64,000 bases of DNA from a virus, in the IMG/VR virus record IMGVR_UViG_3300036861_000632, positions 1 to 64,000 of that record. The stretch is one strand, 5' to 3'. The notes beneath the pieces are model-generated. The model saw only the letters and a list, made by a program, of their open reading frames with translations. It was not told the origin of the DNA and did not search any database. A program made the position numbers and the translations under genes. Shown here piece after piece: positions 1-64,000 of this stretch (positions are counted from its first letter, which is position 1; each line of letters opens with the position of its first letter).

Positions 1-862
1 TTTGCTGCCGGCGTTGCTCGCGGTTAAAGTCGTCTGCCTTGGCCTTGGCATCGGCTTCCTGCTTGTCCCTTCCAGCAAAGACGGTTGATCCTTTCTCGGC
101 ACGAGCCTGTTCAAGCCGGGCTTTCTCGGCCGCTGCCGCTGCCGCCTGAGATTCCTCATCCGCCTTGCGTACCTTGTTCGCGGCAATGATTTTCTCGTCA
201 TAGCGGCGCATCTGGCCTGCGGCCACTTCGAGATTCTTGGATTCCTGCTCCGCCGTGATCTTGTTCTTGTGCGACTCGCTTTCAGTCAGTCCCTTGATCT
301 GGTTGGAGCGAAACTTGTAATAGTTGGCCCAAGCGTCCAGACGCTTTGCCGGGTCAGATCCGGCCAACTTCAAGTCGGCCGCCAGCAGCTTCTCGGATTC
401 CCGCATCTGTTCGTTGATGGCATTCTTGAGCGCCTTGCGTCCGACAATCTGGGATCGGATGTCGCCTTCGCCTTTCGGTCTGGTTTCAACTTCCCCTGGC
501 GCGACCTCAACCTGCCTTGAAGTTTCAAGGCCAGCCTTCTTGTTGATGAGGACGACACGCTCGGCCTCAATCGTTGGTGCCGCCGACGTGGCGGCCGAAG
601 ACGTGGCCGCTGTCTCGACCGGCGTGCGCCCCGGCTTGGCGGTTGGAACGGGGACCGATCCAAGCTCGCGCCCCTTGGACAACAGCCGGTCGTAATTTCC
701 TTGAGCCTGCCGCAGAAGATCATTGATCGTCCGCAGCCGGTTGATGGCATACGCCAGCCCGTTGTTCTCGCCCTGCAACGGCGCGAGCGGCGCATCGACG
801 AGCAGATTTACGCGCTCGACGTGCGGCGTGCTGCCACCGGACTCTGGAGTTCCTTCAGGCAT
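1..862 (-). CDS. Tape measure-like protein, partial (continues past left edge)
   Basis: An open frame of 287 codons runs from the ATG at 862 to the window edge with no stop, so only the N-terminal part is seen. The first ~75 residues are ordinary. Residues ~75-100 are a Thr/Ala/Pro-rich linker, and the rest is charged and Ala/Gln-rich, typical of long coiled coil. Its ATG overlaps the stop of the preceding chaperone extension (TAATG). A long helical gene directly after a frameshifted tail chaperone pair is the standard position of the tape measure, which sets tail length. The call is by position and composition; no family motif was recognised. Confidence 0.72.
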   Translation of the reverse strand, partial: MPEGTPESGGSTPHVERVNLLVDAPLAPLQGENNGLAYAINRLRTINDLLRQAQGNYDRLLSKGRELGSVPVPTAKPGRTPVETAATSSAATSAAPTIEAERVVLINKKAGLETSRQVEVAPGEVETRPKGEGDIRSQIVGRKALKNAINEQMRESEKLLAADLKLAGSDPAKRLDAWANYYKFRSNQIKGLTESESHKNKITAEQESKNLEVAAGQMRRYDEKIIAANKVRKADEESQAAAAAAEKARLEQARAEKGSTVFAGRDKQEADAKAKADDFNREQRRQQ

Positions 863-1134
863 TACAAATTCCGTCTCCGCATTTCCTCATACCGGGCTTC
901 GTTTTCTTCGCCCTTGATTGAACCGCTCATTTTCTCAGTGATGTATGCCTCGCGCTTGTTGTGATACAGGAAATGCGCGATGCACTTCGCTTTGTTCACC
1001 AGACTCTCCGCCTGCCACTCGCCCATCTTGTATCCCCGGAACCGCGCCGCCTCGTCTTCCATGTAACCATCCGGCGGACTGCCCAGCGGCGAGGATTTCG
1101 ACTTCCAGCTTCGGAGCTTCGGCTCCCCCCGCAA
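862..1134 (-). CDS. Tail assembly chaperone, -1 frameshift extension (lambda T-like)
   Basis: Ninety codons from a TTG at 1134, but the frame is open further upstream to the slippery site at 1149-1155. It is exactly the -1 frame of the preceding chaperone gene. It has no ATG near its start and no ribosome binding site. It is therefore most likely made only as the C-terminal part of a longer chaperone form, as lambda G-T is. The product is charged and ends in an Arg/Glu-rich helix. An independent short protein from TTG is the alternative. Confidence 0.7.
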   Translation of the reverse strand: MRGEPKLRSWKSKSSPLGSPPDGYMEDEAARFRGYKMGEWQAESLVNKAKCIAHFLYHNKREAYITEKMSGSIKGEENEARYEEMRRRNL

Positions 1135-1155
1135 AAGCTGGGTCAGGTAAAATTT
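1113..1155 (-). promoter_or_regulatory. Candidate programmed -1 frameshift site with downstream hairpin
   Basis: On the minus strand the heptamer A AAT TTT (1155-1149) lies in the correct X XXY YYZ phase, two codons before the chaperone stop (1145-1143). About 22 nt further on, GGAGC-CGAA-GCTCC (1126-1113) can form a 5-bp hairpin. Slipping back one base joins the chaperone to the open frame ending at 862. The spacing to the hairpin is longer than usual, so the heptamer is the stronger evidence. Confidence 0.7.
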
Positions 1156-1613
1156 ACCAGTTCAGCAATCGTGACACCTCCTTGCCGGATGGCGTTGTAA
1201 AGGATGTTGAGAATCTGGTCGTTCAACTTCGACTGGATGAACGCCACGATCTCCTCGCGCTTTTCCAACCCCGGCTTCTCCGCGCCGAACACGGGCACGC
1301 ACCAGTAGAGCGCGAGCGCCCGCGCGATGATGGCCGCTTGATTCTTTTTCTGGATGAACTCCAGATTGGTAACGTCGGGCCGGTCGTCCTCCATCTGTTT
1401 GCCGCGGATCATCGGCGGCACGATCAGGTCAAGAATCTCCGCGAGCTTTGCGTCCTGTGCCGGAGTGAGTCGCCGCGCTTCCATCTGGAACTTCTTGCCG
1501 TCGTAATCGAATTCGATTTTGAGGTTGCGCTCGCATTCCTTTTGAAGCTGTTCGAGTGACGTGACGACGGTGAGCTTGGGGGGTGCGGCGGGCGGTTTGA
1601 CTGCTTTCGGCAT
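1143..1613 (-). CDS. Tail assembly chaperone (lambda G-like)
   Basis: A 156-aa protein directly upstream of the tape measure gene. Small acidic/helical proteins here bind the tape measure and recruit tail tube subunits. The sequence starts with a Pro/Ala/Lys-rich stretch, then a compact alpha/beta part (F-D-Y-D-G-K-K-F near residues 36-42). It ends ...ELVNFT just after a slippery heptamer that would extend it by about 97 residues in the -1 frame. ATG at 1613 is preceded by a TATAAT-like box at 1631-1636. The call rests on gene order plus the frameshift signal rather than on sequence identity. Confidence 0.72.
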   Translation of the reverse strand: MPKAVKPPAAPPKLTVVTSLEQLQKECERNLKIEFDYDGKKFQMEARRLTPAQDAKLAEILDLIVPPMIRGKQMEDDRPDVTNLEFIQKKNQAAIIARALALYWCVPVFGAEKPGLEKREEIVAFIQSKLNDQILNILYNAIRQGGVTIAELVNFT

Positions 1614-1630
1614 GGGCCGTGTTTATCAGC

Positions 1631-1671
1631 ATTATAGTAGGGCGTCAACCATTGCCCACTACAGGTAGTGG
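1631..1671 (-). promoter_or_regulatory. Palindrome and TATAAT-like box before tail chaperone
   Basis: In the 59-bp gap after the stop of the preceding gene, CCACTAC-AG-GTAGTGG (1656-1671) is a perfect 7-bp inverted repeat with a 2-nt centre. A TATAAT hexamer lies at 1636-1631 on the minus strand, 17 nt before the chaperone ATG. No good -35 sits at 16-18 nt. The palindrome has no U-tract, so it reads better as an operator or processing site than as a terminator. Confidence 0.35.
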
Positions 1672-1672
1672 C

Positions 1673-2293
1673 CTACGCGCCAACCAGCACATGCCCTGAG
1701 CCAACGACCTCCGAACCGGAGCCGACAACGATCTGCTCCGTGACCGGGAAATGGAGTTGCATCCGGCAGGACAGGCCGCGCGTCGGGTAATCGCCGCTGG
1801 TAATCCAGCGCGGGGGCCGCGGGCGGATGGCCAGTACCCCGGCGCGGTTCAATGGCATGAGCTTCGGCTTGTTGAGCAGCAGGGAGTAGAGCAGATCGGA
1901 GCCAAGCCGGCAGAGTGATTTTGAGTTCTGCCCGTCATCGCGCTTGGCCTTGACCACGGCCCGGATGATGAACTCCATCCGCAACCAGTTGCGCAGATGC
2001 CGGTGTGATTTGTCAGGCTCGGAGTCTTCCCATACCGGACGGGTCATGTCGTTGTTGGGCAGGACGACGCTGATGCCCAATCCCTCAAGGCCCGTCTTCG
2101 ATTCCATCTCCTGAAACGCGAGTGTGGCGGCGGGGAACCTCACGTCCACGTCTTCCTGCAATTCGTGTGACGAATCGCTGAACCAACCGGCGAGGAATTC
2201 CTGCCAGAGTTTCATCAACGATTCCTCGTAGCCGATGCCGCTCAAACTGAGCGTCGGCAGGATGGCGTTGGATTCAGGGGTCCACATGGTCAT
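1673..2293 (-). CDS. Putative tail completion/terminator protein
   Basis: 206 aa, no recognised motif. It lies between a head-tail region protein and the tail chaperones, the usual place of the tail terminator or completion protein that caps the tail tube. The middle part contains alternating beta-rich and aromatic segments (LPNNDMTRPVWED, then a basic helix). The last ~20 residues are Gly/Val/Ser repeats. It overlaps the previous gene by 4 bp (ATGA at 2293-2290). Function is inferred from position only. Confidence 0.55.
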   Translation of the reverse strand: MTMWTPESNAILPTLSLSGIGYEESLMKLWQEFLAGWFSDSSHELQEDVDVRFPAATLAFQEMESKTGLEGLGISVVLPNNDMTRPVWEDSEPDKSHRHLRNWLRMEFIIRAVVKAKRDDGQNSKSLCRLGSDLLYSLLLNKPKLMPLNRAGVLAIRPRPPRWITSGDYPTRGLSCRMQLHFPVTEQIVVGSGSEVVGSGHVLVGA

Positions 2294-2919
2294 TCCTTGA
2301 AAGCCTGTCTGATCTGGTAGCCGATGGCTTGCGGCATCATTTCGCGGGTGAAGTTCACCCAGGCATAAAGCACCGCCCGGAGCATACGGTCAACCTTGGC
2401 GACGGGCATGTTGACGATGCCGGCGATGTGGGCGAGGCCCGTCGGGTCGAGTGCGCCTCTGCCGGCTTCATCCGTGCGGAACCACAGTTTCGGATCGGCG
2501 GTGAAAGCGGCGATGACGCGAGAAGTGAGCATCTCATAGCCAGAGGTCGCATCGCCTTCGAGCAACTTCTTGTCCTTCGGTTTCAATTCCTTGAAGTTGC
2601 GCACCCAATTCTCCACGGCATCACGATCAATCCGGCGCGCGACCTCTCCCGGTTCAAGATCGAAATGCTCGATGGACGTGCCGCCCATTCCGAACTCCAT
2701 CCCGCCCGCCGTCCGGTTGCCGGTCATGGTCGAGAGGATGCCCGGAATGGCCGCGCGTTCCTCATCCGTATCAGCAATGGATTGCATCGTTAGTTCCGCG
2801 AGGAATCGCAACTGCTCCCGGTAGCGGTCGGGATTTGTGGCGATCTTCACCTTGGCTGGAATCTTCGCCTGCGCCTTTTGCAGCCGACCCATCACGCCGA
2901 TGACGTTGCTGCTAATCAT
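2290..2919 (-). CDS. Putative head-tail joining / minor tail protein
   Basis: 209 aa. I place the start at the ATG at 2919, which overlaps the stop of the upstream gene as ATGA; the frame stays open further upstream but would bury that gene. The N-terminal 40 residues are basic ('KIPAKVKIATNPDRYREQL'), followed by a mixed region and a C-terminal aromatic helix. Its position between head and tail genes suggests an HK97 gp10-type connector role, but no diagnostic motif was seen. Confidence 0.6.
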   Translation of the reverse strand: MISSNVIGVMGRLQKAQAKIPAKVKIATNPDRYREQLRFLAELTMQSIADTDEERAAIPGILSTMTGNRTAGGMEFGMGGTSIEHFDLEPGEVARRIDRDAVENWVRNFKELKPKDKKLLEGDATSGYEMLTSRVIAAFTADPKLWFRTDEAGRGALDPTGLAHIAGIVNMPVAKVDRMLRAVLYAWVNFTREMMPQAIGYQIRQAFKE

Positions 2920-3479
2920 GGCGAGGGCAAACCGGGGAAGCGCCGAATCAGAATCGACCGCGCGAACTTCGTCTGGCCGAAGATCGAATCCCAGGCCCGC
3001 GCCAATTGCTCGCCGATCTTCGCCTGAACCCATTTGCGGCCGTCGATGACAAAGGCCAGTTGCTCCAGGTCTTCAAGCTCAACCGCTGACGCCGTGGCCG
3101 CCGTGTCGCCGTCCTCAAGCTCGCGATTCACCTCGTTGAACTCAAACTGGCCAAGCACATCGCCAACCTCAAGGTCGGTGTCTCCAACCGCCCTCACGCG
3201 CACGAGGCCGGAGAGGAAATCGAGGATCGCATCGCCCACCTGAATCTCGGCGTACATTCGGGCTTCCGTCCTCGTGGGTTGGGCGGAATGGAACAGTGCC
3301 TTGACGGAGCACGATTTCTGGACGGGTTCGCTGTCGTCGGTCGAAGGCGAGGCGCCCGTGGTTGGATCAACGTCCGGTTTGCCGTCCGGCCATTCGATCC
3401 ATTGCAACGTGATGGGCGTTGGCGCTCCAACCTGAATTGCGAGCGCGTGGGATTCACGGCTGATGGATGCGAGGTTCAT
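2916..3479 (-). CDS. Virion structural protein, head-tail region
   Basis: 187 aa, ATG at 3479. The first ~60 residues are Pro/Thr/Asp-rich ('DPTTGASPSTDDSEP'), the middle is acidic beta-type, and the C-terminus is basic. No family recognised. It is translationally coupled to the next gene (ATGA, 2919-2916). Its own start lies within the readthrough of a 32-bp duplicated scrap of the response-regulator gene (3485-3516), so its present 5' neighbourhood is the product of a rearrangement. Confidence 0.6.
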   Translation of the reverse strand: MNLASISRESHALAIQVGAPTPITLQWIEWPDGKPDVDPTTGASPSTDDSEPVQKSCSVKALFHSAQPTRTEARMYAEIQVGDAILDFLSGLVRVRAVGDTDLEVGDVLGQFEFNEVNRELEDGDTAATASAVELEDLEQLAFVIDGRKWVQAKIGEQLARAWDSIFGQTKFARSILIRRFPGLPSP

Positions 3480-3484
3480 TCCAC

Positions 3485-3516
3485 TTGTCTTCGATGAGCA
3501 GGAGGATCAACATGGC
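3485..3516 (-). repeat. Duplicated 5' scrap of the response-regulator gene
   Basis: These 32 bases match 26883-26914, the first ten codons of the response-regulator gene, at 30 of 32 positions. Read leftwards from the ATG at 3513 they encode MLILLLIEDK, against MLILLLIEDN in the intact gene. After that the frame runs WNEPRIHQP and stops inside the next gene. Similarity ends at GCC upstream of the ATG. This looks like the remains of a second copy deleted after its tenth codon, or of an ectopic recombination. Confidence 0.8.
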
Positions 3517-3623
3517 TTCAATCGGTCAGCCACAAATTGCAACAGCCGCAGGCAGCCGGCGATGAACGCGATGAAGATAAGGCTGACCATAAGCGACGTC
3601 ACGATTTGTTGTCTGGTGGGCAT
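3507..3623 (-). CDS. Very small membrane protein
   Basis: 38 aa with one hydrophobic helix covering about residues 7-27 (IVTSLMVSLIFIAFIAGCL). The ATG at 3623 lies 25 bp inside the end of the preceding gene. Its stop overlaps the ATG of the response-regulator scrap. Its size and single helix would fit a small holin, a spanin component or a virion membrane peptide. Nothing decides between these, but the frame, the helix and tight packing support a real gene. Confidence 0.5.
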   Translation of the reverse strand: MPTRQQIVTSLMVSLIFIAFIAGCLRLLQFVADRLKPC

Positions 3624-3871
3624 GATTTGAACGTGATGTTGAAAGTGCGACCGCATTGCGGGCATTGATGTTCGCCGCGCACGCGGAAGATCAAACGGTT
3701 GAACGCGGCGCGATCTTTGGCCGCGCAGACTGGACACAGCGGATTCAGCATGGTGCTGGGATTTGAACAAGGCTCGTCCATAAAGGGCGCGAGCACGGCC
3801 CCCAAGGCACACGCCGCGAGACAGACGAGCGCGAGCAAGACGAGGCCGGCATGGAGGCAGAATCGTTTCAT
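3599..3871 (-). CDS. Membrane-anchored zinc-ribbon protein
   Basis: 90 aa. Residues ~7-30 are a hydrophobic segment (HAGLVLLALVCLAACALGAV) with a possible lipobox-like LAAC. The rest carries two cysteine pairs, CPVC and CPQCG, typical of a zinc ribbon, and ends in a short basic tail with another Cys. The soluble part could face either side of the membrane. It sits among structural genes beside a signal-peptide LamG protein, so it may belong to the same exported group. No named family recognised. Confidence 0.6.
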   Translation of the reverse strand: MKRFCLHAGLVLLALVCLAACALGAVLAPFMDEPCSNPSTMLNPLCPVCAAKDRAAFNRLIFRVRGEHQCPQCGRTFNITFKSCPPDNKS

Positions 3872-3914
3872 ATTTGGGCATCAACCAGCCACCTTCCGAA
3901 CGCGGTGATGGTTT

Positions 3915-4643
3915 TCACCTTATACCTCTCTGGTTACTCAGAAGCCGGATTTGTTCGCTGTTCAGAGCGTTGTTGTAAATGCGAAGGTCGTCAATGATTC
4001 CCATGAAATGACGGTCTTGGGTTTGAACCCTTTCATCGCCGAGACACACCTTGTTATTGTTGGTATTGACAGCCAAGACGATGGCCTTGTTGGTGCTTGA
4101 GATACCGTTGGTGTAAAGGTAAGCCACTCCGGCATTGTAAATGAAAGCCAGATGAACCCAAGTGTTTGATGGAAGCACCAGAGAATCAACTTCATCATAC
4201 GTGCCACCCGTGTTCATTGCAAAAACAGCCTTGAGAGTTGAACCGTTTCCATCAACCCTGGCCGCCCACCCTTTTTTCCCCCCCGCATTGTCTTCGTTCC
4301 CCAAAATGCCCATCGGGTGATTGAGTGGAGACGTGGGATAAACCCAGACCGCCACACTGAAATTGGTCGAGAAGTTAAAGGCGTTTCCATTCGTCATCAA
4401 ACCGCCCTGATTGGTCCCGTTGAATTGCAGCGCCGATGCAATTTTGCCCGTTTTCCAGGTGGGGGAGTTTGTCAGATTTGCAACGTTCGTTCCTGCATAA
4501 TCTCCAGCCACCGCCCCGCTCCCCTCATTCAGTGTCCACCAGTTGATGAGGTTCGTTCCGTCAACGCGCGCGTCCATGAATCCCATCGGCGCCGCGAAGG
4601 CCGCAAGGCAGCTCAAGATCAAAATGGAAAGGGTGCGCGTCAT
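3915..4643 (-). CDS. Exported LamG/concanavalin-like lectin protein
   Basis: 242 aa. Residues 1-18 are a clean signal peptide (basic MTRT, then ILILSCLAAFAA). The rest follows the LamG/laminin-G-like pattern: 'WWTLNEGSG', 'ALQFNGTN', 'FSVAVWVYP', 'NTWVHLAFIYN', 'LYTNG', 'GIIDDLRIYNNAL'. Such jelly-roll domains bind glycans or form surface adhesins. It is Asn/Thr-rich like many Verrucomicrobiota exported proteins. It is coupled by ATGA to another signal-peptide protein. Its place inside the tail gene cluster suggests a virion-associated or secreted carbohydrate binder acquired from a host. Confidence 0.8.
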   Translation of the reverse strand: MTRTLSILILSCLAAFAAPMGFMDARVDGTNLINWWTLNEGSGAVAGDYAGTNVANLTNSPTWKTGKIASALQFNGTNQGGLMTNGNAFNFSTNFSVAVWVYPTSPLNHPMGILGNEDNAGGKKGWAARVDGNGSTLKAVFAMNTGGTYDEVDSLVLPSNTWVHLAFIYNAGVAYLYTNGISSTNKAIVLAVNTNNNKVCLGDERVQTQDRHFMGIIDDLRIYNNALNSEQIRLLSNQRGIR

Positions 4644-5548
4644 TGGAAATTGAGGACTTCGACCACGGCAACGTTGGTGTTTCCGCGCGGGTCGGCTTTG
4701 AGCGAGAGCACGCTCCAGGCGTTCGCGTTGGTCGTGATGGTGAGTTGCTGCAAGCTGGCAAACTTCCAGAAGTTCGTGTTGTAGGTGACTGACCGTGTGC
4801 CCGTCGTGTCCTGAACGATGTCCAGCATCGCATCCCAGCCCGCCGGCACGTTCGTCGGCTGCACGAGGAAGACGTTGTTCGTGGCGAGAATATAGAACCG
4901 GTTGCCTGTTGCTCCGTTCACCAGATAGTTCGTCGCGCTGGTCGGCGCGAGCGTGGTTTGCAAGAAGTTTACGATCACCGCATTGGTCTGTGCAACCTTG
5001 GCGTCCGCGTTGTTGCTGATCGTCACCGAGTTCGCAATCATGGTCGTCAGCGCCGATACGTTCGTGTTGAACATGTCCAGCCTGACGGCGTGATCGTTGC
5101 TCGATGCGACCGGAGCCGAAAGGAAACCGGAGATCGTCAGGTTCGTTCCCGTGCCGTTGCTCTTGGGAATCTTCCCATCGGCATTGTTGCTGGTTGTTAC
5201 TCCGTTCGCGATGGCCGTCGTGAGCGCCGCCGCGTTCGTGCCAAGCTGATCCATCCGCGCCGCGTGGTCGTTGCTGCTGCCAGCGGGGATGGAATTGAAT
5301 CCAGACACCGTGAGGTTGACCGCCGTAGCATTAGTCGTGTTGAGCTTGAAGCTCGTAGCCGTGGCGAGATCGTTGCTGCCCGCCAGCGTCGTGTAATTGT
5401 TCGTCGCCACTGCACTACCACCAGCGGAAATCTTCACGTCCAGCGCATTGCTGACGCCGTTCACGTAGTCACGAGTTGCGACCACCTTTGAGTCAGCGGC
5501 GAATCCGCGCAGAGCGAGAACCAAGAACAAGATGAGGAATGTTTTCAT
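4640..5548 (-). CDS. Exported repeat protein with signal peptide, tail-fibre neighbour
   Basis: 302 aa from the ATG at 5548, two bases after the upstream stop. Residues 1-18 form a signal peptide (MKTFLILFLVLALRGFAA). The body is Asn/Thr/Ala-rich. It contains two ~55-residue repeats, each with a SGF...SSNDHA.R.D...TN..ALTT.IAN.VT.SNNAD pattern, roughly at residues 75-130 and 132-190. Such repeats resemble beta-helical fibre shafts. The C-terminal ~90 residues look globular ('GNRFYILATNNVFLVQPTNV'). It may form a surface fibre together with the next gene's LamG product, but an exported phage fibre would be unusual. Confidence 0.65.
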   Translation of the reverse strand: MKTFLILFLVLALRGFAADSKVVATRDYVNGVSNALDVKISAGGSAVATNNYTTLAGSNDLATATSFKLNTTNATAVNLTVSGFNSIPAGSSNDHAARMDQLGTNAAALTTAIANGVTTSNNADGKIPKSNGTGTNLTISGFLSAPVASSNDHAVRLDMFNTNVSALTTMIANSVTISNNADAKVAQTNAVIVNFLQTTLAPTSATNYLVNGATGNRFYILATNNVFLVQPTNVPAGWDAMLDIVQDTTGTRSVTYNTNFWKFASLQQLTITTNANAWSVLSLKADPRGNTNVAVVEVLNFQ

Positions 5549-5550
5549 AA

Positions 5551-6807
5551 TCAGGAAGCGGGAATGATGTTCACCCAGCCGGTGTTTGCGATGGTGCCGG
5601 AGCAATTCATCCACACATCGCCGGTAACGGTGTCGCGATACGTCACACCGTCCGCGCGAGTAACGACGCCTTCCGGGGAGCCGGTGCCGCTGGCCGGCAG
5701 ATAGGGCGCGATGGCGTCCGCAACCGCAGCCGCAGCACCAGCTACTTCCGCGCCGATGTCCGCCGCGGCGAGCGCGGTGCCGTTCAAGAAGTAGCCCAAA
5801 GCATCAATCCCGTTATCGCTCATTTGAACCGCTGTGGTATCATTACCTGGATTAAAACTGAGCGTGTTAGCTTGCGACACCAGTTGCCACAATCTGCCCC
5901 CGGCAGTGGCCCGATTGTCCAGCGATAGAACCGCCAGCACGCCATCCGGCGGAACGACGCTGAGTTCCTTCAGATTCGTCAGCGTCTTCCCGTTTCCGTT
6001 TACATCGAATGACCATGTTTGCACGCTGTCCGCCAGCAGCTTCTCGGTCGGGTAGTGCGTGTCGTCCGGCGTGCCTTGGAAGGCCGTGACGCGGTTGGCC
6101 ACATCCTCCGGCGTGAAGCCAAGTGCGGCCTGCTTCGAGTCGGCGTAAGTCTTGACCGCCTTTTGTGTGGCGATGAGCGTGTCACTGTTCGCCGCCAGCG
6201 TCCCGTCGGTGTCAATGTTCTTGCTCGCGGCCGTACCGGCATCGCTGATCGTCGAGAGCGCCTGCGTGCCGGTATGATTCGCGCGCTGAATGGCTGAAGC
6301 CAGCACGGCAGCATCCGCCGCGGCTTGCGCCGTGCTCACCGGCTTGCCCACGTCCGTCGTGTTGTCGCAATTACCCAGTCCCACGTCGGATTTGGTCAAT
6401 GAGAGGTCGGTCTTGAGTTGCGCCGGTGTCCGGTTCGTCCACGCGCCCGCCTTGCGCTGGATCACGTCGTCATTGGATGCTGACAGGGCGGCAATCGCCG
6501 TCAGGTCGGCGTCCACCGGCTGACTCGCCGCCTGCGCCGATGCCGCCGCGCCGGCTGCATCGAAGGCCGAAGTGTTCGCGGTAGCCGCCGTCCCCAATCC
6601 AAGATTCGTCCTCGCCGTGGCGATGTTGTCCAGATCGCTGAGATTATTGGCCGCCAGCAAATCGCCTGAGCCGCCTCCGCCACCAGCAGGAAGATTCTCG
6701 GCAAGGATGTGAGACAGCGTGCCGTTGGCTTTCTCGACCAGCAACACGTCGTCATCCGCCAGCGAGGTGACAGCAGGCGTGAATTGGCTTGGCTTTTTGA
6801 CGTTCAA
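5551..6807 (-). CDS. Tail fibre / receptor-binding protein
   Basis: 418 aa. The N-terminal part has the common fibre head phrase 'LADDDVLLVEKANGTLSHI', a Gly linker, then 'NNLSDLDNIATARTNLGLGTAA', a hallmark of phage tail fibre shafts. 'LTKSDVGLGNCDNTTD..KPVST' follows, with 'ATQKAVKTYADSK', also typical. The C-terminus ('VTRADGVTYRDTVTGDVWMN..GT..NTGW') resembles tip domains. It overlaps the upstream gene by ATGA at 6807. It acts outside the cell as part of the adsorption apparatus. Confidence 0.85.
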   Translation of the reverse strand: MNVKKPSQFTPAVTSLADDDVLLVEKANGTLSHILAENLPAGGGGGSGDLLAANNLSDLDNIATARTNLGLGTAATANTSAFDAAGAAASAQAASQPVDADLTAIAALSASNDDVIQRKAGAWTNRTPAQLKTDLSLTKSDVGLGNCDNTTDVGKPVSTAQAAADAAVLASAIQRANHTGTQALSTISDAGTAASKNIDTDGTLAANSDTLIATQKAVKTYADSKQAALGFTPEDVANRVTAFQGTPDDTHYPTEKLLADSVQTWSFDVNGNGKTLTNLKELSVVPPDGVLAVLSLDNRATAGGRLWQLVSQANTLSFNPGNDTTAVQMSDNGIDALGYFLNGTALAAADIGAEVAGAAAAVADAIAPYLPASGTGSPEGVVTRADGVTYRDTVTGDVWMNCSGTIANTGWVNIIPAS

Positions 6808-7253
6808 GCGAGCGTAGCCTCCTGTATCTCGACCGCCACGAGTCCAGCTTGGCTTATGGAAATCTTGTCGAAGAAAATGAACTGGTCAGTGCCGGCGGGA
6901 ATCGCATCATCTTCAACGGCGGTAGAGACGGCGAAAATGCCATCCTGCGACAGTGCCGCCAGCAATTCGGCCACCCCGCCTTCTTCGCGCATGAATTCCA
7001 ATCGCGGTTGCGGTGCCCAAAATTCGCTCAACTGCTCAACCACGAGCACACCATCTGCATCCACCGACGCGGCCAGTTCGCCGCCGATGACGAAATTGCC
7101 ACCCATGAACGTCACGTCCAACTCCGCGGCAAAGGCCGTGGCGGTGAAGACGTGCGTATCCCGGTCGTAATCGAACACGCGCCGCCGCCCCGTCGAATCC
7201 ACGTAGTCAACGTAGAAGGTCGCCGGCAACGGTGCTGGCTTGATGCAGGTCAT
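6804..7253 (-). CDS. Virion structural protein, unknown
   Basis: 149 aa, beta-rich and acidic, with 'FYVDYVDSTGRRRVFDYD' near the start. No family recognised. It is coupled on both sides by 4-bp overlaps (7253-7250 and 6807-6804), placing it firmly in the morphogenesis operon just before the tail fibre gene. A fibre-associated or baseplate role is possible, but nothing in the sequence proves it. Confidence 0.55.
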   Translation of the reverse strand: MTCIKPAPLPATFYVDYVDSTGRRRVFDYDRDTHVFTATAFAAELDVTFMGGNFVIGGELAASVDADGVLVVEQLSEFWAPQPRLEFMREEGGVAELLAALSQDGIFAVSTAVEDDAIPAGTDQFIFFDKISISQAGLVAVEIQEATLA

Positions 7254-7705
7254 TCGGGTTCCCCCCAGCCGGAGTCTTCCACCATATACTGCGCCTCGAA
7301 CGCCCGGTCGCCCAGGAACTCCATCATATCCCGGCTGTTCAGATTCAGGCTGTCATGCGTGACGCCGTGGTAGGTCCGGCGAACCCAGCGACGCGGATCG
7401 GCTTCCTCGCGGAACGTAATGACCATCGTGTAAAGCTGGTTGCGCTGGGGCACGAACGTCAGCGCCGCGCCCGTGGGCGTCTCCGGGTGCTCCACCATCC
7501 AGACCGAGCCGAGTTCGATGATGTGCGTCTCGCCGACGTGATGCGGGATGGGATAACGCGCGCCCGACGGCCGGCTCATGCGCTTCTCCAAAGCCGTTGA
7601 CATGCGGATCGTCTCGGCACAGTGATTGTGCCAGACCTCGATCTCGCCCGCGAACAGGCAGATTGTGCCTTCCTCAACGACATGGACAGTTTCAATGGTC
7701 ATCAC
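7250..7705 (-). CDS. Virion morphogenesis protein, unknown
   Basis: 151 aa. It starts 'MMTIETVHVVEEGTICLFAG' and ends with an aromatic helix. The middle has the phrase 'IPHHVGETHIIELGSVWMVE', followed by a beta-rich stretch. No known motif. ATGA overlaps on both sides tie it to the neighbouring structural genes. A role in joining head and tail is plausible from position. Confidence 0.5.
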   Translation of the reverse strand: MMTIETVHVVEEGTICLFAGEIEVWHNHCAETIRMSTALEKRMSRPSGARYPIPHHVGETHIIELGSVWMVEHPETPTGAALTFVPQRNQLYTMVITFREEADPRRWVRRTYHGVTHDSLNLNSRDMMEFLGDRAFEAQYMVEDSGWGEPE

Positions 7706-8070
7706 ACGCCTATCATTTCGCCGCTTTCGAGCCGGTAAGCCTCCGCCAGCACGTCATGGATCAAATCGCCCGGAGATCCAAAGCTGGCGGACAAAGCCCG
7801 CGTGCCGATGGATCGGCGGGTCATTGGTGTCACCAGCCGCTTCGCCGCCTGAAAGACGATCATCCCGTACTCCGCCGTGTTCGCCGCGGCGAGCGCCGGT
7901 TCGATCTCCGTCTCGTCATCGTTCAGGGCAAACCCCTCGATGCGCCCCAGCTTGAACGGCAGCCGCAAGACTTCGTTGAGCTTGTCATCGCGGAACAGCG
8001 GGATGTCGGGATCATCGTCGGCGACGATGGCCCGGAGCATTGAATGAAAAGTTGTGAGCGCGGTGCCCAT
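7702..8070 (-). CDS. Structural-region protein, unknown
   Basis: 122 aa from the ATG at 8070; an alternative ATG lies at 8040. It contains 'DDDPDIPLFRDDKLNEVLRLPF' split over two acidic segments and a helix-rich C-terminus. The start lies directly after the U-tract of an intrinsic terminator. Expression therefore depends on readthrough or an unseen promoter. No ribosome binding site is visible. It could be a head-completion (connector) protein by position. Confidence 0.55.
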   Translation of the reverse strand: MGTALTTFHSMLRAIVADDDPDIPLFRDDKLNEVLRLPFKLGRIEGFALNDDETEIEPALAAANTAEYGMIVFQAAKRLVTPMTRRSIGTRALSASFGSPGDLIHDVLAEAYRLESGEMIGV

Positions 8071-8112
8071 ACAAAAAACCGAGGCGGCCAACGCTTTGAG
8101 ACGTGGCCGCCT
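8071..8112 (-). terminator. Intrinsic terminator after the capsid genes
   Basis: On the minus strand a perfect 9-bp stem AGGCGGCCA...TGGCCGCCT (8112-8104 with 8090-8082) with a 13-nt loop is followed by CGG and then TTTTTT (8078-8073). This is a textbook factor-independent terminator. It lies between the 275-aa structural protein and the next gene, so abundant capsid-type messages can end here. Confidence 0.85.
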
Positions 8113-8150
8113 GTTCGGAATTAACCGCACAAGGCGGCAAGACACGAAAG

Positions 8151-8978
8151 TTACGGCGCCGGCAACACGGCGAATTGCGAATACATGCCGGACGCGGAAG
8201 CCTTGCTCTCGCCTTCGCCTTCGGGGTGATCCTGGTCGAGCGTCGGCGTCCAGTCGATGCAGAACTCGCGGCTGCGCACCAGTTCATCCTCGGCGTTATC
8301 GACGATCATCGCCACGACGTTCTGGCCGGCGATGGAGTTCAAGCCCTCATCCGGGCCGAAGTCCAGCGATTCGACCGTCAGTTCCGGCACGACGGTTTCA
8401 CCGGGCTTGACCCACCGGGCCGTCTTGAGGCCGCAACGGATCGGCTTGGATTTGCGCGACGGCAGCTTGTTCTTCTTCGTGTTCGTGCAGCCGACGTGAT
8501 CGAAGTCCGCGAGCACGGGCATTTCCCACAGGGCAATGCGGCAACCGCGCTTGGCGTTCGTGATGGTGGCCACGCCGGTCGAAGTGGGGGCGACATACGT
8601 GCCGGTCAACTCGACGGCCCGGCCGGAACCGAAGTTCGCCCGCAACGGCGTCTTGGACCACGCGGGACGCTGGAACGTGCCGGACAAGCCGGCGAAGTTC
8701 ACCACGGCATAGGCTTCGTCATCCGCGCGAATCTTGTTGTCCACCACGGCGATGATCGGGCCGACTGGAGCACTGGTCGGCAGGGCCACGAACGTCCACT
8801 CAACGATGTCGGCGTCGGGCGTGCCCGTGGCATCCTCCATCAACGTCGTGTAACCCAGCAACCGCGCCGGGACGAGTGACGCATACACATCGCGCTCTCC
8901 GCCCAGGGCCGGCTTTTGGATGATCGGATAATCCTCCGATTCAATCGCGACCGGCGTAAGATTGGTTTCAACAGCCAT
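8151..8978 (-). CDS. Major virion protein, candidate tail tube protein
   Basis: 275 aa, beta-rich. It follows the capsid gene and ends just before a strong terminator, as expected for an abundantly made protein. The C-terminal half ('PGETVVPELTVESLDFGPDEG', then an acidic linker, then 'SGMYSQFAVLP') is reminiscent of siphovirus major tail proteins. The resemblance is loose. The leader before the ATG is A-rich (ACAAAACT) without Shine-Dalgarno. The alternative is a capsid accessory protein. Confidence 0.6.
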   Translation of the reverse strand: MAVETNLTPVAIESEDYPIIQKPALGGERDVYASLVPARLLGYTTLMEDATGTPDADIVEWTFVALPTSAPVGPIIAVVDNKIRADDEAYAVVNFAGLSGTFQRPAWSKTPLRANFGSGRAVELTGTYVAPTSTGVATITNAKRGCRIALWEMPVLADFDHVGCTNTKKNKLPSRKSKPIRCGLKTARWVKPGETVVPELTVESLDFGPDEGLNSIAGQNVVAMIVDNAEDELVRSREFCIDWTPTLDQDHPEGEGESKASASGMYSQFAVLPAP

Positions 8979-9002
8979 AGTTTTGTGGGTTGAGGTTCGA
9001 GA

Positions 9003-10247
9003 TTAGACGTAGGTGATCTTGAGCGCGGAGGGCCGGAACTGGCTCACGATGTAGGGAGCGCACATGCGTTGCTGCGAGCGTTCTTCCCAGTTCTCCCGCT
9101 CATTGCGCTCCACGATCTCCTTCGACCAGATCGGCTTGTTGTAGCTGCGACCGGGCTTGAGGTTGAACACCGGGTAGCAGGTGCCCTTGACGAGCGTGGC
9201 ATCGCCGATGAAACGCCAGTCCTTGCCGAGCCGGCGCAACGACGTGTAACCGTTCTCCTGCACCTGTTGCTGCAAGGAGGTCGAATTCGTGTTGTTTTCC
9301 AGCAACAGCGTCTTGGCGATGTTGATGATGTCCGACGGCGGGCAGATGATGTCGCCCGTGGCCATCAGCCGGCCGCGGCCACCGGGCAGGTAATTGCCCC
9401 AGGAATCCTGATAGTCCACGATCGCGTCGAGCACGGCCGGGCGCAGGCCCGTGGAAGCCGTCGTCTCATAATCGGTCAACTTCATCGCCGCCCGCACCGT
9501 CGAGGTCGCCGAAGCCGGCGTGCCCGTGCTGTTCAGGATGATGTTCGTGGACGGCAAATGGATCGTCTTGATGGCGGAGTGCGCGACGAAAATGCGCTGC
9601 TCAACCTTGGTCCGGGCCTGCTCGTAGCTGAAGGCACCGAAGGCACCGCCGGAAGCGAGCGCGGCGGAGAGCAGGTTGAAATGCACCTTGTCGTACTGAA
9701 TCTGGAGATCGCGCCCGATGTCGAACGTGGCCTTCGCCACGCCATCCACCCGGCCCGCGATGATGTCGAGCGTCACATAACGCACGATGTCGGACGTGAT
9801 GATCGCCAGCCCGATGTCCTGCTTGGAGTTGGGCTTCACCACGCGCACGCGGTCAGGCGTGCCATCGGGCGAGACATTGCCCACGCGCACTTCCTGCTTC
9901 GAGTCGTTGAGGATCTTGGGTTCCTCGTCGTCCTTGAGTGTGACTTGCTCGAAATAGGCGGCGCCAAACGTGGAATCCGAAGCGATGAAATTACCGACCG
10001 TCTCGACGCGCACCGCGTTAAGGGCGCGCTGCTTGTCGCCGGTTTTGTCGTTCCACGCCTCGATAATCATCTCGGACTGCTTCTTCGGGTCCGGCTCGAT
10101 GCCGGCGAGCATCCGCAGGAATTCCTTGTTGGCCTTGTCCGCATCGACTTCGACGAGGTTGCCGGTTTCATCCTTGGCCAGCGTGTAGCCGTGAAGCGTG
10201 ATGGACCGCTTCACCATTCCGTCAAGTTGCTCTTTGATCGACTTCAT
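9003..10247 (-). CDS. Major capsid protein (HK97-fold type, probable)
   Basis: 414 aa, a typical length for an unprocessed or mildly processed capsid protein. Upstream are a decoration-like protein and a helical scaffold-like protein; downstream is another abundant structural protein and a terminator. Sequence features fitting the fold include an N-terminal charged helix, an E-loop-like region near 'VTLKDDEEPKIL', a long central 'spine' helix region and a C-terminal beta strand 'SALKITYV'. The leader ACAAAATCT precedes the ATG, with no Shine-Dalgarno. The call rests mainly on order, length and expression layout. Confidence 0.78.
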   Translation of the reverse strand: MKSIKEQLDGMVKRSITLHGYTLAKDETGNLVEVDADKANKEFLRMLAGIEPDPKKQSEMIIEAWNDKTGDKQRALNAVRVETVGNFIASDSTFGAAYFEQVTLKDDEEPKILNDSKQEVRVGNVSPDGTPDRVRVVKPNSKQDIGLAIITSDIVRYVTLDIIAGRVDGVAKATFDIGRDLQIQYDKVHFNLLSAALASGGAFGAFSYEQARTKVEQRIFVAHSAIKTIHLPSTNIILNSTGTPASATSTVRAAMKLTDYETTASTGLRPAVLDAIVDYQDSWGNYLPGGRGRLMATGDIICPPSDIINIAKTLLLENNTNSTSLQQQVQENGYTSLRRLGKDWRFIGDATLVKGTCYPVFNLKPGRSYNKPIWSKEIVERNERENWEERSQQRMCAPYIVSQFRPSALKITYV

Positions 10248-10275
10248 AGATTTTGTTTGTATTGCGGTGAATGAA

Positions 10276-10797
10276 TCAGGCAGTCAGGTCGCCCTTCAGA
10301 ATCTCGACCGAGATGCGAACCGCGCCGGACGTGTTCGGCGTGAGTTGGGCCACGAGCCGGTATTGCGCGCGTTGAGTGGACTGGACCTGGCAGAACTTGC
10401 CGGCCGTGAAACTGAGCAGCGTGTCGGCGGCTGTCCCTGCGTAAATCGCACCCGTGCCCGTGCTGACGATGTAGTCAGAGCCTTCGACTTCCAGCGCCTC
10501 GGCCATTTCGATTGAGCCGTGGAAACCGGCCCGGTACGGAATCTGGCCGCCGGAATCATCCGGGGCGAGGCCATAAAGCTGTTCGGTGTCAGTCCGGCCG
10601 ATGGCCGTGCTGTCCTCGCGGATGGCCTTCATGCAGAAGCCGTCGGCCCAGCCGTCGGCGACCACGAAAGTCTTCTCGCCCGTGTCGGCATCAATTGCCG
10701 AGATTTTCAGTGGCCGACCGATGGGATGAGTGGCGGAAGGAAGAACGCCGGAAACAGTGCCGGGACCGCCGCGAAGGATTTCAAAGTTGGACTTCAT
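10276..10797 (-). CDS. Head decoration protein (probable)
   Basis: 173 aa, beta-rich. It has the phrase 'HPIGRPLKISAIDADTGEKT' near the start and a C-terminal part rich in Thr/Gly/Ala. Small beta-rich proteins immediately before the major capsid gene usually bind the outside of the mature head, like lambda gpD. The ATG at 10797 follows CTCAAAAC without Shine-Dalgarno, matching the leaders of the two next genes. Confidence 0.65.
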   Translation of the reverse strand: MKSNFEILRGGPGTVSGVLPSATHPIGRPLKISAIDADTGEKTFVVADGWADGFCMKAIREDSTAIGRTDTEQLYGLAPDDSGGQIPYRAGFHGSIEMAEALEVEGSDYIVSTGTGAIYAGTAADTLLSFTAGKFCQVQSTQRAQYRLVAQLTPNTSGAVRISVEILKGDLTA

Positions 10798-10828
10798 GTT
10801 TTGAGTGGTGCGTTATGGTTGACGAAAT

Positions 10829-11659
10829 TCAGATGACGCCCGGATGATTGGTGGTGACTTCTTTCTTTTCATCGCCCGGCTTGGGCGTCCCACCCGCGAA
10901 CGGATGGCCGGCGGACTTGGGCTTCTGCGCGGTCATCAGGCTGATAACCTTGTCGAAGCCGGCATCGGGTTCGACCCAAGCCAGTTCAACCGTCTGCGCG
11001 GAGGCCAGCGTGAAGCCCTTGAGCTTCGGGAGCCGGTTCTTGGCGCGCGACAACAGATCGGTGAACACCTTTTCCTCGCCCGTGAGCACTTCATCGGCCG
11101 GGGCAGGGATGCCCAGTTCAGCCGCCTTCGTGCGCCGCTCGCTGAGAGTCTTAAGTTCGGCGCTGAACAGGGCGCGGGAATTCTTCTCGGCCTCTTGGAC
11201 TGCCGCCGTGTGATCCTCCTTCTTGAACAACTCGCCGGCCTTGATCTTCCCGTCGATGGCCTTGTCGATCTCGCCGCCCATGCTGGCGCGAACCGTCGCG
11301 ACCTCGCTCTTGGCGTCCTTGGCTATGCCGGCAATCCGGCCGATGGTGTCCTGCGCGGATCGGAAAGCCCAGAGCAACTGGCGGAGGGCGCTCCCGGCAT
11401 CGAGCGCGGCGGGAACCTTGTCGGTTTCGGGCAACGCGGCCAATGCTCGGTTGATGGTGTCTTTGGCCTGCTTGAACTGACCCTTGAGCGGTTCATCGAG
11501 CAGATCGTCCAGCGAATTGAGGCTCTTGGAAATATCCGTCAGACCGGCGCGCAATTCGCTCATTTCCGTCTGCGTGATTTCGCCAACCGGATCGGCGGCG
11601 TGAAAACTTCGGGCGATGTGGCCTTCGGCGGAATCCGGTGCGAGCAAAATGTTTTTCAT
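10829..11659 (-). CDS. Capsid scaffold-like coiled-coil protein
   Basis: 276 aa from the ATG at 11659. Residues ~30-200 are highly helical, rich in Leu/Lys/Glu/Ala. The C-terminal ~40 residues are Pro/Gly/Lys-rich, a layout seen in internal scaffolding proteins that template the capsid shell and then leave. It precedes the decoration and capsid genes. A promoter-like TTGACA-N16-TATACC stands 26 nt before its start. No protease domain is seen in it. Confidence 0.65.
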   Translation of the reverse strand: MKNILLAPDSAEGHIARSFHAADPVGEITQTEMSELRAGLTDISKSLNSLDDLLDEPLKGQFKQAKDTINRALAALPETDKVPAALDAGSALRQLLWAFRSAQDTIGRIAGIAKDAKSEVATVRASMGGEIDKAIDGKIKAGELFKKEDHTAAVQEAEKNSRALFSAELKTLSERRTKAAELGIPAPADEVLTGEEKVFTDLLSRAKNRLPKLKGFTLASAQTVELAWVEPDAGFDKVISLMTAQKPKSAGHPFAGGTPKPGDEKKEVTTNHPGVI

Positions 11660-11685
11660 AGCATCATTGTGTCTCAGTTGTCGGC

Positions 11686-11713
11686 GGTATAGATATTCTC
11701 CCGGCCATGTCAA
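11686..11713 (-). promoter_or_regulatory. Promoter candidate TTGACA-N16-TATACC (scaffold)
   Basis: TTGACA at 11713-11708 and TATACC at 11691-11686, 16 nt apart, in the 63-bp gap before the scaffold gene. This is one of three matching sites before head genes in this window (also 12579-12606 and 31415-31442). Confidence 0.6.
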
Positions 11714-11722
11714 CAGCGAAGA

Positions 11723-12571
11723 TCACTTTTTGAGAAATAGTTTTTCCATCGTTTCCGCCACAATTTGAACGTTGGCGACAAACTTGGCCACATGATCGCC
11801 GCTGGCCGTGAGCCGTTGAATCTTCGCCGTTGGTTCCGCGCCATACTTCACGAGGCCGAGTCCGCAGTAGTGAACCGAGCCATCAAGTCCGCCCATGAGC
11901 ATCGTGACCTCCTGTCCTTTGTAGCCCGCGACCACGCGATCAACCTTCGTCGAGAACGTCGCCTGCAAATCAGCGGGTGCGCTTGCCCACGGCCAGTACT
12001 CGAATCCCGCCGCGCGAATGTCGTCGGGCGTGAATTCGCTTTTCAGTTTGCCGTTCGGATTGGCGACCGCGAGGCCGGACTTGGACACGGGATATTCGAC
12101 TTCCATCGAGACGGTGTACTTGTGGCGGCCGGTGGAATGATCGCCGACGATCTTCGCCATGCCCTGAGAGCGTTTGGCGTAACTCGCCACGCCATCAATC
12201 GCCGGCATGGAATCCTTGCTGATCTTCCAGCCGCCAATCGGGGCGTCGGGGAATTTAGTCGCAACCACCATGCCGATGATCCGGTCATTCATCGTGCTGG
12301 CTTCGCCGGGCTTCTTGTAATACTCGGCGACGTGATGTTCCCAGTTGAGATTCTGGTGAAGCAGCGAATTGAAGGATTTGCCAGCCACGATGGGATGAAT
12401 GCCGGTGCCCCAATGCGTGCGTACCGGGAAGGCGTGCGACATGGAGAAATGGAAGTACCCCTTGCTGTCGTCCGGCGTGAATTTCTGCCCGAAGAAATCG
12501 AGCACGTTGTCCGCGTGCAGCGTCATGGCCTTGTCCGAAACAATCGGACTGACGGCGAAATCTTTGCTCAT
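11723..12571 (-). CDS. Head morphogenesis protein, possibly a prohead protease
   Basis: 282 aa from the ATG at 12571. It is the first minus-strand gene after the plus-strand island and heads the scaffold-decoration-capsid run, where the maturation protease often lies. It has His-rich spots ('HWGTGIHP', 'LLHQNLNWEHH') and 'IVGDHSTGRHKYTVSMEVEY'. I cannot assign a catalytic triad, so protease remains a positional guess. A promoter-like element ends only 7 nt before the ATG, so the message may be leaderless. Confidence 0.55.
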   Translation of the reverse strand: MSKDFAVSPIVSDKAMTLHADNVLDFFGQKFTPDDSKGYFHFSMSHAFPVRTHWGTGIHPIVAGKSFNSLLHQNLNWEHHVAEYYKKPGEASTMNDRIIGMVVATKFPDAPIGGWKISKDSMPAIDGVASYAKRSQGMAKIVGDHSTGRHKYTVSMEVEYPVSKSGLAVANPNGKLKSEFTPDDIRAAGFEYWPWASAPADLQATFSTKVDRVVAGYKGQEVTMLMGGLDGSVHYCGLGLVKYGAEPTAKIQRLTASGDHVAKFVANVQIVAETMEKLFLKK

Positions 12572-12578
12572 GGGGCGG

Positions 12579-12606
12579 GGTATAGCGAGCCAAGTAGCGG
12601 AGTCAA
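12579..12606 (-). promoter_or_regulatory. Promoter candidate TTGACT-N16-TATACC
   Basis: TTGACT at 12606-12601 and TATACC at 12584-12579 with a 16-nt spacer, in the divergent gap between the head operon and the plus-strand island. The -10 box is followed by 7 nt and then the ATG at 12571, which would put transcription start at or next to the start codon. The remaining ~140 bp of this gap hold no other clear signal; no promoter for the plus-strand side was identified. Confidence 0.55.
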
Positions 12607-12745
12607 CGCTGCAATCAGCCCATTCACTCAGCGAAGAATCCTCTTGCACTCCTCGCGGTTTATGATTATGAGGATTGGCAGCAATGAATATCGAGTTTCC
12701 GAACGACGAACTGAAGCACGGCGGGTAAAACCAACGACTCAAGAT

Positions 12746-13186
12746 ATGAAAACAGCGACCGAACAACCACCGACTCCGCCAACTGCAACGGCTCTAGCCG
12801 TTGCTTCCAGTGATGGGTTCTCTGGCGTCGAACTCATCGCCCGCGAACGCGCTCGACAAATCAGCGTGGAAGGATGGACGCCCGAACACGATGACAGCCA
12901 CGACAAAGGCGAACTGCTCGAAGCCTCCTACGCCTACGCGAAAGCCGCCATCAAATGTATCAAGCATGAATACTACCGCATCATCAACGACCCGCCTCCT
13001 GAATGGCCGTGGGAAAGTGAATGGTGGAAGCCGAGTCCCGATGCCATCCGAAATCTGGAAAAGGCCGGTGCGCTGCTCGCCGCTGAAATAGACCGGCTAA
13101 AACGCGCTCAAGGCAAGCCGGACGAAAAGATGAGCCACTGCGAGCCGGAAGCGGCGCATGGCTCGCACGAGAAAGGTTCAAAATGA
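12746..13186 (+). CDS. Conserved phage protein (ARERARQ-EGW type)
   Basis: 146 aa. After a Pro/Thr-rich N-terminus it has 'LIARERARQISVEGWTPEHD' and 'HDKGELLEASYAYAKAA'. This resembles a widespread small phage protein family of unknown role. The region 'PPPEWPWESEWWKP' is rich in Trp/Pro. I use the ATG at 12746; the frame is open upstream to an ATG near 12661, giving a possible 28-residue extension. It is the first gene of the plus-strand island and is coupled to the next by ATGA. Confidence 0.7.
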   Translation: MKTATEQPPTPPTATALAVASSDGFSGVELIARERARQISVEGWTPEHDDSHDKGELLEASYAYAKAAIKCIKHEYYRIINDPPPEWPWESEWWKPSPDAIRNLEKAGALLAAEIDRLKRAQGKPDEKMSHCEPEAAHGSHEKGSK

Positions 13187-13446
13187 AATCAAAACTCAAA
13201 TCGAAAACCCGCGCTGCTCGCAGTTGCGCTCCATCGCCTGGTTCGGCGCACGTTGACGCGCTCTACAAAGCGGTCGCGAATTACGTGAAAGCCAACGGCG
13301 GGAAGTTGGTGGTGGTTGGTGGTGTGAGAATCGAAGAATGGCCGGGCGAGCCTGACCTCGTGTTTCACGTCGCCATCAAGTGCATGGGGCGGAAGCCGGT
13401 CTTCGTTGCGCCGAACGATGAAGTCAGCGAAGTGGCGGGTCGCTGA
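13183..13446 (+). CDS. Small conserved phage protein
   Basis: 87 aa, start overlapping the upstream stop (ATGA at 13183). A basic N-terminal ~20 residues (KSKLKSKTRAARS) precede a small alpha/beta unit with 'VDALYKAVANYVKANGGKLV' and 'EWPGEPDLVFHVAIKCMG'. This type is common in phage accessory regions; function is unknown. Confidence 0.6.
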   Translation: MKSKLKSKTRAARSCAPSPGSAHVDALYKAVANYVKANGGKLVVVGGVRIEEWPGEPDLVFHVAIKCMGRKPVFVAPNDEVSEVAGR

Positions 13447-13500
13447 CGTTGAAATTAACCCGTGGCGTTCGCCCCGCCACTTTCGCTGAACTGAATTGTT

Positions 13501-13698
13501 ATGTCCTGGCAACTACAAACCAAACACATCGGCTCGGTGCTCACCATCCAAGAATGGAATGAGCGCATGAAAGAGGAACTGCGGGCGGCGGAAACCTGCT
13601 CACCGCATATCGTAGAGCAAATCAAGCAGGTGGACGCTCTAGTGCGCAATGAAGTGCGCCGCACCACCTTCGCCATGCGTATGCCACGCACTGTCTGA
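13501..13698 (+). CDS. Small protein, 3' end reads into an integrase remnant
   Basis: 65 aa from ATG 13501. The first ~50 residues look like a normal helical protein ('VLTIQEWNERMKEELRAAE'). The last ~15 (EVRRTTFAMRMPRTV) are read in a different frame from the tyrosine-recombinase remnant that begins at 13653. The gene was therefore probably altered at its 3' end by the arrival of that fragment. The 54-bp gap before it contains a GTGGCG...CGCCAC stem. Confidence 0.4.
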   Translation: MSWQLQTKHIGSVLTIQEWNERMKEELRAAETCSPHIVEQIKQVDALVRNEVRRTTFAMRMPRTV

Positions 13699-13820
13699 AT
13701 GCTGGCCAAAATCCTCGCGCCATTCAGCAGGCGATGGGGCATAGCCAGCTTGAAACCACAATGGGGTATATGCACGCAGAGGCATTGAACGTAAAAAGCC
13801 CACTGGAATTTCAAGCATGA
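13653..13820 (+). pseudogene. C-terminal remnant of a tyrosine recombinase (integron/Xer-like)
   Basis: A 55-codon frame, without a start codon and preceded by a stop (TGA 13650-13652), encodes the catalytic C-terminus of a tyrosine recombinase. The HxxR box 'HHLRHAYATH' has its Arg at 13671-13673; the 'MGHS' box and the nucleophile in 'TTMGYMHAEAL' follow. The end 'NVKSPLE' resembles integron integrases and Xer-like proteins. About 250 N-terminal residues are missing, so it cannot be active. Its stop overlaps the next gene's ATG as ATGA, the pattern of a once-functional operon member. Confidence 0.8.
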
Positions 13821-13954
13821 AAGAACACCGACTCATCTGTCAGCGTCGCTGTCTCCCAGGTGGTGGCTTCTACAAATGGACGCCCCGTAAGCCGCATCCC
13901 GTCGAATGCCCGAATTGCAAATCCCGAAACTGGAACCGCAAGAAAGCCGCCTGA
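13817..13954 (+). CDS. Small zinc-binding protein
   Basis: 45 aa, ATG overlapping the stop of the recombinase remnant (ATGA at 13817-13820). It has Cys at residues 8 and 12 and a CPNC pair near the end ('PVECPNCKSRNWNRK'), so one zinc site is likely. Basic residues suggest nucleic-acid binding. Only two bases separate its stop from the glycosyltransferase ATG, so the two are probably co-translated. Confidence 0.6.
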   Translation: MKEHRLICQRRCLPGGGFYKWTPRKPHPVECPNCKSRNWNRKKAA

Positions 13955-13956
13955 CT

Positions 13957-16317
13957 ATGTTCAAGAACCTCCTCGCGCTGACCCATTCGCCCACGATTGA
14001 AACCGGCATCGGGCGCGTCACGCAGAACCTCTTTTCGCGCTTCAAACCGCACTTCGAGTCCATCGACATTTTCGCCATCAACTACAACGGGATGCCGCAC
14101 GCGATGCAAAAGGAATACACCCTCTATCCTCCGCCCCGTGGTGACGAGTGGGCGAGCCGGGATGGGCTGGGAGCGTTCTGCGACCGGATCAGGGTGGCCT
14201 TCGAGAATGGGCGCGGCTATTCGCACGTCTGGATGTGCGAGGAACCGCGCAGTCTTTCGCAGTGGAACTTTCCACAGACCATCAATCGCGCGGGCAGCCA
14301 TTTCGGATTCGTGACGGCGGGTTACTTCCCCGTGTGCTCGCAGATGGACGACAAGTGGCTGGACATCATCCGGGCGGTCGATTGCCCGGTGGCGTACACG
14401 AACTACGGTCTGACCGAGATGTTGCGCGGCAAGCGGGAACTGCTGTTCAAGGGACGCTCCAAGCCGGCGATCATCCCGCACGGCGTCAACCCGGAGATTT
14501 ATCACCCGGTCAAGCCGGAAGCGAGAATCGCCATGCGCTCGCGTCTCCAACTCGCCGAAAAGGATTTCGTCCTGCTTAACGTCAACCAGAATCAGCGCCG
14601 CAAAGGGCTGGTGAACTCGTTTCAAATCCTCGCCCTGCTCCGTTCAATGAACGTGCCGGCCGTGCTCATCATGCACATGCCGGATGGCAACGAGATTGAG
14701 GGCACGTCCATCAGCGCGATGGCGGATCAGCTTGGCGTCTTGCCGGCATGGTGGCGTTCGTCGGATGATCTTTTCCTCAACGGCCACGCGCGCATGGCGG
14801 AGACTTCGTTGAACCTCGTTTACAACTGCGCCGATCTCGTGCTGTCCACGACCTACGGTGAAGGCTTCGGCCTGAGTTTGATCGAGGGAGTGGCGGCGGG
14901 CTGCTGTGCCGCCATGCCGGACCACACGGCCTGCGCCGAGATTGCCGACGCCATCAACGCTTCACAGCCGGGCCGTGTCCTCAAGCTGCCGGTGTCTGAC
15001 ATCGCCATCGTCAACATGCGGGACGATTCGCGCGTGCGTTATCCGGTGGATGTGAAGGCGTCTGCCTTTGCCATTGCCGACCTGTACGGCAAAGAGAAGT
15101 GGCGCATCCGCGAACCGCTCTCACCCGCCATCCGCAACTGGCTTGATTGGGACCGCATCGCAAAGCAGTGGCTCAAATTTATGGACATTGAGAAGCCCGC
15201 GGTGCCGGAGTCCTACACCATCGAATCGTCGAGGCGGGTGATGATTCCGCACAGCGAATGCGTGGCGCCAACTCCGAGCTTTCAGAGGCAGACACCGTGG
15301 CCGAGTGGATTGGTCCCGCTGCCTGTCACTAAGGACATGGCTTACTTCAATTCGGGGCTGGTGCGCGGGCCGGATGCTCAACTGTGGCTGGTTTCACGGA
15401 AGGCGGTGCGGGTGAACCATCCGAAGCTGCTAGACCATAGTAATCTGGCGGCGATTGCCTTAAACGAGAACATGGAGCCGCGCCACGGATATTCGCTTGC
15501 ACAGCTACTCGCCGGGGACACGCAAGCGGATAGAGTGGATCGGGCAATCGAAAAAATGCTCGACCTTCCAAACCGCGAAACCGAACAGCACGAAGACCCG
15601 CGCGTCGTTTTTCACGCCGGCATGTTCTATGTCGCCTACGCCTCGTGGTCGCGAGAGACATGCATCCCGAACAGCAAGCAGCGCATGGCGGCGTTCAAGG
15701 ATTGGAACAGTCAGCCGATCGTTGGCCGCGAAATATTCTACGGCAACAACGACTCCGCCAATCCGGGCACGGAAAAGAACTGGCTGCCGTTCTTCCATGA
15801 TGGCGTCCTGCATCTGGTCTATCGGTTCGCGCCGCACATCGTCATCGCGCCCTACGCGCAAAACGGCGTCGCGCTGGTCGAATACCGGACGGCCACGAAT
15901 GACACCTGGAAATGGGGCGAGATTCGCGGCGGCACTCCGCCTGTCCGCGTGGGCGACGAATACATTTCGTTCTTCCATTCCTCAACGCCGTGGCGCGGGC
16001 CGTTCCGCCGCTATTACATGGGCGCGTATGCGTTCGCTGCCAAGCCGCCGTTCAACGTCACGCGCATCAGTCCGAAGCCGATCCTCGCCGGGAGCGATGA
16101 GGACTCGCGGTTGTGGGGCAAGAACAAGCCGGCGGTGATCTTCCCGTCCGGGGCGTTGCTTGAGAAGGAGGAGTGGCTGGTGACGGGCGGCTGCAATGAT
16201 GAGGCGACTTTCTGGATTCGGATTCCGCACAAGGAATTGGAGATGCGGGAGTGCTCCACGAACGATGAAGTCAGCCACACGGCTGGCCGAAAACCAGAAA
16301 GTGAAGGAATGAAATGA
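13957..16317 (+). CDS. Fusion: GT4 glycosyltransferase plus GH130-like propeller domain
   Basis: 786 aa from the ATG at 13957. The N-terminal half is a GT-B glycosyltransferase: 'AIIPHGVNPEIYHP', 'LLNVNQNQRRKG', and the GT4 nucleotide-sugar motif 'STTYGEGFGLSLIEGVAAG' around residues 300-318. From about 450 the sequence follows GH130 mannoside phosphorylase/mannosidase blades: 'EDPRVVFHAGMFYVAY', 'NWLPFFHDGVLHLVYRFAPH', 'YISFFHSST', then 'VIFPSGALLEKEEWLVTGG'. One polypeptide would thus join sugar transfer to a mannoside-acting propeller. It probably acts in the cytoplasm on host glycan or polysaccharide. Catalytic competence of the second domain was not established residue by residue. Confidence 0.8.
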   Translation: MFKNLLALTHSPTIETGIGRVTQNLFSRFKPHFESIDIFAINYNGMPHAMQKEYTLYPPPRGDEWASRDGLGAFCDRIRVAFENGRGYSHVWMCEEPRSLSQWNFPQTINRAGSHFGFVTAGYFPVCSQMDDKWLDIIRAVDCPVAYTNYGLTEMLRGKRELLFKGRSKPAIIPHGVNPEIYHPVKPEARIAMRSRLQLAEKDFVLLNVNQNQRRKGLVNSFQILALLRSMNVPAVLIMHMPDGNEIEGTSISAMADQLGVLPAWWRSSDDLFLNGHARMAETSLNLVYNCADLVLSTTYGEGFGLSLIEGVAAGCCAAMPDHTACAEIADAINASQPGRVLKLPVSDIAIVNMRDDSRVRYPVDVKASAFAIADLYGKEKWRIREPLSPAIRNWLDWDRIAKQWLKFMDIEKPAVPESYTIESSRRVMIPHSECVAPTPSFQRQTPWPSGLVPLPVTKDMAYFNSGLVRGPDAQLWLVSRKAVRVNHPKLLDHSNLAAIALNENMEPRHGYSLAQLLAGDTQADRVDRAIEKMLDLPNRETEQHEDPRVVFHAGMFYVAYASWSRETCIPNSKQRMAAFKDWNSQPIVGREIFYGNNDSANPGTEKNWLPFFHDGVLHLVYRFAPHIVIAPYAQNGVALVEYRTATNDTWKWGEIRGGTPPVRVGDEYISFFHSSTPWRGPFRRYYMGAYAFAAKPPFNVTRISPKPILAGSDEDSRLWGKNKPAVIFPSGALLEKEEWLVTGGCNDEATFWIRIPHKELEMRECSTNDEVSHTAGRKPESEGMK

Positions 16318-16529
16318 GCGCAACCGATAACCAGAAACCGTCCGCCGAAGCCCAACGCGAAGCCGTGTTGTGCTGCACTGATTTGTTAGGCTGCCCGAAT
16401 TGCAAAAGCACAAACATCATAAAACTCTGGCGGGCCGAGATCGTCCTGCCCGGTGACAACTCAGACAACTCAACCAAAGGATACCGATATGGATGCCATG
16501 ACTGCGACTCAATCTTCTACGCCCGTTAA
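16314..16529 (+). CDS. Small zinc-ribbon protein
   Basis: 71 aa, coupled to the glycosyltransferase by ATGA at 16314. 'CPNCKS' near residue 27 and 'CHDCDS' near residue 61 form a two-knuckle zinc ribbon. Such small proteins are frequent between phage genes and often bind nucleic acid, but no specific role can be given. Its 3' end overlaps the next gene by 41 bp. Confidence 0.6.
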   Translation: MSATDNQKPSAEAQREAVLCCTDLLGCPNCKSTNIIKLWRAEIVLPGDNSDNSTKGYRYGCHDCDSIFYAR

Positions 16530-16845
16530 GTGGCGCCCCGAACACGGCGGCGCATACCGCTGCCTGCGTGCCAACGAAGAGCATGGCACGAAGAAGGGTA
16601 AAATCTACATCTACGAAACGACCTTCTACCCTCAAGGCGAAATCTGCCACTACAACTCGCGCTGGCAAACGCGACTGCTCGGCGGATGCAACTCGCTTCG
16701 ACAACCCGGCGCGTTCGAGACGGTGACAATCTGCCCGTTCTGCGGCGCGACCATGTATAAACCGGAAGCCGATGCCAGCGGCTTCTTCCCGCTCGCCCAC
16801 GATGCTGCTGAGTGCGCGAAGAAAACCGGAGACTCGTCAGCCTAA
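16489..16845 (+). CDS. Cysteine-containing small phage protein
   Basis: 118 aa from the ATG at 16489, preceded by AAGGAT at a usable distance; an ATG at 16498 is the alternative. Contains 'VKWRPEHGGAYRCLRANEEH', a beta-rich middle ('GKIYIYETTFYPQGEICHYN') and a 'CPFCGA' knuckle near the C-terminus. Function unknown. The stop is immediately followed by a stem-loop. Confidence 0.6.
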   Translation: MDAMTATQSSTPVKWRPEHGGAYRCLRANEEHGTKKGKIYIYETTFYPQGEICHYNSRWQTRLLGGCNSLRQPGAFETVTICPFCGATMYKPEADASGFFPLAHDAAECAKKTGDSSA

Positions 16846-16857
16846 CGCAAAGTTAGG
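16841..16857 (+). other. Short stem-loop CCTAAC-GCAAA-GTTAGG
   Basis: A perfect 6-bp inverted repeat with a 5-nt loop overlaps the stop codon of the preceding gene. It lacks a U-tract, so it is not an obvious terminator. Its arms resemble integron core sites, but the spacing is far too short for attC. Confidence 0.35.
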
Positions 16858-16885
16858 GCATTGCCACCGGACGGAAGCGAACTCG

Positions 16886-17038
16886 ATGACCCACAACCAC
16901 AACACCACGAAGACTAAATATGCACTACAAAGCGACTTAGAAGCGATTTCCTTCGCGCAATTGATGAATGTTGCGCTAAACGAAAACATCCATGTTGACC
17001 ATCTGCCTGACAACCTGCCGGCCCGAACCGAAGTTTGA
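16886..17038 (+). CDS. Possible small protein
   Basis: 50 codons from an ATG at 16886, polar N-terminus (THNHNTTKTK) followed by a helix ('LQSDLEAISFAQLMNVALNE'). It overlaps the next glycosyltransferase by 47 bp. Composition of the helix is protein-like, but the long overlap and lack of motif make it uncertain. Confidence 0.3.
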   Translation: MTHNHNTTKTKYALQSDLEAISFAQLMNVALNENIHVDHLPDNLPARTEV

Positions 17039-17975
17039 TTACTTCTTCGACTCATTGCATCGGGAACTGTGCGGCGATTACAGGGGCGTCACTATTGTCA
17101 TCGTGGATGCGCTCCTGAATCAGCGCCCTCCGAACCTTGCAATCCAGCGGTCGGTTGCTGGCAGTGCGACACTTCACTGTGCAGACCCGAAACCGACGCT
17201 TCACTGGATAGAGCCGAAGCCGAACTTGTGGCAGGGCGTCCATCGCCTCACGAGCCAAGACTACTGGGCGAAGTGCAACGCGCTCAACACGGCGCTCTGC
17301 TACGCTCCCGATGGTTGGTTCACCGTCATGGACGATCTTGGTGTGCTAATTCCCGGCTGGGGCAAGGCGCTCAAACGCGCGATGGTAGATGACAAGATCA
17401 TCACCCTGGGCGCTTACAAGAAGGTGAAGGAATTGGAGATTGAGGACGGGGCGGTGATTTCATTCAAGCCCCACTTGAACGACAGGGGCGAAGATGTTGG
17501 CCGGGATTCCCGCTGGTCGCGCGGAAGTTTTGAAGGTCCAGTACCTGCCGTGGGCGACATGATGTTCGGCCACGTCACCGCGCCAGTTGAAGCCTTCCTC
17601 AAGATCAATGGCTACCCGGAACTCCTGTGCGATTCGCTTGGATTCGAGGATGTCATCACCGGCATCACGCTCGAAAAGGCGGGCTACAAGTTTGTGTACG
17701 ATCGGACGATGCTCGTGTTTGAGAGCGAGGAACTGCATCATCTGGTGCAAGCGGGGAACGTCAAGATGACGACGGTGAAGCGGATCGACAAAGGTTGTAG
17801 CCCCAAGGACAAATCGAACGAGGTTCTTCGCCGCGCTCGCGCTGGCGACTACTCCATCTGGAACAATTACGATTTGCGGGAGTTGAGGCAGGGCATTCTC
17901 AACGGGGGAGAATTTCCTGTGCCGCTTTCCCCTGTCGTAGATTGGTACGACGGGATGGCCTTGAATCAGATGTGA
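16992..17975 (+). CDS. GT2-like glycosyltransferase
   Basis: 327 aa, GT-A-like. It begins with the strand 'MLTICLTTCRPEPKFDYF', has a 'YAPDGWFTVMDDLGVLIPGW' segment where the DxD-type metal site lies (MDD), and a late acidic motif 'GFEDVITGITLEKAGYKFV', typical of the catalytic-base region in GT2/galactosyltransferase-type enzymes. It would transfer a nucleotide-activated sugar in the cytoplasm. Its stop overlaps the following ATG (TGATG at 17973-17977). The specific donor cannot be read from sequence. Confidence 0.75.
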   Translation: MLTICLTTCRPEPKFDYFFDSLHRELCGDYRGVTIVIVDALLNQRPPNLAIQRSVAGSATLHCADPKPTLHWIEPKPNLWQGVHRLTSQDYWAKCNALNTALCYAPDGWFTVMDDLGVLIPGWGKALKRAMVDDKIITLGAYKKVKELEIEDGAVISFKPHLNDRGEDVGRDSRWSRGSFEGPVPAVGDMMFGHVTAPVEAFLKINGYPELLCDSLGFEDVITGITLEKAGYKFVYDRTMLVFESEELHHLVQAGNVKMTTVKRIDKGCSPKDKSNEVLRRARAGDYSIWNNYDLRELRQGILNGGEFPVPLSPVVDWYDGMALNQM

Positions 17976-18700
17976 TGCCCGTCGTAACCGTCAGCCTGCT
18001 TGGTCGTCTGGGGAACAATTTATTTTCCTACGCCTACGCCCGCGCCTACGCCGAACGTCACGGCTTTGAGTTTCAGTGTGACCCGTGGATCGGGCAGAAG
18101 ATTTTCCAGATCAACGATACTCCCGTCCACGAGAAGAATCGGGCTATGGCGCGAAGAACCGAATTGGATGTCCGCGATGGCGAAAGCAACATCGAGTTCC
18201 GCACTTACGCGCAGAGTCAGGCGGCGATGATTTACACGCGGACGCAAGCGCGAGCATGGTTCAGGTTTCGCGAGGAACATCAGTATTTGATGCCACCTCC
18301 AGATGATCTGCTGGCACACCATCGCGTCGGCGACATGCAAGGCTATGGGTACCCACAAATCCGTCGCGCATCATACCTGACCGCCTGCGAGAAGTTCGGT
18401 TTCGACCCCAAGCTTCTTCGGTTTGTAACCGAGGAACATCCAACCGATGTGCCGGGCCTGACGAAGATGGGCCTTGGGTTCCTGCCCGACTTCTACCGGC
18501 TTGCAAACGCCCGAATTCTGTTTCGCGCAAATTCATCGTTCAGCTTTTGGGCATCCATCATCGGGAAGGCTGAGAGAGTGTTCAGCCCGGTCATCCGGGG
18601 ACTCGAAGGCGGACGTGAACATGATGTGAATTTCATTGAAGGATTATGGCCGCGCTTGGCCGATCTCGATGGAGTGACCGACTTACACCTACCAACATGA
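17975..18700 (+). CDS. Fucosyltransferase-like (GT11) enzyme
   Basis: 241 aa from the ATG at 17975. The N-terminus 'LLGRLGNNLFSYAYARAYAE' matches the characteristic GxGNqlFqyAfarala opening of alpha-1,2-fucosyltransferases. 'HHRVGDMQGYGYPQ' could correspond to the HxRrgDy donor motif, with Val for the second Arg and Met for Tyr. The C-terminus 'FSFWASIIG' resembles the SsFSwWaa motif. It should use GDP-fucose or a similar donor. It is coupled to both neighbours. Confidence 0.75.
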   Translation: MPVVTVSLLGRLGNNLFSYAYARAYAERHGFEFQCDPWIGQKIFQINDTPVHEKNRAMARRTELDVRDGESNIEFRTYAQSQAAMIYTRTQARAWFRFREEHQYLMPPPDDLLAHHRVGDMQGYGYPQIRRASYLTACEKFGFDPKLLRFVTEEHPTDVPGLTKMGLGFLPDFYRLANARILFRANSSFSFWASIIGKAERVFSPVIRGLEGGREHDVNFIEGLWPRLADLDGVTDLHLPT

Positions 18701-19281
18701 AACCTTTCGAGGAGCGAATGCGCTACGAGTATAACCTGACGCCCGACAGCGTGGTCATCGACGCGGGCGGGTATGAGGGGAACTTCGCCAAGATGATTGC
18801 TGACAAATACGGATGCAAGGTGTTCGTGTTTGAGCCGGTGTCCCGGTTCGCTGAAATCATCGAGAAGAAGCTGTCCCACTACCAGAATATCGACGTATTC
18901 CGATTTGGCATCGGTGCCGTAACAGGCCCGAAGAAATTTCATGTCCAGAACGATTCGACGGGCGAATTCGCCGGGAGCACTGACACCGAGATCGTCCAGC
19001 TTTTCAGCATAGATGAAATTGATGATGCACTTGGGTTCCCGCTGTTCGAGGATGACGTTTCACTTTTCAAGTTAAACGTGGAAGGGAACGAGTTTTGCAT
19101 TTTGGAGCGCGCCCTAGAAACAGGACTGGTCACTCACTGGCGCAACATCCAAGTCCAATTTCATCCAATCGTCCCTGACTACGAAGCCCGCTATCAACGC
19201 ATCCGCGAAGGCTTGCTCAAGACGCACGAGTTTACGTTTGACGAACCTTGGATCTGGCAGAATTTTGAATTACGCAAATGA
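18697..19281 (+). CDS. FkbM-family methyltransferase
   Basis: 194 aa from the ATG at 18697 (ATGA overlap). The SAM-binding fold is visible: 'VVIDAGGYEGNFAKMIADKYG' (motif I, with GGYEG in place of GANVG), 'VFVFEPVSRFAEII' (acidic end of strand 2), and 'LFKLNVEGNEFCIL', the 'lKiDvEGaE' signature of FkbM proteins with Asn for Asp. FkbM enzymes O-methylate sugars or small molecules, here probably a glycan made by the neighbouring transferases. Confidence 0.85.
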   Translation: MKPFEERMRYEYNLTPDSVVIDAGGYEGNFAKMIADKYGCKVFVFEPVSRFAEIIEKKLSHYQNIDVFRFGIGAVTGPKKFHVQNDSTGEFAGSTDTEIVQLFSIDEIDDALGFPLFEDDVSLFKLNVEGNEFCILERALETGLVTHWRNIQVQFHPIVPDYEARYQRIREGLLKTHEFTFDEPWIWQNFELRK

Positions 19282-19451
19282 AGACGTTGCTCACCAAGCT
19301 CAAAGCAAAACTGCGCGACTGGCTTTTTGCGGATTACAAATGGGTGACGCGCGCACAAGTGCAGCGTGAAATCTGTGCGGCACGGTGGGAATACCGAAAC
19401 TATCCACTCGTGCAGCGCGTTCTCTCGGAACTTCAAGAAACGATAAAATGA
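19278..19451 (+). CDS. Small basic protein
   Basis: 57 aa, ATG at 19278 overlapping the FkbM stop, and its own stop overlapping the next ATG (ATGA twice). The N-terminus is strongly basic (KTLLTKLKAKLRDWLF), followed by helical 'VTRAQVQREICAARWEY'. The coupling on both sides is the best evidence that it is real. Function unknown. Confidence 0.6.
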   Translation: MKTLLTKLKAKLRDWLFADYKWVTRAQVQREICAARWEYRNYPLVQRVLSELQETIK

Positions 19452-19627
19452 ATACCTCACACGAACCACATTCCGGCATGTTCCTGATCGTGCCGTCCAG
19501 TCTGCGGGCCTTCACCGGCATGGATTGCTACTGGGTTTTGCCGCTGACTCTTTCCGGCAATCCGGCGTTCAGCCACATCAATTACCTGACCGCTGAAGAA
19601 GTCGGGCAGGAGTTCGGAGGAAACTGA
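19448..19627 (+). CDS. Small protein of the glycan island
   Basis: 59 aa, ATGA-coupled to the previous gene and ending one base before the GT25 gene. Contains 'FLIVPSSLRAFTGMDCYWVL' and 'HINYLTAEEVGQEFGGN'. The 3' end AGTTCGGAGGAAACTG supplies a good Shine-Dalgarno (GGAGGA) for the following ATG. No recognised family. Confidence 0.55.
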   Translation: MNTSHEPHSGMFLIVPSSLRAFTGMDCYWVLPLTLSGNPAFSHINYLTAEEVGQEFGGN

Positions 19628-19628
19628 C

Positions 19629-20312
19629 ATGCACATCGGAAAATACTTCGACCAAATCATTTGCATCAACCGCGTTTCCCGTACTGACAGAAGGCGGCAC
19701 GCCGCGGCTCAGGCGATCCGTTGTGAACTGTTCGACCATGACAACTTTCAGTTCTTCACAGCCCATGATGGCCACATGCTCGACGGCACGTTCAATGGCA
19801 ACTTTGGATGCACCGCCTCTCACCGCGGCGTCCTTGAACTCATCGCGCATCACGGCTGGGAACGGACACTTGTGCTCGAAGACGACTTTGACGTGGTTGA
19901 ACCTGGCCGTTACGCCGACCACGCGAAGAACCGCCTGCCGTTCAACGAGCAATGGGCGAAGATGATCGGCGAAGTGCCGGACGATTGGGAGATGCTCTAT
20001 CTCGGCGGGCATTACGCGGAGGCACCGATTGCGCGGGTGTCCGAGCACGTCATCCGCATTGGCCGGATGCTGACCACGAGCAGCTACGGCATCACCGCGA
20101 AGTTCGCCCGCAAGATTGCGCCTCATATTTCCGGCATCGGCCCCATCGACGTGCTCTACGGCGGGTTCCACCGCGAGAACCGCTGCTACTGCTTCACGCC
20201 GCGCTTGATGGTACAGTATGAAAATCTAAGCGACCTCCAGCATCGCAAAATGGATAACTCTCAATGTATGCTGGACCCGAACCACGAGGCGATGGTGCCG
20301 TTCAGCGACTAA
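19629..20312 (+). CDS. GT25-family glycosyltransferase (LPS type)
   Basis: 227 aa, ATG at 19629 with a strong GGAGGA upstream. The pattern is that of GT25 enzymes acting on lipooligosaccharide: 'IICINRVSRTDRR' at the N-terminus, 'FGCTASHRGVLELI' (the cxxSHxxvl motif), 'TLVLEDDFDVV' (metal-binding EDD), 'LYLGGHY' and 'TSSYGITAKFARKI'. It probably transfers galactose or another hexose to a host surface glycan. It ends the plus-strand island and overlaps the convergent minus-strand gene by 11 bp, with no terminator visible. Confidence 0.88.
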   Translation: MHIGKYFDQIICINRVSRTDRRRHAAAQAIRCELFDHDNFQFFTAHDGHMLDGTFNGNFGCTASHRGVLELIAHHGWERTLVLEDDFDVVEPGRYADHAKNRLPFNEQWAKMIGEVPDDWEMLYLGGHYAEAPIARVSEHVIRIGRMLTTSSYGITAKFARKIAPHISGIGPIDVLYGGFHRENRCYCFTPRLMVQYENLSDLQHRKMDNSQCMLDPNHEAMVPFSD

Positions 20313-20946
20313 AGCCTGCATCGTTTGTATTCATGCGCCCTGTCGCGCCATCCAGTTGCTCCTTCTTTGCGAAGATTTGCAACTTGGGCGTCGGCACCGT
20401 GTAGAGCGACCGCGCTTGCAGGCGAAAGTAACCATCAGGCAGGTTGGTCACATAGACGGGGATCGTGATGATGCCGTTCGTCATGCTGTCCTCCCACTCG
20501 CAGCGGCCAGAACGAGAACCCAAATCATCGGTTGGCGGATAATAAGTGGCGTGCATGTTTGACCGGCCTACTGCGGTTCCGATTATACGGTTGGTCATCT
20601 CCGTTCCCGGCGCGTAGAACAAATCGCCCCGCCATATTTCCGTGTAAGGCTTCCGCAAGTCGGTCGTGAATCCGATGGTGTAAAAGGTGTTTGTCACAGC
20701 ATACCACGAGAGCGTCAGCTTGTTCGTAGCGACCACAGTGACGACCAGTTCGCCCGGCACCATCCGCTTGCCGGCGCGCGAACCAGCCTTGATGGACTCG
20801 ATGACCTTCGGCAGTTGCGGCGTCGCAACGCAGCCGACCAGAATGCCGACGAAGGCGGCGACCAGCCAGTTGCCCACCGCCATTTTGGCGGGAATTTGGA
20901 TTTCAGGTTTGCGGTCGGGCCAAGTAGTTGATGGTGGGCGTTTCAT
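20302..20946 (-). CDS. Exported lipoprotein-like protein, paralogue 1 beside subtilisin
   Basis: 214 aa from the ATG at 20946, which overlaps the protease stop. An internal ATG at 20883 would give a cleaner lipoprotein signal (VAAFVGILVGC). The mature part aligns by eye with the product at 23291-23785: both have GKR...PG, then 'FYTIGFTTDL..PYTEIWRGDL' and 'GRSNMHATYYPPTDDLGS'. The two paralogues flank the subtilisin gene, so they probably act with it at the cell surface. The fold resembles fibronectin/PEP-type domains of Verrucomicrobiota exported proteins, an inference. Confidence 0.7.
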   Translation of the reverse strand: MKRPPSTTWPDRKPEIQIPAKMAVGNWLVAAFVGILVGCVATPQLPKVIESIKAGSRAGKRMVPGELVVTVVATNKLTLSWYAVTNTFYTIGFTTDLRKPYTEIWRGDLFYAPGTEMTNRIIGTAVGRSNMHATYYPPTDDLGSRSGRCEWEDSMTNGIITIPVYVTNLPDGYFRLQARSLYTVPTPKLQIFAKKEQLDGATGRMNTNDAGFSR

Positions 20947-23294
20947 GGTGTGTTGGTGATGATGACTGGAAAAGGGGTGGACATCTCCACGTTCGTCCCC
21001 CGGAACACTTTTGCGAAAATCGTCTGAGACCCGCTGGCATTCGTGCCGGGGTTGAACCGGATGGCATAGGGCGGATTCGAGGCGATACCCAGCAGTGTCG
21101 CATTGCCCAGCCAGAATTCGACGCGCGGCACGGGCGGCAGGGCACTCAGGAATACCAGCGATGCGTCACTCGTGCGCTCTTGGTCGTCGAACACCACGAC
21201 CTCAAAGGCGCTGGTGCCGGGCGTTTCCAGCACGATATTCCTACGGCCTTCCAACATGTCGCTGACGCGCCCTTGGTGAAGCCACGGCTGCACGGCGTAC
21301 GACGTGGGCCGGTTGCTGGGATTCGAGGCCGTCAGATCAAAGGTGACGGTGTGTGGAGCCGGCCCGCGATTCGTGCTCATGGAGAACGCGAGTCGAGGCA
21401 CGTAGGTCGATGGATTGATGCGGATGACCGCCGTGGTCGAGACCCCAAAGTTGCCGGAGCGGTCGAACACGAACGCGCGGCCCGTCGTGGCGTTCGTCAC
21501 CGCCAGCACCGAAACGAAGTAGGGATTCGTGCGGCCGTCCGGCACCTGGTTGAATGTCCACCACGAGTTCGGCCCCACGTCCATCTGGAAAACATACGAG
21601 CACGTCTGCGGGTCGAGCCGGTTGGTATCCACCGAGAGCGTATGTTCAAACCAGCCGGCGGCATTCGTCTGAAAAGTCCAGTGGGTGATGAACTGCGAGA
21701 GGTTGGTCCGGGCTTTCTCATCCCGATACACGAACGCCGTGCGCGCCACCGACGAAATGCCGGCGTGACTGTCGAGCGCGTGGAAGGTGAACCAAGCTTG
21801 GTCATCGTAAGCCCACGGCGCGGCGGTCAGCGTGAAATCGTTGCTGGCGGTGCCCGCGGCGAAGCGATGGCTGCCAAACAGGGCGGAGACGCCCTCTCCA
21901 AAACCTGAAAGATCGAAGCCGCTTTGGAGCCGGTAGGTGATCGCGTCGCCATCCGGGTCGGTGGCGTTCGCGCGCCAGCGCACGGATTGCCCTGCGTTCA
22001 ACACCGCATTCGCACCGTTGACGGTGAGCGTGGGCGGATGGTTCGCGAACGGATGGAGCACTTCGGGATTGTTGACGAGCTTGTTGAGATTCAGCCGGCC
22101 ACCGCTGAAGCACGGCAGGTTGCGCGCATCAAGGCTGGCCTGCGAGAGCAACAACTGCTTCACCTGAAGTGGAGCGAGTGCCGGGTTGAGCGCGAATAGC
22201 AACGCGGCGGCGCCAGTGACGTGTGGCGCAGCCATCGAGGTTCCACTCAGGAACTTGTAGCCGGACGGATCGCACAATGAGCCTGAGCCGGTGCACACGG
22301 TGGAGTAAATCGAAACGCCCGGCGCGGCAAGGTCGGTGCCAAACCAACCGTAATTGCTGAACGTCGCCCGCGCGTCCTGATCGTCGGTCGCCATGACCGA
22401 AATGATCTGGTCCACCGGGATGCTCGCCGGCCAGAATTGGTAAATGTCCAGATCGCCACCGTTGTTGCCCGCCGCGCAGACGATCAACAGGCCGGCGTCC
22501 CCGGCGGCTTGCATCGCGTCGGCCAGCGCCTGATCTGGTCCACCCCCGCCCCACGAACAGTTGATGGCGCGGATGTTCACGCCGGCTTGTTTCAGATCAA
22601 CGGCCTTTTCGATCATCAACATCCCGTCGCTGATCTGCCCGCTGCCCGTTTCGTTGAGGAACTTGAGGTCGATGATCCTGAGTCCACTCCAAGCGAGGCC
22701 GGCCACGCCGACGCCGTTGTTGCCGACCGCGCCGATGATCCCGGAGCAGTGCGAGCCGTGCCCATGCTGGTCGCCGGTCGTGGTTCGGATGAGACCGAAC
22801 TGGGCTTGGTAGCCGTGCTCGCCATTTGTGCCCGTCCACGCAACGGGCGCGAGGTCAGGATGAGTAAAGTCCACGCCGGTATCGCATACGGCGATGATGA
22901 CGTTCGTGGCGTGCGTGAGGCGGTCCCATGCGAGCGGCGCTTCGATCTTCACCGGCCCCCACTGCTGGTTGAACAGCGGATCGTTTGGCACCGCCTGAGT
23001 CGTCACGATGCGGTCCTCTTGAACCGCGTCGAAGAGCGGCGAGTTTAGATAAGCGGCGAGAGCGCGCTTGGCGGCGGCATCATTCGATGGCAGCCGGACG
23101 ACATGCCAGCGGACGTACTTGAACTGGTGAACCTTTTGCGCGCCGTGCTGGCCGTGGAATTTATCCGCGTCGATTTCCGACCCCTTCTTGACCCGCACTA
23201 GGATCGTCGCCCCAGCGGGATTTACGAAGCGTTGATACGGTGCCGCGCCCAGTGACAGCGTGACCGCCAGAAGAATGAGCGCGACCAGATTCAC
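20943..23294 (-). CDS. Secreted subtilisin-like serine protease (S8)
   Basis: 783 aa. Signal peptide at 1-18 (NLVALILLAVTLSLGAA), then a propeptide-like region. The S8 domain has all catalytic elements: Asp138 in 'VCDTGVDFTHPDL', His179 in 'HGHGSHCSG', oxyanion Asn277 in 'AAGNNGG', and Ser353 in 'LSGTSMAAPHVTGAAA'. From ~410 the sequence is beta-sandwich/PKD-like ('HPPTLTVNG...TDPDGD'), with Asn/Thr-rich segments to the end. It should act outside the host cytoplasm. It is coupled by ATGA to a lipoprotein on each side. A phage-borne secreted subtilase is unusual; possible roles are virion-access proteolysis, host surface shaving or late lysis. Confidence 0.92.
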   Translation of the reverse strand: MNLVALILLAVTLSLGAAPYQRFVNPAGATILVRVKKGSEIDADKFHGQHGAQKVHQFKYVRWHVVRLPSNDAAAKRALAAYLNSPLFDAVQEDRIVTTQAVPNDPLFNQQWGPVKIEAPLAWDRLTHATNVIIAVCDTGVDFTHPDLAPVAWTGTNGEHGYQAQFGLIRTTTGDQHGHGSHCSGIIGAVGNNGVGVAGLAWSGLRIIDLKFLNETGSGQISDGMLMIEKAVDLKQAGVNIRAINCSWGGGGPDQALADAMQAAGDAGLLIVCAAGNNGGDLDIYQFWPASIPVDQIISVMATDDQDARATFSNYGWFGTDLAAPGVSIYSTVCTGSGSLCDPSGYKFLSGTSMAAPHVTGAAALLFALNPALAPLQVKQLLLSQASLDARNLPCFSGGRLNLNKLVNNPEVLHPFANHPPTLTVNGANAVLNAGQSVRWRANATDPDGDAITYRLQSGFDLSGFGEGVSALFGSHRFAAGTASNDFTLTAAPWAYDDQAWFTFHALDSHAGISSVARTAFVYRDEKARTNLSQFITHWTFQTNAAGWFEHTLSVDTNRLDPQTCSYVFQMDVGPNSWWTFNQVPDGRTNPYFVSVLAVTNATTGRAFVFDRSGNFGVSTTAVIRINPSTYVPRLAFSMSTNRGPAPHTVTFDLTASNPSNRPTSYAVQPWLHQGRVSDMLEGRRNIVLETPGTSAFEVVVFDDQERTSDASLVFLSALPPVPRVEFWLGNATLLGIASNPPYAIRFNPGTNASGSQTIFAKVFRGTNVEMSTPFPVIITNTP

Positions 23295-23785
23295 CGTCTG
23301 ATCTCCACCGTTGGCTTTGCTCCATTGCTCCCGACGCGCCAGAATCCCATCACTCCGCTATCCGTCACTCTCACACGGACGGTCCCGTTCGTGATGCCCG
23401 GCCACGACGCGCCAATGGCCCACGCCGATCCGGCATCACTCGTCGGCGGGTAAAGCGCCAGCGTAACGTTCGTGCGCCCCGTGGCCATGCCCAGCGACGG
23501 CGGCGGGCTGCCCGGTGGATTCGCCAGACTCCCGCGCCAGACTTCGGTGTAGGGCGCGAGCAAGTCTGGCGTGAAGGCCAGGGAGTAAAAGTCGTTGCTC
23601 GACGCCGGCCATGAGATTGTAAATACGTCTGGTGCGGCTGCGGTGATTTGCACGCCCGGCGCAACGCGCTTCCCGACGCGGGCGCTCGGCGTTGGCTCCG
23701 GTGAGTAGCGCATACGGGGTAGCTGATTCTGGATCGTGCAACCAGCAACAGCGCACAGCGCGAGTGAGAGCAGGATGTTTTTCAT
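23291..23785 (-). CDS. Lipoprotein, paralogue 2 beside subtilisin
   Basis: 164 aa from the ATG at 23785. Residues 1-15 are a lipoprotein signal ending in the lipobox AVAGC (Cys16). The mature region shares with the product at 20302-20946 the order 'GKRVAPG', 'FYSLAFTPDL..PYTEVWRGSL', 'GRTNVTLALYPPTSDAGS'. It would sit on the outer face of the inner membrane or in the outer membrane. It precedes and overlaps the protease gene by 4 bp. A chaperone, inhibitor or anchor for the protease is a reasonable idea; the sequence does not say which. Confidence 0.75.
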   Translation of the reverse strand: MKNILLSLALCAVAGCTIQNQLPRMRYSPEPTPSARVGKRVAPGVQITAAAPDVFTISWPASSNDFYSLAFTPDLLAPYTEVWRGSLANPPGSPPPSLGMATGRTNVTLALYPPTSDAGSAWAIGASWPGITNGTVRVRVTDSGVMGFWRVGSNGAKPTVEIRR

Positions 23786-24006
23786 AAGTTGGGACGCCAC
23801 ATTTTCGGCACGTCCATCGGAAGGTTGCAGTCGGTCTCAGTGCCGTCAGTTGCCCATCCAGCGGGGAATACTCCACACCTGGAGCCGAGCATACACACGG
23901 GACGGTCTGACCACATGATTGCAGCTTCATCGCCGTCGTCATACAGTCCGATGATGCTTGAGCCATCGCGCGGTGCCTTTTCCATCGGTAGCCATGCTGG
24001 TTTCAT
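23782..24006 (-). CDS. Small conserved phage protein (APxDGs type)
   Basis: 74 aa. The start 'WLPMEKAPRDGSSIIGLYDD' matches a common short phage family with a WxPxxxAPxDG opening, followed by 'AAIMWSDRPVC' and ending 'KMWRPNL'. Role unknown. The ATGA overlap at 23785-23782 couples it to the lipoprotein. Confidence 0.65.
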   Translation of the reverse strand: MKPAWLPMEKAPRDGSSIIGLYDDGDEAAIMWSDRPVCMLGSRCGVFPAGWATDGTETDCNLPMDVPKMWRPNL

Positions 24007-24009
24007 ACA

Positions 24010-24465
24010 TCAACCCCAACGCATGTGGTAAATCGACGCAGCCTCGCGTGGACTCAATGTGATGATCTGCTCCATCTGAGGTTCGTAGAAAAAGACGACG
24101 GGCACAATCTCTGCGCCCTCCGGCTTTGTGTCACAGAACGCATTCGCTCCATGATCCAGCCCGTCATCACGAAAATACCAGAACTCGGCCACGGCTGCCG
24201 CACTGTCACCGTCGTAAGATAACTCGCCTGCATGTTCACGCGCTACGAAACAAGCAAACTCGCGCTCCATATCATCACAATCAGATTTGCCACGCTTGTA
24301 AACGATCTTGTTACGCTTCTTGTATTCAACCCATCTGTCAGACAGCGTGCCGGACACGAACGCAGCCGGAATCGGAAGGTAGCTTTCGTCTGCCGGAAGA
24401 ATCTTTTCTTCTGGACAAGTGATGCCAGCGGCACGGCAGGCGGAAAGAATTTGGTCAAAGGTCAT
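24010..24465 (-). CDS. Phage protein with DCD...HGAN motifs, possible papain-like fold
   Basis: 151 aa. 'GKSDCDDMEREFACFVA' contains a Cys in a D-C-D setting. Further on come 'AEFWYFRDDG', 'DHGANAF' and 'VFFYEPQ'. This order resembles a small phage family in which a Cys and a His-x-x-Asn could form a transglutaminase- or papain-like site. Sited next to membrane proteins and lipoproteins, an enzyme acting on host wall or surface is possible. The activity is not shown by sequence alone. Confidence 0.5.
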   Translation of the reverse strand: MTFDQILSACRAAGITCPEEKILPADESYLPIPAAFVSGTLSDRWVEYKKRNKIVYKRGKSDCDDMEREFACFVAREHAGELSYDGDSAAAVAEFWYFRDDGLDHGANAFCDTKPEGAEIVPVVFFYEPQMEQIITLSPREAASIYHMRWG

Positions 24466-24668
24466 TTCGTAGCCCTCAACGTTCGCTGCCTTAGCTTCAT
24501 CGCTTCACGGATCAGGTATTGCGTGTCGGCGTATTGTTGCGCATCCGAACGGCGGTCATCGGTTCGTGCTTCGATACGGAGCTTTTGAAGTGTCGCGTGG
24601 GCGGCCTCCAATTCGGTCAACACAGCGGCTGGCATTGCCAGTCGGATTGATTCACGCTTGGAAGCCAT
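24462..24668 (-). CDS. Small helical protein
   Basis: 68 aa from the ATG at 24668. Entirely helical and charged, with 'LTELEAAHATLQKLRIEA' and 'RREDAQQYADTQYLIREAM'-like pattern (exact: RRSDAQQYADTQYLIREAM). It is coupled by ATGA to the following gene. It may regulate or assemble with neighbours; no family recognised. Confidence 0.5.
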   Translation of the reverse strand: MASKRESIRLAMPAAVLTELEAAHATLQKLRIEARTDDRRSDAQQYADTQYLIREAMKLRQRTLRATK

Positions 24669-24675
24669 GTTGGAT

Positions 24676-24870
24676 TCAGACAAATTCAGCACGCTTCAAA
24701 CCTTCACGAGCGATTTCGCGCATGGTCGTCGCCGCTCCAGCCGGATCGGTTGCAATCGGATAATCCCTGATGCGCTGCAACGTGGCTTTGTAATTCAACT
24801 CCCGTGCTGTTTCCGCCGTCACCACTTGCGAGAGTTCCAAAAACAGTTTGTTCGTGATTTCGAGATTCAT
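24676..24870 (-). CDS. Small helical protein
   Basis: 64 aa, ATG at 24870 ('MNLEITNKLFLELSQVVTAE'). Amphipathic helices throughout. Its stop is a few bases before the next ATG. Function unknown; kept as real because of tight packing in a gene series. Confidence 0.5.
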   Translation of the reverse strand: MNLEITNKLFLELSQVVTAETARELNYKATLQRIRDYPIATDPAGAATTMREIAREGLKRAEFV

Positions 24871-24874
24871 AAAA

Positions 24875-25042
24875 TCATGTCGAGGCGATGATGGTCAGTG
24901 GATTTTGCCCGGTCTTCTGCTGATAGCAGACGCACAGCGCCGCCGCCTGCTTCGCCAGCGTTCGTTTCCGCCGGAGCGTCATGGCCGCGTCCTTTTGCGC
25001 CCACTTTGTTTTGATACGTTGAAGTAGCGTGCAGCTTTTCAT
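24875..25042 (-). CDS. Very small basic protein
   Basis: 55 aa from the ATG at 25042, with GAGGA just upstream as ribosome binding site. Highly basic (LQRIKTKWAQKDAAMTLRRK) with a CVCY element near residue 37. It fills most of an otherwise empty 200-bp stretch and ends 4 bp before the next start. Function unknown. Confidence 0.5.
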   Translation of the reverse strand: MKSCTLLQRIKTKWAQKDAAMTLRRKRTLAKQAAALCVCYQQKTGQNPLTIIAST

Positions 25043-25072
25043 CGCGTCCTCGCTTCCTTCAACTGCGTCTGC

Positions 25073-25384
25073 TTATTTGACAACTTTTCCAAGGATTGAG
25101 TCGATGGCCTGAAGCGCCTGCACGGCATTCGTCGTGCTGGATTCCTGACCCAGTGAGCCGATGCCTACGCCCTGCGTCTTGTCCGTCTGTGTGGTCTTGA
25201 ATTTTGCCAGTTCGTTGTGGGCGTCGAACACGGTGAACACATGCGTCTTGGTGGTGACGCGCTCCGTGAATTTTCCAGTGGCATCAACCTTCTCGTTGAC
25301 TTGCATGGTCGAAAGACTGCCACACCCACAGAGCAGCGCGACAGTGACCGGGGCAATGGTGAAGTAACGGCGGATGGTGTTCAT
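25073..25384 (-). CDS. Small lipoprotein
   Basis: 103 aa from the ATG at 25384 (ATGA overlap with the gene before). Signal peptide with lipobox LLCGC ('ALLCGCGSLSTMQVNEKVD'). The mature part is Thr/Gln/Lys-rich with alternating beta character. In phage lysis regions a small lipoprotein is often the outer spanin, but no matching inner spanin was identified, so this remains a possibility. Confidence 0.6.
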   Translation of the reverse strand: MNTIRRYFTIAPVTVALLCGCGSLSTMQVNEKVDATGKFTERVTTKTHVFTVFDAHNELAKFKTTQTDKTQGVGIGSLGQESSTTNAVQALQAIDSILGKVVK

Positions 25385-25614
25385 GCGGATTTCTTCCTTC
25401 GGGTTCTGGTTTTGGGACGGTTGGTGAAAAAGAAGTTGCCGGTGCGGATGCTCTGGATGAAGCAATCCAGACTTCGCATAAATGCTCCGGGGCGTTCGTG
25501 CCCCTCGCTGTGGAAATAAATATTCCCGGCGCGCACTACGCGGCAAAAGATGTCACCGCGCCCATCCTTGAGGATTACGAATTCGGTGGGGACTTTCTGG
25601 CCGCGTCGAGGCAT
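25381..25614 (-). CDS. Small protein, DUF1508/YegP-like pattern
   Basis: 77 aa. 'PTEFVILKDGRGDIFCRVV' followed by 'GNIYFHSEGHERPGAFMRSL' has the strand-strand-helix order of YegP/DUF1508 units (f.. k..nGeil. ... seg y..k..a...I). The C-terminal end is strongly basic. Function in phages is unknown. Coupled to the lipoprotein by ATGA. Confidence 0.5.
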   Translation of the reverse strand: MPRRGQKVPTEFVILKDGRGDIFCRVVRAGNIYFHSEGHERPGAFMRSLDCFIQSIRTGNFFFTNRPKTRTRRKKSA

Positions 25615-25685
25615 GGGCCACTATCAACACTTTGCACCACCAGAGTCAATGACGGATTTCTGTGGTGGTGCAATCAGTGCGCGAT

Positions 25686-25864
25686 TCAAGCGGCAGGCTT
25701 GTGGCTGTAGTGGCTCCAGATGAGTCCGGCGATGAGCACGATGGCCCCCTCACATCCTCGCCGTTGAGGACGTTGGCGGCAGTGGTTGCCCCGTGGGTAA
25801 TCAAAGCCGTGCCGATGACTTTGAGGGCGGTGCGGACGAGCGAGGTGAGTTGGTCTTGGTTCAT
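25686..25864 (-). pseudogene. Holin-like small membrane protein, split by a -1 frameshift
   Basis: The frame from ATG 25864 reads 'NQDQLTSLVRTALKVIGTAL' and continues to VLNGEDVRG. There a run of five G (25749-25745 on the minus strand) shifts the natural continuation 'AIVLIAGLIWSHYSHKPAA' into the -1 frame, ending at 25686. Together this gives a 59-aa protein typical of small phage holin-like proteins (LVRTaLk...GaliaGLiwSHysHKp). Without the shift the frame runs on as non-membrane sequence to 25646. Causes could be a programmed slip, a real mutation or a homopolymer error. Confidence 0.7.
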
Positions 25865-26262
25865 GGTGTTTTGGGAGGTTCGATGTTTGTTGCTGGAGAT
25901 GAAGCATCATCCGCCTTGAAAAGTTTCTGGTCAAGCACCCGCTTGAGAACCTTTGCGTGCAATGCCCATGTCCCGCACGCAAGCAGGAAGCCCTGCATGT
26001 AAACCTGAAGATACATGGCCACTTCCGGGCAGCAGAGCTTCGGATCGAAATCCGCGATGCACGGCCAGCCGAGGAAGAACGGGCCGAGGATCGTGCCCGC
26101 CGGAACCGTCACGAGCGGGATGAACTTGTTCGGGAAGAAACGTTGAGGCACAATCTTCAGACCGTAGCCAACTGCCAGCAATGTCACGATGAGCAGCTTC
26201 GGGCCGGTGAGCGTGATGATGGAAACGATGAGTTGGTCGATTACTTCCAACGGTGAATTCAT
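25861..26262 (-). CDS. Membrane protein, candidate holin
   Basis: 133 aa with hydrophobic helices at about residues 10-35 ('IVSIITLTGPKLLIVTLLAV'), 45-68 and 83-102, and a charged, Pro/Ala-rich C-terminal tail. Size, topology and the neighbourhood of two further small membrane proteins suggest a holin that permeabilises the inner membrane at lysis. Coupled by ATGA to the frameshifted gene. Confidence 0.5.
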   Translation of the reverse strand: MNSPLEVIDQLIVSIITLTGPKLLIVTLLAVGYGLKIVPQRFFPNKFIPLVTVPAGTILGPFFLGWPCIADFDPKLCCPEVAMYLQVYMQGFLLACGTWALHAKVLKRVLDQKLFKADDASSPATNIEPPKTP

Positions 26263-26265
26263 AGG

Positions 26266-26493
26266 TCAGTGTTTCGTCAGGTGTGTGCCAAGGTCATAAA
26301 GCAGCTTCAAGAAATCCAGCACGGCGATGAGTCCGATCCACTTGACCAGCCCGATGATCGCCTTGGCCCCAAGCCACCAGTCGCGCATCTCCTTGTGCTC
26401 GACAACCAGATCGTGCAGGACCTCATCCTGCAAGCAGCGGCGTTCGTTGAGCAACTTTTCCAGATCATCCCGGTCGCGTTTCGGTGGCGGCAT
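26266..26493 (-). CDS. Small membrane protein with cytoplasmic coiled coil
   Basis: 75 aa. The first ~40 residues are charged and helical ('RDDLEKLLNERRCLQDEVLH'). Residues ~43-66 form a single transmembrane helix ('AKAIIGLVKWIGLIAVLDFL'). It overlaps the response-regulator gene by 29 bp, so the two are translated together. It could be an antiholin or inner spanin-like protein. Confidence 0.5.
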   Translation of the reverse strand: MPPPKRDRDDLEKLLNERRCLQDEVLHDLVVEHKEMRDWWLGAKAIIGLVKWIGLIAVLDFLKLLYDLGTHLTKH

Positions 26494-26911
26494 AAGCGGA
26501 AATGGCGGCGGTGAGCGATCTCAATTTGGTGAGCTTTTCTTCCAGCGGAACATTTGGCCGGGTTACGCGCGCGAGCCGCCGCACGAAATCCGGCCCCTTG
26601 TTGAGCAGCCCGAGCGAGCCGGAAACCATGTCCTTCGCGCCCCCGATGCCCGTGATGACCACGATGGGGGTTCCGCGCGCCGTCGCCACAATCTCGAACA
26701 TTTTCCCGAGCGTTTCCGCGCTGGTCGAATCCTCCAGGGTCAGATCGAGCAGGATGAGGTCGAAATGTTTCTGGCTCAGGACGGCCAGCGCGTCCTTGAG
26801 CCGGGCGCAGTCCGTGAACTGCACATGGTCAGTGCCGTATGCCTGCTCAAACTCGTGATGGATGAGCAGCACGTCCTGCGGATTGTCTTCGATGAGCAGC
26901 AGAATCAACAT
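26465..26911 (-). CDS. Stand-alone response-regulator receiver (CheY-like)
   Basis: 148 aa. All receiver-domain landmarks are present: acidic pair Glu8-Asp9 ('LLLIEDN'), phospho-acceptor Asp56 ('DLILLDLTL'), Thr87 ('PIVVITG') and Lys105 ('LLNKGP', CheY Lys109 equivalent with the usual Pro one residue further on). No DNA-binding or enzymatic output domain follows; the last ~30 residues are a basic helix. No histidine kinase is in the window, so it would have to use or disturb host phosphorelay. The first ten codons are duplicated at 3485-3516. Confidence 0.9.
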   Translation of the reverse strand: MLILLLIEDNPQDVLLIHHEFEQAYGTDHVQFTDCARLKDALAVLSQKHFDLILLDLTLEDSTSAETLGKMFEIVATARGTPIVVITGIGGAKDMVSGSLGLLNKGPDFVRRLARVTRPNVPLEEKLTKLRSLTAAISAYAATETRPG

Positions 26912-26977
26912 GGCCGGTTGGTCTTTCTTTTAGTTCGTTTACGTACAGTTCACAATGTTTTCTCGTAGCCGTTCATA
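26912..26977 (-). promoter_or_regulatory. AT-rich gap before the receiver gene, possible promoter
   Basis: The 66-bp gap between the fibre stop and the receiver ATG is AT-richer than its surroundings. It contains 'TTGTGAACTGTACGTAAAC' with a TACGTA dyad. No consensus pair of boxes at a good distance was found, and no Shine-Dalgarno is seen. Confidence 0.25.
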
Positions 26978-29899
26978 TCATGGAACAAGCGTTACCGCGG
27001 TAATCAGTCCGTTCAACACGGTGATGGTGGCGACATCGCCAGATCCGCCACCGCCAAAGCTATAGGTGCCATCGGCTGTGGGGTCTGGCGCAAGGTAATC
27101 CGTGCCGGCCGCCGCTGCCGAAATTGCCCCGGCTCCGTCCGCCTTCACGATACCATTGACGGCACCAACAACCGGGTCCAGTTCGGTATCGACGTAATCC
27201 GTCCCCGGCGTGGCGGCGGAAATTGCCCCGGCTCCGTCGGCTTTCACAAGGCCGGTGATTGCACCGACAATCGGATCGGTTTCCGCAGTGACAACGCCTG
27301 TCAGCCCCGAACCATCACCGTCGGGTGCCAGATAATCGGTTCCGGCAGCAGCCGCCGAAATTGCGCCCGCGCCGTCTGCTTTCACGAGGCCAGTGACCGC
27401 GCCAACGATGGGGTCGGTTTCGGTGGCCACATAGTCGGTTCCGGCAACCGCCGCCGAGATGTTCCCCGCGCCGTCCGCCATGACAATCCCCGTGATGGCA
27501 CCAACCACCGGATCGGTTTCCGACCCTGCGGTTGCCGACAAGGCTCCGGCGGAAAACGTAAGCCCGGCGCCAACCGTGATTTCCTCGATGGCCCCCGTGC
27601 TCGCCGTGGTCCGGCCAAGCAACCGCGCCGTGCTCATGGTCAGGCCGGATGAACCCACCGCGCCGGAACCGGCCGCCGCCAGATTCGTGCGCGCATTCGC
27701 CGCCGTGCTCGCGCCTGTGCCGCCGTCCGCGACTGCGAGATCGGTGATGCCCGCGACGGTTCCGCCCGTGATGGCGACCGCACTGGCGGCTTGCGTGGCC
27801 ATCGTGCCGAGGCCGAGATTGGTTCGCGCGCCCGTCGCATCGCTCGCCCCGGTCCCGCCATCCGCAAGGGCGAGGTCGGTGATGCCAGTGATGGTTCCGC
27901 CGGTAATCGCCACGGCACTGGCCGCCTGCGTCGCCAGTGTATCCAATCCGAGCGTGGTTCGCGCCGCCGCCGCGTTGGCGTCATCCACCAGCGTCAGAAT
28001 GAACGCCGAGACAGTGACGCCGCCAATCTTGTTCACCGTGGCGGCGGAGGCCGTGCCCGACAGATCGCCGCCGAGAGTGGGGTCGTCGTCGCCCGGTTCG
28101 CCTTTGTATTCAAACCACAAGCCGGTGAAATCGCCGGCCGACGGACTGGCAATCACCGTCGTCGAATTCTTGAACGCGATGAAATTCTTCTCGACGCTCG
28201 TGCTGAACCCGGTGCCGATGTCGTCATCCGCCCACGCGATGTAGAGGTAGGCATTCGCGCCATTGGTGCCGTTGGTTCCGGCTTGGGCGAGCTTCCACCA
28301 GTAGGTCGTATTCGAGACGGCCTGATTGGAATGCTCCACCTTGGCCATGTAGAGCGAACCGGAGTCCGTGACCATGTGGCCGGGCAGGTAGGTGTCCGAC
28401 GTGTTGTGCGCGCCCTTGACCTGGGTGGCCAGCAGCTTGAACAGGTTCTCACAAGTGATCTGTTTCAGGGCCGGAGTCGTCTCCGGGTTCTGAAGCAGCA
28501 TCAGCATGTCGCTCGCGGCAATGGACGTGGTTTCGGCCAGTGCCTCCACGGTTGTCTGCAAGTCCTCCGCCTCGGATTCCTCGATTGCGTCAATGCGCGC
28601 CTCGTGATCCTCCAGCATCGTGATCTGCGCCGCCGAAGCGAATCCCGCCGTGGAATTGGTCGCGTTGGAATGCGTGTGGCCGATGACCGAAACAACACTC
28701 GTGTCGATCTTGACGCCGTTGCTGTCGGAGGTCAGGCCGTTGCCCAGCCGCACATTGCCGCTGAATTCCGAGCCGGTGAGAATCAGGTCCAGCGTGTCCG
28801 TGTCGGCAACGGTCGGGCTGGCGAGCGCGGCAAGCTTGGTGAAATCCGCAATCGACATGAAACCGGCAGCCGACCCGGATGCTTCATCGTGCGTGTGGTC
28901 GATGGCCGGCACGACCGCCGGATCAACCTTGAGGCCGTCGGCATCGGAGGTTACTCCCCCGCCTGTTTTGAGCCGGACATCCGCGGTGATCTGGCCGGCG
29001 GTGATCGTCAGATCGACCGTCGCCGTGTCCGCCACGGTGACATCCTCCAGGGTATTGAGCTTCGTCTTGTCGGCGGCCGACATGAAGCCGGCAACCGATT
29101 CCGTCGCGTCGTCATGCGTGTGGTCAATCGCTGGAACCACCGCCGTATCAATTTTCAGCCCATCGGAATCCGAAGTGACGCCACCGCCCGACTTGACCCG
29201 CGCGCTCGCGGTCAATTGCTGATTCGCCTGCACGGCCAGGGTGACGGTCGTTGACGACAACGCTGAAAGCGCCGGGTGATCGTTCGTGTGATGATGGTCG
29301 CCGGCCGCCGCGGTGTCCCGCGTCGTGCCGATCTTGGCCGCCAATCCGTCCACCGTGCTTTCCAGTGCCGGGCCGGAATTGATCTGCGCGCAGTTGTAAG
29401 TCGCATAGACTTCCTGCGCGCCGCTGGCGGTGATGAGATTCGAGCCGGTAAGGATGTGGACGATGCCCAGCCGCCCATCGAGGTAATAGTCCGTGCCGGC
29501 AACCCCTGTTGCAATCGTCGTGCCGCCGCCCGCCGGCCGGCGAATAAGAACAACCGAGGAAACTATTTCCCGCTCAAGATCGAGACTGCCTCCGGCTGCC
29601 ACCGGATGATCGAACACCATCGTCAACCCGGTGCCTGCCGCTTGAACCTCAACGTCGTCGGGAATGATGACTTCGCCGGTCAACGCCTGTTCATCGAGCG
29701 CCAGCGCGAGCGTTTGGTTCGTGGCGGGCACAGTCACGGGTCCGTGAGTCTCGGCCGTAATCAACGCCTCGACTTCGGCTGTCGTTGGCCGTGTGGCAAT
29801 ATCCGCGTCATGCTCGCCTTTGCGAATGCAGTCCTCATCCGCCGTCGCCGGGCCGGACGAGGTGAACTTCGGAGCGGTTGTGGCTTTCAGGTCGGCCAT
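26978..29899 (-). CDS. Long tail fibre with HxH repeats
   Basis: 973 aa. Four metal-type sites of the HxH class recur at about residues 203 (GDHHHTNDH), 258 (IDHTHDD), 333 (IDHTHDE) and 406 (IGHTHSN). Each leads into 'AGFMS.AD..KL', as in phage fibres that bind iron through His-x-His, the T4 gp37 principle. From about 640 come 'ARTTLGLDTLATQAASAVAI' shaft repeats. Residues ~790-960 contain five copies of an ETDPIVGA.TGLVKADGAGAI unit. It would form a long trimeric fibre. It lies directly after the portal gene. Confidence 0.88.
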   Translation of the reverse strand: MADLKATTAPKFTSSGPATADEDCIRKGEHDADIATRPTTAEVEALITAETHGPVTVPATNQTLALALDEQALTGEVIIPDDVEVQAAGTGLTMVFDHPVAAGGSLDLEREIVSSVVLIRRPAGGGTTIATGVAGTDYYLDGRLGIVHILTGSNLITASGAQEVYATYNCAQINSGPALESTVDGLAAKIGTTRDTAAAGDHHHTNDHPALSALSSTTVTLAVQANQQLTASARVKSGGGVTSDSDGLKIDTAVVPAIDHTHDDATESVAGFMSAADKTKLNTLEDVTVADTATVDLTITAGQITADVRLKTGGGVTSDADGLKVDPAVVPAIDHTHDEASGSAAGFMSIADFTKLAALASPTVADTDTLDLILTGSEFSGNVRLGNGLTSDSNGVKIDTSVVSVIGHTHSNATNSTAGFASAAQITMLEDHEARIDAIEESEAEDLQTTVEALAETTSIAASDMLMLLQNPETTPALKQITCENLFKLLATQVKGAHNTSDTYLPGHMVTDSGSLYMAKVEHSNQAVSNTTYWWKLAQAGTNGTNGANAYLYIAWADDDIGTGFSTSVEKNFIAFKNSTTVIASPSAGDFTGLWFEYKGEPGDDDPTLGGDLSGTASAATVNKIGGVTVSAFILTLVDDANAAAARTTLGLDTLATQAASAVAITGGTITGITDLALADGGTGASDATGARTNLGLGTMATQAASAVAITGGTVAGITDLAVADGGTGASTAANARTNLAAAGSGAVGSSGLTMSTARLLGRTTASTGAIEEITVGAGLTFSAGALSATAGSETDPVVGAITGIVMADGAGNISAAVAGTDYVATETDPIVGAVTGLVKADGAGAISAAAAGTDYLAPDGDGSGLTGVVTAETDPIVGAITGLVKADGAGAISAATPGTDYVDTELDPVVGAVNGIVKADGAGAISAAAAGTDYLAPDPTADGTYSFGGGGSGDVATITVLNGLITAVTLVP

Positions 29900-29902
29900 G
29901 CG

Positions 29903-31402
29903 TCAGGAATTATGCTGGCCTCCGGCGGGTGTGCCCGGACTGCCTGATGGAGCCTTGACACCGGCCTGTTTCTGGAACGTTGATTCGCCAAGGGCCGGGT
30001 GCATTCCCTGCGCGACGGCGTAAAGTGGGCTGAATTTCTTGACCGCATCAGGATCATCGGCTTCTTCCACCTTCCGGTCGCCCTCCTGATCGTCCAAACC
30101 AAATTCCTTGTTCGTCGTGGCGACGCTGCTCAATCCATTCTGATAGGCGAATTTCAGCATCTCCATCATCAACCGGGCCTCGTTGAAGATCAGGTTGGAC
30201 CAGACCACGTTGACCTCTACCGGCGGATGCCATGCCGCATTGATGATGAACGTCAGGTAGGAACCCATCTCGTTTCGGGCATCGAACGCCTCGCCCTTTA
30301 CCATGCTCGTGAGATAGGGTGCCACGCCCTTCGCTTGGAGCATCTTCGCGATGCTGCCGCCCCAATCGTTGAGCCGCTTATCCGTACCGCGCCACGCGAG
30401 ATCGTCGAAGCGTTTGAGATCGGGCCACGGAAAATCAATGGCATGGTCGAAGTTCGCGGTGACATCGTTGACGCCCTCGACATTCAGGAACTTGTCCTTC
30501 ACACCCTTGTCGCGCGTCGGGTTCCACATATAGGTGGACTTGCCTGCATGGACGCCGCTTTTGATCTCATGGCCAAGCTGGTGAAACCGCGTGACATTGC
30601 GGAGCAGGAACGATTCGCGCGCGAATCCGATCTCCTTGTCCTCCACTTCGCCAAGGAGGCGAAAAATGCTGAACAGCCTCGGCACGCCCAGTCCGTCACC
30701 AACGGCCGCCTGCTTCAACACCTTGAAGTGTTCGCCCTCTTTTGGGTTGAGGAATATTTCCGCCCGCGCGAAACGCTGCGCTTGTTCCGGCAACAATTGG
30801 GCGATCTCTGCCTGCGTCAGTCCGTGCTGGTACTTCAGCGTCTCGACGGCGAACTTGTCCGAGTACGTGCAGACATCCGGGGCGAGCGTCAGGGCGATGT
30901 CGCGGTCGTCCAGCCACATCGAGATCACACTGTCGTACAGAAGGAACCGGCTCCAAGCGTCCTTGGCGAACTTTGCCAGTTGCTCGCCGAACTTCGCATT
31001 GCTCTCGATTTCGATTTCCTCCTGCGTTTGCGGATCGGTGATGGTTTTTACGAGCGGGTCCGCCTGTTTGGCCAGCCACTCGTCGAGCTTCTTGAGCGCG
31101 TTCTTCTTGCTGGCATCCTTGCCGGCGGGAACGACGTGAAACTCGTAATTGAGGATCGAAAGCTTGAGCGGCAGGAAAGAGGACAGGAACGATGATTCCT
31201 GCGCGTAGTAGCGGCACTTGGCGAAGACGCTGGAAAGGTCGCTGACGCCCGGTTTCTTCGTGCGCTCCGACTGGACCCATTCGAGCTTTTGGAGTTGGGC
31301 GAGATTGCCCGCGTGCTTCGTCATCGCGACGTACATCGCGTTGGCTGAACGGGTCAAGGCCCGGTTCTCGGAAGCTGTTGCCCGGCGGGTTGCATTCTTC
31401 AT
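29903..31402 (-). CDS. Portal protein (probable)
   Basis: 499 aa, right after the terminase gene on the same strand, the standard place of the portal that forms the DNA channel at one capsid vertex. Length fits the SPP1/HK97 class. Visible features are an N-terminal basic part, a helical/beta core ('ILNYEFHVVPAG') and a long C-terminal helical segment ('FNEARLMMEMLKFAYQNGL'), followed by a Gly/Pro tail. A promoter-like TTGCCA-N16-TATACC is 12 nt before its ATG. Confidence 0.75.
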   Translation of the reverse strand: MKNATRRATASENRALTRSANAMYVAMTKHAGNLAQLQKLEWVQSERTKKPGVSDLSSVFAKCRYYAQESSFLSSFLPLKLSILNYEFHVVPAGKDASKKNALKKLDEWLAKQADPLVKTITDPQTQEEIEIESNAKFGEQLAKFAKDAWSRFLLYDSVISMWLDDRDIALTLAPDVCTYSDKFAVETLKYQHGLTQAEIAQLLPEQAQRFARAEIFLNPKEGEHFKVLKQAAVGDGLGVPRLFSIFRLLGEVEDKEIGFARESFLLRNVTRFHQLGHEIKSGVHAGKSTYMWNPTRDKGVKDKFLNVEGVNDVTANFDHAIDFPWPDLKRFDDLAWRGTDKRLNDWGGSIAKMLQAKGVAPYLTSMVKGEAFDARNEMGSYLTFIINAAWHPPVEVNVVWSNLIFNEARLMMEMLKFAYQNGLSSVATTNKEFGLDDQEGDRKVEEADDPDAVKKFSPLYAVAQGMHPALGESTFQKQAGVKAPSGSPGTPAGGQHNS

Positions 31403-31414
31403 CGCTTCCGCCGG

Positions 31415-31442
31415 GGTATAACCGCCCTTGACGCCGTGGCAA
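31415..31442 (-). promoter_or_regulatory. Promoter candidate TTGCCA-N16-TATACC (portal)
   Basis: TTGCCA at 31442-31437 and TATACC at 31420-31415, spacer 16 nt, in the 49-bp gap between terminase and portal genes. It matches the two boxes before the other head genes in spacing and -10 sequence. The predicted leader would be only about 5 nt. Confidence 0.55.
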
Positions 31443-31451
31443 GGCTAAAGC

Positions 31452-33281
31452 CTACCCGCACATCGCCGCGCTCTCCTCCGGCACATCGTTCCCGCCCTCG
31501 GACATCTGCTCCTTCAACCACTCCCGAAACGCCACATACGCATACATGCCCGCGTAGGCGAAGTCCTTGTTGCCGCGCGCCGAGTAGAGCCGTGCCCCGT
31601 GCGCCGACGTGAACGTGGTCCCGTTCTCGTTCGTCTTCACGAAGACGCGCGTCAACTGGATCGCCATTTTTTGCAGCAGCCGGTTGGCGTGTTTGCGTTC
31701 CTCGGTCCATTCGGCGGTTTGTTGCTGCGGCCGGTCATTCAACCGCTCCGGCAGTCCGATGAGCCTGTTGGAGATGGCCTCGTGGAACTCCGAGTGCGCC
31801 AGATCGTACAGGTTGTCATCGTGCCGGCGCGGGCATTCGCTCCACAACTCGCTGATCCGGGTGTCCTGCCACGAGAACATGGAGAGGATGAATTCCGAGT
31901 TCATCGGCAGCTTTTCCTCGTCCTCGATGCAGGCGATGGGGCGCACACGCACGTTCTCTCCTGGCACTTCACGGCGGGCCTTGGCCAGTTCGGGACGAAT
32001 CCACTGACCGCCGCCGTTCGGGTCCATCACAATCCGCGAGAATCCGAAGTGGAGATGCTTGCGTTGCAGAATCGCCGCCCATTGTTCGCCGTCCGCTCCG
32101 CGCACCTGATAGGCCCAGATGAAGTCCAGTTCCATGTCCCGCAGATCGAGGATGGATTCGCCGACCTGTCGCGCCCGCAGCACGACCACGGCGCCGTCAT
32201 CGGATTTGCGCGAGTCGGACTTGGCCGGGTCAATGCCGCAGAAATAGAACGTGGGCCTTGCGCCGATCAAGTTCGTCGGTGATCGGTGCCCCGTGATGGG
32301 CAGGACGTTCCGTTCCTTGCCGAGATTGTAGGCGGCCTTGATGAGTTCCGGCGTGTACAGCCCGCGGCCATTGTCAGACCAGATGCCCAGCAATTCCTCG
32401 CGCACCTTGGCCCGGCCTTTGCGGCGCATGTCGGCAATGTTGTCGTCATCGCGCAACTTTTCGCGGAACGACTTGCCATCGCGATACTGGAAATGGCTCC
32501 AGTCCTTGTACGAGTATTGCAGGATGGCGAAGTTCGGATCACCCGCGGCAACGCGGCGCTTGAAGTAAAGCCACCGATCGTACCCCGGATGGACGGCATC
32601 CTCGGCGGTGCCCAGGAACATCTGGTGGTTGGTCCAGAACGGGTGTTCCTTGTTGAAATTCTCGCGGTTCGTCCGGCCAATGAGTTGATCGTCGATGCCG
32701 GTTGATCCGGTCGCGTCGATCTTCGGCCATTCGTCGATGCCAAGAAAGTTGAAGCGCAGACCGGCTTGGTTTTTAGAGTCCTGCAAGAACGAACCGGCCG
32801 GCATGAGGATTTTCGATTGGTTGAGGAAATCGACCGCGTAACACGACGGGTTCTTGCTCGCCCCCTTGCTCACGTCCTCCTCAACGCCATCGAGGCCGAC
32901 CACGCGCGGTTTGCCCACCTGTGCGCGGAAGAAATCCGACTGCGCGGCGTAGCGCGAGAAGTAGGGGTAGAACGCCTGCTGCATGGTCGGGAACGACTGA
33001 AAGTAGATGGCGGCGACGTGATCGGGGATGACGATGCAGCGGAGGACGGATACCCAAAACAGGTTGACCGTCTTGGCGGAATTGTAGCCCGACGAATCCA
33101 TGACGCGCGGCACCCACCAACTGATTTTGAACCGGCTCTTTTGGAACTCGTCCATCTTGATCTTGAAGGTGAACTCGGCGAGGCGCGTCACGTCGTCCGT
33201 CATCGCGTCCTCGATCATCGTCTGAGTGATCTTCAGATGCTTGGGGACGGAGGGGATGAGGATTTGCGGGCCGTCGGTCAT
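31452..33281 (-). CDS. terL: Terminase large subunit
   Basis: 609 aa. The ATPase part has a degenerate P-loop GYNSAKT (residues 65-71, Ala for the usual Gly) and a Walker B-like 'FNFLGIDEWPK' (177-187). The nuclease part has an RNase H-like opening 'FYFCGIDPAKSD' (Asp351), the following 'RIVMDPNGGGQW' and an acidic 'DDNLYDLAHSEFHE' near the C-terminus. It cuts concatemers and drives packaging through the portal encoded next. Coupled by ATGA to the upstream methyltransferase. Confidence 0.9.
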   Translation of the reverse strand: MTDGPQILIPSVPKHLKITQTMIEDAMTDDVTRLAEFTFKIKMDEFQKSRFKISWWVPRVMDSSGYNSAKTVNLFWVSVLRCIVIPDHVAAIYFQSFPTMQQAFYPYFSRYAAQSDFFRAQVGKPRVVGLDGVEEDVSKGASKNPSCYAVDFLNQSKILMPAGSFLQDSKNQAGLRFNFLGIDEWPKIDATGSTGIDDQLIGRTNRENFNKEHPFWTNHQMFLGTAEDAVHPGYDRWLYFKRRVAAGDPNFAILQYSYKDWSHFQYRDGKSFREKLRDDDNIADMRRKGRAKVREELLGIWSDNGRGLYTPELIKAAYNLGKERNVLPITGHRSPTNLIGARPTFYFCGIDPAKSDSRKSDDGAVVVLRARQVGESILDLRDMELDFIWAYQVRGADGEQWAAILQRKHLHFGFSRIVMDPNGGGQWIRPELAKARREVPGENVRVRPIACIEDEEKLPMNSEFILSMFSWQDTRISELWSECPRRHDDNLYDLAHSEFHEAISNRLIGLPERLNDRPQQQTAEWTEERKHANRLLQKMAIQLTRVFVKTNENGTTFTSAHGARLYSARGNKDFAYAGMYAYVAFREWLKEQMSEGGNDVPEESAAMCG

Positions 33282-33937
33282 GTGGCTACCAAGGTGTGTT
33301 GCTTCACGCCGGGCATTATGGCACGACCGATGTATTCCGTGTAGGCTGGCGGTATTGCTTCCTTGAGTCCGTCACTGGACATCCATCCAATGCCATAGGC
33401 TTGCGGCGCGTTCTTCACGGACTTCGGCTGGATGCCGAGGGCGTGGCGTTTGGCGCGGCTTGCTTTGCTGGCGGTCGTCACCAGCAGCGGAAGATTTGAG
33501 TGGTCGCACTTGCACGGAGCGGCGACTTGGATATTCGTCTCGAAGTAGCGATGCCGTTGCGTCCGCAGCCCGAACATTGAGCCGCAGAGCATCACCGGGT
33601 TTTCCAGTTCGTGCCGTGCGCCCGCCACATTCTCGATGACGTAGGGCTTGTCGAGACGCTTAACCAGTTCACGCACGGCGGGTATCAGCTTCGCGTGGTC
33701 GCCGCGATTCTTGGCGGGCGTCAGGTGCGAATAGCCTTGGCATGGCGGAGAGGCGTGTATCAGGTCGTATTCGTGGCCGTGCGCTTCGAGGTATTCGAGA
33801 GCATCACCGAGCACGAACGAGAACGGGTAGCGCGGACGCGGCATGATGTCCACGCCCGTCACTTCGTAGCCCGCGAGCGCGTAGCCCATGCCTGCGCCAC
33901 CTTCGCAGCAGAACAAATCCAAAAGGCGGATGCTCAT
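33278..33937 (-). CDS. C5-cytosine DNA methyltransferase
   Basis: 219 aa. Motif I 'LLDLFCCEGGAGMGYALAG', motif IV 'ASPPCQGYS' with nucleophile Cys66, motif VI 'VIENVAGA' (ENV 102-104) and motif VIII QRHR (127-130) are all visible. The part after motif VIII is short, with a small target-recognition region and no separate long motif X, as in many compact phage enzymes. It would methylate cytosine in phage DNA, probably to escape host restriction. Coupled to terL. Confidence 0.93.
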   Translation of the reverse strand: MSIRLLDLFCCEGGAGMGYALAGYEVTGVDIMPRPRYPFSFVLGDALEYLEAHGHEYDLIHASPPCQGYSHLTPAKNRGDHAKLIPAVRELVKRLDKPYVIENVAGARHELENPVMLCGSMFGLRTQRHRYFETNIQVAAPCKCDHSNLPLLVTTASKASRAKRHALGIQPKSVKNAPQAYGIGWMSSDGLKEAIPPAYTEYIGRAIMPGVKQHTLVAT

Positions 33938-33938
33938 A

Positions 33939-35135
33939 TCAAGTCGCTCTTACCGGATTGTTGTCTATCGACACACACGCTTCCGGCGCGGCGATGTCTT
34001 CCTCCTCGTCCGGCACAAACAACGGCGGGAACTCGCCTTCCGGCCCGGCCGCCTCAAGGTCAATCACGATGCCATGTCGCTCGCGCAATTTCGCCTGCGC
34101 CTCGCGGAAGCCTTCATCCATCGCGCGCAGATGCGACACCGGCAGCTTGGACTTGAACGCCGGATCGAACAGTCCCGCCTTCGCCTCAAGAATGGCCGCT
34201 ACCAATCCAGGCCGGTAACGCACGGGCAGTTGCTCGCTTTCCCGCAACTCGACTTGGATCTCGAATGCGGAGAAGAACCCGTCGATGAGCGGGTCTTTCT
34301 TCGTCAGCCGGCCAAGGGCGGCATTACGCACGATTTCCACCAGTTGCGAAAAACAGCCGGTGACATTGACCTTGTTGCGCGCGGCCTTGAGGTAGGGGCA
34401 GCTTTCCTCCAGTTGCTCCCACTGCTTCTGATACATGGATTCGATGGTGTTCTGCGTCTTTTGAATCCGCTCGAAGTCCTTCGACAAAACCGGCGTCGAG
34501 CACGATTCGTTGTCGAGCCGCCGCATCTGGAGTTCGTTGATGATGATGCGCCGGGCATTGCCGCTGGCATTGGTCTGGTGCAATGCCTGCCCGATTTCTC
34601 CAAGCCGCTTGGCGAACCACCGGATTTCATCCGTGCGTTCAAGGTCGTCCTTCCGCTCCACATCGAACATCTTCATCGTGAAGCCGTGATCGGTGATGAT
34701 CTTGGACAGCTTCTCGTATTCTTCCGGCCCGATCTCCGGCGTGAGTGGCGCGGGCACGACGGCTTCAGCGACGGCCAGTTCGTTGTCCGCCGGCCGGTCC
34801 CGCGTGTATTCGTTCCATTTGAACGCGAGGAAGTCGAGTTGATCCTCGATGACGGCGACCTCGACATTGCTGATTTTGGCGATTTCCTCGACCTCGAAGC
34901 ACTTGAGGAATTCGACATCGGAATCCGCCTTGGGCACGAGCGGGTTGATGCCATACATCATTCGGCACATGCGCCACTGGGTCGGATGGCCCTGCGCCAT
35001 CGTGTGCAGTTGCGCGAGGTCTTTGGGGAACAGTTTGCCAAAGCGATCCTGCATAGGGCCGAAACGGTCGATGCGCCAGATGCGGTCTTCCTCGATGGTG
35101 CGGTATTCTTCGATGTCGTTTTTTTTGCGGGCCAT
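33939..35135 (-). CDS. Packaging-region protein, possible small terminase
   Basis: 398 aa, mostly helical. An early segment 'FEVEEIAKISNVEVAVIEDQ' could be a helix-turn-helix. The C-terminus is acidic ('FVPDEEEDIAAPEACV'). It precedes terL with only the methyltransferase between, so it may be the DNA-recognising terminase subunit, though it is longer than most of them. The ATG is preceded by TTGACCT, without Shine-Dalgarno. Confidence 0.5.
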   Translation of the reverse strand: MARKKNDIEEYRTIEEDRIWRIDRFGPMQDRFGKLFPKDLAQLHTMAQGHPTQWRMCRMMYGINPLVPKADSDVEFLKCFEVEEIAKISNVEVAVIEDQLDFLAFKWNEYTRDRPADNELAVAEAVVPAPLTPEIGPEEYEKLSKIITDHGFTMKMFDVERKDDLERTDEIRWFAKRLGEIGQALHQTNASGNARRIIINELQMRRLDNESCSTPVLSKDFERIQKTQNTIESMYQKQWEQLEESCPYLKAARNKVNVTGCFSQLVEIVRNAALGRLTKKDPLIDGFFSAFEIQVELRESEQLPVRYRPGLVAAILEAKAGLFDPAFKSKLPVSHLRAMDEGFREAQAKLRERHGIVIDLEAAGPEGEFPPLFVPDEEEDIAAPEACVSIDNNPVRAT

Positions 35136-35138
35136 AGG

Positions 35139-35378
35139 TCAATGGATTCTGGAAAGCTGGGCACGCCAAGCGTTCGCCATATCCAACAAGGCGTTCACGT
35201 CTTCATCGGAACCCGTGCGTGCCTGCGCCATGTGATAGCCGTGGCGACGTTGGAATTCGGCTCCGGCGATGAGGAGGTTGTGGCGCAGCACCTCGGCCGG
35301 CATCTCGTCAATGGATGCGTAGTGGTTCCCGGTGCGGCAGCATTTCAGCGGGTGAAGATTACATCTGACGTTTTTCAC
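35139..35378 (-). CDS. Small protein, unknown
   Basis: 79 aa from a GTG at 35378 that overlaps the methyltransferase stop (GTGA). Contains 'CNLHPLKCCRTGNHY' near the N-terminus with three Cys and a helical remainder ('DVNALLDMANAWRAQLSRI'). Unknown function. Confidence 0.55.
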   Translation of the reverse strand: MKNVRCNLHPLKCCRTGNHYASIDEMPAEVLRHNLLIAGAEFQRRHGYHMAQARTGSDEDVNALLDMANAWRAQLSRIH

Positions 35379-36124
35379 AGCTTCAGGTATTCGGCATTCA
35401 CGTCATTGAGCCACGCCCGTCGTCCGTTGGCGATGGCTTCACGCCCGGTTGTACCACTGCCCGCGAACGGGTCAGCCACAAGGTCGCCGGGATTCGACCA
35501 CGAAAGTATCAGGTCACGCGCCAGCCATTTCGGCATCATCGCCGGATGCTTCAATTCGACGCACATTTCCTCCTGTCCGCGAGTGTTGCCAAGCCAGACG
35601 TTGTGGCGCATTCCGAACTCAGCGTTGATCTTCTTTGCGCGAACCGATTTGCTGCCATTCCGCTCCGTGAACGTGTTGACTCCAAGGTTGCCGACGCATC
35701 CCGCCGTGAGGTTCTTGCGATCTTTTATGGGGTTGAAAACCCGCGGGGCACCTTTTGACAGGATGAACACATACTCAAAGACTTGGTGATACCGCGTGCG
35801 CTCCGGGTGACTGAAATTCCGCTTCTGATAGATCATCGTGTCATGCACGCGAAAGCCGCATACGTCAGCGAAATAGATTTTCTGGCGGCATGAGGTCAGC
35901 GTTTCTGAACCTTTCACCACCGCGTCGTTCACGTTCCAACAAACTATCCCGCCTTTGCATAGCACACGGTAAAGCTCGCGCGCTGTTCCCTCAAAGTCCC
36001 ATTCGCATCCTGTGTAATCCCGTAAATTGTCGTAGGGAGGAGAAGTACAGACCAGTTGCACGCTGCCTTGCTCAAGCGTTTTCAGGGCCGCCACGGAGTC
36101 TTTGTTCTCAATGATCTTTGTCAC
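35375..36124 (-). CDS. N6-adenine/N4-cytosine DNA methyltransferase (beta class)
   Basis: 249 aa from a GTG at 36124 (GTGA overlap). Motif IV TSPPY (27-31, 'LVCTSPPYDNLRDY') precedes motif I 'DPFAGSGTTGREA' (about 218-230), the permuted order of the beta class. 'WNVNDAVV' and 'ILSKGAPRVF' are typical connecting segments. SPPY is used by both N4-C and N6-A enzymes, so the target base is not decided. It probably protects or marks phage DNA together with the cytosine methyltransferase 1.5 kb downstream. Confidence 0.92.
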   Translation of the reverse strand: MTKIIENKDSVAALKTLEQGSVQLVCTSPPYDNLRDYTGCEWDFEGTARELYRVLCKGGIVCWNVNDAVVKGSETLTSCRQKIYFADVCGFRVHDTMIYQKRNFSHPERTRYHQVFEYVFILSKGAPRVFNPIKDRKNLTAGCVGNLGVNTFTERNGSKSVRAKKINAEFGMRHNVWLGNTRGQEEMCVELKHPAMMPKWLARDLILSWSNPGDLVADPFAGSGTTGREAIANGRRAWLNDVNAEYLKL

Positions 36125-36870
36125 AGCTTCAAAATCCCTTCCATCGGACAAACCTGCGCGGCCACATCACCAAACTGTTTGAGCAGCATCTCGGTCTGTG
36201 ATGGAATCACGGTATCGGGCATGTGTCGCCCGCGAGTCTTACCATAGAGTCGCATGGCCAGACCACACAGAATTATCTCCAGCTTGGCATCGGTCAGTTC
36301 CGAAGTGACCCGGTGGGCATCGGCGATCAACCCCGTCTCATACTGGTCAATGTCGCGCGGTTCCGGCCGCTTGAGGATTTGGTCCACGGTGCGAATAAGC
36401 ACGACGGCGCGGTTCATCTCGCTGGGCGTCATGCGGCTGCCATCGCCCTTTTCCCAGATGGCCGGCGGAAGCTCCTCCACGAGCCGCGCCGTGCCCAGGA
36501 TGATCTTCTTTGGGTTCACCAGCGAGTAGAATTGCTTGCGGTAATCGCCGCGCTCGCGATGGTTGGCGTCGAGTTCAAGGTTCTCCTGCCGGAACCATTT
36601 GCAGAGCCAATAGTCGGGGTCGGGATCGTCCACGAGCAGGCGCGCGGATTGGAGCGCCGTGATTGGAAGATCGGTGTCGGCCTTGAGCCAGCGCGAGAAG
36701 TTCGCCGCCTGATCTTTGAGGAAGCCACCCGCGCGCCCGTGCAACTCGGCCTGATAATCGAGTTGGACCCACAAGCCGATGAAGATGTGCGTGGCCATCG
36801 GCTCATTGCCGATCCGGGCGACGAGGTTTTGGAACGACGGATGGGATTGGAAATCACGAGGGAGATTCAT
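36121..36870 (-). CDS. Unknown phage protein
   Basis: 249 aa from the ATG at 36870, overlapping the upstream gene by 17 bp. Helical, with 'NEPMATHIFIGLWVQLDYQ' and 'WLCKWFRQENLELD' segments. No motif seen. It immediately precedes the DNA methyltransferase, to which it is coupled, so a DNA-related role is possible. Confidence 0.55.
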   Translation of the reverse strand: MNLPRDFQSHPSFQNLVARIGNEPMATHIFIGLWVQLDYQAELHGRAGGFLKDQAANFSRWLKADTDLPITALQSARLLVDDPDPDYWLCKWFRQENLELDANHRERGDYRKQFYSLVNPKKIILGTARLVEELPPAIWEKGDGSRMTPSEMNRAVVLIRTVDQILKRPEPRDIDQYETGLIADAHRVTSELTDAKLEIILCGLAMRLYGKTRGRHMPDTVIPSQTEMLLKQFGDVAAQVCPMEGILKL

Positions 36871-37099
36871 CTCTGAGGTTCCTTGCTTCTGACGTGTCGT
36901 GGCCTTCCTGCCGAAATATCTCGACGAGTTCCATCCCGCAATAGATGGCGTGCTCGAATAGAATCTGGATGCCGCCAAGCTGAAGCGAGTCGAGGCGGTG
37001 CGCCTTGCCGATTTCAAACGCCTTCTTGCGGGCGTGATCCTCCGCCCATTGCCGGAATTTCTCCTTTGGAACCTTGAATTTTTCTTGCGATGCCTTCAT
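36854..37099 (-). CDS. Small helical protein
   Basis: 81 aa, very basic N-terminus (KASQEKFKVPKEKFRQWAED), then a helix with 'LDSLQLGGIQILFEHAIYC'. Coupled upstream by ATGA (37099-37096). Unknown. Confidence 0.55.
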   Translation of the reverse strand: MKASQEKFKVPKEKFRQWAEDHARKKAFEIGKAHRLDSLQLGGIQILFEHAIYCGMELVEIFRQEGHDTSEARNLRDESPS

Positions 37100-37383
37100 G
37101 TCAAAATTTTATGGGTTAGTAGTTCGCTAGTAATTGGAGCGCGTTTCCTCCGCTGATAGAACACGGCCACGTCGGATACTCCAAGCTGCCGGGCAATCGC
37201 CATGTTCGTCTTGCGCCAATCCACGGCGGCCCACAGCGCGCGGCGGGTCAGCTTGGCTCCGGTGAGTCCATATTTAACAAGGTGAACCAAGCAGTAAACA
37301 CCGCCCGCGTAAGCCTCGTTCGGGCAAAGGACGCACAGCCCGGCGGCCCGGTGTCTCAACTGGTAGTCCTGCTGGCGGCTCAC
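37096..37383 (-). CDS. Phage protein with zinc-ribbon-like N-terminus and HTH
   Basis: 95 aa from a GTG at 37383 (GTGA with the previous stop). 'AGLCVLCPNEAYAGGVYCLVH' is split by a C-x2-C...C-x2-H pattern, a zinc site. 'ALWAAVDWRKTNMAIARQLGVSDVAVFYQRRKR' is split over a helix-turn-helix whose recognition helix follows the Gly-Val turn. Such proteins are common in phages and probably bind DNA as small regulators. Confidence 0.7.
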   Translation of the reverse strand: MSRQQDYQLRHRAAGLCVLCPNEAYAGGVYCLVHLVKYGLTGAKLTRRALWAAVDWRKTNMAIARQLGVSDVAVFYQRRKRAPITSELLTHKILT

Positions 37384-40300
37384 AACTCAACTCCGTGGTT
37401 CATTACCAGCCAGAATCGCTCATCGGTATCCGCTGAGAGCACGGTGATGTCCTGCGCCACGACAATCTGCGGGTCGGTCTTCTCGACGTGAATGGTTTCG
37501 CCGACGTTGCCGTTGCCATCGAGCGGGCCTTCCGTGCCGCCCGTGCCGGCGGAGACAGCGCCGACCTTGCGTTCATAGCTGGAAGTCCAGTCATCCGTGA
37601 GCCGCGTCCAGAACGGGCGCGGAAACAGGAAGCATTGCTGCTCGCCGCGTGAGATGACGGCGAGGTTTAGCACTTCGCTCAAGGCCCATTGGTGCCACGT
37701 TTCATCGTCGGGGCCATCGGTGAAGGTGAGCACGGCGGAGGCCCACTGGCCGGCTGGTGAAGTTGTGACTGGGTTTCCAGATGTGAACGCATTGCTGGTG
37801 AGGTCTTGTATTCCTGCCCAATTCGGAACGAAGTTCACCGTCCTGAGATCGTAATTTCCAAACCCGGCTTGAAATGCAACGTAGCCGAACCCACCGGCAC
37901 CAGAAACAATTTGGTGTGGGCCGTGATAGTCAGAGTTGTCAATTGCCAGATATGCGGCGGCCATCAAATGCTCGCGCGGAAAGTCCAGCCGGTCAGTGAT
38001 GTTCCAAATTTCCGGGCGCGAGTTGACAAGATTGGACCCACGCACTTTCCACATGGCTGAATCTGAATCGGCAGCGACCGCGAAAACGAGCAGCTTGGTG
38101 AAACGGGTCAGCGATATTTCATCATCAAACAGGAGGATGGCTCGCGCTGGATAGGCTTCATGCCCGTAAGTCTCGCCGGCTGGCGGTGATGTGATCGTGA
38201 TGGCGGGCCGTGTCACTTCGTCGTAATCGCCGCCCTTGGTGGATGGCAGGCTGACCATGCGGCCATTGCTGCCGCTGAACTTGAAGGTGAATCCAGCGGT
38301 CAATGTTTGGATGCCATCGTTGGCGGTAACAGCCGTGCCGGTGTAGCCCCATCCGCCATCGGTGACAATGAACCTGCCGCGGTGTGTGCCCGGCCACGCG
38401 CCATTCCTGCCCACCCGGCCGGCGCGAAACAGAGAGCCATTAAGAGAGTCCAGCACGCGCTCCACGGCATCGGTTCGCAGCGCCCCGACTTCATCGTAGT
38501 AGTCGGTCGGCAGTGACCCGCTGACCGATACAGCTTGGTTGAAGTTGAATGGTTCAACTTCCACATCCGCAGCCTTCTCCAAGTATGCGAGTGATAGCGG
38601 ACGGCAGACTTCCGTGTAATCGAATTCAACCGCGAGGTCCAAGTCGTCAAGGAACTGCTCCATTGCCGTTCCTACATCCTCGATTGTCACCCATCGGATG
38701 TTTCCGTAAACGGCGCGCAAATCAACCTCAACGCAACCTCCGGGCAGGTTGAGCGTCGAAAAGAAATCAGCGCCGCGATCCCGGTTGTAGCTGTTCTGTG
38801 GAGCCTTGAAGTGGGCGATACCCTTCCGCCCGTGCTCGAAGCGGTCCAATTCGGAGAAGTCAACCGAACAGGCCGCATTCCCGCTGAAGGTCAAATCCCA
38901 ATGCGCAGAGATTGTGCCGGGTGGAATCAACGTCTGACTCGTCACGCTCAGACCGCCAACCGCCCCCATCTTCGCCACGATGACTTGGATTTCATTCTTC
39001 AAGTCAAACTTCGCCAGTTCATCCGGGTCGAAATCGTCCATCGTCTTGATCGGGATGCCCAGCAGTTCGCAGAGCAGTTCCATGTTCGACCCGGACTCGA
39101 ACACGGCGAAGGCGTTCATGGGGATCGGGACTTCCGTGCCGCCGTTGGCGACGCCGTGAAAGCCGGTCGCATCCGCCGTCACGCCCCACTTGGAACTGGT
39201 GTCGAGCGAGACGTAGGTGAAGTTGTCCGGCGTGGGTTCGATGAGGAACTTGATGAACCGCCAGTCGAGCACCTGACCCGTCTTGCGCGCGTTGATCTCA
39301 CGGGCGATGGCGTTGTAGTGCTCGGCACAGAGCGCCATTGATTCGGGCGCGGGTGAATAATTGGTGGGCAGTTCTGTGGCCGCAAAGCCGACACGGTAAA
39401 GATTGTAGAACAGGATGTTCTCGGTCGCGCCGATGTAGGGTGCCAGCAGTGTGAACACATCGTTGTGATGCACCATGATCGAATCGTTGAACTTGGTGAG
39501 TTCTTCGCCGCGAATGCGTTTGAGGATTTGGTACGGGCTACGGCTCAACCGCAGCGGGTTTGCTTTGAAGTCGAGTGAGAAGTCCCTGCCGTCCCATTGC
39601 TCGACGTAACCGCGACAGGGATGCCGGTGATATTTCGGCAGATGGAACGCGGCGCGTCCGGCGTCGGTTTGCAATTCCCCCCAACCGTGGCCGCGGAAGG
39701 TGATCTTGCCTTTGCGCGTGAAGAACTCGCCGTTGATTCCGTCAAGGTTGACCGGGTGAAGGGTGCCTTGCTCAAACACCGCTCCCGTCACGGGCCGGTG
39801 GGCGTAAAGCTTGAACGCGCCGGTTGAGCCGTCTTGGTTCCAGGCGGAGAAAAGGAAGCCGTAACCGTTTACCGTGGTGTCGATTTCAAACGCATCGGCC
39901 AGCACGCTTTCCGTGTAGCGCAACACGAGGCCGGATGGGGTCATGCGGAGCGATTTGTCAGTGTATCCGCTGTACGCTGAGTTCTGTGGACCGCCACGGA
40001 CGCCGAAGTGTTCCAAAGTCGCCAGCAAGGTCGCAACCGTTGTCGATTGCGGCGTGGTGATCGGCAGTGCTCCGCCATTCGTGCCCGTGTAGTAAGTGCG
40101 GGCGACGCCACGAAGTTCGTAAACGTCCGCCGATACTGGAACTGCCGTGTCGCCGGGAATCAGATGGTAGGTGCGATTCTGCGTCGTGGTCGCCCGCACG
40201 ATTGGCCCGCCGATGAAGCGGCGCGAGGAATTGGAGAGAGCATAATCGGCTGTCGTCGTGAGTCGCCAGTAATCGGGGTTTTGCAATGGCGGTTTGTTCA

Positions 40301-41834
40301 GGCTCGCCTGCATGGCTTCCCAGTAAAGTTCGTGGTCGAAAACGACTGCGCCGAGGCCGTAATTGATGACCGAACTCCAATCTTCCACGGCGACCGGATT
40401 GCCCTCGAATATAGCCGACTCCAGCAAATAGGGTGAAGTGATGTCCAGCACGACCGCAGGAACGTCATTGCCGCGCTTGAGCAGGTTGGTGGACAGCGAA
40501 ATCAAATCGACGTGCGAGTAGAGCGCGTCCGGCGGGTAGCTCAACTTGAGCGGCCCGCTCGCATCCGCAACCACGGTGATGCCCTTGGCCGCGAAGTCGG
40601 CCACGATAGTTTCGTAGCCGTTGAACGTCACCTTCTCGAAGATCGTGCGCTTCGTGCCCGTCGGATAACCTTCCACGTCGGCCGCGAGCACCTTGGCCAG
40701 AAGCAGGTCGCCCTTGTGATGAATCAGGTCGCCAATCAACGTCGCCGGATTGTCCGCCGCGCCGAATTGCGGGTTGGCCGGGCCGCAATCGGTTTGCTCG
40801 TGTTCATCCTCGAAGAAATACGCCCGCTTGATCGTGTTGTCGGGCGGTTGATTCTGGCCGGTGTTGGTGAAGTGCTTGCACCATTGGCCGAGGATTTGCG
40901 GGTTGGCCAGATTGTTCGCCCACGAGGAACCACTGACTGAGTTAGGGCCGGGCCACCAGAACGAACGCGGATCGCCCGGCTCGAACAACCAGAAGTAGGG
41001 CAACTGCAACCGGGCGTTCTGGCCGTCGGGATCGCGCCGCACGCACATGCAGCGGAGCGGCGGCAGGTCGAACACGAGCGCGCCGAATTGCACCGTCAGC
41101 TTGAACAGCGACAGGTTGTGGACCCGGAAGAAGTTGTACTTGGTCCACGCGGAATCGCATTCCCAAGTGCCGTCTTCTTCAAGGCCGTCCACGATGATCT
41201 CGGCCACGGCGAAGTTGTGGCGGCGTTCCGCCTGGCCATAAACTTTGACCGGCCAATCGGATACAGGTTCGCCCGCGAACTGCTGCCGGAAATAATAGGG
41301 CACCGGCTCGTCATCGGCCTCGCCCTGGAACTCGACGTAGTGCGCCTCCAGTGAATCATCGAACGTCAGGGTGGTATCCGTGATGGCGAGATGCCGGTCT
41401 TCGTCGTGTTCGATGACGTTGGCCGCGGCGGCGAGGGCCGTGAAGGGAGCGTGATCGTAACTGCGACCGAGATAGGGCGGCACGTAGGGAACGGCGTCCT
41501 GATTGTCAACATCGGTGCGGTCCACTCCGCCCCAGTTGACCGGCACGGTGTTGAGCACGGCATAGCCCGGAAAGGCCGTCGCGTAAAGGGTTGGCTTTCC
41601 GTTCAGGAAGAAGAAGTTCTTGCCGAGCAAATCAGCCGGCAATCGAGCGCAACGAAGCTTGTCCGAGCTTGTGGCGAACCCGCCGCTGATGGCATCGAAG
41701 TAGGTGGTGGGTTGAGCAACAGCCGGCGACAGCCCAAACAGCAGCTTGGCCAGCTTGTCGTTCAACTCGCGCACGAGCAGGTTCATCCGCACGTAGTCGG
41801 GGCGTTCTCCGCCGGTGAGGTAGGCGATGCTCAC
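37380..41834 (-). CDS. Very large virion protein (tail/adsorption apparatus)
   Basis: 1484 aa, the largest product of the window, coupled by ATGA to the preceding 827-aa protein. Beta-rich, with many aromatic and Asp/Gly-Tyr segments, and no enzymatic motif that I recognise. Size and coupling suggest the distal tail part (central fibre, baseplate or wedge component). It could also have depolymerase activity, but I see no signature for that. Confidence 0.65.
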   Translation of the reverse strand: MSIAYLTGGERPDYVRMNLLVRELNDKLAKLLFGLSPAVAQPTTYFDAISGGFATSSDKLRCARLPADLLGKNFFFLNGKPTLYATAFPGYAVLNTVPVNWGGVDRTDVDNQDAVPYVPPYLGRSYDHAPFTALAAAANVIEHDEDRHLAITDTTLTFDDSLEAHYVEFQGEADDEPVPYYFRQQFAGEPVSDWPVKVYGQAERRHNFAVAEIIVDGLEEDGTWECDSAWTKYNFFRVHNLSLFKLTVQFGALVFDLPPLRCMCVRRDPDGQNARLQLPYFWLFEPGDPRSFWWPGPNSVSGSSWANNLANPQILGQWCKHFTNTGQNQPPDNTIKRAYFFEDEHEQTDCGPANPQFGAADNPATLIGDLIHHKGDLLLAKVLAADVEGYPTGTKRTIFEKVTFNGYETIVADFAAKGITVVADASGPLKLSYPPDALYSHVDLISLSTNLLKRGNDVPAVVLDITSPYLLESAIFEGNPVAVEDWSSVINYGLGAVVFDHELYWEAMQASLNKPPLQNPDYWRLTTTADYALSNSSRRFIGGPIVRATTTQNRTYHLIPGDTAVPVSADVYELRGVARTYYTGTNGGALPITTPQSTTVATLLATLEHFGVRGGPQNSAYSGYTDKSLRMTPSGLVLRYTESVLADAFEIDTTVNGYGFLFSAWNQDGSTGAFKLYAHRPVTGAVFEQGTLHPVNLDGINGEFFTRKGKITFRGHGWGELQTDAGRAAFHLPKYHRHPCRGYVEQWDGRDFSLDFKANPLRLSRSPYQILKRIRGEELTKFNDSIMVHHNDVFTLLAPYIGATENILFYNLYRVGFAATELPTNYSPAPESMALCAEHYNAIAREINARKTGQVLDWRFIKFLIEPTPDNFTYVSLDTSSKWGVTADATGFHGVANGGTEVPIPMNAFAVFESGSNMELLCELLGIPIKTMDDFDPDELAKFDLKNEIQVIVAKMGAVGGLSVTSQTLIPPGTISAHWDLTFSGNAACSVDFSELDRFEHGRKGIAHFKAPQNSYNRDRGADFFSTLNLPGGCVEVDLRAVYGNIRWVTIEDVGTAMEQFLDDLDLAVEFDYTEVCRPLSLAYLEKAADVEVEPFNFNQAVSVSGSLPTDYYDEVGALRTDAVERVLDSLNGSLFRAGRVGRNGAWPGTHRGRFIVTDGGWGYTGTAVTANDGIQTLTAGFTFKFSGSNGRMVSLPSTKGGDYDEVTRPAITITSPPAGETYGHEAYPARAILLFDDEISLTRFTKLLVFAVAADSDSAMWKVRGSNLVNSRPEIWNITDRLDFPREHLMAAAYLAIDNSDYHGPHQIVSGAGGFGYVAFQAGFGNYDLRTVNFVPNWAGIQDLTSNAFTSGNPVTTSPAGQWASAVLTFTDGPDDETWHQWALSEVLNLAVISRGEQQCFLFPRPFWTRLTDDWTSSYERKVGAVSAGTGGTEGPLDGNGNVGETIHVEKTDPQIVVAQDITVLSADTDERFWLVMNHGVEL

Positions 41835-44314
41835 GGCAACCAGATGGGTTCTTGTTCCACCGCCGCCGATGCCCCCAGCCGCACGAGAATCAGCTTGATC
41901 GCATCGTCCTCGATCTCTTGCAGGGCCGTGCCCACGCTGGGCGTGCCGTCCGCCGCGAGATAGCCGGTGCCATCCGGCCCGCGTCCAATCGGATCGTTCG
42001 CCTCAATCGGGCCTTGGACTTGGGCCAACGCTTCGCCGTGGTCAATCGTCGGAATCGTCGCATCGGACGGCTCCTGATGCCGCGTCGTGACGCCCGCGAA
42101 GATCGTGTGATCCGGCGTCGTGTTGGCCGGAAGCACGGGGCGGCTTTCGCGGTCAGTTTCTTCCTCCTCCGGCAGCTTGCGCTTTTTCCATAGTGGTACA
42201 CCGACCAGCAACTTCGTATCCGCATCCCCATCCTTGAGCGTGACGTGCTTTGTCGGCGTCTGCGTCAGGCCGATGAACCCACGGAAGGCATTCGTCAGCG
42301 TCTTGCGCGCCTTCGAGTCCTGATTCAACGCCGCCGCCGTCAGCTTGTGAATGTTGGCCGTCGCGCGAAGTTGCTCCTGTCCGGGCAACAGCGTGTTCAA
42401 CCGCGAGGTCCGGTCAAGATGTCGTTCCGGCACGTAGGTAGCACGCGGTTTCTCGGATGTGAACTGAACCGTCTCCTGCCCGCCATCCGGGGACACTTGC
42501 ACGACGATCCGGTCCATCTGCGTCGTCAACGCCGTGCCCGCCGGATAATTGCCGCTCTCATCCGGCGTCGGGTAGTTGACGTGCCGGCCACAGCGATACA
42601 CGAACTGGCCGTTGAGCAGCGCGTTGGCGATGTCTTGGGCCTTCGCGCTGGCCAGATCACCGTCCGCATAGGGAATCTCCGCCGGGATGAAGCCAACGGC
42701 CCCGGCGAACTCCGCGCACAACCCGGAGACATTCTCACAGCCATCGCGCGTGCCCACGCCCACGACGTAGCTGAATATTTCCGCCTCGAAGACGAGCGCC
42801 GCGCGCACATTGGGAATGCCAATCGTGGGTCGCGCCTTGAACACCGCGTAGCCATCAATGAGATCCACCAAATCCTCTGACCTGATGATCGGCTCGGCAA
42901 ACAGCAGGTAGCCCACCTCGCCATCGCCGCTGTCGTCGATTTGGAACTCGTGATGTTCCCACACGTCCTGAGTGTTCTTCCAGTCGGCGATCTTGAACCG
43001 TTCGGGCCGGATGGTGGCGAACAAATCCTTGCCCACCTGATAGCCCCGCACGATGGCGTAACCGTTCCCCGCGGGCGGGTCCGCGGGAAACCACGACATG
43101 AGGCCGGTGGACGGATCGTGAGTGACGGAGGCCACCATCCGGTCAGAGATCGACAGGGACTGTTGCGGGATCAGCCGGCCGTAGCCGTTGAGCAGGTTGT
43201 AATTGGACGGCACGCGGAAGGCGCGAAAGAGGATGGCGTTGATGTAGAGAGCGGCCGGCATGTCGAGCCGCGACTTGCCGGCGAATCGCCGGTAGTCATC
43301 CCAAGTGTTGTGGTTGCCGCGCAATTCCGCGTATTCCCAGACGGTAATCTCCGCCGCCCGCGCCGCCGCAAGTTGCTGCGTAATGAGCCGGTCGGGATCG
43401 TCGTCATCGCTGACGGCCGTAAAGAGCGTGCCGGCGGCATAGTTCGTTGAACCGATCGTCATGCCAGAGGTCAACTTCCCGCGAGCATAGATGTCATCCT
43501 GAAACACGTAGAAGTCATAGAAGGCTTCCCAAGCGCCGTTCCAATCCGGCACCAGATTGAGGTTGTGAACCTGGTAGCGGTTGCGTTCGCCCAGCACCCG
43601 GATGCGCGTCGGGTTGGTGGACATCGCCCCGCCATCCTCGCGATGGTCGCTCGTGGCCGGAAACGTGATCGCTGTGCCTTCGCCTTTACGGCCCCAAGTG
43701 AGATGGAAATAATCCGAGAGCGTGAACGTCAATCCCTGCTTGTCGCTCACTTCCTGCAAGGCTTGGCGCAAGGACGGCCCGCCGAGGAAGTCCAGATTGT
43801 AAACCGGCTGGTTTTGGTCGGCATGATAGGACGTGATCCAGAGGTCTTCGGTCGTCGGCGCCGAGAGCAGGAAGTTGATGATCTGCGAGGCGGTATAGGG
43901 GTCGGTCGTGAAGGTCTTGGTTAGCGTGTTGAAGTTGACCGGCAGGACGTGCCAGTAGCGGCGCGTCAGGACGCCATTAACCAGTTTGATTTCTTCCTTG
44001 TTGAACGCGCAGTAGGCACGGTCCCATTCGAGGTAGTCGCGCAGATCAACGAAGCTCAGGGTTTTGTCCTTGCCCTGCGAACTGTTCACATCCTTCACTT
44101 GCCGGCATGAACCCCAAAACGTGTGGCCGAGCAATTCGATCTTGAGGATGCTCGCTTCCGGCACGGCATCGCCCACATAGACGATCTCCGCCGTGCCCGG
44201 CTCGCTGCCCCACGCCTTCACGAACGTCGCCGACTGCGCGTAATAGACCGTGCTGACTCCGCCGCCGCCACGGTGGCCGAGGATGGGCAGGACGTTGATC
44301 TTGGCGCGGGGCAT
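41831..44314 (-). CDS. Large tail protein, possible baseplate hub
   Basis: 827 aa. The N-terminus ('GGVSTVYYAQSATFVKAWGS', then 'ILGHTFWGSCRQVKDV'-type strands) is beta-rich, and the segment 'LSFVDLRDYLEWDRAY' resembles tail hub proteins that ring the tail end. It starts two bases after an unknown 104-aa gene and is followed by the 1484-aa protein. Hub assignment is by pattern and order only. Confidence 0.6.
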   Translation of the reverse strand: MPRAKINVLPILGHRGGGGVSTVYYAQSATFVKAWGSEPGTAEIVYVGDAVPEASILKIELLGHTFWGSCRQVKDVNSSQGKDKTLSFVDLRDYLEWDRAYCAFNKEEIKLVNGVLTRRYWHVLPVNFNTLTKTFTTDPYTASQIINFLLSAPTTEDLWITSYHADQNQPVYNLDFLGGPSLRQALQEVSDKQGLTFTLSDYFHLTWGRKGEGTAITFPATSDHREDGGAMSTNPTRIRVLGERNRYQVHNLNLVPDWNGAWEAFYDFYVFQDDIYARGKLTSGMTIGSTNYAAGTLFTAVSDDDDPDRLITQQLAAARAAEITVWEYAELRGNHNTWDDYRRFAGKSRLDMPAALYINAILFRAFRVPSNYNLLNGYGRLIPQQSLSISDRMVASVTHDPSTGLMSWFPADPPAGNGYAIVRGYQVGKDLFATIRPERFKIADWKNTQDVWEHHEFQIDDSGDGEVGYLLFAEPIIRSEDLVDLIDGYAVFKARPTIGIPNVRAALVFEAEIFSYVVGVGTRDGCENVSGLCAEFAGAVGFIPAEIPYADGDLASAKAQDIANALLNGQFVYRCGRHVNYPTPDESGNYPAGTALTTQMDRIVVQVSPDGGQETVQFTSEKPRATYVPERHLDRTSRLNTLLPGQEQLRATANIHKLTAAALNQDSKARKTLTNAFRGFIGLTQTPTKHVTLKDGDADTKLLVGVPLWKKRKLPEEEETDRESRPVLPANTTPDHTIFAGVTTRHQEPSDATIPTIDHGEALAQVQGPIEANDPIGRGPDGTGYLAADGTPSVGTALQEIEDDAIKLILVRLGASAAVEQEPIWLP

Positions 44315-44316
44315 GG

Positions 44317-44631
44317 TCAGGCCGTTTTAGGCAATCGCTGAACCCAGCCCGGATGGGCGTTGTGGCCACGGAACCGCGTGGCGATGAAGTTGTGCGAATT
44401 CCGAAAGTGATTCGGAGTATATGCGCCTTTCTTTTTTGCCTTCATCATTCTGGTCAGCTTGTTCGCGTATTCCGCCTTCGCCGCCTTCACCTTGAGAATC
44501 GCCTCGCGCCGGTTTGGCTCAGGTATCCTGCTGCAATCAATCACCACGCCGTAGTAATCCTCCAGCCGCCACGCCCACTTGCCAGTACTAAGCTGGCGGA
44601 CGATACCGCGAACTTCAGTTGGTTCACTCAT
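44317..44631 (-). CDS. Small basic protein, unknown
   Basis: 104 aa with a strongly basic helix ('KAAKAEYANKLTRMMKAKKK') in the middle. No motif. ATGA links it to a possible mini-gene upstream (44628-44631). Its stop is two bases from the start of the hub-like gene. Confidence 0.55.
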   Translation of the reverse strand: MSEPTEVRGIVRQLSTGKWAWRLEDYYGVVIDCSRIPEPNRREAILKVKAAKAEYANKLTRMMKAKKKGAYTPNHFRNSHNFIATRFRGHNAHPGWVQRLPKTA

Positions 44632-44714
44632 TCAATGGGCGGTTGCATTTCTATCGAATACCCGTTCTTTAGGCCGCTTGCAATCTCGGCGTCAAGTTGC
44701 TCCAACAAAGTCAA
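44628..44714 (-). CDS. Possible mini-gene, 28 codons
   Basis: Between the VRR-NUC gene and the next, a short frame from a TTG at 44714 reads 'TLLEQLDAEIASGLKNGYSI' and on to a stop overlapping the next ATG (ATGA). Composition is protein-like and it explains an otherwise unused 60-bp gap, but the TTG start is weak. Confidence 0.35.
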   Translation of the reverse strand: MTLLEQLDAEIASGLKNGYSIEMQPPIE

Positions 44715-45069
44715 GGAACTCTTGGAACGAGTAAACCACGCGATGCTTATGCTCTAAGGCCAGCAGAACGTGCCGCGTGATGGCTTGGTCTTTTGTAAGC
44801 TTGGCACCGCGCCGCTTCACCTCAACCCAATAGACAACACCACCGGGAGCCGCACAGATAAAATCGCAGACCCCGCTTTGGGTCGTCGTCGCCTGATCCA
44901 TGCGCGAATGCACGGCATACCAGCGGCGTCTCTGCAACTCGGCCGCGATTTGCTCATGCAGCTTGGATTCTCGCTCGCAGCCCTCTTTCGCGGCAACCGG
45001 CTGTCCACGATTTGTCTTGGCCAGTTGCCGGGCTTGCATGGCCTCGAATTGGGCGGGGGAGATTCCCAT
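44692..45069 (-). CDS. VRR-NUC nuclease
   Basis: 125 aa. The PD-(D/E)XK fold of the VRR-NUC type is readable: a conserved Glu ('ESKLHEQIAAEL', Glu34), 'QSGVCDFICA' with Asp69, 'VYWVEVKRRGAKLTKDQ' with Glu83, Lys85 and Gln95. Such phage nucleases act on branched or single-strand/double-strand junction DNA during recombination or late processing. It lies at the end of the recombination gene block. Confidence 0.88.
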   Translation of the reverse strand: MGISPAQFEAMQARQLAKTNRGQPVAAKEGCERESKLHEQIAAELQRRRWYAVHSRMDQATTTQSGVCDFICAAPGGVVYWVEVKRRGAKLTKDQAITRHVLLALEHKHRVVYSFQEFLDFVGAT

Positions 45070-45072
45070 TTA

Positions 45073-45276
45073 TTATTTAGAGCTTAGATGCCACTGGCTA
45101 CAGTAGTAACACAGGTAAACCCTGAATGCTCTGACGCTACAGTCAGGCTCAGAGAGAATCCGCGCAGCCCGGACGTTGGCCGCTTCAGCGGTCTTGAAGC
45201 AGACCTTTTTGGTTGGTCCACATCTAAGAAACTGCGCGCTTTTTTGCTCGTTCTTCCATTTTACGTTACCGCGCAT
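45073..45276 (-). CDS. Small zinc-type protein
   Basis: 67 aa. Cys-x-x-Cys in 'YLCYYCSQWHLSS' at the C-terminus and two earlier Cys (about residues 19 and 26). The C-terminal phrase CxxCxxWHLt is common in small phage proteins. Function unknown. Confidence 0.6.
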   Translation of the reverse strand: MRGNVKWKNEQKSAQFLRCGPTKKVCFKTAEAANVRAARILSEPDCSVRAFRVYLCYYCSQWHLSSK

Positions 45277-45288
45277 GGCAATGCCTTG

Positions 45289-45585
45289 TCATTGGCAGGC
45301 CCGGTCACGCTTTGTGTATTTTCTAGGTTCTTCGTATTCGCTCGCATGAGTCCACGACCACCAGACCTTGCCGGTGCGGTCGGTATATTTGAGCAGCGCA
45401 CACCGTCCGCGACGGTAGAGCTTTTCGATTTCTACCACCGTGCCGGATTTGATGACGACACCCGGCTTGAACAGGTCGTCATCCTCATTGCCGCGCCGAA
45501 GATAAAACATCGAGTCTTTCTCGACCTGCCACCGCCCGATGCGCTTGGCGTCTCTCAGGTCTTGCATTGTTATCTTTGTTCTCAC
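45289..45585 (-). CDS. Small beta-rich protein, unknown
   Basis: 98 aa from a GTG at 45585 (GTGA with the nuclease stop); an ATG at 45567 is the alternative. 'FKPGVVIKSGTVVEIEKLYR' followed by 'CALLKYTDRTGKVWWSW' suggests an SH3-like or KOW-like small barrel. Unknown function. Confidence 0.55.
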   Translation of the reverse strand: MRTKITMQDLRDAKRIGRWQVEKDSMFYLRRGNEDDDLFKPGVVIKSGTVVEIEKLYRRGRCALLKYTDRTGKVWWSWTHASEYEEPRKYTKRDRACQ

Positions 45586-46607
45586 ACTTTGATTTCCACC
45601 CTTTCCTCTTTTTCTTCCTCCGGCTCCGGCTCGTGAAACACAGCCATCTGATCCACGGTTCCAAGGATCATCCATGGTTCCGGCGCGCACAGTGTCCAGC
45701 CGTTGATGCCATTCGTGGAATCATCGTAGCCCGGCCAGCGGTCCTCCGCCAGACAGCGCGCGTACAGCTTGAGGGCGAGGCGATAGTTCGCGCGCCCGAT
45801 CTGCACGTATTCATCCGTGGCCAGTTCCCGTCCCGGCTCGAAGGGCCGTTTGTTTTCCTGAATGGCCCATGCCCAGTCAATCCGGTTCTCGCCCGTCGCC
45901 TTGTTGTAAACGTCCAGATAGAGCGCCGCCTGCGTATGGTAGTGGTAATCGAACACGGAACGTTTCCAGCGCCGGGGATTGACGCTCTTGGCCGTCTTGT
46001 AATCCGCCAGCCGCCGCCCGAATTCGGGATGCTTCACGTCCGGCTTGAGGTCGATCAATGTCTTGATGGGGATGGTCAGCCCGGTGGCCTTGTCCACGTA
46101 TTCCGCCGTGCAATAGACCTGACGCTCGGAACAGTCGATCAACTCTTTGATCTTCGCGTCGTTCAACAGTGCGGTGCGGGCGTCGAGCGCGTCCTTCTTG
46201 AGCTTCGTGTTGACGACCGTGCGCCCGGCTTCCTTCTGTTCGGCTTTCCACGCCTTGCAGACGTTCGCGTTGCCGGACCAGTCCTTGATCTCGCCTTTGT
46301 CGTTCCGGTACGTCAGCGGCGTCTCGACGAACTTCTTGACGAACTGTTCCGGGGTGATGATGAGGCAGTCGAGGCAGTTGCCAAACACCAGCGAGGGCGA
46401 TTCCTTTTCGTCCTCGTCTTCCTCCACTTCACCAACCCGCCAGCGATGCGGGCATTCGAGGAAGTCCATCAACTCGCCGCGCGACATGACGAACTCTTTG
46501 TCGCCGCGTCGGGCGGTCTGCTTGTGGTAAACCGCCGGGTCGAAGTTCGCGCCGACGACCTTGGCGGTGACGAACGGGCTGGGGAGTTCGGTGGGTGGGG
46601 CGCTCAC
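45582..46607 (-). CDS. RecE-like PD-(D/E)XK exonuclease
   Basis: 341 aa from a GTG at 46607 (GTGA overlap). The N-terminal 'FVMSRGELMDFLECPHRWRV' resembles the RecB-type entry helix with a Cys-Pro. The core 'TIPIKTLIDLKPDVKHPEFG' carries the catalytic Asp, and 'LADYKTAKSVNP' the D-x-K. 'YHTQAALYLDVYN' supplies the Q-x3-Y motif seen in RecE/Exo VIII nucleases. Paired with the Sak4-like ATPase two genes upstream it forms a phage recombination module that resects double-strand ends. Confidence 0.85.
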   Translation of the reverse strand: MSAPPTELPSPFVTAKVVGANFDPAVYHKQTARRGDKEFVMSRGELMDFLECPHRWRVGEVEEDEDEKESPSLVFGNCLDCLIITPEQFVKKFVETPLTYRNDKGEIKDWSGNANVCKAWKAEQKEAGRTVVNTKLKKDALDARTALLNDAKIKELIDCSERQVYCTAEYVDKATGLTIPIKTLIDLKPDVKHPEFGRRLADYKTAKSVNPRRWKRSVFDYHYHTQAALYLDVYNKATGENRIDWAWAIQENKRPFEPGRELATDEYVQIGRANYRLALKLYARCLAEDRWPGYDDSTNGINGWTLCAPEPWMILGTVDQMAVFHEPEPEEEKEERVEIKV

Positions 46608-47806
46608 AGCAACCCCGCTCTCTTTTCGACCCATGCGGCAAACGCTTCCACCTTCGCCGTGATCTCCGCCATTGCGGCCAGTCCCTTCTCGGTTTCGAGC
46701 GTCGGCAGTTGGATCATGCGGATGGCCACGGCCAGCACCATGAGCTTGTCCTTTTCCGGTGCCATCTTCGCCGCCTCGGCGGCAGCGCGGGCTTTTTTCT
46801 TCGCCTCGTCCTCGGCCCGTTTACGCTCGGCGAGTTCCGCCTCGGCCTTCTCGCGGGCTTCCCGCTCCGCTTTGTTCTTCGCCTCAATCGCCTCGCGTTC
46901 TTTGACAGCAAGTTCCATCGCAGCGTCGCGTTCAGCTTTCACCTTTTTCTCGGCGGCTTCCATTGCGGCCCTCGCCTTCGCCAGTTCCCGTTGCAACAGC
47001 GCGGCGGCTTCGGCCTCGGCGGCGGCACGCTCCTTGTCGGCCTTCTCTTTCGCTTCGCGCGCGGCTTTGGCATCGGCTTCACGTTGCGCCTTCGCTGCCG
47101 CCTCAATCGCCTCGCGTTCGACACGGGCCTTCTCGGCGGCGATGGCGGCGGCTTCTTCGGCGGCCTTGCGGTCGGCGGCAGCCTTTTCCAATTCCGCCTT
47201 CAACCGTTCGTTCTCGATGCGCTGGGCTTCGATGCGGTCGGCTTCCGCCTTGGCCGCCGCCTCGGCATCCTGCTTTTCCTTCAACTCTCGTGCCAGCCGG
47301 ACAGACTGGGCATCCTTCGCGTCCTGCAACACTTTGGCGTATTCCGCGTCGGGCATCTTGCCGAGATCAATCAGGATCGGCCCGCTCAACAGCGGCGTGA
47401 TCTCCGCCGTTCGGGCCACGCGCTTTTCTTCCTCGATGCGCGCCTGTTCGCGTTCCTCGAATTGTTCCTGCTCCAACAGCCGCGTCTCCAGAGGCTCGAT
47501 GGCTTCCTTGAGCTTCTTGGCCGCGCCATCAATCCGCTGCTTCTCGCGCAGGGCGGCTTCGCCAAGCTCCCGGCGCCGGTTCTCGATCTCGACCCGGAGG
47601 TCTTTGAGCGCGAGCCGGGTCTGCCGGGCGAGCTTCATCTCGGCCTTCTGCGTTACGTCCGTGACGGTCAACGTCTCGGCGGTGAGTTTGAATTTCGCGA
47701 CCTTCTGCTCGAAGGATTGCCAGATGTCCGGCAGATCGGCGCGTTTGGTGGGGAGTTCGGCGTCCTTGGGGACGAGTTCAACGGGGGCTTGTTCGGTTGC
47801 GGTCAT
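46604..47806 (-). CDS. Coiled-coil protein of the recombination operon
   Basis: 400 aa. Residues ~50-130 are helical ('ALKDLRVEIENRRRELGEAA') and resemble DUF1351-type phage proteins that accompany recombinases. Residues ~170-360 are an extreme Ala/Glu/Lys/Arg coiled coil (repeats of AEAEAA, KAEREA, EEAAA). The length of the coil suggests a rod or scaffold that spaces partners. Located between the ATPase and the nuclease, so a shared role in recombination is likely. Confidence 0.6.
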   Translation of the reverse strand: MTATEQAPVELVPKDAELPTKRADLPDIWQSFEQKVAKFKLTAETLTVTDVTQKAEMKLARQTRLALKDLRVEIENRRRELGEAALREKQRIDGAAKKLKEAIEPLETRLLEQEQFEEREQARIEEEKRVARTAEITPLLSGPILIDLGKMPDAEYAKVLQDAKDAQSVRLARELKEKQDAEAAAKAEADRIEAQRIENERLKAELEKAAADRKAAEEAAAIAAEKARVEREAIEAAAKAQREADAKAAREAKEKADKERAAAEAEAAALLQRELAKARAAMEAAEKKVKAERDAAMELAVKEREAIEAKNKAEREAREKAEAELAERKRAEDEAKKKARAAAEAAKMAPEKDKLMVLAVAIRMIQLPTLETEKGLAAMAEITAKVEAFAAWVEKRAGLL

Positions 47807-47809
47807 AGG

Positions 47810-48826
47810 TCATGTGTGTTTTTCGATTTGGGAAATCAACTCCAACAGGGCGGGTCTGCTGGTCGGAACCTTAGAGAGCGCCCAAGCTTCCAAGGGCTGA
47901 TCCGGCATTATGAATCCCTTGTCGATCGCGTATTGGAACGCCCGATCCTTAAAGGGTTGCAGTTGCGCGATGAACCATGTGCGGGTTGCTTCCGTGGCTT
48001 CTTTGGGCGGGGCGGGCGTTGATGCGGCGGGTTGTGCGGTGGGCGCGGAGGTTGGTGGTTTGCCAGCGTTATTGCACCAAGCGGCGATGGCCGCGCCGTG
48101 AGCTTGCGACATTCTCTCTGTTTCCGGCTTTGGCAGAATCGCACCCAGACTCGGATGGGAAATCTTGGCGTGCGGGTAGGGCATCCGAATCAATCCGCCC
48201 CTGCCTTCTTCCTGATAAGTCTCGAAGGCAATTAAGGCTTCAAAGATCAGCTTTTTGTCGAAAATCGGAAGCGTCGTTTTGCTCGTGACGATCTGCGACT
48301 TGCCCTTGTCGTCTTTGATGAGTTGTGATTTTTCCTCGCCGCGAAAGCAGCCGATGATCGGTATTTTTGCGCGCATCAGCTTGTCTTTGAAAACTTGCAG
48401 TCGCGCCTTGGGTTCTTTCCACGCGCGCCAGCTTGCCGCCTCGCGCTTGGCCCAATCGTTGCCAACCATGCGGTCAAGAATCTCCTCGTGCATCTCAAGG
48501 ACTCCATCGGGGCCGGACCAGAGATGGCTGAGAGAGTCTATGACACCAACGTCGGCGTTGTTCTCCATCGTTTCAATCAGTTCGCAATACCGTTCCGGTG
48601 TGAACGGCGGCTGGAAATCAATGTGGCTGAATCCGCCATCGACCTGATCGGCGCAAAGCAAAGCCCTTCCGTTTTCCGTGTCGCCACAAACAACCCGGCC
48701 CTTGGGTCCGGCCATTCCGCGGGCCATCAAGAGTGCGCTCAGGCTTTTGCCGCCGCCTGTGCCGCCCCAAATGAAGATGAGCGGGATGATCCCCTTGCGA
48801 GCGGCGGGTGTTATTGTGAATGGCAT
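47810..48826 (-). CDS. Sak4-like RecA-fold recombination ATPase
   Basis: 338 aa. Walker A GGTGGGKS (21-28) follows the typical N-terminus 'FTITPAARKGIIPLIFIWGG'. Walker B 'DVGVIDSLSHLW' lies around 92-103. The C-terminal ~100 residues are a Pro/Ala-rich linker and a helical domain that may bind single-strand binding protein. Sak4-type proteins anneal or load strands during phage recombination; the RecE-like nuclease two genes on fits that. It overlaps the preceding HNH gene by 16 bp. Confidence 0.8.
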   Translation of the reverse strand: MPFTITPAARKGIIPLIFIWGGTGGGKSLSALLMARGMAGPKGRVVCGDTENGRALLCADQVDGGFSHIDFQPPFTPERYCELIETMENNADVGVIDSLSHLWSGPDGVLEMHEEILDRMVGNDWAKREAASWRAWKEPKARLQVFKDKLMRAKIPIIGCFRGEEKSQLIKDDKGKSQIVTSKTTLPIFDKKLIFEALIAFETYQEEGRGGLIRMPYPHAKISHPSLGAILPKPETERMSQAHGAAIAAWCNNAGKPPTSAPTAQPAASTPAPPKEATEATRTWFIAQLQPFKDRAFQYAIDKGFIMPDQPLEAWALSKVPTSRPALLELISQIEKHT

Positions 48827-49494
48827 GAATTTATTGGGGTTGTGAGTGTCCGGGTGTCAGCCCAGCCACGGTAGCTGCGCGCCAGAATCGTCCCGGCTCC
48901 AATTCCTGTTTTGCGCCCCCACTCCGCCGCGGAAAGGGTAACTCCATTCAGCGTGAACAAGTGGTTCGACCGACGGTTGTTGGCTTGAGCCGTGCGGGTG
49001 GCCCATTCGCAATTATCAGGGTTGTATCCGTCATTGTTGTTCTTACGCTCGATGGTGTGTTTTGGGGTTGGCCTCGTTCCCATGTCGGCGAGAAAAGCGG
49101 CGAATGATTTCTGCCATCGGTCGCAAACCGTAATGCCCCTGCCTCCGTAGCGATGATAAACCGGGTTTCTTTTGTCCTGACACCTTTGCCGCATTGATGA
49201 CCAAACCTTCCATTCCGCAGACTTGCCGTTTCTCCTTGAGCAGCAACCGTGAATCAGCTTTCGACTTGACGAGAGTTCGCTCTGGAGGCATCCGCAACTT
49301 GCGATCCTGCCAGATTTTATGTGATCCACGCGGATGAATTTTTCGGTGCCGCAATCGCATCGGCATTTGACCTTTTTCCGCCATGCGGCATCCTTTGTGA
49401 ATTCCCGCAAGATCGTAAGGCGTCCAAATTTACCCTCAATCAACGGTTTAACCCCCGCGCGAGTGGCCGGCTTGATGGTGAATGATTCGCTCAT
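48811..49494 (-). CDS. HNH-type endonuclease with an ATPase-like N-terminal tag
   Basis: 227 aa from the ATG at 49494 (ATGA). The body is a free-standing HNH/zinc-binding phage endonuclease: 'KFGRLTILREF', 'KCRCDCGTEKFI', 'ASCGCLQSE', 'YHRYGGRGITVCDRW', and the core 'TIERKNNNDGYNPDNCEWAT' ending '..ANNRRSN'. The first ~18 residues ('ESFTIKPATRAGVKPLI') instead match the N-terminus of the Sak4-like ATPase encoded next ('FTITPAARKGIIPLI'). It therefore looks like a mobile endonuclease inserted at the start of an ATPase gene. Confidence 0.85.
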   Translation of the reverse strand: MSESFTIKPATRAGVKPLIEGKFGRLTILREFTKDAAWRKKVKCRCDCGTEKFIRVDHIKSGRIASCGCLQSELSSSRKLIHGCCSRRNGKSAEWKVWSSMRQRCQDKRNPVYHRYGGRGITVCDRWQKSFAAFLADMGTRPTPKHTIERKNNNDGYNPDNCEWATRTAQANNRRSNHLFTLNGVTLSAAEWGRKTGIGAGTILARSYRGWADTRTLTTPINSCHSQ

Positions 49495-49970
49495 CGCCTG
49501 GCTCCTTTCTTCCGTTTCTCCTGCAACTCGACGACGCGCTTGGTCAGCTTTTCGACCTTCTCGCATTCGTGATTCAGCCGTGCCCGAAACACGGCGTTCT
49601 CGGCAATCAGTTCGTCGGCGCGGTTGCGGTTCAGCGCGATTTCATGCCGGAGCGTTTCCACGATGTCGCTGTGCCGCCGTTGGAAGAACGGCAGCGTTTC
49701 GTGGAGCAGCAGGAACCGGCGCGCGAATTCGGTGCGCAAGTGTTCCGAGACGGCATCAATCTGTTTCAGGTCGGCTGCCGATGTCTGGTCGCGGGATTCA
49801 TCGGCGAGGTAGGCGTAGAGTTCTTCGGAGGTGATGAAGGGTTGCATTTGCGGCTTTGACAGTTGCGTGGTTGCGTAGCACTCGTCTGGATTCATGGCTG
49901 CTTTGGGTTTTGGTTCAAAAAGCGTTTGGTCGTTCCAGATTCCGATGTATTTCACTGGTGGGGTTCGCAT
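49491..49970 (-). CDS. Helical phage protein, unknown
   Basis: 159 aa. The first ~45 residues are polar; the rest is a charged coiled coil ('HSDIVETLRHEIALNRNRAD', 'NHECEKVEKLTKRVVELQEK'). Unknown, but its position in the DNA-recombination block suggests a DNA-linked role. Confidence 0.5.
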   Translation of the reverse strand: MRTPPVKYIGIWNDQTLFEPKPKAAMNPDECYATTQLSKPQMQPFITSEELYAYLADESRDQTSAADLKQIDAVSEHLRTEFARRFLLLHETLPFFQRRHSDIVETLRHEIALNRNRADELIAENAVFRARLNHECEKVEKLTKRVVELQEKRKKGARR

Positions 49971-49971
49971 G

Positions 49972-50166
49972 TCAGGTTGCTGACTGTAATACGGACGACC
50001 CGTTCCTGGCTACTTCTTTCGCAAACAAAACGGCAGGCTTGAGGCGATTTGCATTCTTCACCACGTCGCCAGCCGTATCAACCACGCAATAACGGCCAGA
50101 TCGCCTGGGTTTCACGTTCTCGCGCAGGCAGATGTTGAGCTTGCCGATGGTGCGGATGATTTTCAT
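49972..50166 (-). CDS. Small basic protein
   Basis: 64 aa from the ATG at 50166 (ATGA). Basic and beta-rich: 'IGKLNICLRENVKPRRSGRY' then 'VVKNANRLKPAVLFAKEVA'. Unknown. Confidence 0.55.
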   Translation of the reverse strand: MKIIRTIGKLNICLRENVKPRRSGRYCVVDTAGDVVKNANRLKPAVLFAKEVARNGSSVLQSAT

Positions 50167-50612
50167 GTGGCTGGTTCGCCCACCGACCAGTCCGGGTCGC
50201 CATTGGCGTCCGTCTTGATGCCTGGACGGCCGGGGTAATCCGCAAAGGCCGCCCGGCTGTTTTCGGAGAGCGTAAGGCACTCGATGTTGTCCAGCGTGTA
50301 GCCCTTGGTACTATCCTTGCGGTTGATGGAAAAACAGTGGGCCTTCTTGCCGGACATGATCCGGTAGCCCGTGTCGTGCGCGAACTTCTCGAATTGCTCG
50401 CGGGTCAGCTTGAAGTCGTGCCCGCGTTCCTTCGCGCGATTGCGCAGCTTGGCGAAGGCATAGGAGAGCGGATGATTCTCGCGCCACTGACGCGCGCGAC
50501 ATTTGCCGCATTTGGGCGACTTCTCGGACAACTGCACGATGTTCCGGCAGTACTTCGTGCAACACTTCTTGGGGAAGGTTGAGCGGGGGAGATGGATCAG
50601 GGGGCGGGTCAT
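50163..50612 (-). CDS. HNH-like zinc protein
   Basis: 149 aa. Cys pairs in 'KKCCTKYCRN' and 'SPKCGKCRARQWR' bind zinc. The C-terminal part 'CFSINRKDSTKGYTLDNIEC' and 'LTLSENSRAAF' follows the His-Asn-His scaffold (N-RxD...GYt.dNi..Lt..eN.r), though the first His is replaced in this phrase by Phe/Ser. It may be an endonuclease or a DNA-binding relative. Coupled to the helicase-side gene by ATGA. Confidence 0.65.
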   Translation of the reverse strand: MTRPLIHLPRSTFPKKCCTKYCRNIVQLSEKSPKCGKCRARQWRENHPLSYAFAKLRNRAKERGHDFKLTREQFEKFAHDTGYRIMSGKKAHCFSINRKDSTKGYTLDNIECLTLSENSRAAFADYPGRPGIKTDANGDPDWSVGEPAT

Positions 50613-50806
50613 GCGGCTTCTTTCGATCTCGCCAGAATGCGTTGAATGTCCAGATCGTTCGCGCAGGCCGCGAGCATCACCCCATCCGCCTCCGTCAAGT
50701 CGCCGTGCGGTGCTTCGAGCAGTTCAAAATAAAGTCGCGCCTTTGCCAGCACGATTTTTTCTCGCGGGGTCATCTCGGCCATTTGTTTGCGGAAAAAGTC
50801 GGGCAT
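50609..50806 (-). CDS. Small helical protein after the helicase
   Basis: 65 aa from the ATG at 50806, one base after the helicase stop. Helical, acidic ('MTPREKIVLAKARLYFELLE', 'LTEADGVMLAACANDLDIQR'). Possibly a helicase accessory factor, on position only. Confidence 0.5.
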   Translation of the reverse strand: MPDFFRKQMAEMTPREKIVLAKARLYFELLEAPHGDLTEADGVMLAACANDLDIQRILARSKEAA

Positions 50807-50807
50807 G

Positions 50808-52238
50808 TCAGATGTCACTAGGCACATCGTCGCTGGAGACTTTGGAGGCTGTCTCGAAGCGGGTGAAACTTTTGAGGAAGGTGAAATGCAGGTCGCCACA
50901 GCAGCCATTTCTTTGCTTCGCTATCAGAAGGTTCACCTGCTCGGTGTCACTGTAAATGTCGCCTTCCTCTGCGTTTGGCCGGTACAGCAACCCTACCAAA
51001 TCAGCATCCGCTTCAATCTGGCCAGATTGACGCAAATCGCTGAGTTTCGGCTTTGCGCCCGCCTCTCGTTTTTCGATCTCCCGGTTTAGCTGGCAGAGAA
51101 CCACCACTGGAATATTGAGTTCCTTGGCGAGTCCCTTGATCCCGCGGGAGATGTCGGCGGTTTCCTGCTCCTTGTTCTCGGCACGCCGGTCTGTCGAGTG
51201 CAACAGTTGCAGGTAGTCAACGACGAGCAGCTTGATTCCGTGCTGCTGCTGCATTCTGCGGGCCTTGGCGCGAAGTTGCAGGATGGAAAGCCCGCTGGAG
51301 TCGTCGATGTAGATGGGTGATTCGCCGATCTTTCCGGCGGCGTTGGTGATCCGAGGAAAATCCCGCTCCGCGAGGAATCCTTCGCGCACGTTGCGCACGT
51401 TCACCCGGCCGCAGGAACAGATCATCCGCAGGACAAGTGAATCCGCGGTCATTTCGAGGCTGAAAATTCCGACGGGGAGCTTGAGTTCAAGGGCGACGTG
51501 CTCGGCGATATTCATTGCCATCGAAGTTTTTCCAAGACCGGGCCTCGCCGCTATCACAATCATGTCCCCCGGATGCAGTCCCGTCGTGATCTTGTCGAAA
51601 TCGCTGAACCCGGTGGACAACCCCGTGACGGCGCCTTGGTTCTGGTGATACTTCTCAATCGTATCGACGGCCTTGTGGACGAGTAGTTTGATGGGCAGGG
51701 TGCCGGTGCCGCGATCGCGCTCCTGACTCAGCTTGAGCACATCGGTTTCAAATTCGTCCAGCACTTCGTCCGTCTCGCCCTGATACTCGTAAGCCCGGCC
51801 CACGAACTCCGTGCATACGCGGATGGATTTTCGCAGGACGTACTTGTCCCATACGATGTCGAGATAGTATTCAATGGATGATGCCGACGGCACGGCGTCG
51901 GGCAGGGCGGCGAGATACGAGAGGCCGCCGACGGATTCGAGTTGGTTCTTGTCCTTGAGGCGCTGCGAGAGGGTGACGAGATCAATGGTGATCCGGGCGT
52001 CGAACATGGCGACCAGTTCATCGAAAACGGTTTGGTGTCGAAGGTCGTATAGCTGGTCGCTGTTCTTGATACGCTCGATGGCGATGGGCAGGGAGACGGC
52101 GGGGTCGAGCAAGAGGCAGCCGATCACGGCTTGTTCCGCCTCGGTTGACGATGGGGGAAGTCTTTCAAGGCGCGAGAGATCAATCGGATGATCCCCGCGT
52201 CGGCGCGAGGCTCTAAGGTCTGTGGGTTCGTCGCTCAT
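50808..52238 (-). CDS. dnaB: Replicative DNA helicase (DnaB family)
   Basis: 476 aa from the ATG at 52238 (ATGA). N-terminal 'PPSSTEAEQAVIGCLLLDP' is the DnaB start. Walker A 'ARPGLGKTSMA' around 231-241, 'FSLEMTADSLVLRM' (H1a/H2-linked), Walker B 'KLLVVDYLQLL', 'VVVLCQLNREIE' and 'DLRQSGQIEADADLVGLLYR' are all canonical. It unwinds the fork as a hexamer. The initiator-like gene 1.4 kb upstream probably recruits it. Note the intact 'SGQIEADADLV' motif of the arginine-finger region. Confidence 0.96.
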   Translation of the reverse strand: MSDEPTDLRASRRRGDHPIDLSRLERLPPSSTEAEQAVIGCLLLDPAVSLPIAIERIKNSDQLYDLRHQTVFDELVAMFDARITIDLVTLSQRLKDKNQLESVGGLSYLAALPDAVPSASSIEYYLDIVWDKYVLRKSIRVCTEFVGRAYEYQGETDEVLDEFETDVLKLSQERDRGTGTLPIKLLVHKAVDTIEKYHQNQGAVTGLSTGFSDFDKITTGLHPGDMIVIAARPGLGKTSMAMNIAEHVALELKLPVGIFSLEMTADSLVLRMICSCGRVNVRNVREGFLAERDFPRITNAAGKIGESPIYIDDSSGLSILQLRAKARRMQQQHGIKLLVVDYLQLLHSTDRRAENKEQETADISRGIKGLAKELNIPVVVLCQLNREIEKREAGAKPKLSDLRQSGQIEADADLVGLLYRPNAEEGDIYSDTEQVNLLIAKQRNGCCGDLHFTFLKSFTRFETASKVSSDDVPSDI

Positions 52239-52492
52239 TGCTCTTTCCAATTCCTGATGGACAGGAGCCGCCCGGCACCGTCCATCGTGACCACCTTGGT
52301 CAAGCGCAGGGGTACATGCTGAAACGTCGGCAGGTTTTTGTTTCGTGGTCGTGGCACGTCGAAGGAGAACGTGACGTACCAGCGCCGCCGGGCGGTGTAA
52401 ATTTCTTCCAAGAGCAGGCGGACGCCGGGGAATACATGCCGGCAGTGATGGCGGGCGAGACGAATGAACTTTTTGGATTCAGGGATGGTCAT
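52235..52492 (-). CDS. Small basic protein upstream of DnaB
   Basis: 85 aa from the ATG at 52492. Rich in Arg/Lys/His with 'FIRLARHHCRHVFPGVRLLL' and 'RRRWYVTFSFDVPRPRNKN'. Both ends overlap neighbours by four bases. Could be a helicase-loading or DNA-binding factor, by position only. Confidence 0.55.
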   Translation of the reverse strand: MTIPESKKFIRLARHHCRHVFPGVRLLLEEIYTARRRWYVTFSFDVPRPRNKNLPTFQHVPLRLTKVVTMDGAGRLLSIRNWKEQ

Positions 52493-53394
52493 GGGTTTGT
52501 TTTGGCATTCAGTTTCCGTCGGTCGCTTTTTGCCGCTTCCGAATACCAGTAGGCCGGGGTGTTTCCAGCCCCAGGCCACCAAGGACGGTAGCCTTCCGGC
52601 GCTCTCTGGATTTCCGGCTTAGGTTTGGTGGCGCAGCTTTTCTCCATTCTGCCAAAGCAGTTGAAATCAATGTCCCGCACGTTGGTCGGTCTGAGCAGAT
52701 CCAGGATCGTCGATTTCAAGGCGCGGTCGCACTTTCGTTTGAATGGATTGCCGCGCACTTGCAGTTCCGCCCGGTTCATCTTTGGAAGCACATGGCCGAG
52801 TTTATTGGTTCTGAACTGACGCATCCACCACAGCAGGCCACGGCTCAAGTTGTCGCCACTGTCCTTGTGCTCCGGCCTGCGTTTGTAAAGCCCGAAGATT
52901 CTTCCCTTTTTGTCCGGCCCATAGGCGTACACCAGCGTTTCATCTGGATCATCCTTTTTCGTTGTTCCCAGCGTATAGAGTTTGCCTCCCTCTTGTCGCC
53001 ACCAGCGCAATGTCCCGGCATCCAATCTGCGGATAAATCGCGCCCGGCCAATGTCGCATTCCAGCTTGACGCCAACCGCCTTGGTAAAGCGCACACCAAA
53101 GCTCAGTTCAATCTGATGCGCGGTGCGGCGCTCCGGCCAGCCGCCCAGGTAGGGAGTGACGCCAAGATACAGCCCTTTGATCGGCGTGGTCAGGCACCAC
53201 GACATGAGGTTCTTGTAATCGTCACTGCCCTGGTTCGGCCAGCCAAAGCGGCGCAGCATGTAACAGGCGAGCCACGGGCCGGGCATTTCTTCGCCGAAGA
53301 CTTCCAAGGCCAGCTTCCCGGCGTCTCCCGCGTGGCCGCTGTCCCACCTTGGTTTATCCGGCGCCGAAGTGATGAAGGATGTTTTTTTGTTCAT
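52489..53394 (-). CDS. Unknown protein of the replication block
   Basis: 301 aa, basic and Trp/Arg-rich. 'PWLACYMLRRFGWPNQGSDD' and 'GLYLGVTPYLGGWPERRTAH' may form a compact alpha/beta domain; the C-terminus is basic ('RKLNAKTNP'). It lies between the initiator-like gene and the helicase and is coupled on both sides (ATGA). A role in replication initiation is likely, but no family motif was recognised. Confidence 0.55.
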   Translation of the reverse strand: MNKKTSFITSAPDKPRWDSGHAGDAGKLALEVFGEEMPGPWLACYMLRRFGWPNQGSDDYKNLMSWCLTTPIKGLYLGVTPYLGGWPERRTAHQIELSFGVRFTKAVGVKLECDIGRARFIRRLDAGTLRWWRQEGGKLYTLGTTKKDDPDETLVYAYGPDKKGRIFGLYKRRPEHKDSGDNLSRGLLWWMRQFRTNKLGHVLPKMNRAELQVRGNPFKRKCDRALKSTILDLLRPTNVRDIDFNCFGRMEKSCATKPKPEIQRAPEGYRPWWPGAGNTPAYWYSEAAKSDRRKLNAKTNP

Positions 53395-53621
53395 TGGAAT
53401 TTGCGGTTTAAGGACGCGCCAGTTGAACTTGCCCCCTCAATCAGCCGCACGACCCGCCGCAGGCACCAGACGCAATCGCATTCGCTGAGTTGGCCGAGGT
53501 CTTCCTGCCAGTGCTTGCCGCGCTTGAGCCGTCCGCCGCCGCACAGGGGCAGCCCCGCCTTGGCGATGTGCCGGCGGGCGCGCGGAGAGTTGATACGGCT
53601 GATGAGGTTTAGTCCTGGCAT
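53391..53621 (-). CDS. Small zinc-type protein
   Basis: 76 aa. Only one knuckle ('LSECDCVWCLRRV') is clear, with a further Cys near residue 27. Basic N-terminus (RINSPRARRHIAK). ATG at 53621 is preceded by GGAAAG. Unknown. Confidence 0.5.
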   Translation of the reverse strand: MPGLNLISRINSPRARRHIAKAGLPLCGGGRLKRGKHWQEDLGQLSECDCVWCLRRVVRLIEGASSTGASLNRKFQ

Positions 53622-53622
53622 A

Positions 53623-54525
53623 CTACTTTCCTTTTTTGATGATCTTCTGCCTGAGTTCTTCGATCTGCTTGGATAGCTGTTTGATTTCAGCCGCCGCTTC
53701 CGGTTTTATCATGTCGTGAAAGGTGCCCGCCGGCCGGAATGTCTTTTTTTCCTCAATGGCGATTTGTTCTTTGATGCGCGCGATCTGCGCCTCCATGTCC
53801 CGCACTGTGGTTTCGTATAATCGTGGTGATTGCGCAGACAGTTGTTTCTTTTCGTAATTGATCGTCCACTTGGTCAGCGCGGAGGAAAGTTTGATGTAGT
53901 AACCGCCCACCCGCCAGCCGTGCATGTCGTAGTGCGCGAAGAACAACTTGAGTTCCTGATCCGGCAAATCCTTCGCCTCCGGCATGGCCCTTACCTCGTC
54001 CAGCGTGGGAATGGTGAACGGGTTTACGGTCGCATCCGGCGGAACGTATTTCACATCGTCGAGCACGCCGGGGTAAAGTTCCCTGAAGGTATCCACCAGC
54101 CCGTGCTTGTGGAGCAGGCCGATGACGGGACGGTGCGTGGAACAGGTTTGCGTGAGCTTGCCGACGTTCTTCTCCGCTTCCTGATTCTCGACCTTCCAGG
54201 TCAGCCACACGAAGGGGATGAACTTGATGAGCCACCATTTGTTGCCGCGAATTATCATCACCTGCTTGCGCGCCTCGCATTTCTCCCCGATCAGATGTTC
54301 CGGGGGCGCGTTGAGTTCTTCGAGGAACGCCTTCCAGTCGATCTTGCGGGGCGGGTCCGTGCGGTGGAAGCCACAGCGGAACTCGGCCAGCTTGTAGTTC
54401 GGTTCCCACACGCCCGCGGCGTCGCAGGTGCCGCGGATGTACTTGAGGAGCAACTTGGAGTCCGGCATCAAACCCATGAACCATTCGTCTTCCCACTCCT
54501 CGGTGGCGGTCGGGCGCTTTGGCAT
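53623..54525 (-). CDS. Replication initiator / replisome organiser-like protein
   Basis: 300 aa. The N-terminus 'WEDEWFMGLMPDSKLLLKYI' with 'CDAAGVWEPNYKLAEF' matches the winged-helix start of phage replisome organisers. The later 'LKLFFAHYDMHGWRVGGYYI' with 'LSSALTKWTINYEKK' is the DnaD/initiator C-terminal signature (yyesnGWkvGk..mkdw...w..n). The last ~60 residues are a coiled coil. It probably recognises the origin and recruits DnaB encoded two genes on. A 45-bp gap with a GGCAATGCGTATAGCGTATGCC near-dyad precedes it. Confidence 0.75.
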   Translation of the reverse strand: MPKRPTATEEWEDEWFMGLMPDSKLLLKYIRGTCDAAGVWEPNYKLAEFRCGFHRTDPPRKIDWKAFLEELNAPPEHLIGEKCEARKQVMIIRGNKWWLIKFIPFVWLTWKVENQEAEKNVGKLTQTCSTHRPVIGLLHKHGLVDTFRELYPGVLDDVKYVPPDATVNPFTIPTLDEVRAMPEAKDLPDQELKLFFAHYDMHGWRVGGYYIKLSSALTKWTINYEKKQLSAQSPRLYETTVRDMEAQIARIKEQIAIEEKKTFRPAGTFHDMIKPEAAAEIKQLSKQIEELRQKIIKKGK

Positions 54526-54570
54526 ACGCTATACGCATTGCCGATTTTGGTTGTGTGCGGACATGGCAGC

Positions 54571-54822
54571 TTACGTTGTGATGGCCTTCTTGAAGACCGG
54601 CATGAGTCCGCGCCGGAGATACTTTTCGAGCACGTATTTTTGCGTGACTTTCGGATCGTTGGCGGTCCCGCCCGCCTCGATGTTCTCGTGCTTGAAGGCC
54701 GCGAGCAGCATTTCGCGCACGGGTTCGCTCGCCTCATAGCAGAAGATGAACCGGCCGTCGGGCGTCTTGGAGAACGGCTTTTTGTCGTTGTTGCGGGAAG
54801 ATTTCTCCGAATCGGTTGGCAT
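54571..54822 (-). CDS. Small protein at the start of the replication block
   Basis: 83 aa, ATG at 54822 following AACAAACCC. 'RFIFCYEASEPVREMLLAAF' with 'VTQKYVLEKYLRRGLMPVFK' forms a compact helical domain. It is the first gene after an operator-like dyad, so it may be regulated separately. Unknown. Confidence 0.55.
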   Translation of the reverse strand: MPTDSEKSSRNNDKKPFSKTPDGRFIFCYEASEPVREMLLAAFKHENIEAGGTANDPKVTQKYVLEKYLRRGLMPVFKKAITT

Positions 54823-54830
54823 GGGTTTGT

Positions 54831-54848
54831 TAATACAGTTTTGTATTA
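54831..54848 (-). promoter_or_regulatory. 18-bp operator-like dyad before the replication block
   Basis: TAATACA-GTTT-TGTATTA, a perfect 7-bp inverted repeat with a 4-nt centre, starts 9 bp before the ATG at 54822 in a 48-bp AT-rich gap. On the minus strand a TTGCCT...TATTAA pair overlaps it (spacer 18). A repressor binding here would control genes 54822 to 50.6 kb. Confidence 0.6.
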
Positions 54849-54870
54849 CCAGCAGGCAATCAAATTGTGC

Positions 54871-55098
54871 TCATGCCGGCGGAATTCTCCACGGACCTTC
54901 CGCGCCGCACTGCTCGCAGCGGAAATTATCGTCCGATTGCTTGTGATCGCAGTTCCAGCAGTGGCAGAAGCCGGGGTTGCGGTTGGATGTCCACCTTCCG
55001 GGTGCATCGTCGGATACGAACTCGATGTTCAGCCCTGTCCGCCTTGGAGCGTTCCAGCCCAGCCAGCTTTTCAAGCGATTCAGGAATTCTAGGATCAC
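54871..55098 (-). CDS. Zinc-ribbon protein
   Basis: 75 aa from a GTG at 55098 (GTGA). Two Cys pairs in 'CHCWNCDHKQS' and 'FRCEQCGAEG' form a typical ribbon. Trp-rich N-terminus ('LKSWLGWNAPRR'). Unknown. Confidence 0.6.
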   Translation of the reverse strand: MILEFLNRLKSWLGWNAPRRTGLNIEFVSDDAPGRWTSNRNPGFCHCWNCDHKQSDDNFRCEQCGAEGPWRIPPA

Positions 55099-55361
55099 GG
55101 TTTCGCTCCTGTGTTCAGATGGCTTTCGATGACCACCGGCACGATGTCCGCACCGCGATACTTCCCGTCCGCAATCCGGCTGGCCATCGTGCGGTCGTCG
55201 CGCACGTCGGAAGCTTTGATTGCCTCCGCGGCACCAGTGAACTCCGCCAGTTCCTTCGTGCCGAGATATAGAACGGCAGGCCAGCGTCCGGTGTCGCCGA
55301 AATGGCGGAGTATCCGCTTGTCCACCCGCGAGAAGAATTTTCGGGCTTCGTCGATGGTCAT
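55095..55361 (-). CDS. Small protein, unknown
   Basis: 88 aa. 'DEARKFFSRVDKRILRHFG' and 'YLGTKELAEFTGAAEAIK' suggest an alpha/beta unit. Coupled on both sides (ATGA/GTGA). Resembles small proteins often found in phage early regions; no function known to me. Confidence 0.55.
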   Translation of the reverse strand: MTIDEARKFFSRVDKRILRHFGDTGRWPAVLYLGTKELAEFTGAAEAIKASDVRDDRTMASRIADGKYRGADIVPVVIESHLNTGAKP

Positions 55362-55651
55362 GGGATGAATTGGCTGATGTGGTGCATCGTTACGGGTTCG
55401 TCGTGCGGGTATTCGTGGGCTTTCGCTTCGGCAAAGGTATAGCGGCCCGCCTCATCAATGCGGTCGGTGTAGCCATTGGCGTTTGGGCGATAGAATAGCC
55501 CGCGCTTTCTGACGACGTAGCACCTCCGGCCCCATATTGTAAGTCGCACTCCAAGCATCGGAATCGGGAAGATGTAGAGGGCGCGCTTCTTTGAGTCCCA
55601 GAACAGGCCAACCCAAAAATCGTACCAGCAAAACAGGGGTTTAATCTTCAC
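55358..55651 (-). CDS. Conserved phage protein (KPLFxWYDxWVG type)
   Basis: 97 aa from a GTG at 55651 (GTGA overlap). The opening 'KIKPLFCWYDFWVGLFWDSK' followed by 'RALYIFPIPMLGV' matches a widespread small phage protein of unknown function, rich in Trp/Phe/Tyr. The end has 'RYTFAEAKAHEYPHDEPVTM'. No catalytic residues evident. Confidence 0.65.
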   Translation of the reverse strand: MKIKPLFCWYDFWVGLFWDSKKRALYIFPIPMLGVRLTIWGRRCYVVRKRGLFYRPNANGYTDRIDEAGRYTFAEAKAHEYPHDEPVTMHHISQFIP

Positions 55652-55926
55652 AGCAATTCCTTCTGTTCCATCCTCACCCCCGACCGCTCCAGGCATTTCG
55701 GGTGGAAGCGGGCTTCGAGTCTGCCCTTGGTGAAGCGGACTGGCAGGACATCTGCCGCGATGAGTTTGTGACACCACGAACACCAGCAGCCGTGTCCGCC
55801 CGCTTTGGGGCTGTCGATATACCAGTGAATCTTTTCCTCCTCGATGCACTTCGGGCAGATGGCCCAGTTCGGGCCGCGGACAACGATGAGGACTCCGGTT
55901 TCACGGTTGCATTTTGGACAAGTCAT
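55648..55926 (-). CDS. Zinc-ribbon protein with three Cys knuckles
   Basis: 92 aa from the ATG at 55926 (ATGA). 'TCPKCNRETG', 'AICPKCIEEEK' and 'CWCSWCHKLI' give three CxxC units, so one or two zinc sites. The C-terminus 'RFHPKCLERSG' adds a further Cys. Probably nucleic-acid binding, role unknown. Confidence 0.6.
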   Translation of the reverse strand: MTCPKCNRETGVLIVVRGPNWAICPKCIEEEKIHWYIDSPKAGGHGCWCSWCHKLIAADVLPVRFTKGRLEARFHPKCLERSGVRMEQKELL

Positions 55927-56114
55927 TTTCGCCGGCAGCAGAATTTGAACTTCTTTCCGCTGCCGCAACCGCACGGCGCATACAGGCGAATTTGCATGTT
56001 GGCTTCTTCGCGTTTGGTGAGGTCGCGTTTTACCGGGATGTATTTTGCGCGCTCGGCTGGCGGCATTCGCTCCAGCTTTGAGGCGTTCACGAGTTCTCCT
56101 GTTTCGATGTTCAT
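55923..56114 (-). CDS. SEC-C motif protein
   Basis: 63 aa from the ATG at 56114 (ATGA). It ends in 'APCGCGSGKKFKFCCRRK', the SEC-C zinc motif (CxCxSGxxxKxCC) known from the SecA C-terminus and many small proteins. The rest is basic and helical. SEC-C modules bind zinc and can contact proteins or ribosomes; no specific role assigned. Confidence 0.8.
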   Translation of the reverse strand: MNIETGELVNASKLERMPPAERAKYIPVKRDLTKREEANMQIRLYAPCGCGSGKKFKFCCRRK

Positions 56115-56326
56115 TTGATATGCTTCATCCATTCTTCCTCGCCGCTGGCTTTGATGAGCCATTCCTTGAGGACGTTGATTGCATCGGCACGGTTCATTGA
56201 CGAGATGTAGGTGAGCCGGTTATTGTCGCCTTCGCCGTATGGCGCGACGAGCAATATGAAGCCGTGGTTATCCGGCAGCTTTGCGTTGACCGCCTTTGCT
56301 GCTTCCTTGAGATATTCCCTGTCCAT
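56111..56326 (-). CDS. Small conserved phage protein
   Basis: 71 aa from the ATG at 56326 (TAATG overlap). 'YLKEAAKAVNAKLPDNHGFI' followed by 'YISSMNRADAINVLKEWL' matches a common small phage protein with an alpha/beta fold and a conserved 'NRaDai..lke' end. Function unknown. Confidence 0.6.
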   Translation of the reverse strand: MDREYLKEAAKAVNAKLPDNHGFILLVAPYGEGDNNRLTYISSMNRADAINVLKEWLIKASGEEEWMKHIK

Positions 56327-56742
56327 TATTTCCCCTCCGATGCGGGCGTCTCGGAGGTGATGTTTTCGGCCGCCCACTTTCGCATCCGCACCCAACGCTC
56401 TCCGGGGGTTTCGATCTGGCGGCAGGCTTCATCATTCATGTAGGCAATCTCCGCCGCCATACAGCGGGCGACTCCGATCTTTCGCGCTACTGAATCCTGG
56501 TCTTCGTAATCGACACGGCTCACGTCGATGGCGCGGGCCTTGCAGACTGCTCCAATGGCACAGCATCCGCCCCGCTCATCAATGAGTTCTTGAGCAATCA
56601 ACGCCTTTTCCGGCATGGCGTCCAGCGTCGCGACCAGTTCGCGCAAGAACGCCTGTCCGCGTTGGCCACGCAATGCGCGACTCACGCTGGCGCGATACAG
56701 TTCAACGTTTTCGCAGTCGTCAGAGTATCCACTTCGGCTCAT
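56326..56742 (-). CDS. Conserved phage protein (SRSGYSDD type)
   Basis: 138 aa. The start 'SRSGYSDDCENVELYRASVS' continues with 'ALRGQRGQAFLRELVATLDA', both recognisable in a broad family of phage proteins. 'GCCAIGAVCKARAIDVSRVD' and 'MAAEIAYMNDEA' follow. The Cys pair may bind a metal or be structural. Function unknown. Confidence 0.65.
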   Translation of the reverse strand: MSRSGYSDDCENVELYRASVSRALRGQRGQAFLRELVATLDAMPEKALIAQELIDERGGCCAIGAVCKARAIDVSRVDYEDQDSVARKIGVARCMAAEIAYMNDEACRQIETPGERWVRMRKWAAENITSETPASEGK

Positions 56743-56763
56743 AATTTTGGTCTGGTTTGGGGT

Positions 56764-57051
56764 TTATGCAGGATGCGTTGCCTCGTGAAAACTCATCGCT
56801 GGAAAATGCGGGGGCAGTCCGCCGATGAAGGACAGGAAGATTGGCTGGCCGGCGGCGATCTGAAGTATCTCCTGCGGGGATGGCTGCCACGCGACCACGA
56901 CGATCTCTTTGCCGTCAACACAACCGCCGCGCACTTGTCCGACATAGGCATGGAGCCTTGAGCACTGCGATTCATCGAGGTCGGCCGGCGGGCCGAAGAC
57001 GGTGTTGGATTCGGGAAATTCGGCGGGGTGCATCAGAATTGGAACAGCCAT
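56764..57051 (-). CDS. Conserved phage protein, unknown
   Basis: 95 aa, overlapping the HerA-like gene's end by 19 bp. 'VVVAWQPSPQEILQIAAGQP' and 'IFLSFIGGLPPHFPAMSFHE' give a small alpha/beta unit seen in other phages (W.P..eel..l..G.pi.L...g.lpPh...t). No function known. Confidence 0.6.
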   Translation of the reverse strand: MAVPILMHPAEFPESNTVFGPPADLDESQCSRLHAYVGQVRGGCVDGKEIVVVAWQPSPQEILQIAAGQPIFLSFIGGLPPHFPAMSFHEATHPA

Positions 57052-58820
57052 TCCGCCGCGCGAACGTGGTCCGGCTGCGGATACGTGATGAGTTCCTTCG
57101 AGCGCAGTGCGCCGCGGGGGTTCGTGTAGCCGGTGGACGAATGGCTGTAGCCGGCCAGTGTCGCCGCTTCTTCGTTGGTCATCGTGTTGGGATGTCCGCT
57201 GGCAATGGCGGCAAGAATCCTCCGCTCCGGGCCGCCAAGCTGGCTCAGGACGAAATCAAGGAGCGAACCGTTGAGTTGGAGCGCCGTGTAATTGCCAAGT
57301 CCTTCCTCGGTCAATTGAACCATGTCGGGTTGCGGGTAGTTCACCAAGCCGAGCGACTTGAGGGCACCGCGCGGGTTGGTGTACCCCGTCGAGGTTGGGC
57401 TGTAGCCCGCCAGCCATGCGACCTGACAGTTCGATGGCGCCGGATGCCCCATCGCGCCCCAGGTGGCGAGTGAATTGAGGATGCGTTGGCCGGGGCCGGT
57501 TATCTCCAAGCCTGTTCCATTGTTACCCTCACGCGGGGGAGCCGGCGGCGCGTCGGCCAAGGGCCGCTCTGCACGCACGGTCCCGGCTCCCCTGATTGCT
57601 GGCGTGTATTTGTTCGCCGCAAGATTCGGAAGCTTGGAGAATTTTCCTTCCAACACGGATTTGATCGCAGTCACTTCCGGTTTCAACTCGTTCGTGATGC
57701 GCGAAAGCGTTTCAAGCTTGGAATAGTGGCCTTCCGCAGCGGCGTAAAGATTCTCAAAAGCAGCAACCAGCTTGGTCAGCCGCTTGCGCTCGGAAGCCGT
57801 GAGCACGGGTTCTTTTACGGTCAGTGTCTTCGTCACCACCTTCTCGCCGCCGGCCGCCTTCTCCAGCTTTGACTTTTCGTGCTTGAGCCGCGCGATCTCC
57901 GCCTTCAACTCGCGCGGGTCGTTCGCCTTCGCTTCTTCAATGACCGTGGCCAGCTTTTTACGCACCTCATCGAGATCGACCGCAGACCAACCACTGTCGC
58001 TGACTTTGCGCTGAAGTTGTGGCGGAGCGAACGAATCGAACGTGGTGAACATCGGAAAAATCAACCGCTTCGGCCCGAATCCGATTTCCGGGGACCAGAC
58101 GTAAGCCTCGCCACGCGCCATGCCCGCAAGCGAATTCAAGACTTCTTTGCCCTTGCTGATGTCGCCGCACCCCTCGATCCAGTCCTGAACGGCATCACGA
58201 TCCGCCTTGTGGATCACGCGCATCGCCACAAGTGTTTCACATTGCGTCAAGACATCATTGTGAAGTTTCTGCGGGCGTTGTGTTGCCAGCAAACAGATCA
58301 ACCCAAGCCCGCGCCCCTCGCCAAGCAGGGTGTTCGACCAATGCAGGCACATGCCAGCTTCCGGGCTTAGAATTTTCCCCTTGGGCGCGAAATTGTGAAA
58401 CTCGTCTCCGACAAGATACAATTCGCCGAGCGTTTTGGCGGCGTAAATCCCCTGTGCAAAATCAATCCAGAACCGCGTGCGGTTGCCGACCGTCCAGCCA
58501 CGGAAACCGATTATGCAGGGCCGGTTGCCGGTCACGATCAGTTCCGCAACGAGCTTGCCGGATTGCGCGTTGATGGGAATGTCCGTCGCCTTTGATTCCT
58601 TGAAGTCACCAAAGGCAATCACGTCGAACCCGACCGATTTGCCATCAGCGGATTTTTTCAAACCCCACCAGTCGCCCTTGGGATCTATGATGCAGACGCG
58701 CTTCTTATGGCTCAACAGGTGTTCGACGATGTGGCGCAACGCGGAGGATTTCCCGGCGCCGGTTTTCCCAAGCACGGCGACGTGCTGCTTTAGGGTTTCT
58801 TCGGGGATGCAGAGGGGCAT
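57033..58820 (-). CDS. HerA/VirD4-like ATPase with tandem winged-helix repeats
   Basis: 595 aa. The P-loop GKTGAGKSS (18-26) with 'RVCIIDPKGDWWG' and Walker B 'ELYLVGDEFHNF' (about 133-144), then 'LATQRPQKLHNDVLTQ' (about 190-205), follow the HerA/DUF87 plan, but the N-terminal HAS barrel is missing. A coiled coil covers ~290-330. The C-terminus carries two related units at ~471-507 and ~556-592 sharing 'AGYS..STGYTNPRGAL' and 'NYPQPD/TYPQPD', winged-helix-like. HerA ATPases pump DNA with a nuclease or sit at repair complexes. The gene precedes the family X polymerase's partner and starts 2 nt after the previous stop. Confidence 0.85.
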   Translation of the reverse strand: MPLCIPEETLKQHVAVLGKTGAGKSSALRHIVEHLLSHKKRVCIIDPKGDWWGLKKSADGKSVGFDVIAFGDFKESKATDIPINAQSGKLVAELIVTGNRPCIIGFRGWTVGNRTRFWIDFAQGIYAAKTLGELYLVGDEFHNFAPKGKILSPEAGMCLHWSNTLLGEGRGLGLICLLATQRPQKLHNDVLTQCETLVAMRVIHKADRDAVQDWIEGCGDISKGKEVLNSLAGMARGEAYVWSPEIGFGPKRLIFPMFTTFDSFAPPQLQRKVSDSGWSAVDLDEVRKKLATVIEEAKANDPRELKAEIARLKHEKSKLEKAAGGEKVVTKTLTVKEPVLTASERKRLTKLVAAFENLYAAAEGHYSKLETLSRITNELKPEVTAIKSVLEGKFSKLPNLAANKYTPAIRGAGTVRAERPLADAPPAPPREGNNGTGLEITGPGQRILNSLATWGAMGHPAPSNCQVAWLAGYSPTSTGYTNPRGALKSLGLVNYPQPDMVQLTEEGLGNYTALQLNGSLLDFVLSQLGGPERRILAAIASGHPNTMTNEEAATLAGYSHSSTGYTNPRGALRSKELITYPQPDHVRAAEWLFQF

Positions 58821-58821
58821 A

Positions 58822-59406
58822 TTACTTGGCGGCGACAGGGGCGGCTGGCCCTGTCACGGGCGCGGCGGATGCAGGCGCGGGTCTGGCCGGCACGATCACC
58901 GGCGCGGGCCGTGCGACTGCTGGTTTCGGGCCAGGTTTTGCGCCTGCGGCCGTCCGCGTTTTCGGAATGGGCGGGCGGGTGTCAAGCGTTTCAAACCCGG
59001 AGACGACGAGGAAACCTTCGCCGGCTTCTTCGATCTTGAGCGGGCCATGTCCTTTGACGGTTTGAGCGACCGGGTTGTCGCCGGAAAACCGGAGGCGCAG
59101 GCTCTCGCCGGTTGTTTTATACAGCCGGCAGCCCGGCGCGTTGGCTTCCGCCTTTTGGAACAGGATCATATTTGCCGCCCTGTCGATCCAAGTGGAGATG
59201 ATTTGATCGGACGCGAATTCGGTCTTGCTGATGGCAGTGCCGCGAAACGTAAACGCGATCTTATCGTCCGATCTGCTCACGGATACGGGGATGGAACTGA
59301 TAGCCGGGTTTTCAACCAGTTCAAAGGATGGGCGTTTGGGGTGTGGGGTCATAATTTTACAGTGGGTTGGCGGACATTGATCGTGGTCGCAGGGCGGAAG
59401 GTTCAT
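58822..59406 (-). CDS. Unknown protein with Pro/Ala-rich tail, between PolX and HerA-like
   Basis: 194 aa. The first ~130 residues look beta-rich ('IPVSVSRSDDKIAFTFRGTA', 'LRFSGDNPVAQTVKGHGPLK'). The last ~50 are almost only Pro, Ala, Val and Gly ('PAVARPAPVIVPARPAPAS'), a flexible linker. No motif recognised. It overlaps the polymerase gene by four bases (59406-59403) and abuts the HerA-like gene, so it is probably their partner. Confidence 0.55.
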   Translation of the reverse strand: MNLPPCDHDQCPPTHCKIMTPHPKRPSFELVENPAISSIPVSVSRSDDKIAFTFRGTAISKTEFASDQIISTWIDRAANMILFQKAEANAPGCRLYKTTGESLRLRFSGDNPVAQTVKGHGPLKIEEAGEGFLVVSGFETLDTRPPIPKTRTAAGAKPGPKPAVARPAPVIVPARPAPASAAPVTGPAAPVAAK

Positions 59407-60032
59407 CTGTCTTCGGGTTCGAGATAGGGAATGCCGACGAGTTCAAAAACATGCCGCTCGGAAACGCTCCGTATCTTCGTCTGCTGGTCTTTGGGCAGTT
59501 CCACGAGGCAGCCGTCGGCTTGGACGGTGTGCGTTACGGTCACACCATCCCCGTTCGCATTCAGCGAGCGCCCGATTTTGTTCGCCGAGATCGCGAGCTT
59601 GCGGTTCATCTCGGCGCTGCCCGTGCGGATGACGAGGGCGTTGAACTTTTTGTCGGCGGTCGTGGCGAACAGGTCCACGGGCATTCCGGTCGGGACATGG
59701 ATGGCCAGTTTGTTTTCCGGTCCCCAAGTGAACACGCCGATCTTGCTGGGGCGTTTGGCCAGCGTGCCACCGTCGAGCAATTCCTGAATCCGCCGTTCGG
59801 CCAGATCATCGAATTCGATCTGCTCGAAGGTGCCGAACAATCCGGCCTGCTCTTTCACCTTCTCGGCCAGCTTCGGAATAAAAACGATTTCGGCGTCCCC
59901 AACCTCCTGCTTGCCGCGACGCAACGAGCCGGCGACGATCAGCCATTCCGTGACTGGCTTGAGCGCGTTGCAGATTTCCTCCGCGACCGCCAGCGCGGTT
60001 GCCCGAGGCCATTTTTGTTTGGTCTTGTGCAT
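59403..60032 (-). CDS. Family X DNA polymerase core (PolX/Pol beta-like)
   Basis: 209 aa from the ATG at 60032 (TAATG). Palm motif 'GSLRRGKQEVGDAEIVFIP' (35-53) is the nucleotidyltransferase signature with Asp46 and Glu48 in place of the usual DxD, and 'MPVDLFAT' (117-124) supplies the third carboxylate (Asp120). 'RTGSAEMNRKLAISANKIG' and 'SERHVFELVGIPYLEPEDR' (191-209) match the Pol beta thumb and C-terminal motif. The 8-kDa lyase and PHP domains of bacterial PolX are absent. It would fill short gaps in repair or end joining. The Glu substitution could lower metal affinity. Confidence 0.85.
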   Translation of the reverse strand: MHKTKQKWPRATALAVAEEICNALKPVTEWLIVAGSLRRGKQEVGDAEIVFIPKLAEKVKEQAGLFGTFEQIEFDDLAERRIQELLDGGTLAKRPSKIGVFTWGPENKLAIHVPTGMPVDLFATTADKKFNALVIRTGSAEMNRKLAISANKIGRSLNANGDGVTVTHTVQADGCLVELPKDQQTKIRSVSERHVFELVGIPYLEPEDR

Positions 60033-60352
60033 TACGAGAGCGCCTTCGATATTTGGGGCGTGAAGCCTCCGAAATGGCCGAACAGTCGCGCTTTGAATAC
60101 CTCGGCGAACGGCAGCATGGAGTCGAAGTAAGGATGCCCGGCGGGTGCGAATCGCCAGAGCGAGCACATATCGAAGTGAGACATCTCGTTGATGCGATTG
60201 ATGGTTTGTTGCTGCTCCGCCGTGATTGTTTGGGACGTGCTCATGTTTTTCCTTGCCGCCAGTTCGCCCATCGTCGGGCCGTTCTTCTCGGCGTACAGTC
60301 GCGGTGCCCCCGCGCAGAAATTGTAGTGGTCAGGACTCTCAGTGATTGGCAT
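60032..60352 (-). CDS. Small helical protein, unknown
   Basis: 106 aa. Contains 'EKNGPTMGELAARKNMSTSQ' and a helical middle, and 'FDMCSLWRFAPAGHPYFDSM' near the C-terminus. Its stop overlaps the PolX ATG (TAATG), so it is co-expressed with the polymerase. Unknown. Confidence 0.55.
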   Translation of the reverse strand: MPITESPDHYNFCAGAPRLYAEKNGPTMGELAARKNMSTSQTITAEQQQTINRINEMSHFDMCSLWRFAPAGHPYFDSMLPFAEVFKARLFGHFGGFTPQISKALS

Positions 60353-60361
60353 TGTGGTTCC

Positions 60362-60541
60362 TCAATTCGTCCCGAACATCCGCTTCAATCCATCGGCCCG
60401 CCGGTCAGCGCACCGCCATGCGATGCTCCAGCCAATCGCGGTCAGGATGTAGAACACCGCCGCCCAGTCGTACTGGCACGCGCGGATGACGAGGCACGGA
60501 AGCAAGAGCAGGATGGTGATGGCAACGGCGAGGGTTTTCAT
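60362..60541 (-). CDS. Small membrane protein with two helices
   Basis: 59 aa from the ATG at 60541 (ATGA). Two hydrophobic stretches, about residues 3-20 and 24-43, with Arg/Asp-rich ends. In an early gene block this may act on the inner membrane, but nothing more is known. Confidence 0.55.
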   Translation of the reverse strand: MKTLAVAITILLLLPCLVIRACQYDWAAVFYILTAIGWSIAWRCADRRADGLKRMFGTN

Positions 60542-60735
60542 TCCTTGCCTCCGGCCGGAAAGTGCGCTGGCTTGCTGGCAGTAGATTCGTCCGGCGCCTT
60601 TAATTTGAACTGGTAGCACCAGTCCGTTTTCTTTTTGCCGACCTCGATGGGGTTCAGGCGGCACGCGCCCCGTCCGGTTTTCTTCGTGAGCGGGCCGGCT
60701 TTGAAGCATTGGCAGAGTTCGCAGCGTTCGTTCAT
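60538..60735 (-). CDS. Cys-rich small protein
   Basis: 65 aa from the ATG at 60735. 'CELCQCFK' and 'GACRLNPIEVGKKKTDWCYQ' give five Cys, so a small zinc site is likely. The C-terminal region is Ala/Pro-rich. Unknown. Confidence 0.55.
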   Translation of the reverse strand: MNERCELCQCFKAGPLTKKTGRGACRLNPIEVGKKKTDWCYQFKLKAPDESTASKPAHFPAGGKE

Positions 60736-60749
60736 GTGGGTTTCGTTTG

Positions 60750-61049
60750 TCAATCCGCAACATGGAAGGAATGGCCGCCGTAGTAGCCCGAACCGCTCAG
60801 GGTATAATCCTTTCCCCCGTGTTGGAATTGCTGCCACCAGTCCCACTGCCAGCCATTCGTCTCGAAGCCTTCACCATTGCCCTCGTCCGTTTTCTTCTTT
60901 TCCGTGCCCTTGATGGTCAGCACGGCGTCGATGATCGCCCCGGCCGGATGATGCAGCGTCTTGTCTTCCCACGGCACGCCCGTTTCAAGAACGCGATTGA
61001 TGTTGGACAGCAGCGCGGCCAATTCTTCCTGATTGAGTTCTAATTTCAT
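60750..61049 (-). CDS. Small acidic protein, unknown
   Basis: 99 aa from the ATG at 61049 (ATGA). N-terminal helix 'LNQEELAALLSNINRVLETG', C-terminal aromatic 'GWQWDWWQQFQHGGKDYTLS'. Coupled to the MazG-like gene. Unknown. Confidence 0.55.
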   Translation of the reverse strand: MKLELNQEELAALLSNINRVLETGVPWEDKTLHHPAGAIIDAVLTIKGTEKKKTDEGNGEGFETNGWQWDWWQQFQHGGKDYTLSGSGYYGGHSFHVAD

Positions 61050-61831
61050 ATTGTGTTGAGTTCGGAGACTTTGATCGGCACGCGGCGGATTTCGCAATTC
61101 ATGCCTTGAGCGAATTCTTCGACATGGCAGAGCACCAAGGTTCCGCCCTTGATGTTGAGGCTGATGTAGTCGCTCATCAGGAGGGTTTCCGGTCCAAGCA
61201 AACACCATTCCTGCCCGATCACTCTCACAGTTTCGGACGAGACGGACGAGACGGTTGCCCCACATGGAAGCACCGGGCTGCCGAAGTCATGCGCTTGAAT
61301 CTGTCCACCAGATGATTCAAGCACCGCCCGTTCCTTCGCCAGATCGCGCGTATGCGCGAGGGCGGCGTCGAATTTTTCTGGGTATCTTGCGCGGAGCTTG
61401 TTGATGTTGCGCTCCATCTCGGCCGGGAACGTCGTGCCCAGCGCGTCGAACAGCACGGCGAGATACCAGAGCAGATCGCCGGCTTCTTCCTTGAGGTTGG
61501 TTTCGTCGTGGGGTTCAGCGTTGGATGTCACGGGCCAGTCGGCCATCAACGCCTCGCCAAACTCGCCCGCCTCGGTGATGATGCCTAGCAGTGCGTGAAG
61601 GATGCGGACATCGCGGCCGGCGATGTAGAGTGGGTATATTTCCGCGTCGCCGGTAAACAGAAGTGGCTTGCCGTAAAACAGGTGCTTCTTGATTTGGTCC
61701 AGTTTTTTACCGGCGGCGACAAACTCGCCGATCGCCATGAACGCGGCATGGTTTTGTTTTCCATTCAGCCGCACACACTCCGGCCGGCTCTCCGTCCGCA
61801 GGGCGAGGGGTTGGTATTCTTCAGGCGTCAT
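61046..61831 (-). CDS. MazG-like nucleotide pyrophosphohydrolase with C-terminal extension
   Basis: 261 aa from the ATG at 61831, overlapping the previous gene by 11 bp. The MazG signature is clear: 'ITEAGEFGEAL' (Glu87, Glu90) and 'KEEAGDLLWYLAVL' (Glu116, Asp119), with the helical end 'NINKLRARYPEKFD'. It would hydrolyse dNTPs or related nucleotides in the cytoplasm, perhaps cleaning the pool or lowering (p)ppGpp. From ~175 on there is an unusual, hydrophobic and beta-rich extension of ~85 residues with no known match, possibly a second domain. Confidence 0.85.
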   Translation of the reverse strand: MTPEEYQPLALRTESRPECVRLNGKQNHAAFMAIGEFVAAGKKLDQIKKHLFYGKPLLFTGDAEIYPLYIAGRDVRILHALLGIITEAGEFGEALMADWPVTSNAEPHDETNLKEEAGDLLWYLAVLFDALGTTFPAEMERNINKLRARYPEKFDAALAHTRDLAKERAVLESSGGQIQAHDFGSPVLPCGATVSSVSSETVRVIGQEWCLLGPETLLMSDYISLNIKGGTLVLCHVEEFAQGMNCEIRRVPIKVSELNTI

Positions 61832-62405
61832 GGTGCGTCTCTTTCTCCAGCGCCTCATGCGCGGCCAGCACCGCCGCGCGAGCGTCCTCGGCGTCTTCGA
61901 GTGACCAATAGCGCCCGCCCGCATCCTTGCCGCCGTGTGCGATGGATTTTTTCCTGACGATCTCTGCCAGGGCTTCGGCATCTGCGCGCCAGAGGGCGCG
62001 CTCTTTGCGTTTGGCGGCGCGTTGCTCCAGCCGTTCCAGATTATCGACCCGCCGGCCCTCGGTCATCAGCAGCAGTTCGTATTTCAATCGCACGATCTCA
62101 GCCGCGCGGTCGTCCGCGAGTTTGTGCCAGTCGTCGCGGTCGTGGATTATTCCGTCCTTGGCGGTCAATGAATCAGCGAGCGCACCGTCGCGCTGCCCGG
62201 TCATTTCAGCCAACTCGCGCTCCAGCCGATCGCGTTCCTTCGCCGCACGCTCGATAACCAGCTTCGCTTCGGCGATCCATTCGTTCGCCTGTTCGAGAGT
62301 GCTGGTCGCCGCAATCAGTTCGCACTCAAGCGTGCGGGCCAGATCGGCAACCTCCTGCCATGTGCATTCAGGATTTAACGCATCCGTGCGCGGCGTATCT
62401 CTCAC
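61821..62405 (-). CDS. Coiled-coil protein, phage DTPRTDA type
   Basis: 194 aa from a GTG at 62405 (GTGA overlap). The opening 'RDTPRTDALN' is seen in many phage proteins with a long coiled coil behind it. Here ~35-160 is a Glu/Arg/Ala-rich coil ('IERAAKERDRLERELAEMTG'), and the end has 'YWSLEDAEDARAAVLAAHEA'. Unknown function; perhaps a scaffold in the replication complex. Confidence 0.6.
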   Translation of the reverse strand: MRDTPRTDALNPECTWQEVADLARTLECELIAATSTLEQANEWIAEAKLVIERAAKERDRLERELAEMTGQRDGALADSLTAKDGIIHDRDDWHKLADDRAAEIVRLKYELLLMTEGRRVDNLERLEQRAAKRKERALWRADAEALAEIVRKKSIAHGGKDAGGRYWSLEDAEDARAAVLAAHEALEKETHHDA

Positions 62406-63196
62406 AAAAACGCCTCCTGTTTCGGAATCCGCAAAATCTTCTCCAGCGCGTGCTTTGTGTTCGCCGGGAAGAACCCCTTGTCCAGCATCCAATGTGCGTA
62501 GCCCGGATCGCGCACGACGGGCACGCCGCGGTTGCGCTTGGTGTTGAACACCGGCACGCCTTCTTCATTGAGCACGATGATCCCCGCCAGATCGACGCGG
62601 CCGTGATGCCGGTCGTCGCCGATGCTGAACGCCGCGAGGGCATCAAACGTCATCCCGTCCAGTTCCGGGTAGCGCGCCAGTTGCGCCGCCGCCACGTCAA
62701 TCGTCGCCGTGACATCCGCCGCCGAGCCGTGCGCGCCCGTGTGTTCGCGGGCGCAGTAAAACTTGAGCGCCGCCGACAGATCGCGGCGTTCCATCTTTTT
62801 GAAGATCGACCCGACATCGAGCAGGCGCACGCCCGTCATATCCCAGCGCAGGCCGGCGCGGTGGAATTCCTCGTACAGCAGGGGCACGTCGTAATTGCTG
62901 TGATTGTACCCGGCAAGGTCGCATCCGCGCAGGTTCGCCATGATCTCGGCGGCCAGTTCCTTGAACGCCGGTTTGCCCGCCACGTCCACCTCACTGATGC
63001 CGTGAATGGCGGTGCGGCGCAGGGGCGCTCCGGGGTTGAACCACAGCGTTTCGACAATCGGGATTTCCACCGGCGGCGGCGGCAGTTCGTCCACCTTGCG
63101 GATGGACAGCGTGACGATCCGGTCGGTGGTGACATCCGGTTCGTCGGCGCCATCCGTCTCCAGGTCGAGGAAGGCGAGGGGTTTCGCGAGGGTCAT
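62402..63196 (-). CDS. DEDDh 3'-5' exonuclease
   Basis: 264 aa from the ATG at 63196 (ATGA). ExoI 'LAFLDLETDG' (Asp11, Glu13), ExoII 'LAGYNHSNYDVPLLYEEF' with its Asp, and ExoIII 'HGSAADVTATIDVAA' with the H-x4-D arrangement are present, as in DnaQ-like proofreading enzymes. 'TAIHGISEVDVAGKPAFKEL' is the usual link (i.HGIs..dv...P.f.ev). Acts on 3' ends in replication or repair, perhaps with the family X polymerase that lacks its own proofreading. Confidence 0.93.
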   Translation of the reverse strand: MTLAKPLAFLDLETDGADEPDVTTDRIVTLSIRKVDELPPPPVEIPIVETLWFNPGAPLRRTAIHGISEVDVAGKPAFKELAAEIMANLRGCDLAGYNHSNYDVPLLYEEFHRAGLRWDMTGVRLLDVGSIFKKMERRDLSAALKFYCAREHTGAHGSAADVTATIDVAAAQLARYPELDGMTFDALAAFSIGDDRHHGRVDLAGIIVLNEEGVPVFNTKRNRGVPVVRDPGYAHWMLDKGFFPANTKHALEKILRIPKQEAFL

Positions 63197-63462
63197 AATT
63201 TTTGTTCCCCCCACCGCAGAAACCTTCCGCGCAGGGCGTTGCGGTTCCAAATATCCGGCTCGTTATCCAGCGCGCACTCGGCCCGCGCGCAATCCCACGC
63301 GACCCGCCGGGTGGACGAAACGAGCGTGTGCCACTTCTTCACCGGGGCGTTGCAGAAAAAAAACAGCGGGTAGCGCAGCGCGTGAGAGAAATAGTGCCGC
63401 CAGAAATTCCAGCCGCGCGTCTGCACGACGGCCAGTTCGGGAAAATGGTTGGGAATCATCAC
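63193..63462 (-). CDS. Small aromatic protein, unknown
   Basis: 89 aa from a GTG at 63462 or the adjacent ATG at 63459. Unusually aromatic and basic ('GWNFWRHYFSHALRYPLFFF'). Coupled upstream (TGATG) and downstream to the exonuclease (ATGA). Unknown. Confidence 0.55.
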   Translation of the reverse strand: MMIPNHFPELAVVQTRGWNFWRHYFSHALRYPLFFFCNAPVKKWHTLVSSTRRVAWDCARAECALDNEPDIWNRNALRGRFLRWGEQKL

Positions 63463-63905
63463 TCAATCCTCCAGATGCGGCATTCGGTTTCCGAGATCGC
63501 GCGCACTGTGATCTTCATGCCACAACACCGGGCGGTCGAAGACCATGAATGTTGTTTCTCGCTCGGTATCACGGTTGAATCTCCAATGCTCATGCCTGCC
63601 AGTATTACGGCAGCCGCGCTCTTTTTTCCGCCCTTCGCCGGAATTGGTATTCCTGATTCTATAAGATGGCCAAGGATTTCAACCCGTCCATCTGTTGCCT
63701 GTGGTTCGCCACCCTTACCGTTTTCGTTTTCCCCTTCGTTTCTTTCAATTGACATAAGCGATGCCGCTGTCTGTAATACGGAACCCTCCAAGTCGTCAAC
63801 TTTTATTTTTGCAATGGCGAGAAGAGCCGCCGCCTGGATCGGGCCTCCGACCTCCAGCGCGCGTCCGGTTCCATTGAGGAACTGCGCGAAGAGACGCAGG
63901 TTAAT
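63459..63905 (-). CDS. Unknown protein at the right edge, possible ATT start
   Basis: The frame is clearly protein-like well beyond the first ordinary start codon (TTG at 63791): upstream it reads 'LRLFAQFLNGTGRALEVGGP', then 'AAALLAIAKIKVDD'. An ATT at 63905 stands 4 nt after a strong GGAGAGG and would give 148 aa; otherwise the gene begins outside the window, as the frame stays open to the edge. The C-terminal 'KKSAAAVILAGMSIGDSTVI' part is alpha/beta. No family recognised. Confidence 0.5.
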   Translation of the reverse strand: MNLRLFAQFLNGTGRALEVGGPIQAAALLAIAKIKVDDLEGSVLQTAASLMSIERNEGENENGKGGEPQATDGRVEILGHLIESGIPIPAKGGKKSAAAVILAGMSIGDSTVIPSEKQHSWSSTARCCGMKITVRAISETECRIWRIE

Positions 63906-63925
63906 ATTTCCTCTCCGATTTCGGG

Positions 63926-63955
63926 TCTGGTTAAACCGCGCCCATCTTAACCAGA
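63926..63955. promoter_or_regulatory. 9-bp inverted repeat before the right-edge gene
   Basis: TCTGGTTAA (63926-63934) and its exact complement TTAACCAGA (63947-63955) with a 12-nt spacer lie just upstream of the GGAGAGG ribosome-binding site. This could be an operator, or a hairpin in the leader. There is no U-tract. The rest of the edge (63956-64000) shows nothing further. Confidence 0.45.
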
Positions 63956-64000
63956 TCAGAAAACCGGGGGTGTTCTTTAACCGACGGCGCCGGCCACCCA

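Follow-up and report, generated by a model that had tools for sequence, protein, structure and literature searches.

A receiver gene between tail-fibre and holin-like genes

The stretch of DNA analysed here (the window, 64 kb) is the first part of a 93,586-base record that is classed as viral. Its minus strand carries, at 26465..26911, the gene for a stand-alone receiver of 148 residues (CheY/Rcp1-like), recognised from its residues, from Pfam, PHROGs and PDB matches and from a structural model. The gene begins with ATG inside an open frame of 154 codons, has a codon-usage score of 34 and is preceded by RNA of no special structure (z -0.05). A preliminary description of the locus had given a 148-residue protein free of an output domain, with its strand unstated; this is correct, the polypeptide past α5 consisting only of a 21-residue helix in the model, with no second domain found by Pfam.

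The surrounding cassette is ordered tail fibre, receiver, TM/CC (transmembrane/coiled-coil) protein, two holin-like proteins and a lipoprotein-like protein, all encoded on the minus strand. Directly upstream of the receiver lies a 973-residue tail-fibre-like gene (26978..29899; phrog_11393 tail fiber, E 3.8e-8). Downstream, a gene at 26266..26493 overlaps that of the receiver by 29 bp and encodes a 75-residue protein, a charged helix followed by one C-terminal TM segment (residues 41–59), which we propose as a membrane partner; neither Pfam nor PHROGs returns a match for it at E ≤ 0.1, XhlA-type profiles included. The first holin-like protein (25861..26262, 133 residues) has two hydrophobic segments and matches phrog_1129 holin (E 3.7e-5) and, below cut-off, Phage_holin_5_2 (E 0.0012). 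The second (25646..25864, 72 residues) matches Phage_holin_10 below cut-off (E 3.2e-5) and has no TM segment above the threshold used. The overlapping small membrane protein gene of the preliminary description is therefore confirmed, and its candidate holins are present as weak matches, both Pfam scores falling under cut-off. The lipoprotein-like gene (25073..25546), recognised from its sequence, has an internal ATG that gives MNTIRRYFTIAPVTVALLCGC... and sub-threshold matches alone (P_T4SS_TraN, E 0.034; phrog_6340, of unknown function, E 0.069); its location would fit a putative outer spanin. No endolysin was recognised among the neighbours scanned, a set that left out three small ORFs between 23782 and 25042.

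Beyond the cassette, a probable large terminase of 609 residues is encoded on the minus strand at 31452..33281 (phrog_38, E 0.011; Terminase_6C, E 0.097; both weak), and no relatives of the window's terminase, portal or capsid candidates were found. Two further features lie on the other side. A 783-residue subtilase with a signal-peptide-like start (20943-23294, minus strand; Peptidase_S8, E 2.4e-46) is encoded downstream of the lysis-type genes. At 13906-20312 a plus-strand block in an otherwise mostly minus-strand region encodes GH130-like, FkbM methyltransferase and glycosyltransferase family 25 proteins, which may modify surface glycans.

Conserved residues and database matches identify a receiver

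The full active-site set (E8, D9, D56, T87 and K105) is present in the window protein. An alignment of 26 rows sets the window protein beside 11 viral and 14 cellular receivers. Every row has D9, D56 and K105; E or D occupies position 8, and 25 of the 26 rows have T or S at position 87. This bears out the receiver signature read earlier from these residues. The T87-to-K105 spacing is 18 residues in the window receiver, 21 in L006 (a viral locus described below) and 22 in the other 24 rows.

The HMM comparison proposed in the preliminary description gives a divided answer: Response_reg (PF00072) matches with E 1.1e-6, and its 29.3 bits narrowly miss the cut-off of 30.2. Other phage receivers scanned with Pfam reach 40–79 bits for the same model. 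Further matches are to phrog_731 (E 3.9e-8) and, by sequence search, to receivers in the PDB (E from 1.3e-5 up). With Pfam, PHROGs and PDB all returning receivers, the opposing possibility raised at the outset, a phage family that is no receiver at all, did not materialise. We also considered and rejected a phage-only receiver family: of 14 control genomes, the phrog_731 profile and PF00072 hit an identical set of 12, and phrog_731 is for that reason read as a general response-regulator family. Identity with cRec was set aside, there being no cRec model among the Pfam matches at E ≤ 0.1; such a model is, we assume, present in Pfam. The cRec proteins of jumbo phages are likewise divergent phage receivers, but as described in the available part of PMC7824862 they are tied to NAD+ and RNA-repair systems rather than to two-component signalling. 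The window protein is almost certainly a true receiver and, judged from its conserved residues, is probably phosphorylatable.

No close relatives of the window receiver were found in IMG/VR, in phage records (tblastn) or in the genomes searched. Phylogeny, suggested beforehand as a route to the host donor, yielded a poorly resolved tree with too little signal to name one; the phage rows need four label changes, and the starred branches are compatible with one origin.

A receiver fold lacking helix α4

Folded as a single sequence without an alignment, the window receiver gives a poor model (pLDDT 50). AlphaFold2 with 23 alignment rows gives pLDDT 76 and pTM 0.71, with confidence high to approximately residue 60, fair to residue 90 and modest beyond. 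The modelled strands span residues 2–7, 30–35, 52–56, 83–87 and 102–104, and the helices 11–25, 38–45, 65–79 and 107–116, followed by an extra C-terminal helix (123–143). This is the (βα)5 receiver fold except that α4 is unformed, no helix being modelled between residues 88 and 101. A structural check had been advised for the Asp pocket; E8/D9 and D56 lie on strands β1 and β3, for both of which the model's confidence is high.

Foldseek returns 221 PDB matches at E ≤ 0.001, and the best 50 of these are titled receivers, response regulators or related proteins, one being titled only 'sensor protein'. The top match by VIA-align is Rcp1 (Z 14.7, rmsd 2.2, 118 aligned residues). Many receivers tie within 1 Z of Rcp1, so the structure does not fix the receiver subfamily. 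The closest entries, Rcp1/Rcp-type proteins (1jlk and 1i3c) and 3kht, are themselves stand-alone receivers (Z 14.7, 14.5 and 14.5; rmsd 2.2; 118–119 residues; 22–24% identity); the window protein differs from the Rcp1 types in its missing α4, its added C-terminal helix and its phage-borne position beside holin-like genes. Structural similarity also extends to the CheY-like or response regulator entries A0A6J5RMP2 (143 residues) and A0A8S5LY51 (298 residues) of uncultured phages.

The model, with its missing α4 and extra helix, suggests either an output contact unlike CheY's or a reduced dependence of this copy on phosphorylation. A rival reading is an adaptor that works independently of phosphorylation, in which the loss of α4 would leave the window copy bound to a constitutive, structural role beside the membrane protein. 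Such an adaptor agrees with the absent α4 and with a Thr–Lys spacing shorter than in all 25 other rows, but all five active-site residues are kept and the strands β1 and β3 are confidently modelled, and we consider it improbable.

Many related viral receivers are fused to, or neighbour, TM/CC proteins

Three profile scans of IMG/VR yielded 18 distinct records with a related receiver. The TM/CC protein is fused to the receiver, overlaps it or is within one gene of it in 11 of the 18, is two genes away in one (L006), and is absent or not recognised in six. The fusions come in two orders. In L004, L005 and L007 a receiver-CC-TM protein of approximately 300 residues is followed by a PAS histidine kinase and then by a second response regulator, as read from sequence; in L011–L013 the order is TM-CC-receiver (281 residues, apparently one protein seen three times). 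TM/CC and receiver genes overlap in L009 and L096, and in L008 as well provided that translation begins at the first of its two possible starts; one small gene separates them in L094 and L095. The receiver of L015 has no TM/CC neighbour and none was recognised for L010, L014 and L055–L057, whose phage label is that of IMG/VR. Phage genes lie near the receiver in L006 (an XkdF-type protease) and in L009, L094 and L015 (terminase, portal and tape measure); for the remaining records the phage label rests on the IMG/VR classification. Receiver and TM/CC protein thus occur as adjacent genes, as overlapping genes and as fusions in either order.

Between L008 and L009 the TM/CC proteins share 31% identity, and the partner in L096 has a weak match to a holin family (phrog_689, E 4.4e-4). 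A scan with the L008 and L009 TM/CC proteins, intended as an unbiased test of the pairing, found only L009's own record. Just upstream of the TM/CC–receiver pair in L008 there is a GDSL-type lipase gene (7127-7729; E 2.3e-11).

Set against three records taken in segments and against the L006 and L015 loci, the window's record has the receiver and few other proteins in common, a methylase-like protein and a DnaB helicase among them. The window terminase drew no match from 11 virus records or from a bacterial genome, in a search run without positive control. With the terminase unmatched and so few other proteins shared, the receiver–TM/CC pairing is not the simple descent of one phage.

HATPase_c is found in 5 of 15 virus records, one of which has a second match that looks gyrase-like. 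None was found in the window's 93.6-kb record, itself possibly a fragment, and this fits the use of a host kinase. Some of the phages encode their own kinase. Between tail genes in the record of L095, L097 (8066-9604) encodes a 512-residue receiver-HisKA-HATPase-receiver hybrid kinase, which this phage has besides its stand-alone receiver; its sister, the record of L094, gave no match to HATPase_c. A three-gene two-component operon (receiver-CC-TM fusion, PAS histidine kinase and stand-alone response regulator) is present in the large viral records L052 (10001-12441), L053 (10001-12410) and L054 (1947-4402).

As to the host of the window phage, its style allows no more than a guess at Verrucomicrobia. 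Among 288 genomes of that phylum, 21 have candidate matches to profile A2 at E ≤ 1e-12 (28 rows, 2.7e-15 to 8.5e-13), 26 of the rows lying in frames of at least 176 residues and two in short ones (131 residues, and 136 residues with a stop). The TM/CC profile A10, run without positive control, matched 0 of 387 at E ≤ 1e-6.

Cultured Alteromonas phages carry receivers among lysis genes

The preliminary description had called phage-encoded receivers rare. A typed receiver consensus matches 230 of 50,697 phage records, and many of the 60 matches listed look like bacterial chromosome fragments deposited as phage; to that extent rarity stands, yet genuine cases recur in unrelated phages. Ten loci of the phage collection, out of several hundred matches, were examined. 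Three do not support the arrangement found in the window: in MW462191 a 'PhoP' gene lies beside cytochrome genes, in Komp_PAO1_1 the match is opposite an annotated gene, and in OQ658365 the locus has almost no annotation.

The lead to Alteromonas phage V22 came from a search of viral structure models. In seven cultured Alteromonas phages (V22, A5, PB15, XX1924, R8W, H4 and R9Y1) the receiver gene follows tail genes at a distance of one to three genes and adjoins a TM/CC gene, amid holin, endolysin or spanin genes; R9Y2 and R9Y3 also gave receiver matches in the search. V22 has the order chaperone, amidase, CC protein, receiver, overlapping Rz-like spanin and 2-TM protein, and A5 the order chaperone, CC protein, receiver, overlapping Rz-like spanin, 2-TM protein and annotated endolysin, with the endolysin three genes after the receiver. 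The overlapping spanins match phrog_4297 (E 7e-6 in V22, 2.9e-8 in A5), and in both phages the CC protein has an N-terminal hydrophobic stretch that falls below the TM threshold used. Like the window protein, the CheY-like V22 gp30 and A5 gp11 stand alone after tail genes, are overlapped by the next gene and are followed by lysis-type genes; they differ in having no tblastn match to the window receiver and in occupying another part of the receiver superfamily in the poorly resolved tree.

In PB15 a 3-TM protein and a phrog_937 'hemolysin' (E 1.8e-16) precede the receiver, which is followed by an M15 peptidase (E 2.7e-13) and a 3-TM holin (phrog_3427, E 2.6e-40). XX1924 repeats this order, except that a DUF5675 protein replaces the peptidase; the XX1924 'hemolysin' also stands just before the receiver (phrog_937, E 1.2e-12), and its last gene is, by sequence, very like the PB15 holin. 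We take phrog_937 and phrog_1193, both labelled 'hemolysin', to be of the XhlA type. Such proteins share with the window's 75-residue protein a charged helix and a C-terminal TM segment, but it matches neither family. R8W and H4 share the order tail fibre, annotated class II holin, TM/CC, receiver, membrane protein and terminase, and R9Y1 the order tail fibre, TM/CC, receiver, annotated lysozyme and 75-residue protein, in all three with 4-bp overlaps.

Published annotations of these genes point elsewhere. In the available portion of PMC10579305 the CheY-like gene is assigned to a host-recognition module, and the genes next to it are said to have no known function; in that text 'spanin' and 'holin' are absent and 'lysis' occurs once. 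Membership of a tail-fibre or host-recognition module, proposed for A5, V22 and P24, agrees with the receiver lying zero to two genes past tail-fibre or chaperone genes in the window, V22, A5, XX1924 and R9Y1. It sits poorly with what follows the receiver (spanin, holin, endolysin or lysozyme genes), with a partner that is a membrane protein, and with the holin placed between fibre and receiver in R8W and H4, and we judge it very unlikely.

The gene might alternatively be an auxiliary signalling gene (a moron), its product working on the pathways of the host as a phosphate sink or a competitor for a host kinase and found beside lysis genes since late operons tolerate insertions after the tail genes. 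V22 CDS-30 is listed as a class II auxiliary gene in the part of PMC7289586 available, and the portion of PMC8228385 at hand names R8W gp48 PhoB and gp46 holin. A receiver devoid of a DNA-binding domain and the L015 receiver, which has no TM/CC neighbour, are also in keeping with a free signalling protein. TM/CC fusions in two orders, overlapping genes and the same type of partner in unrelated phages argue instead for a membrane partner over a free decoy, and leave the auxiliary gene an unlikely explanation. As to R8W gp48 itself (153 residues; L107, 8436-8897), it is a receiver flanked on one side by a holin/TM-CC pair and on the other by another membrane gene; only a receiver domain scores above the Pfam cut-off, with no DNA-binding domain, so we doubt the printed name, and the low-phosphate reading may need revision.

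Adjacency controls

Across the seven cultured-phage stretches (94 annotated genes), a TM/CC gene is abutted by 7 of 7 receivers and by 12 of 87 other genes. This comparison is support and not a test, because the rule is crude, was chosen with the data in view and counts two of the receivers themselves as TM/CC, because there is some relatedness among the phages, and because the spanin is what satisfies the rule in V22 and A5. A stricter automatic rule was applied to 11 metagenomic records or loci, where 10 of the 369 genes lie directly against a TM/CC gene. Going by coordinates, these 10 include the receiver in just two of the eight records with an unfused receiver, the window and the L009 record. 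The spanin in V22 and A5 and the weakness of this stricter control slightly lowered our estimates for the reading below.

A proposed receiver-controlled lysis switch

Lysis genes often follow tail genes, and for this reason shared location alone is weak support for a functional link. The fusions, the overlapping genes and the cultured phages with recognisable lysis genes go further, and it is likely that the receiver is part of a lysis module; that the TM/CC protein is the receiver's partner is also probable, though less firmly so, from the arrangement of the sequences. The receiver would be a subunit made late, within the lysis region, together with the small TM/CC protein and the holin-like proteins. 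A host histidine kinase would set its phosphorylation state here, some relatives encoding a kinase of their own. That state would most likely alter the binding of the receiver to the coiled coil of its partner, and altered binding could in turn advance or delay holin triggering and lysis. We give a probability of roughly 0.5 to this reading, in which phosphorylation of a late-region receiver by a host kinase tunes lysis through a TM/CC partner; control of lysis by phosphorylation is the step that we take to be about as likely as not. Against a lysis switch count the partner's lack of a family match, the absence of a recognised endolysin, the weak holin matches, the Response_reg score narrowly below cut-off, the records in which the receiver has no recognised TM/CC neighbour, the weak stricter control and the missing α4, part of the usual output face. 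Among the roles floated in the preliminary description, the timing of lysis gained backing from the arrangements above, while nothing specific spoke for motility, for envelope state or for the titration of a phosphorelay.

Precedents are partial. Phage N4 has a pinholin, gp63, with a regulator, gp62, for which cytoplasmic control of holin triggering and lysis inhibition are proposed; the 'Receiver domain' of gp63 is a conserved region near the TM domain, and no phospho-receiver is described in the available part of that source (PMC12642591). A bacterial lysis cassette in Yersinia entomophaga is reported to be under a PhoB-like regulator. In the portions of the literature available to our search, we recognised no published proposal of receiver control of phage lysis.

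How phages time lysis by host condition is an old question, with superinfection and membrane-energy signals among the clear cues. If the reading is true, a receiver in the lysis cassette would be a direct wire from two-component sensing to the burst decision. More tentatively, and with somewhat less confidence than for the window itself, phages of several families may share a receiver and TM/CC lysis switch in which a host or phage kinase gates the holin system and sets lysis time by the state of the host. The arrangement occurs in cultured phages (R8W, H4, R9Y1, PB15, XX1924, V22 and A5), which makes the proposal testable now, and if it is true the printed labels 'PhoB' and 'auxiliary gene' would be revised in Alteromonas phages.
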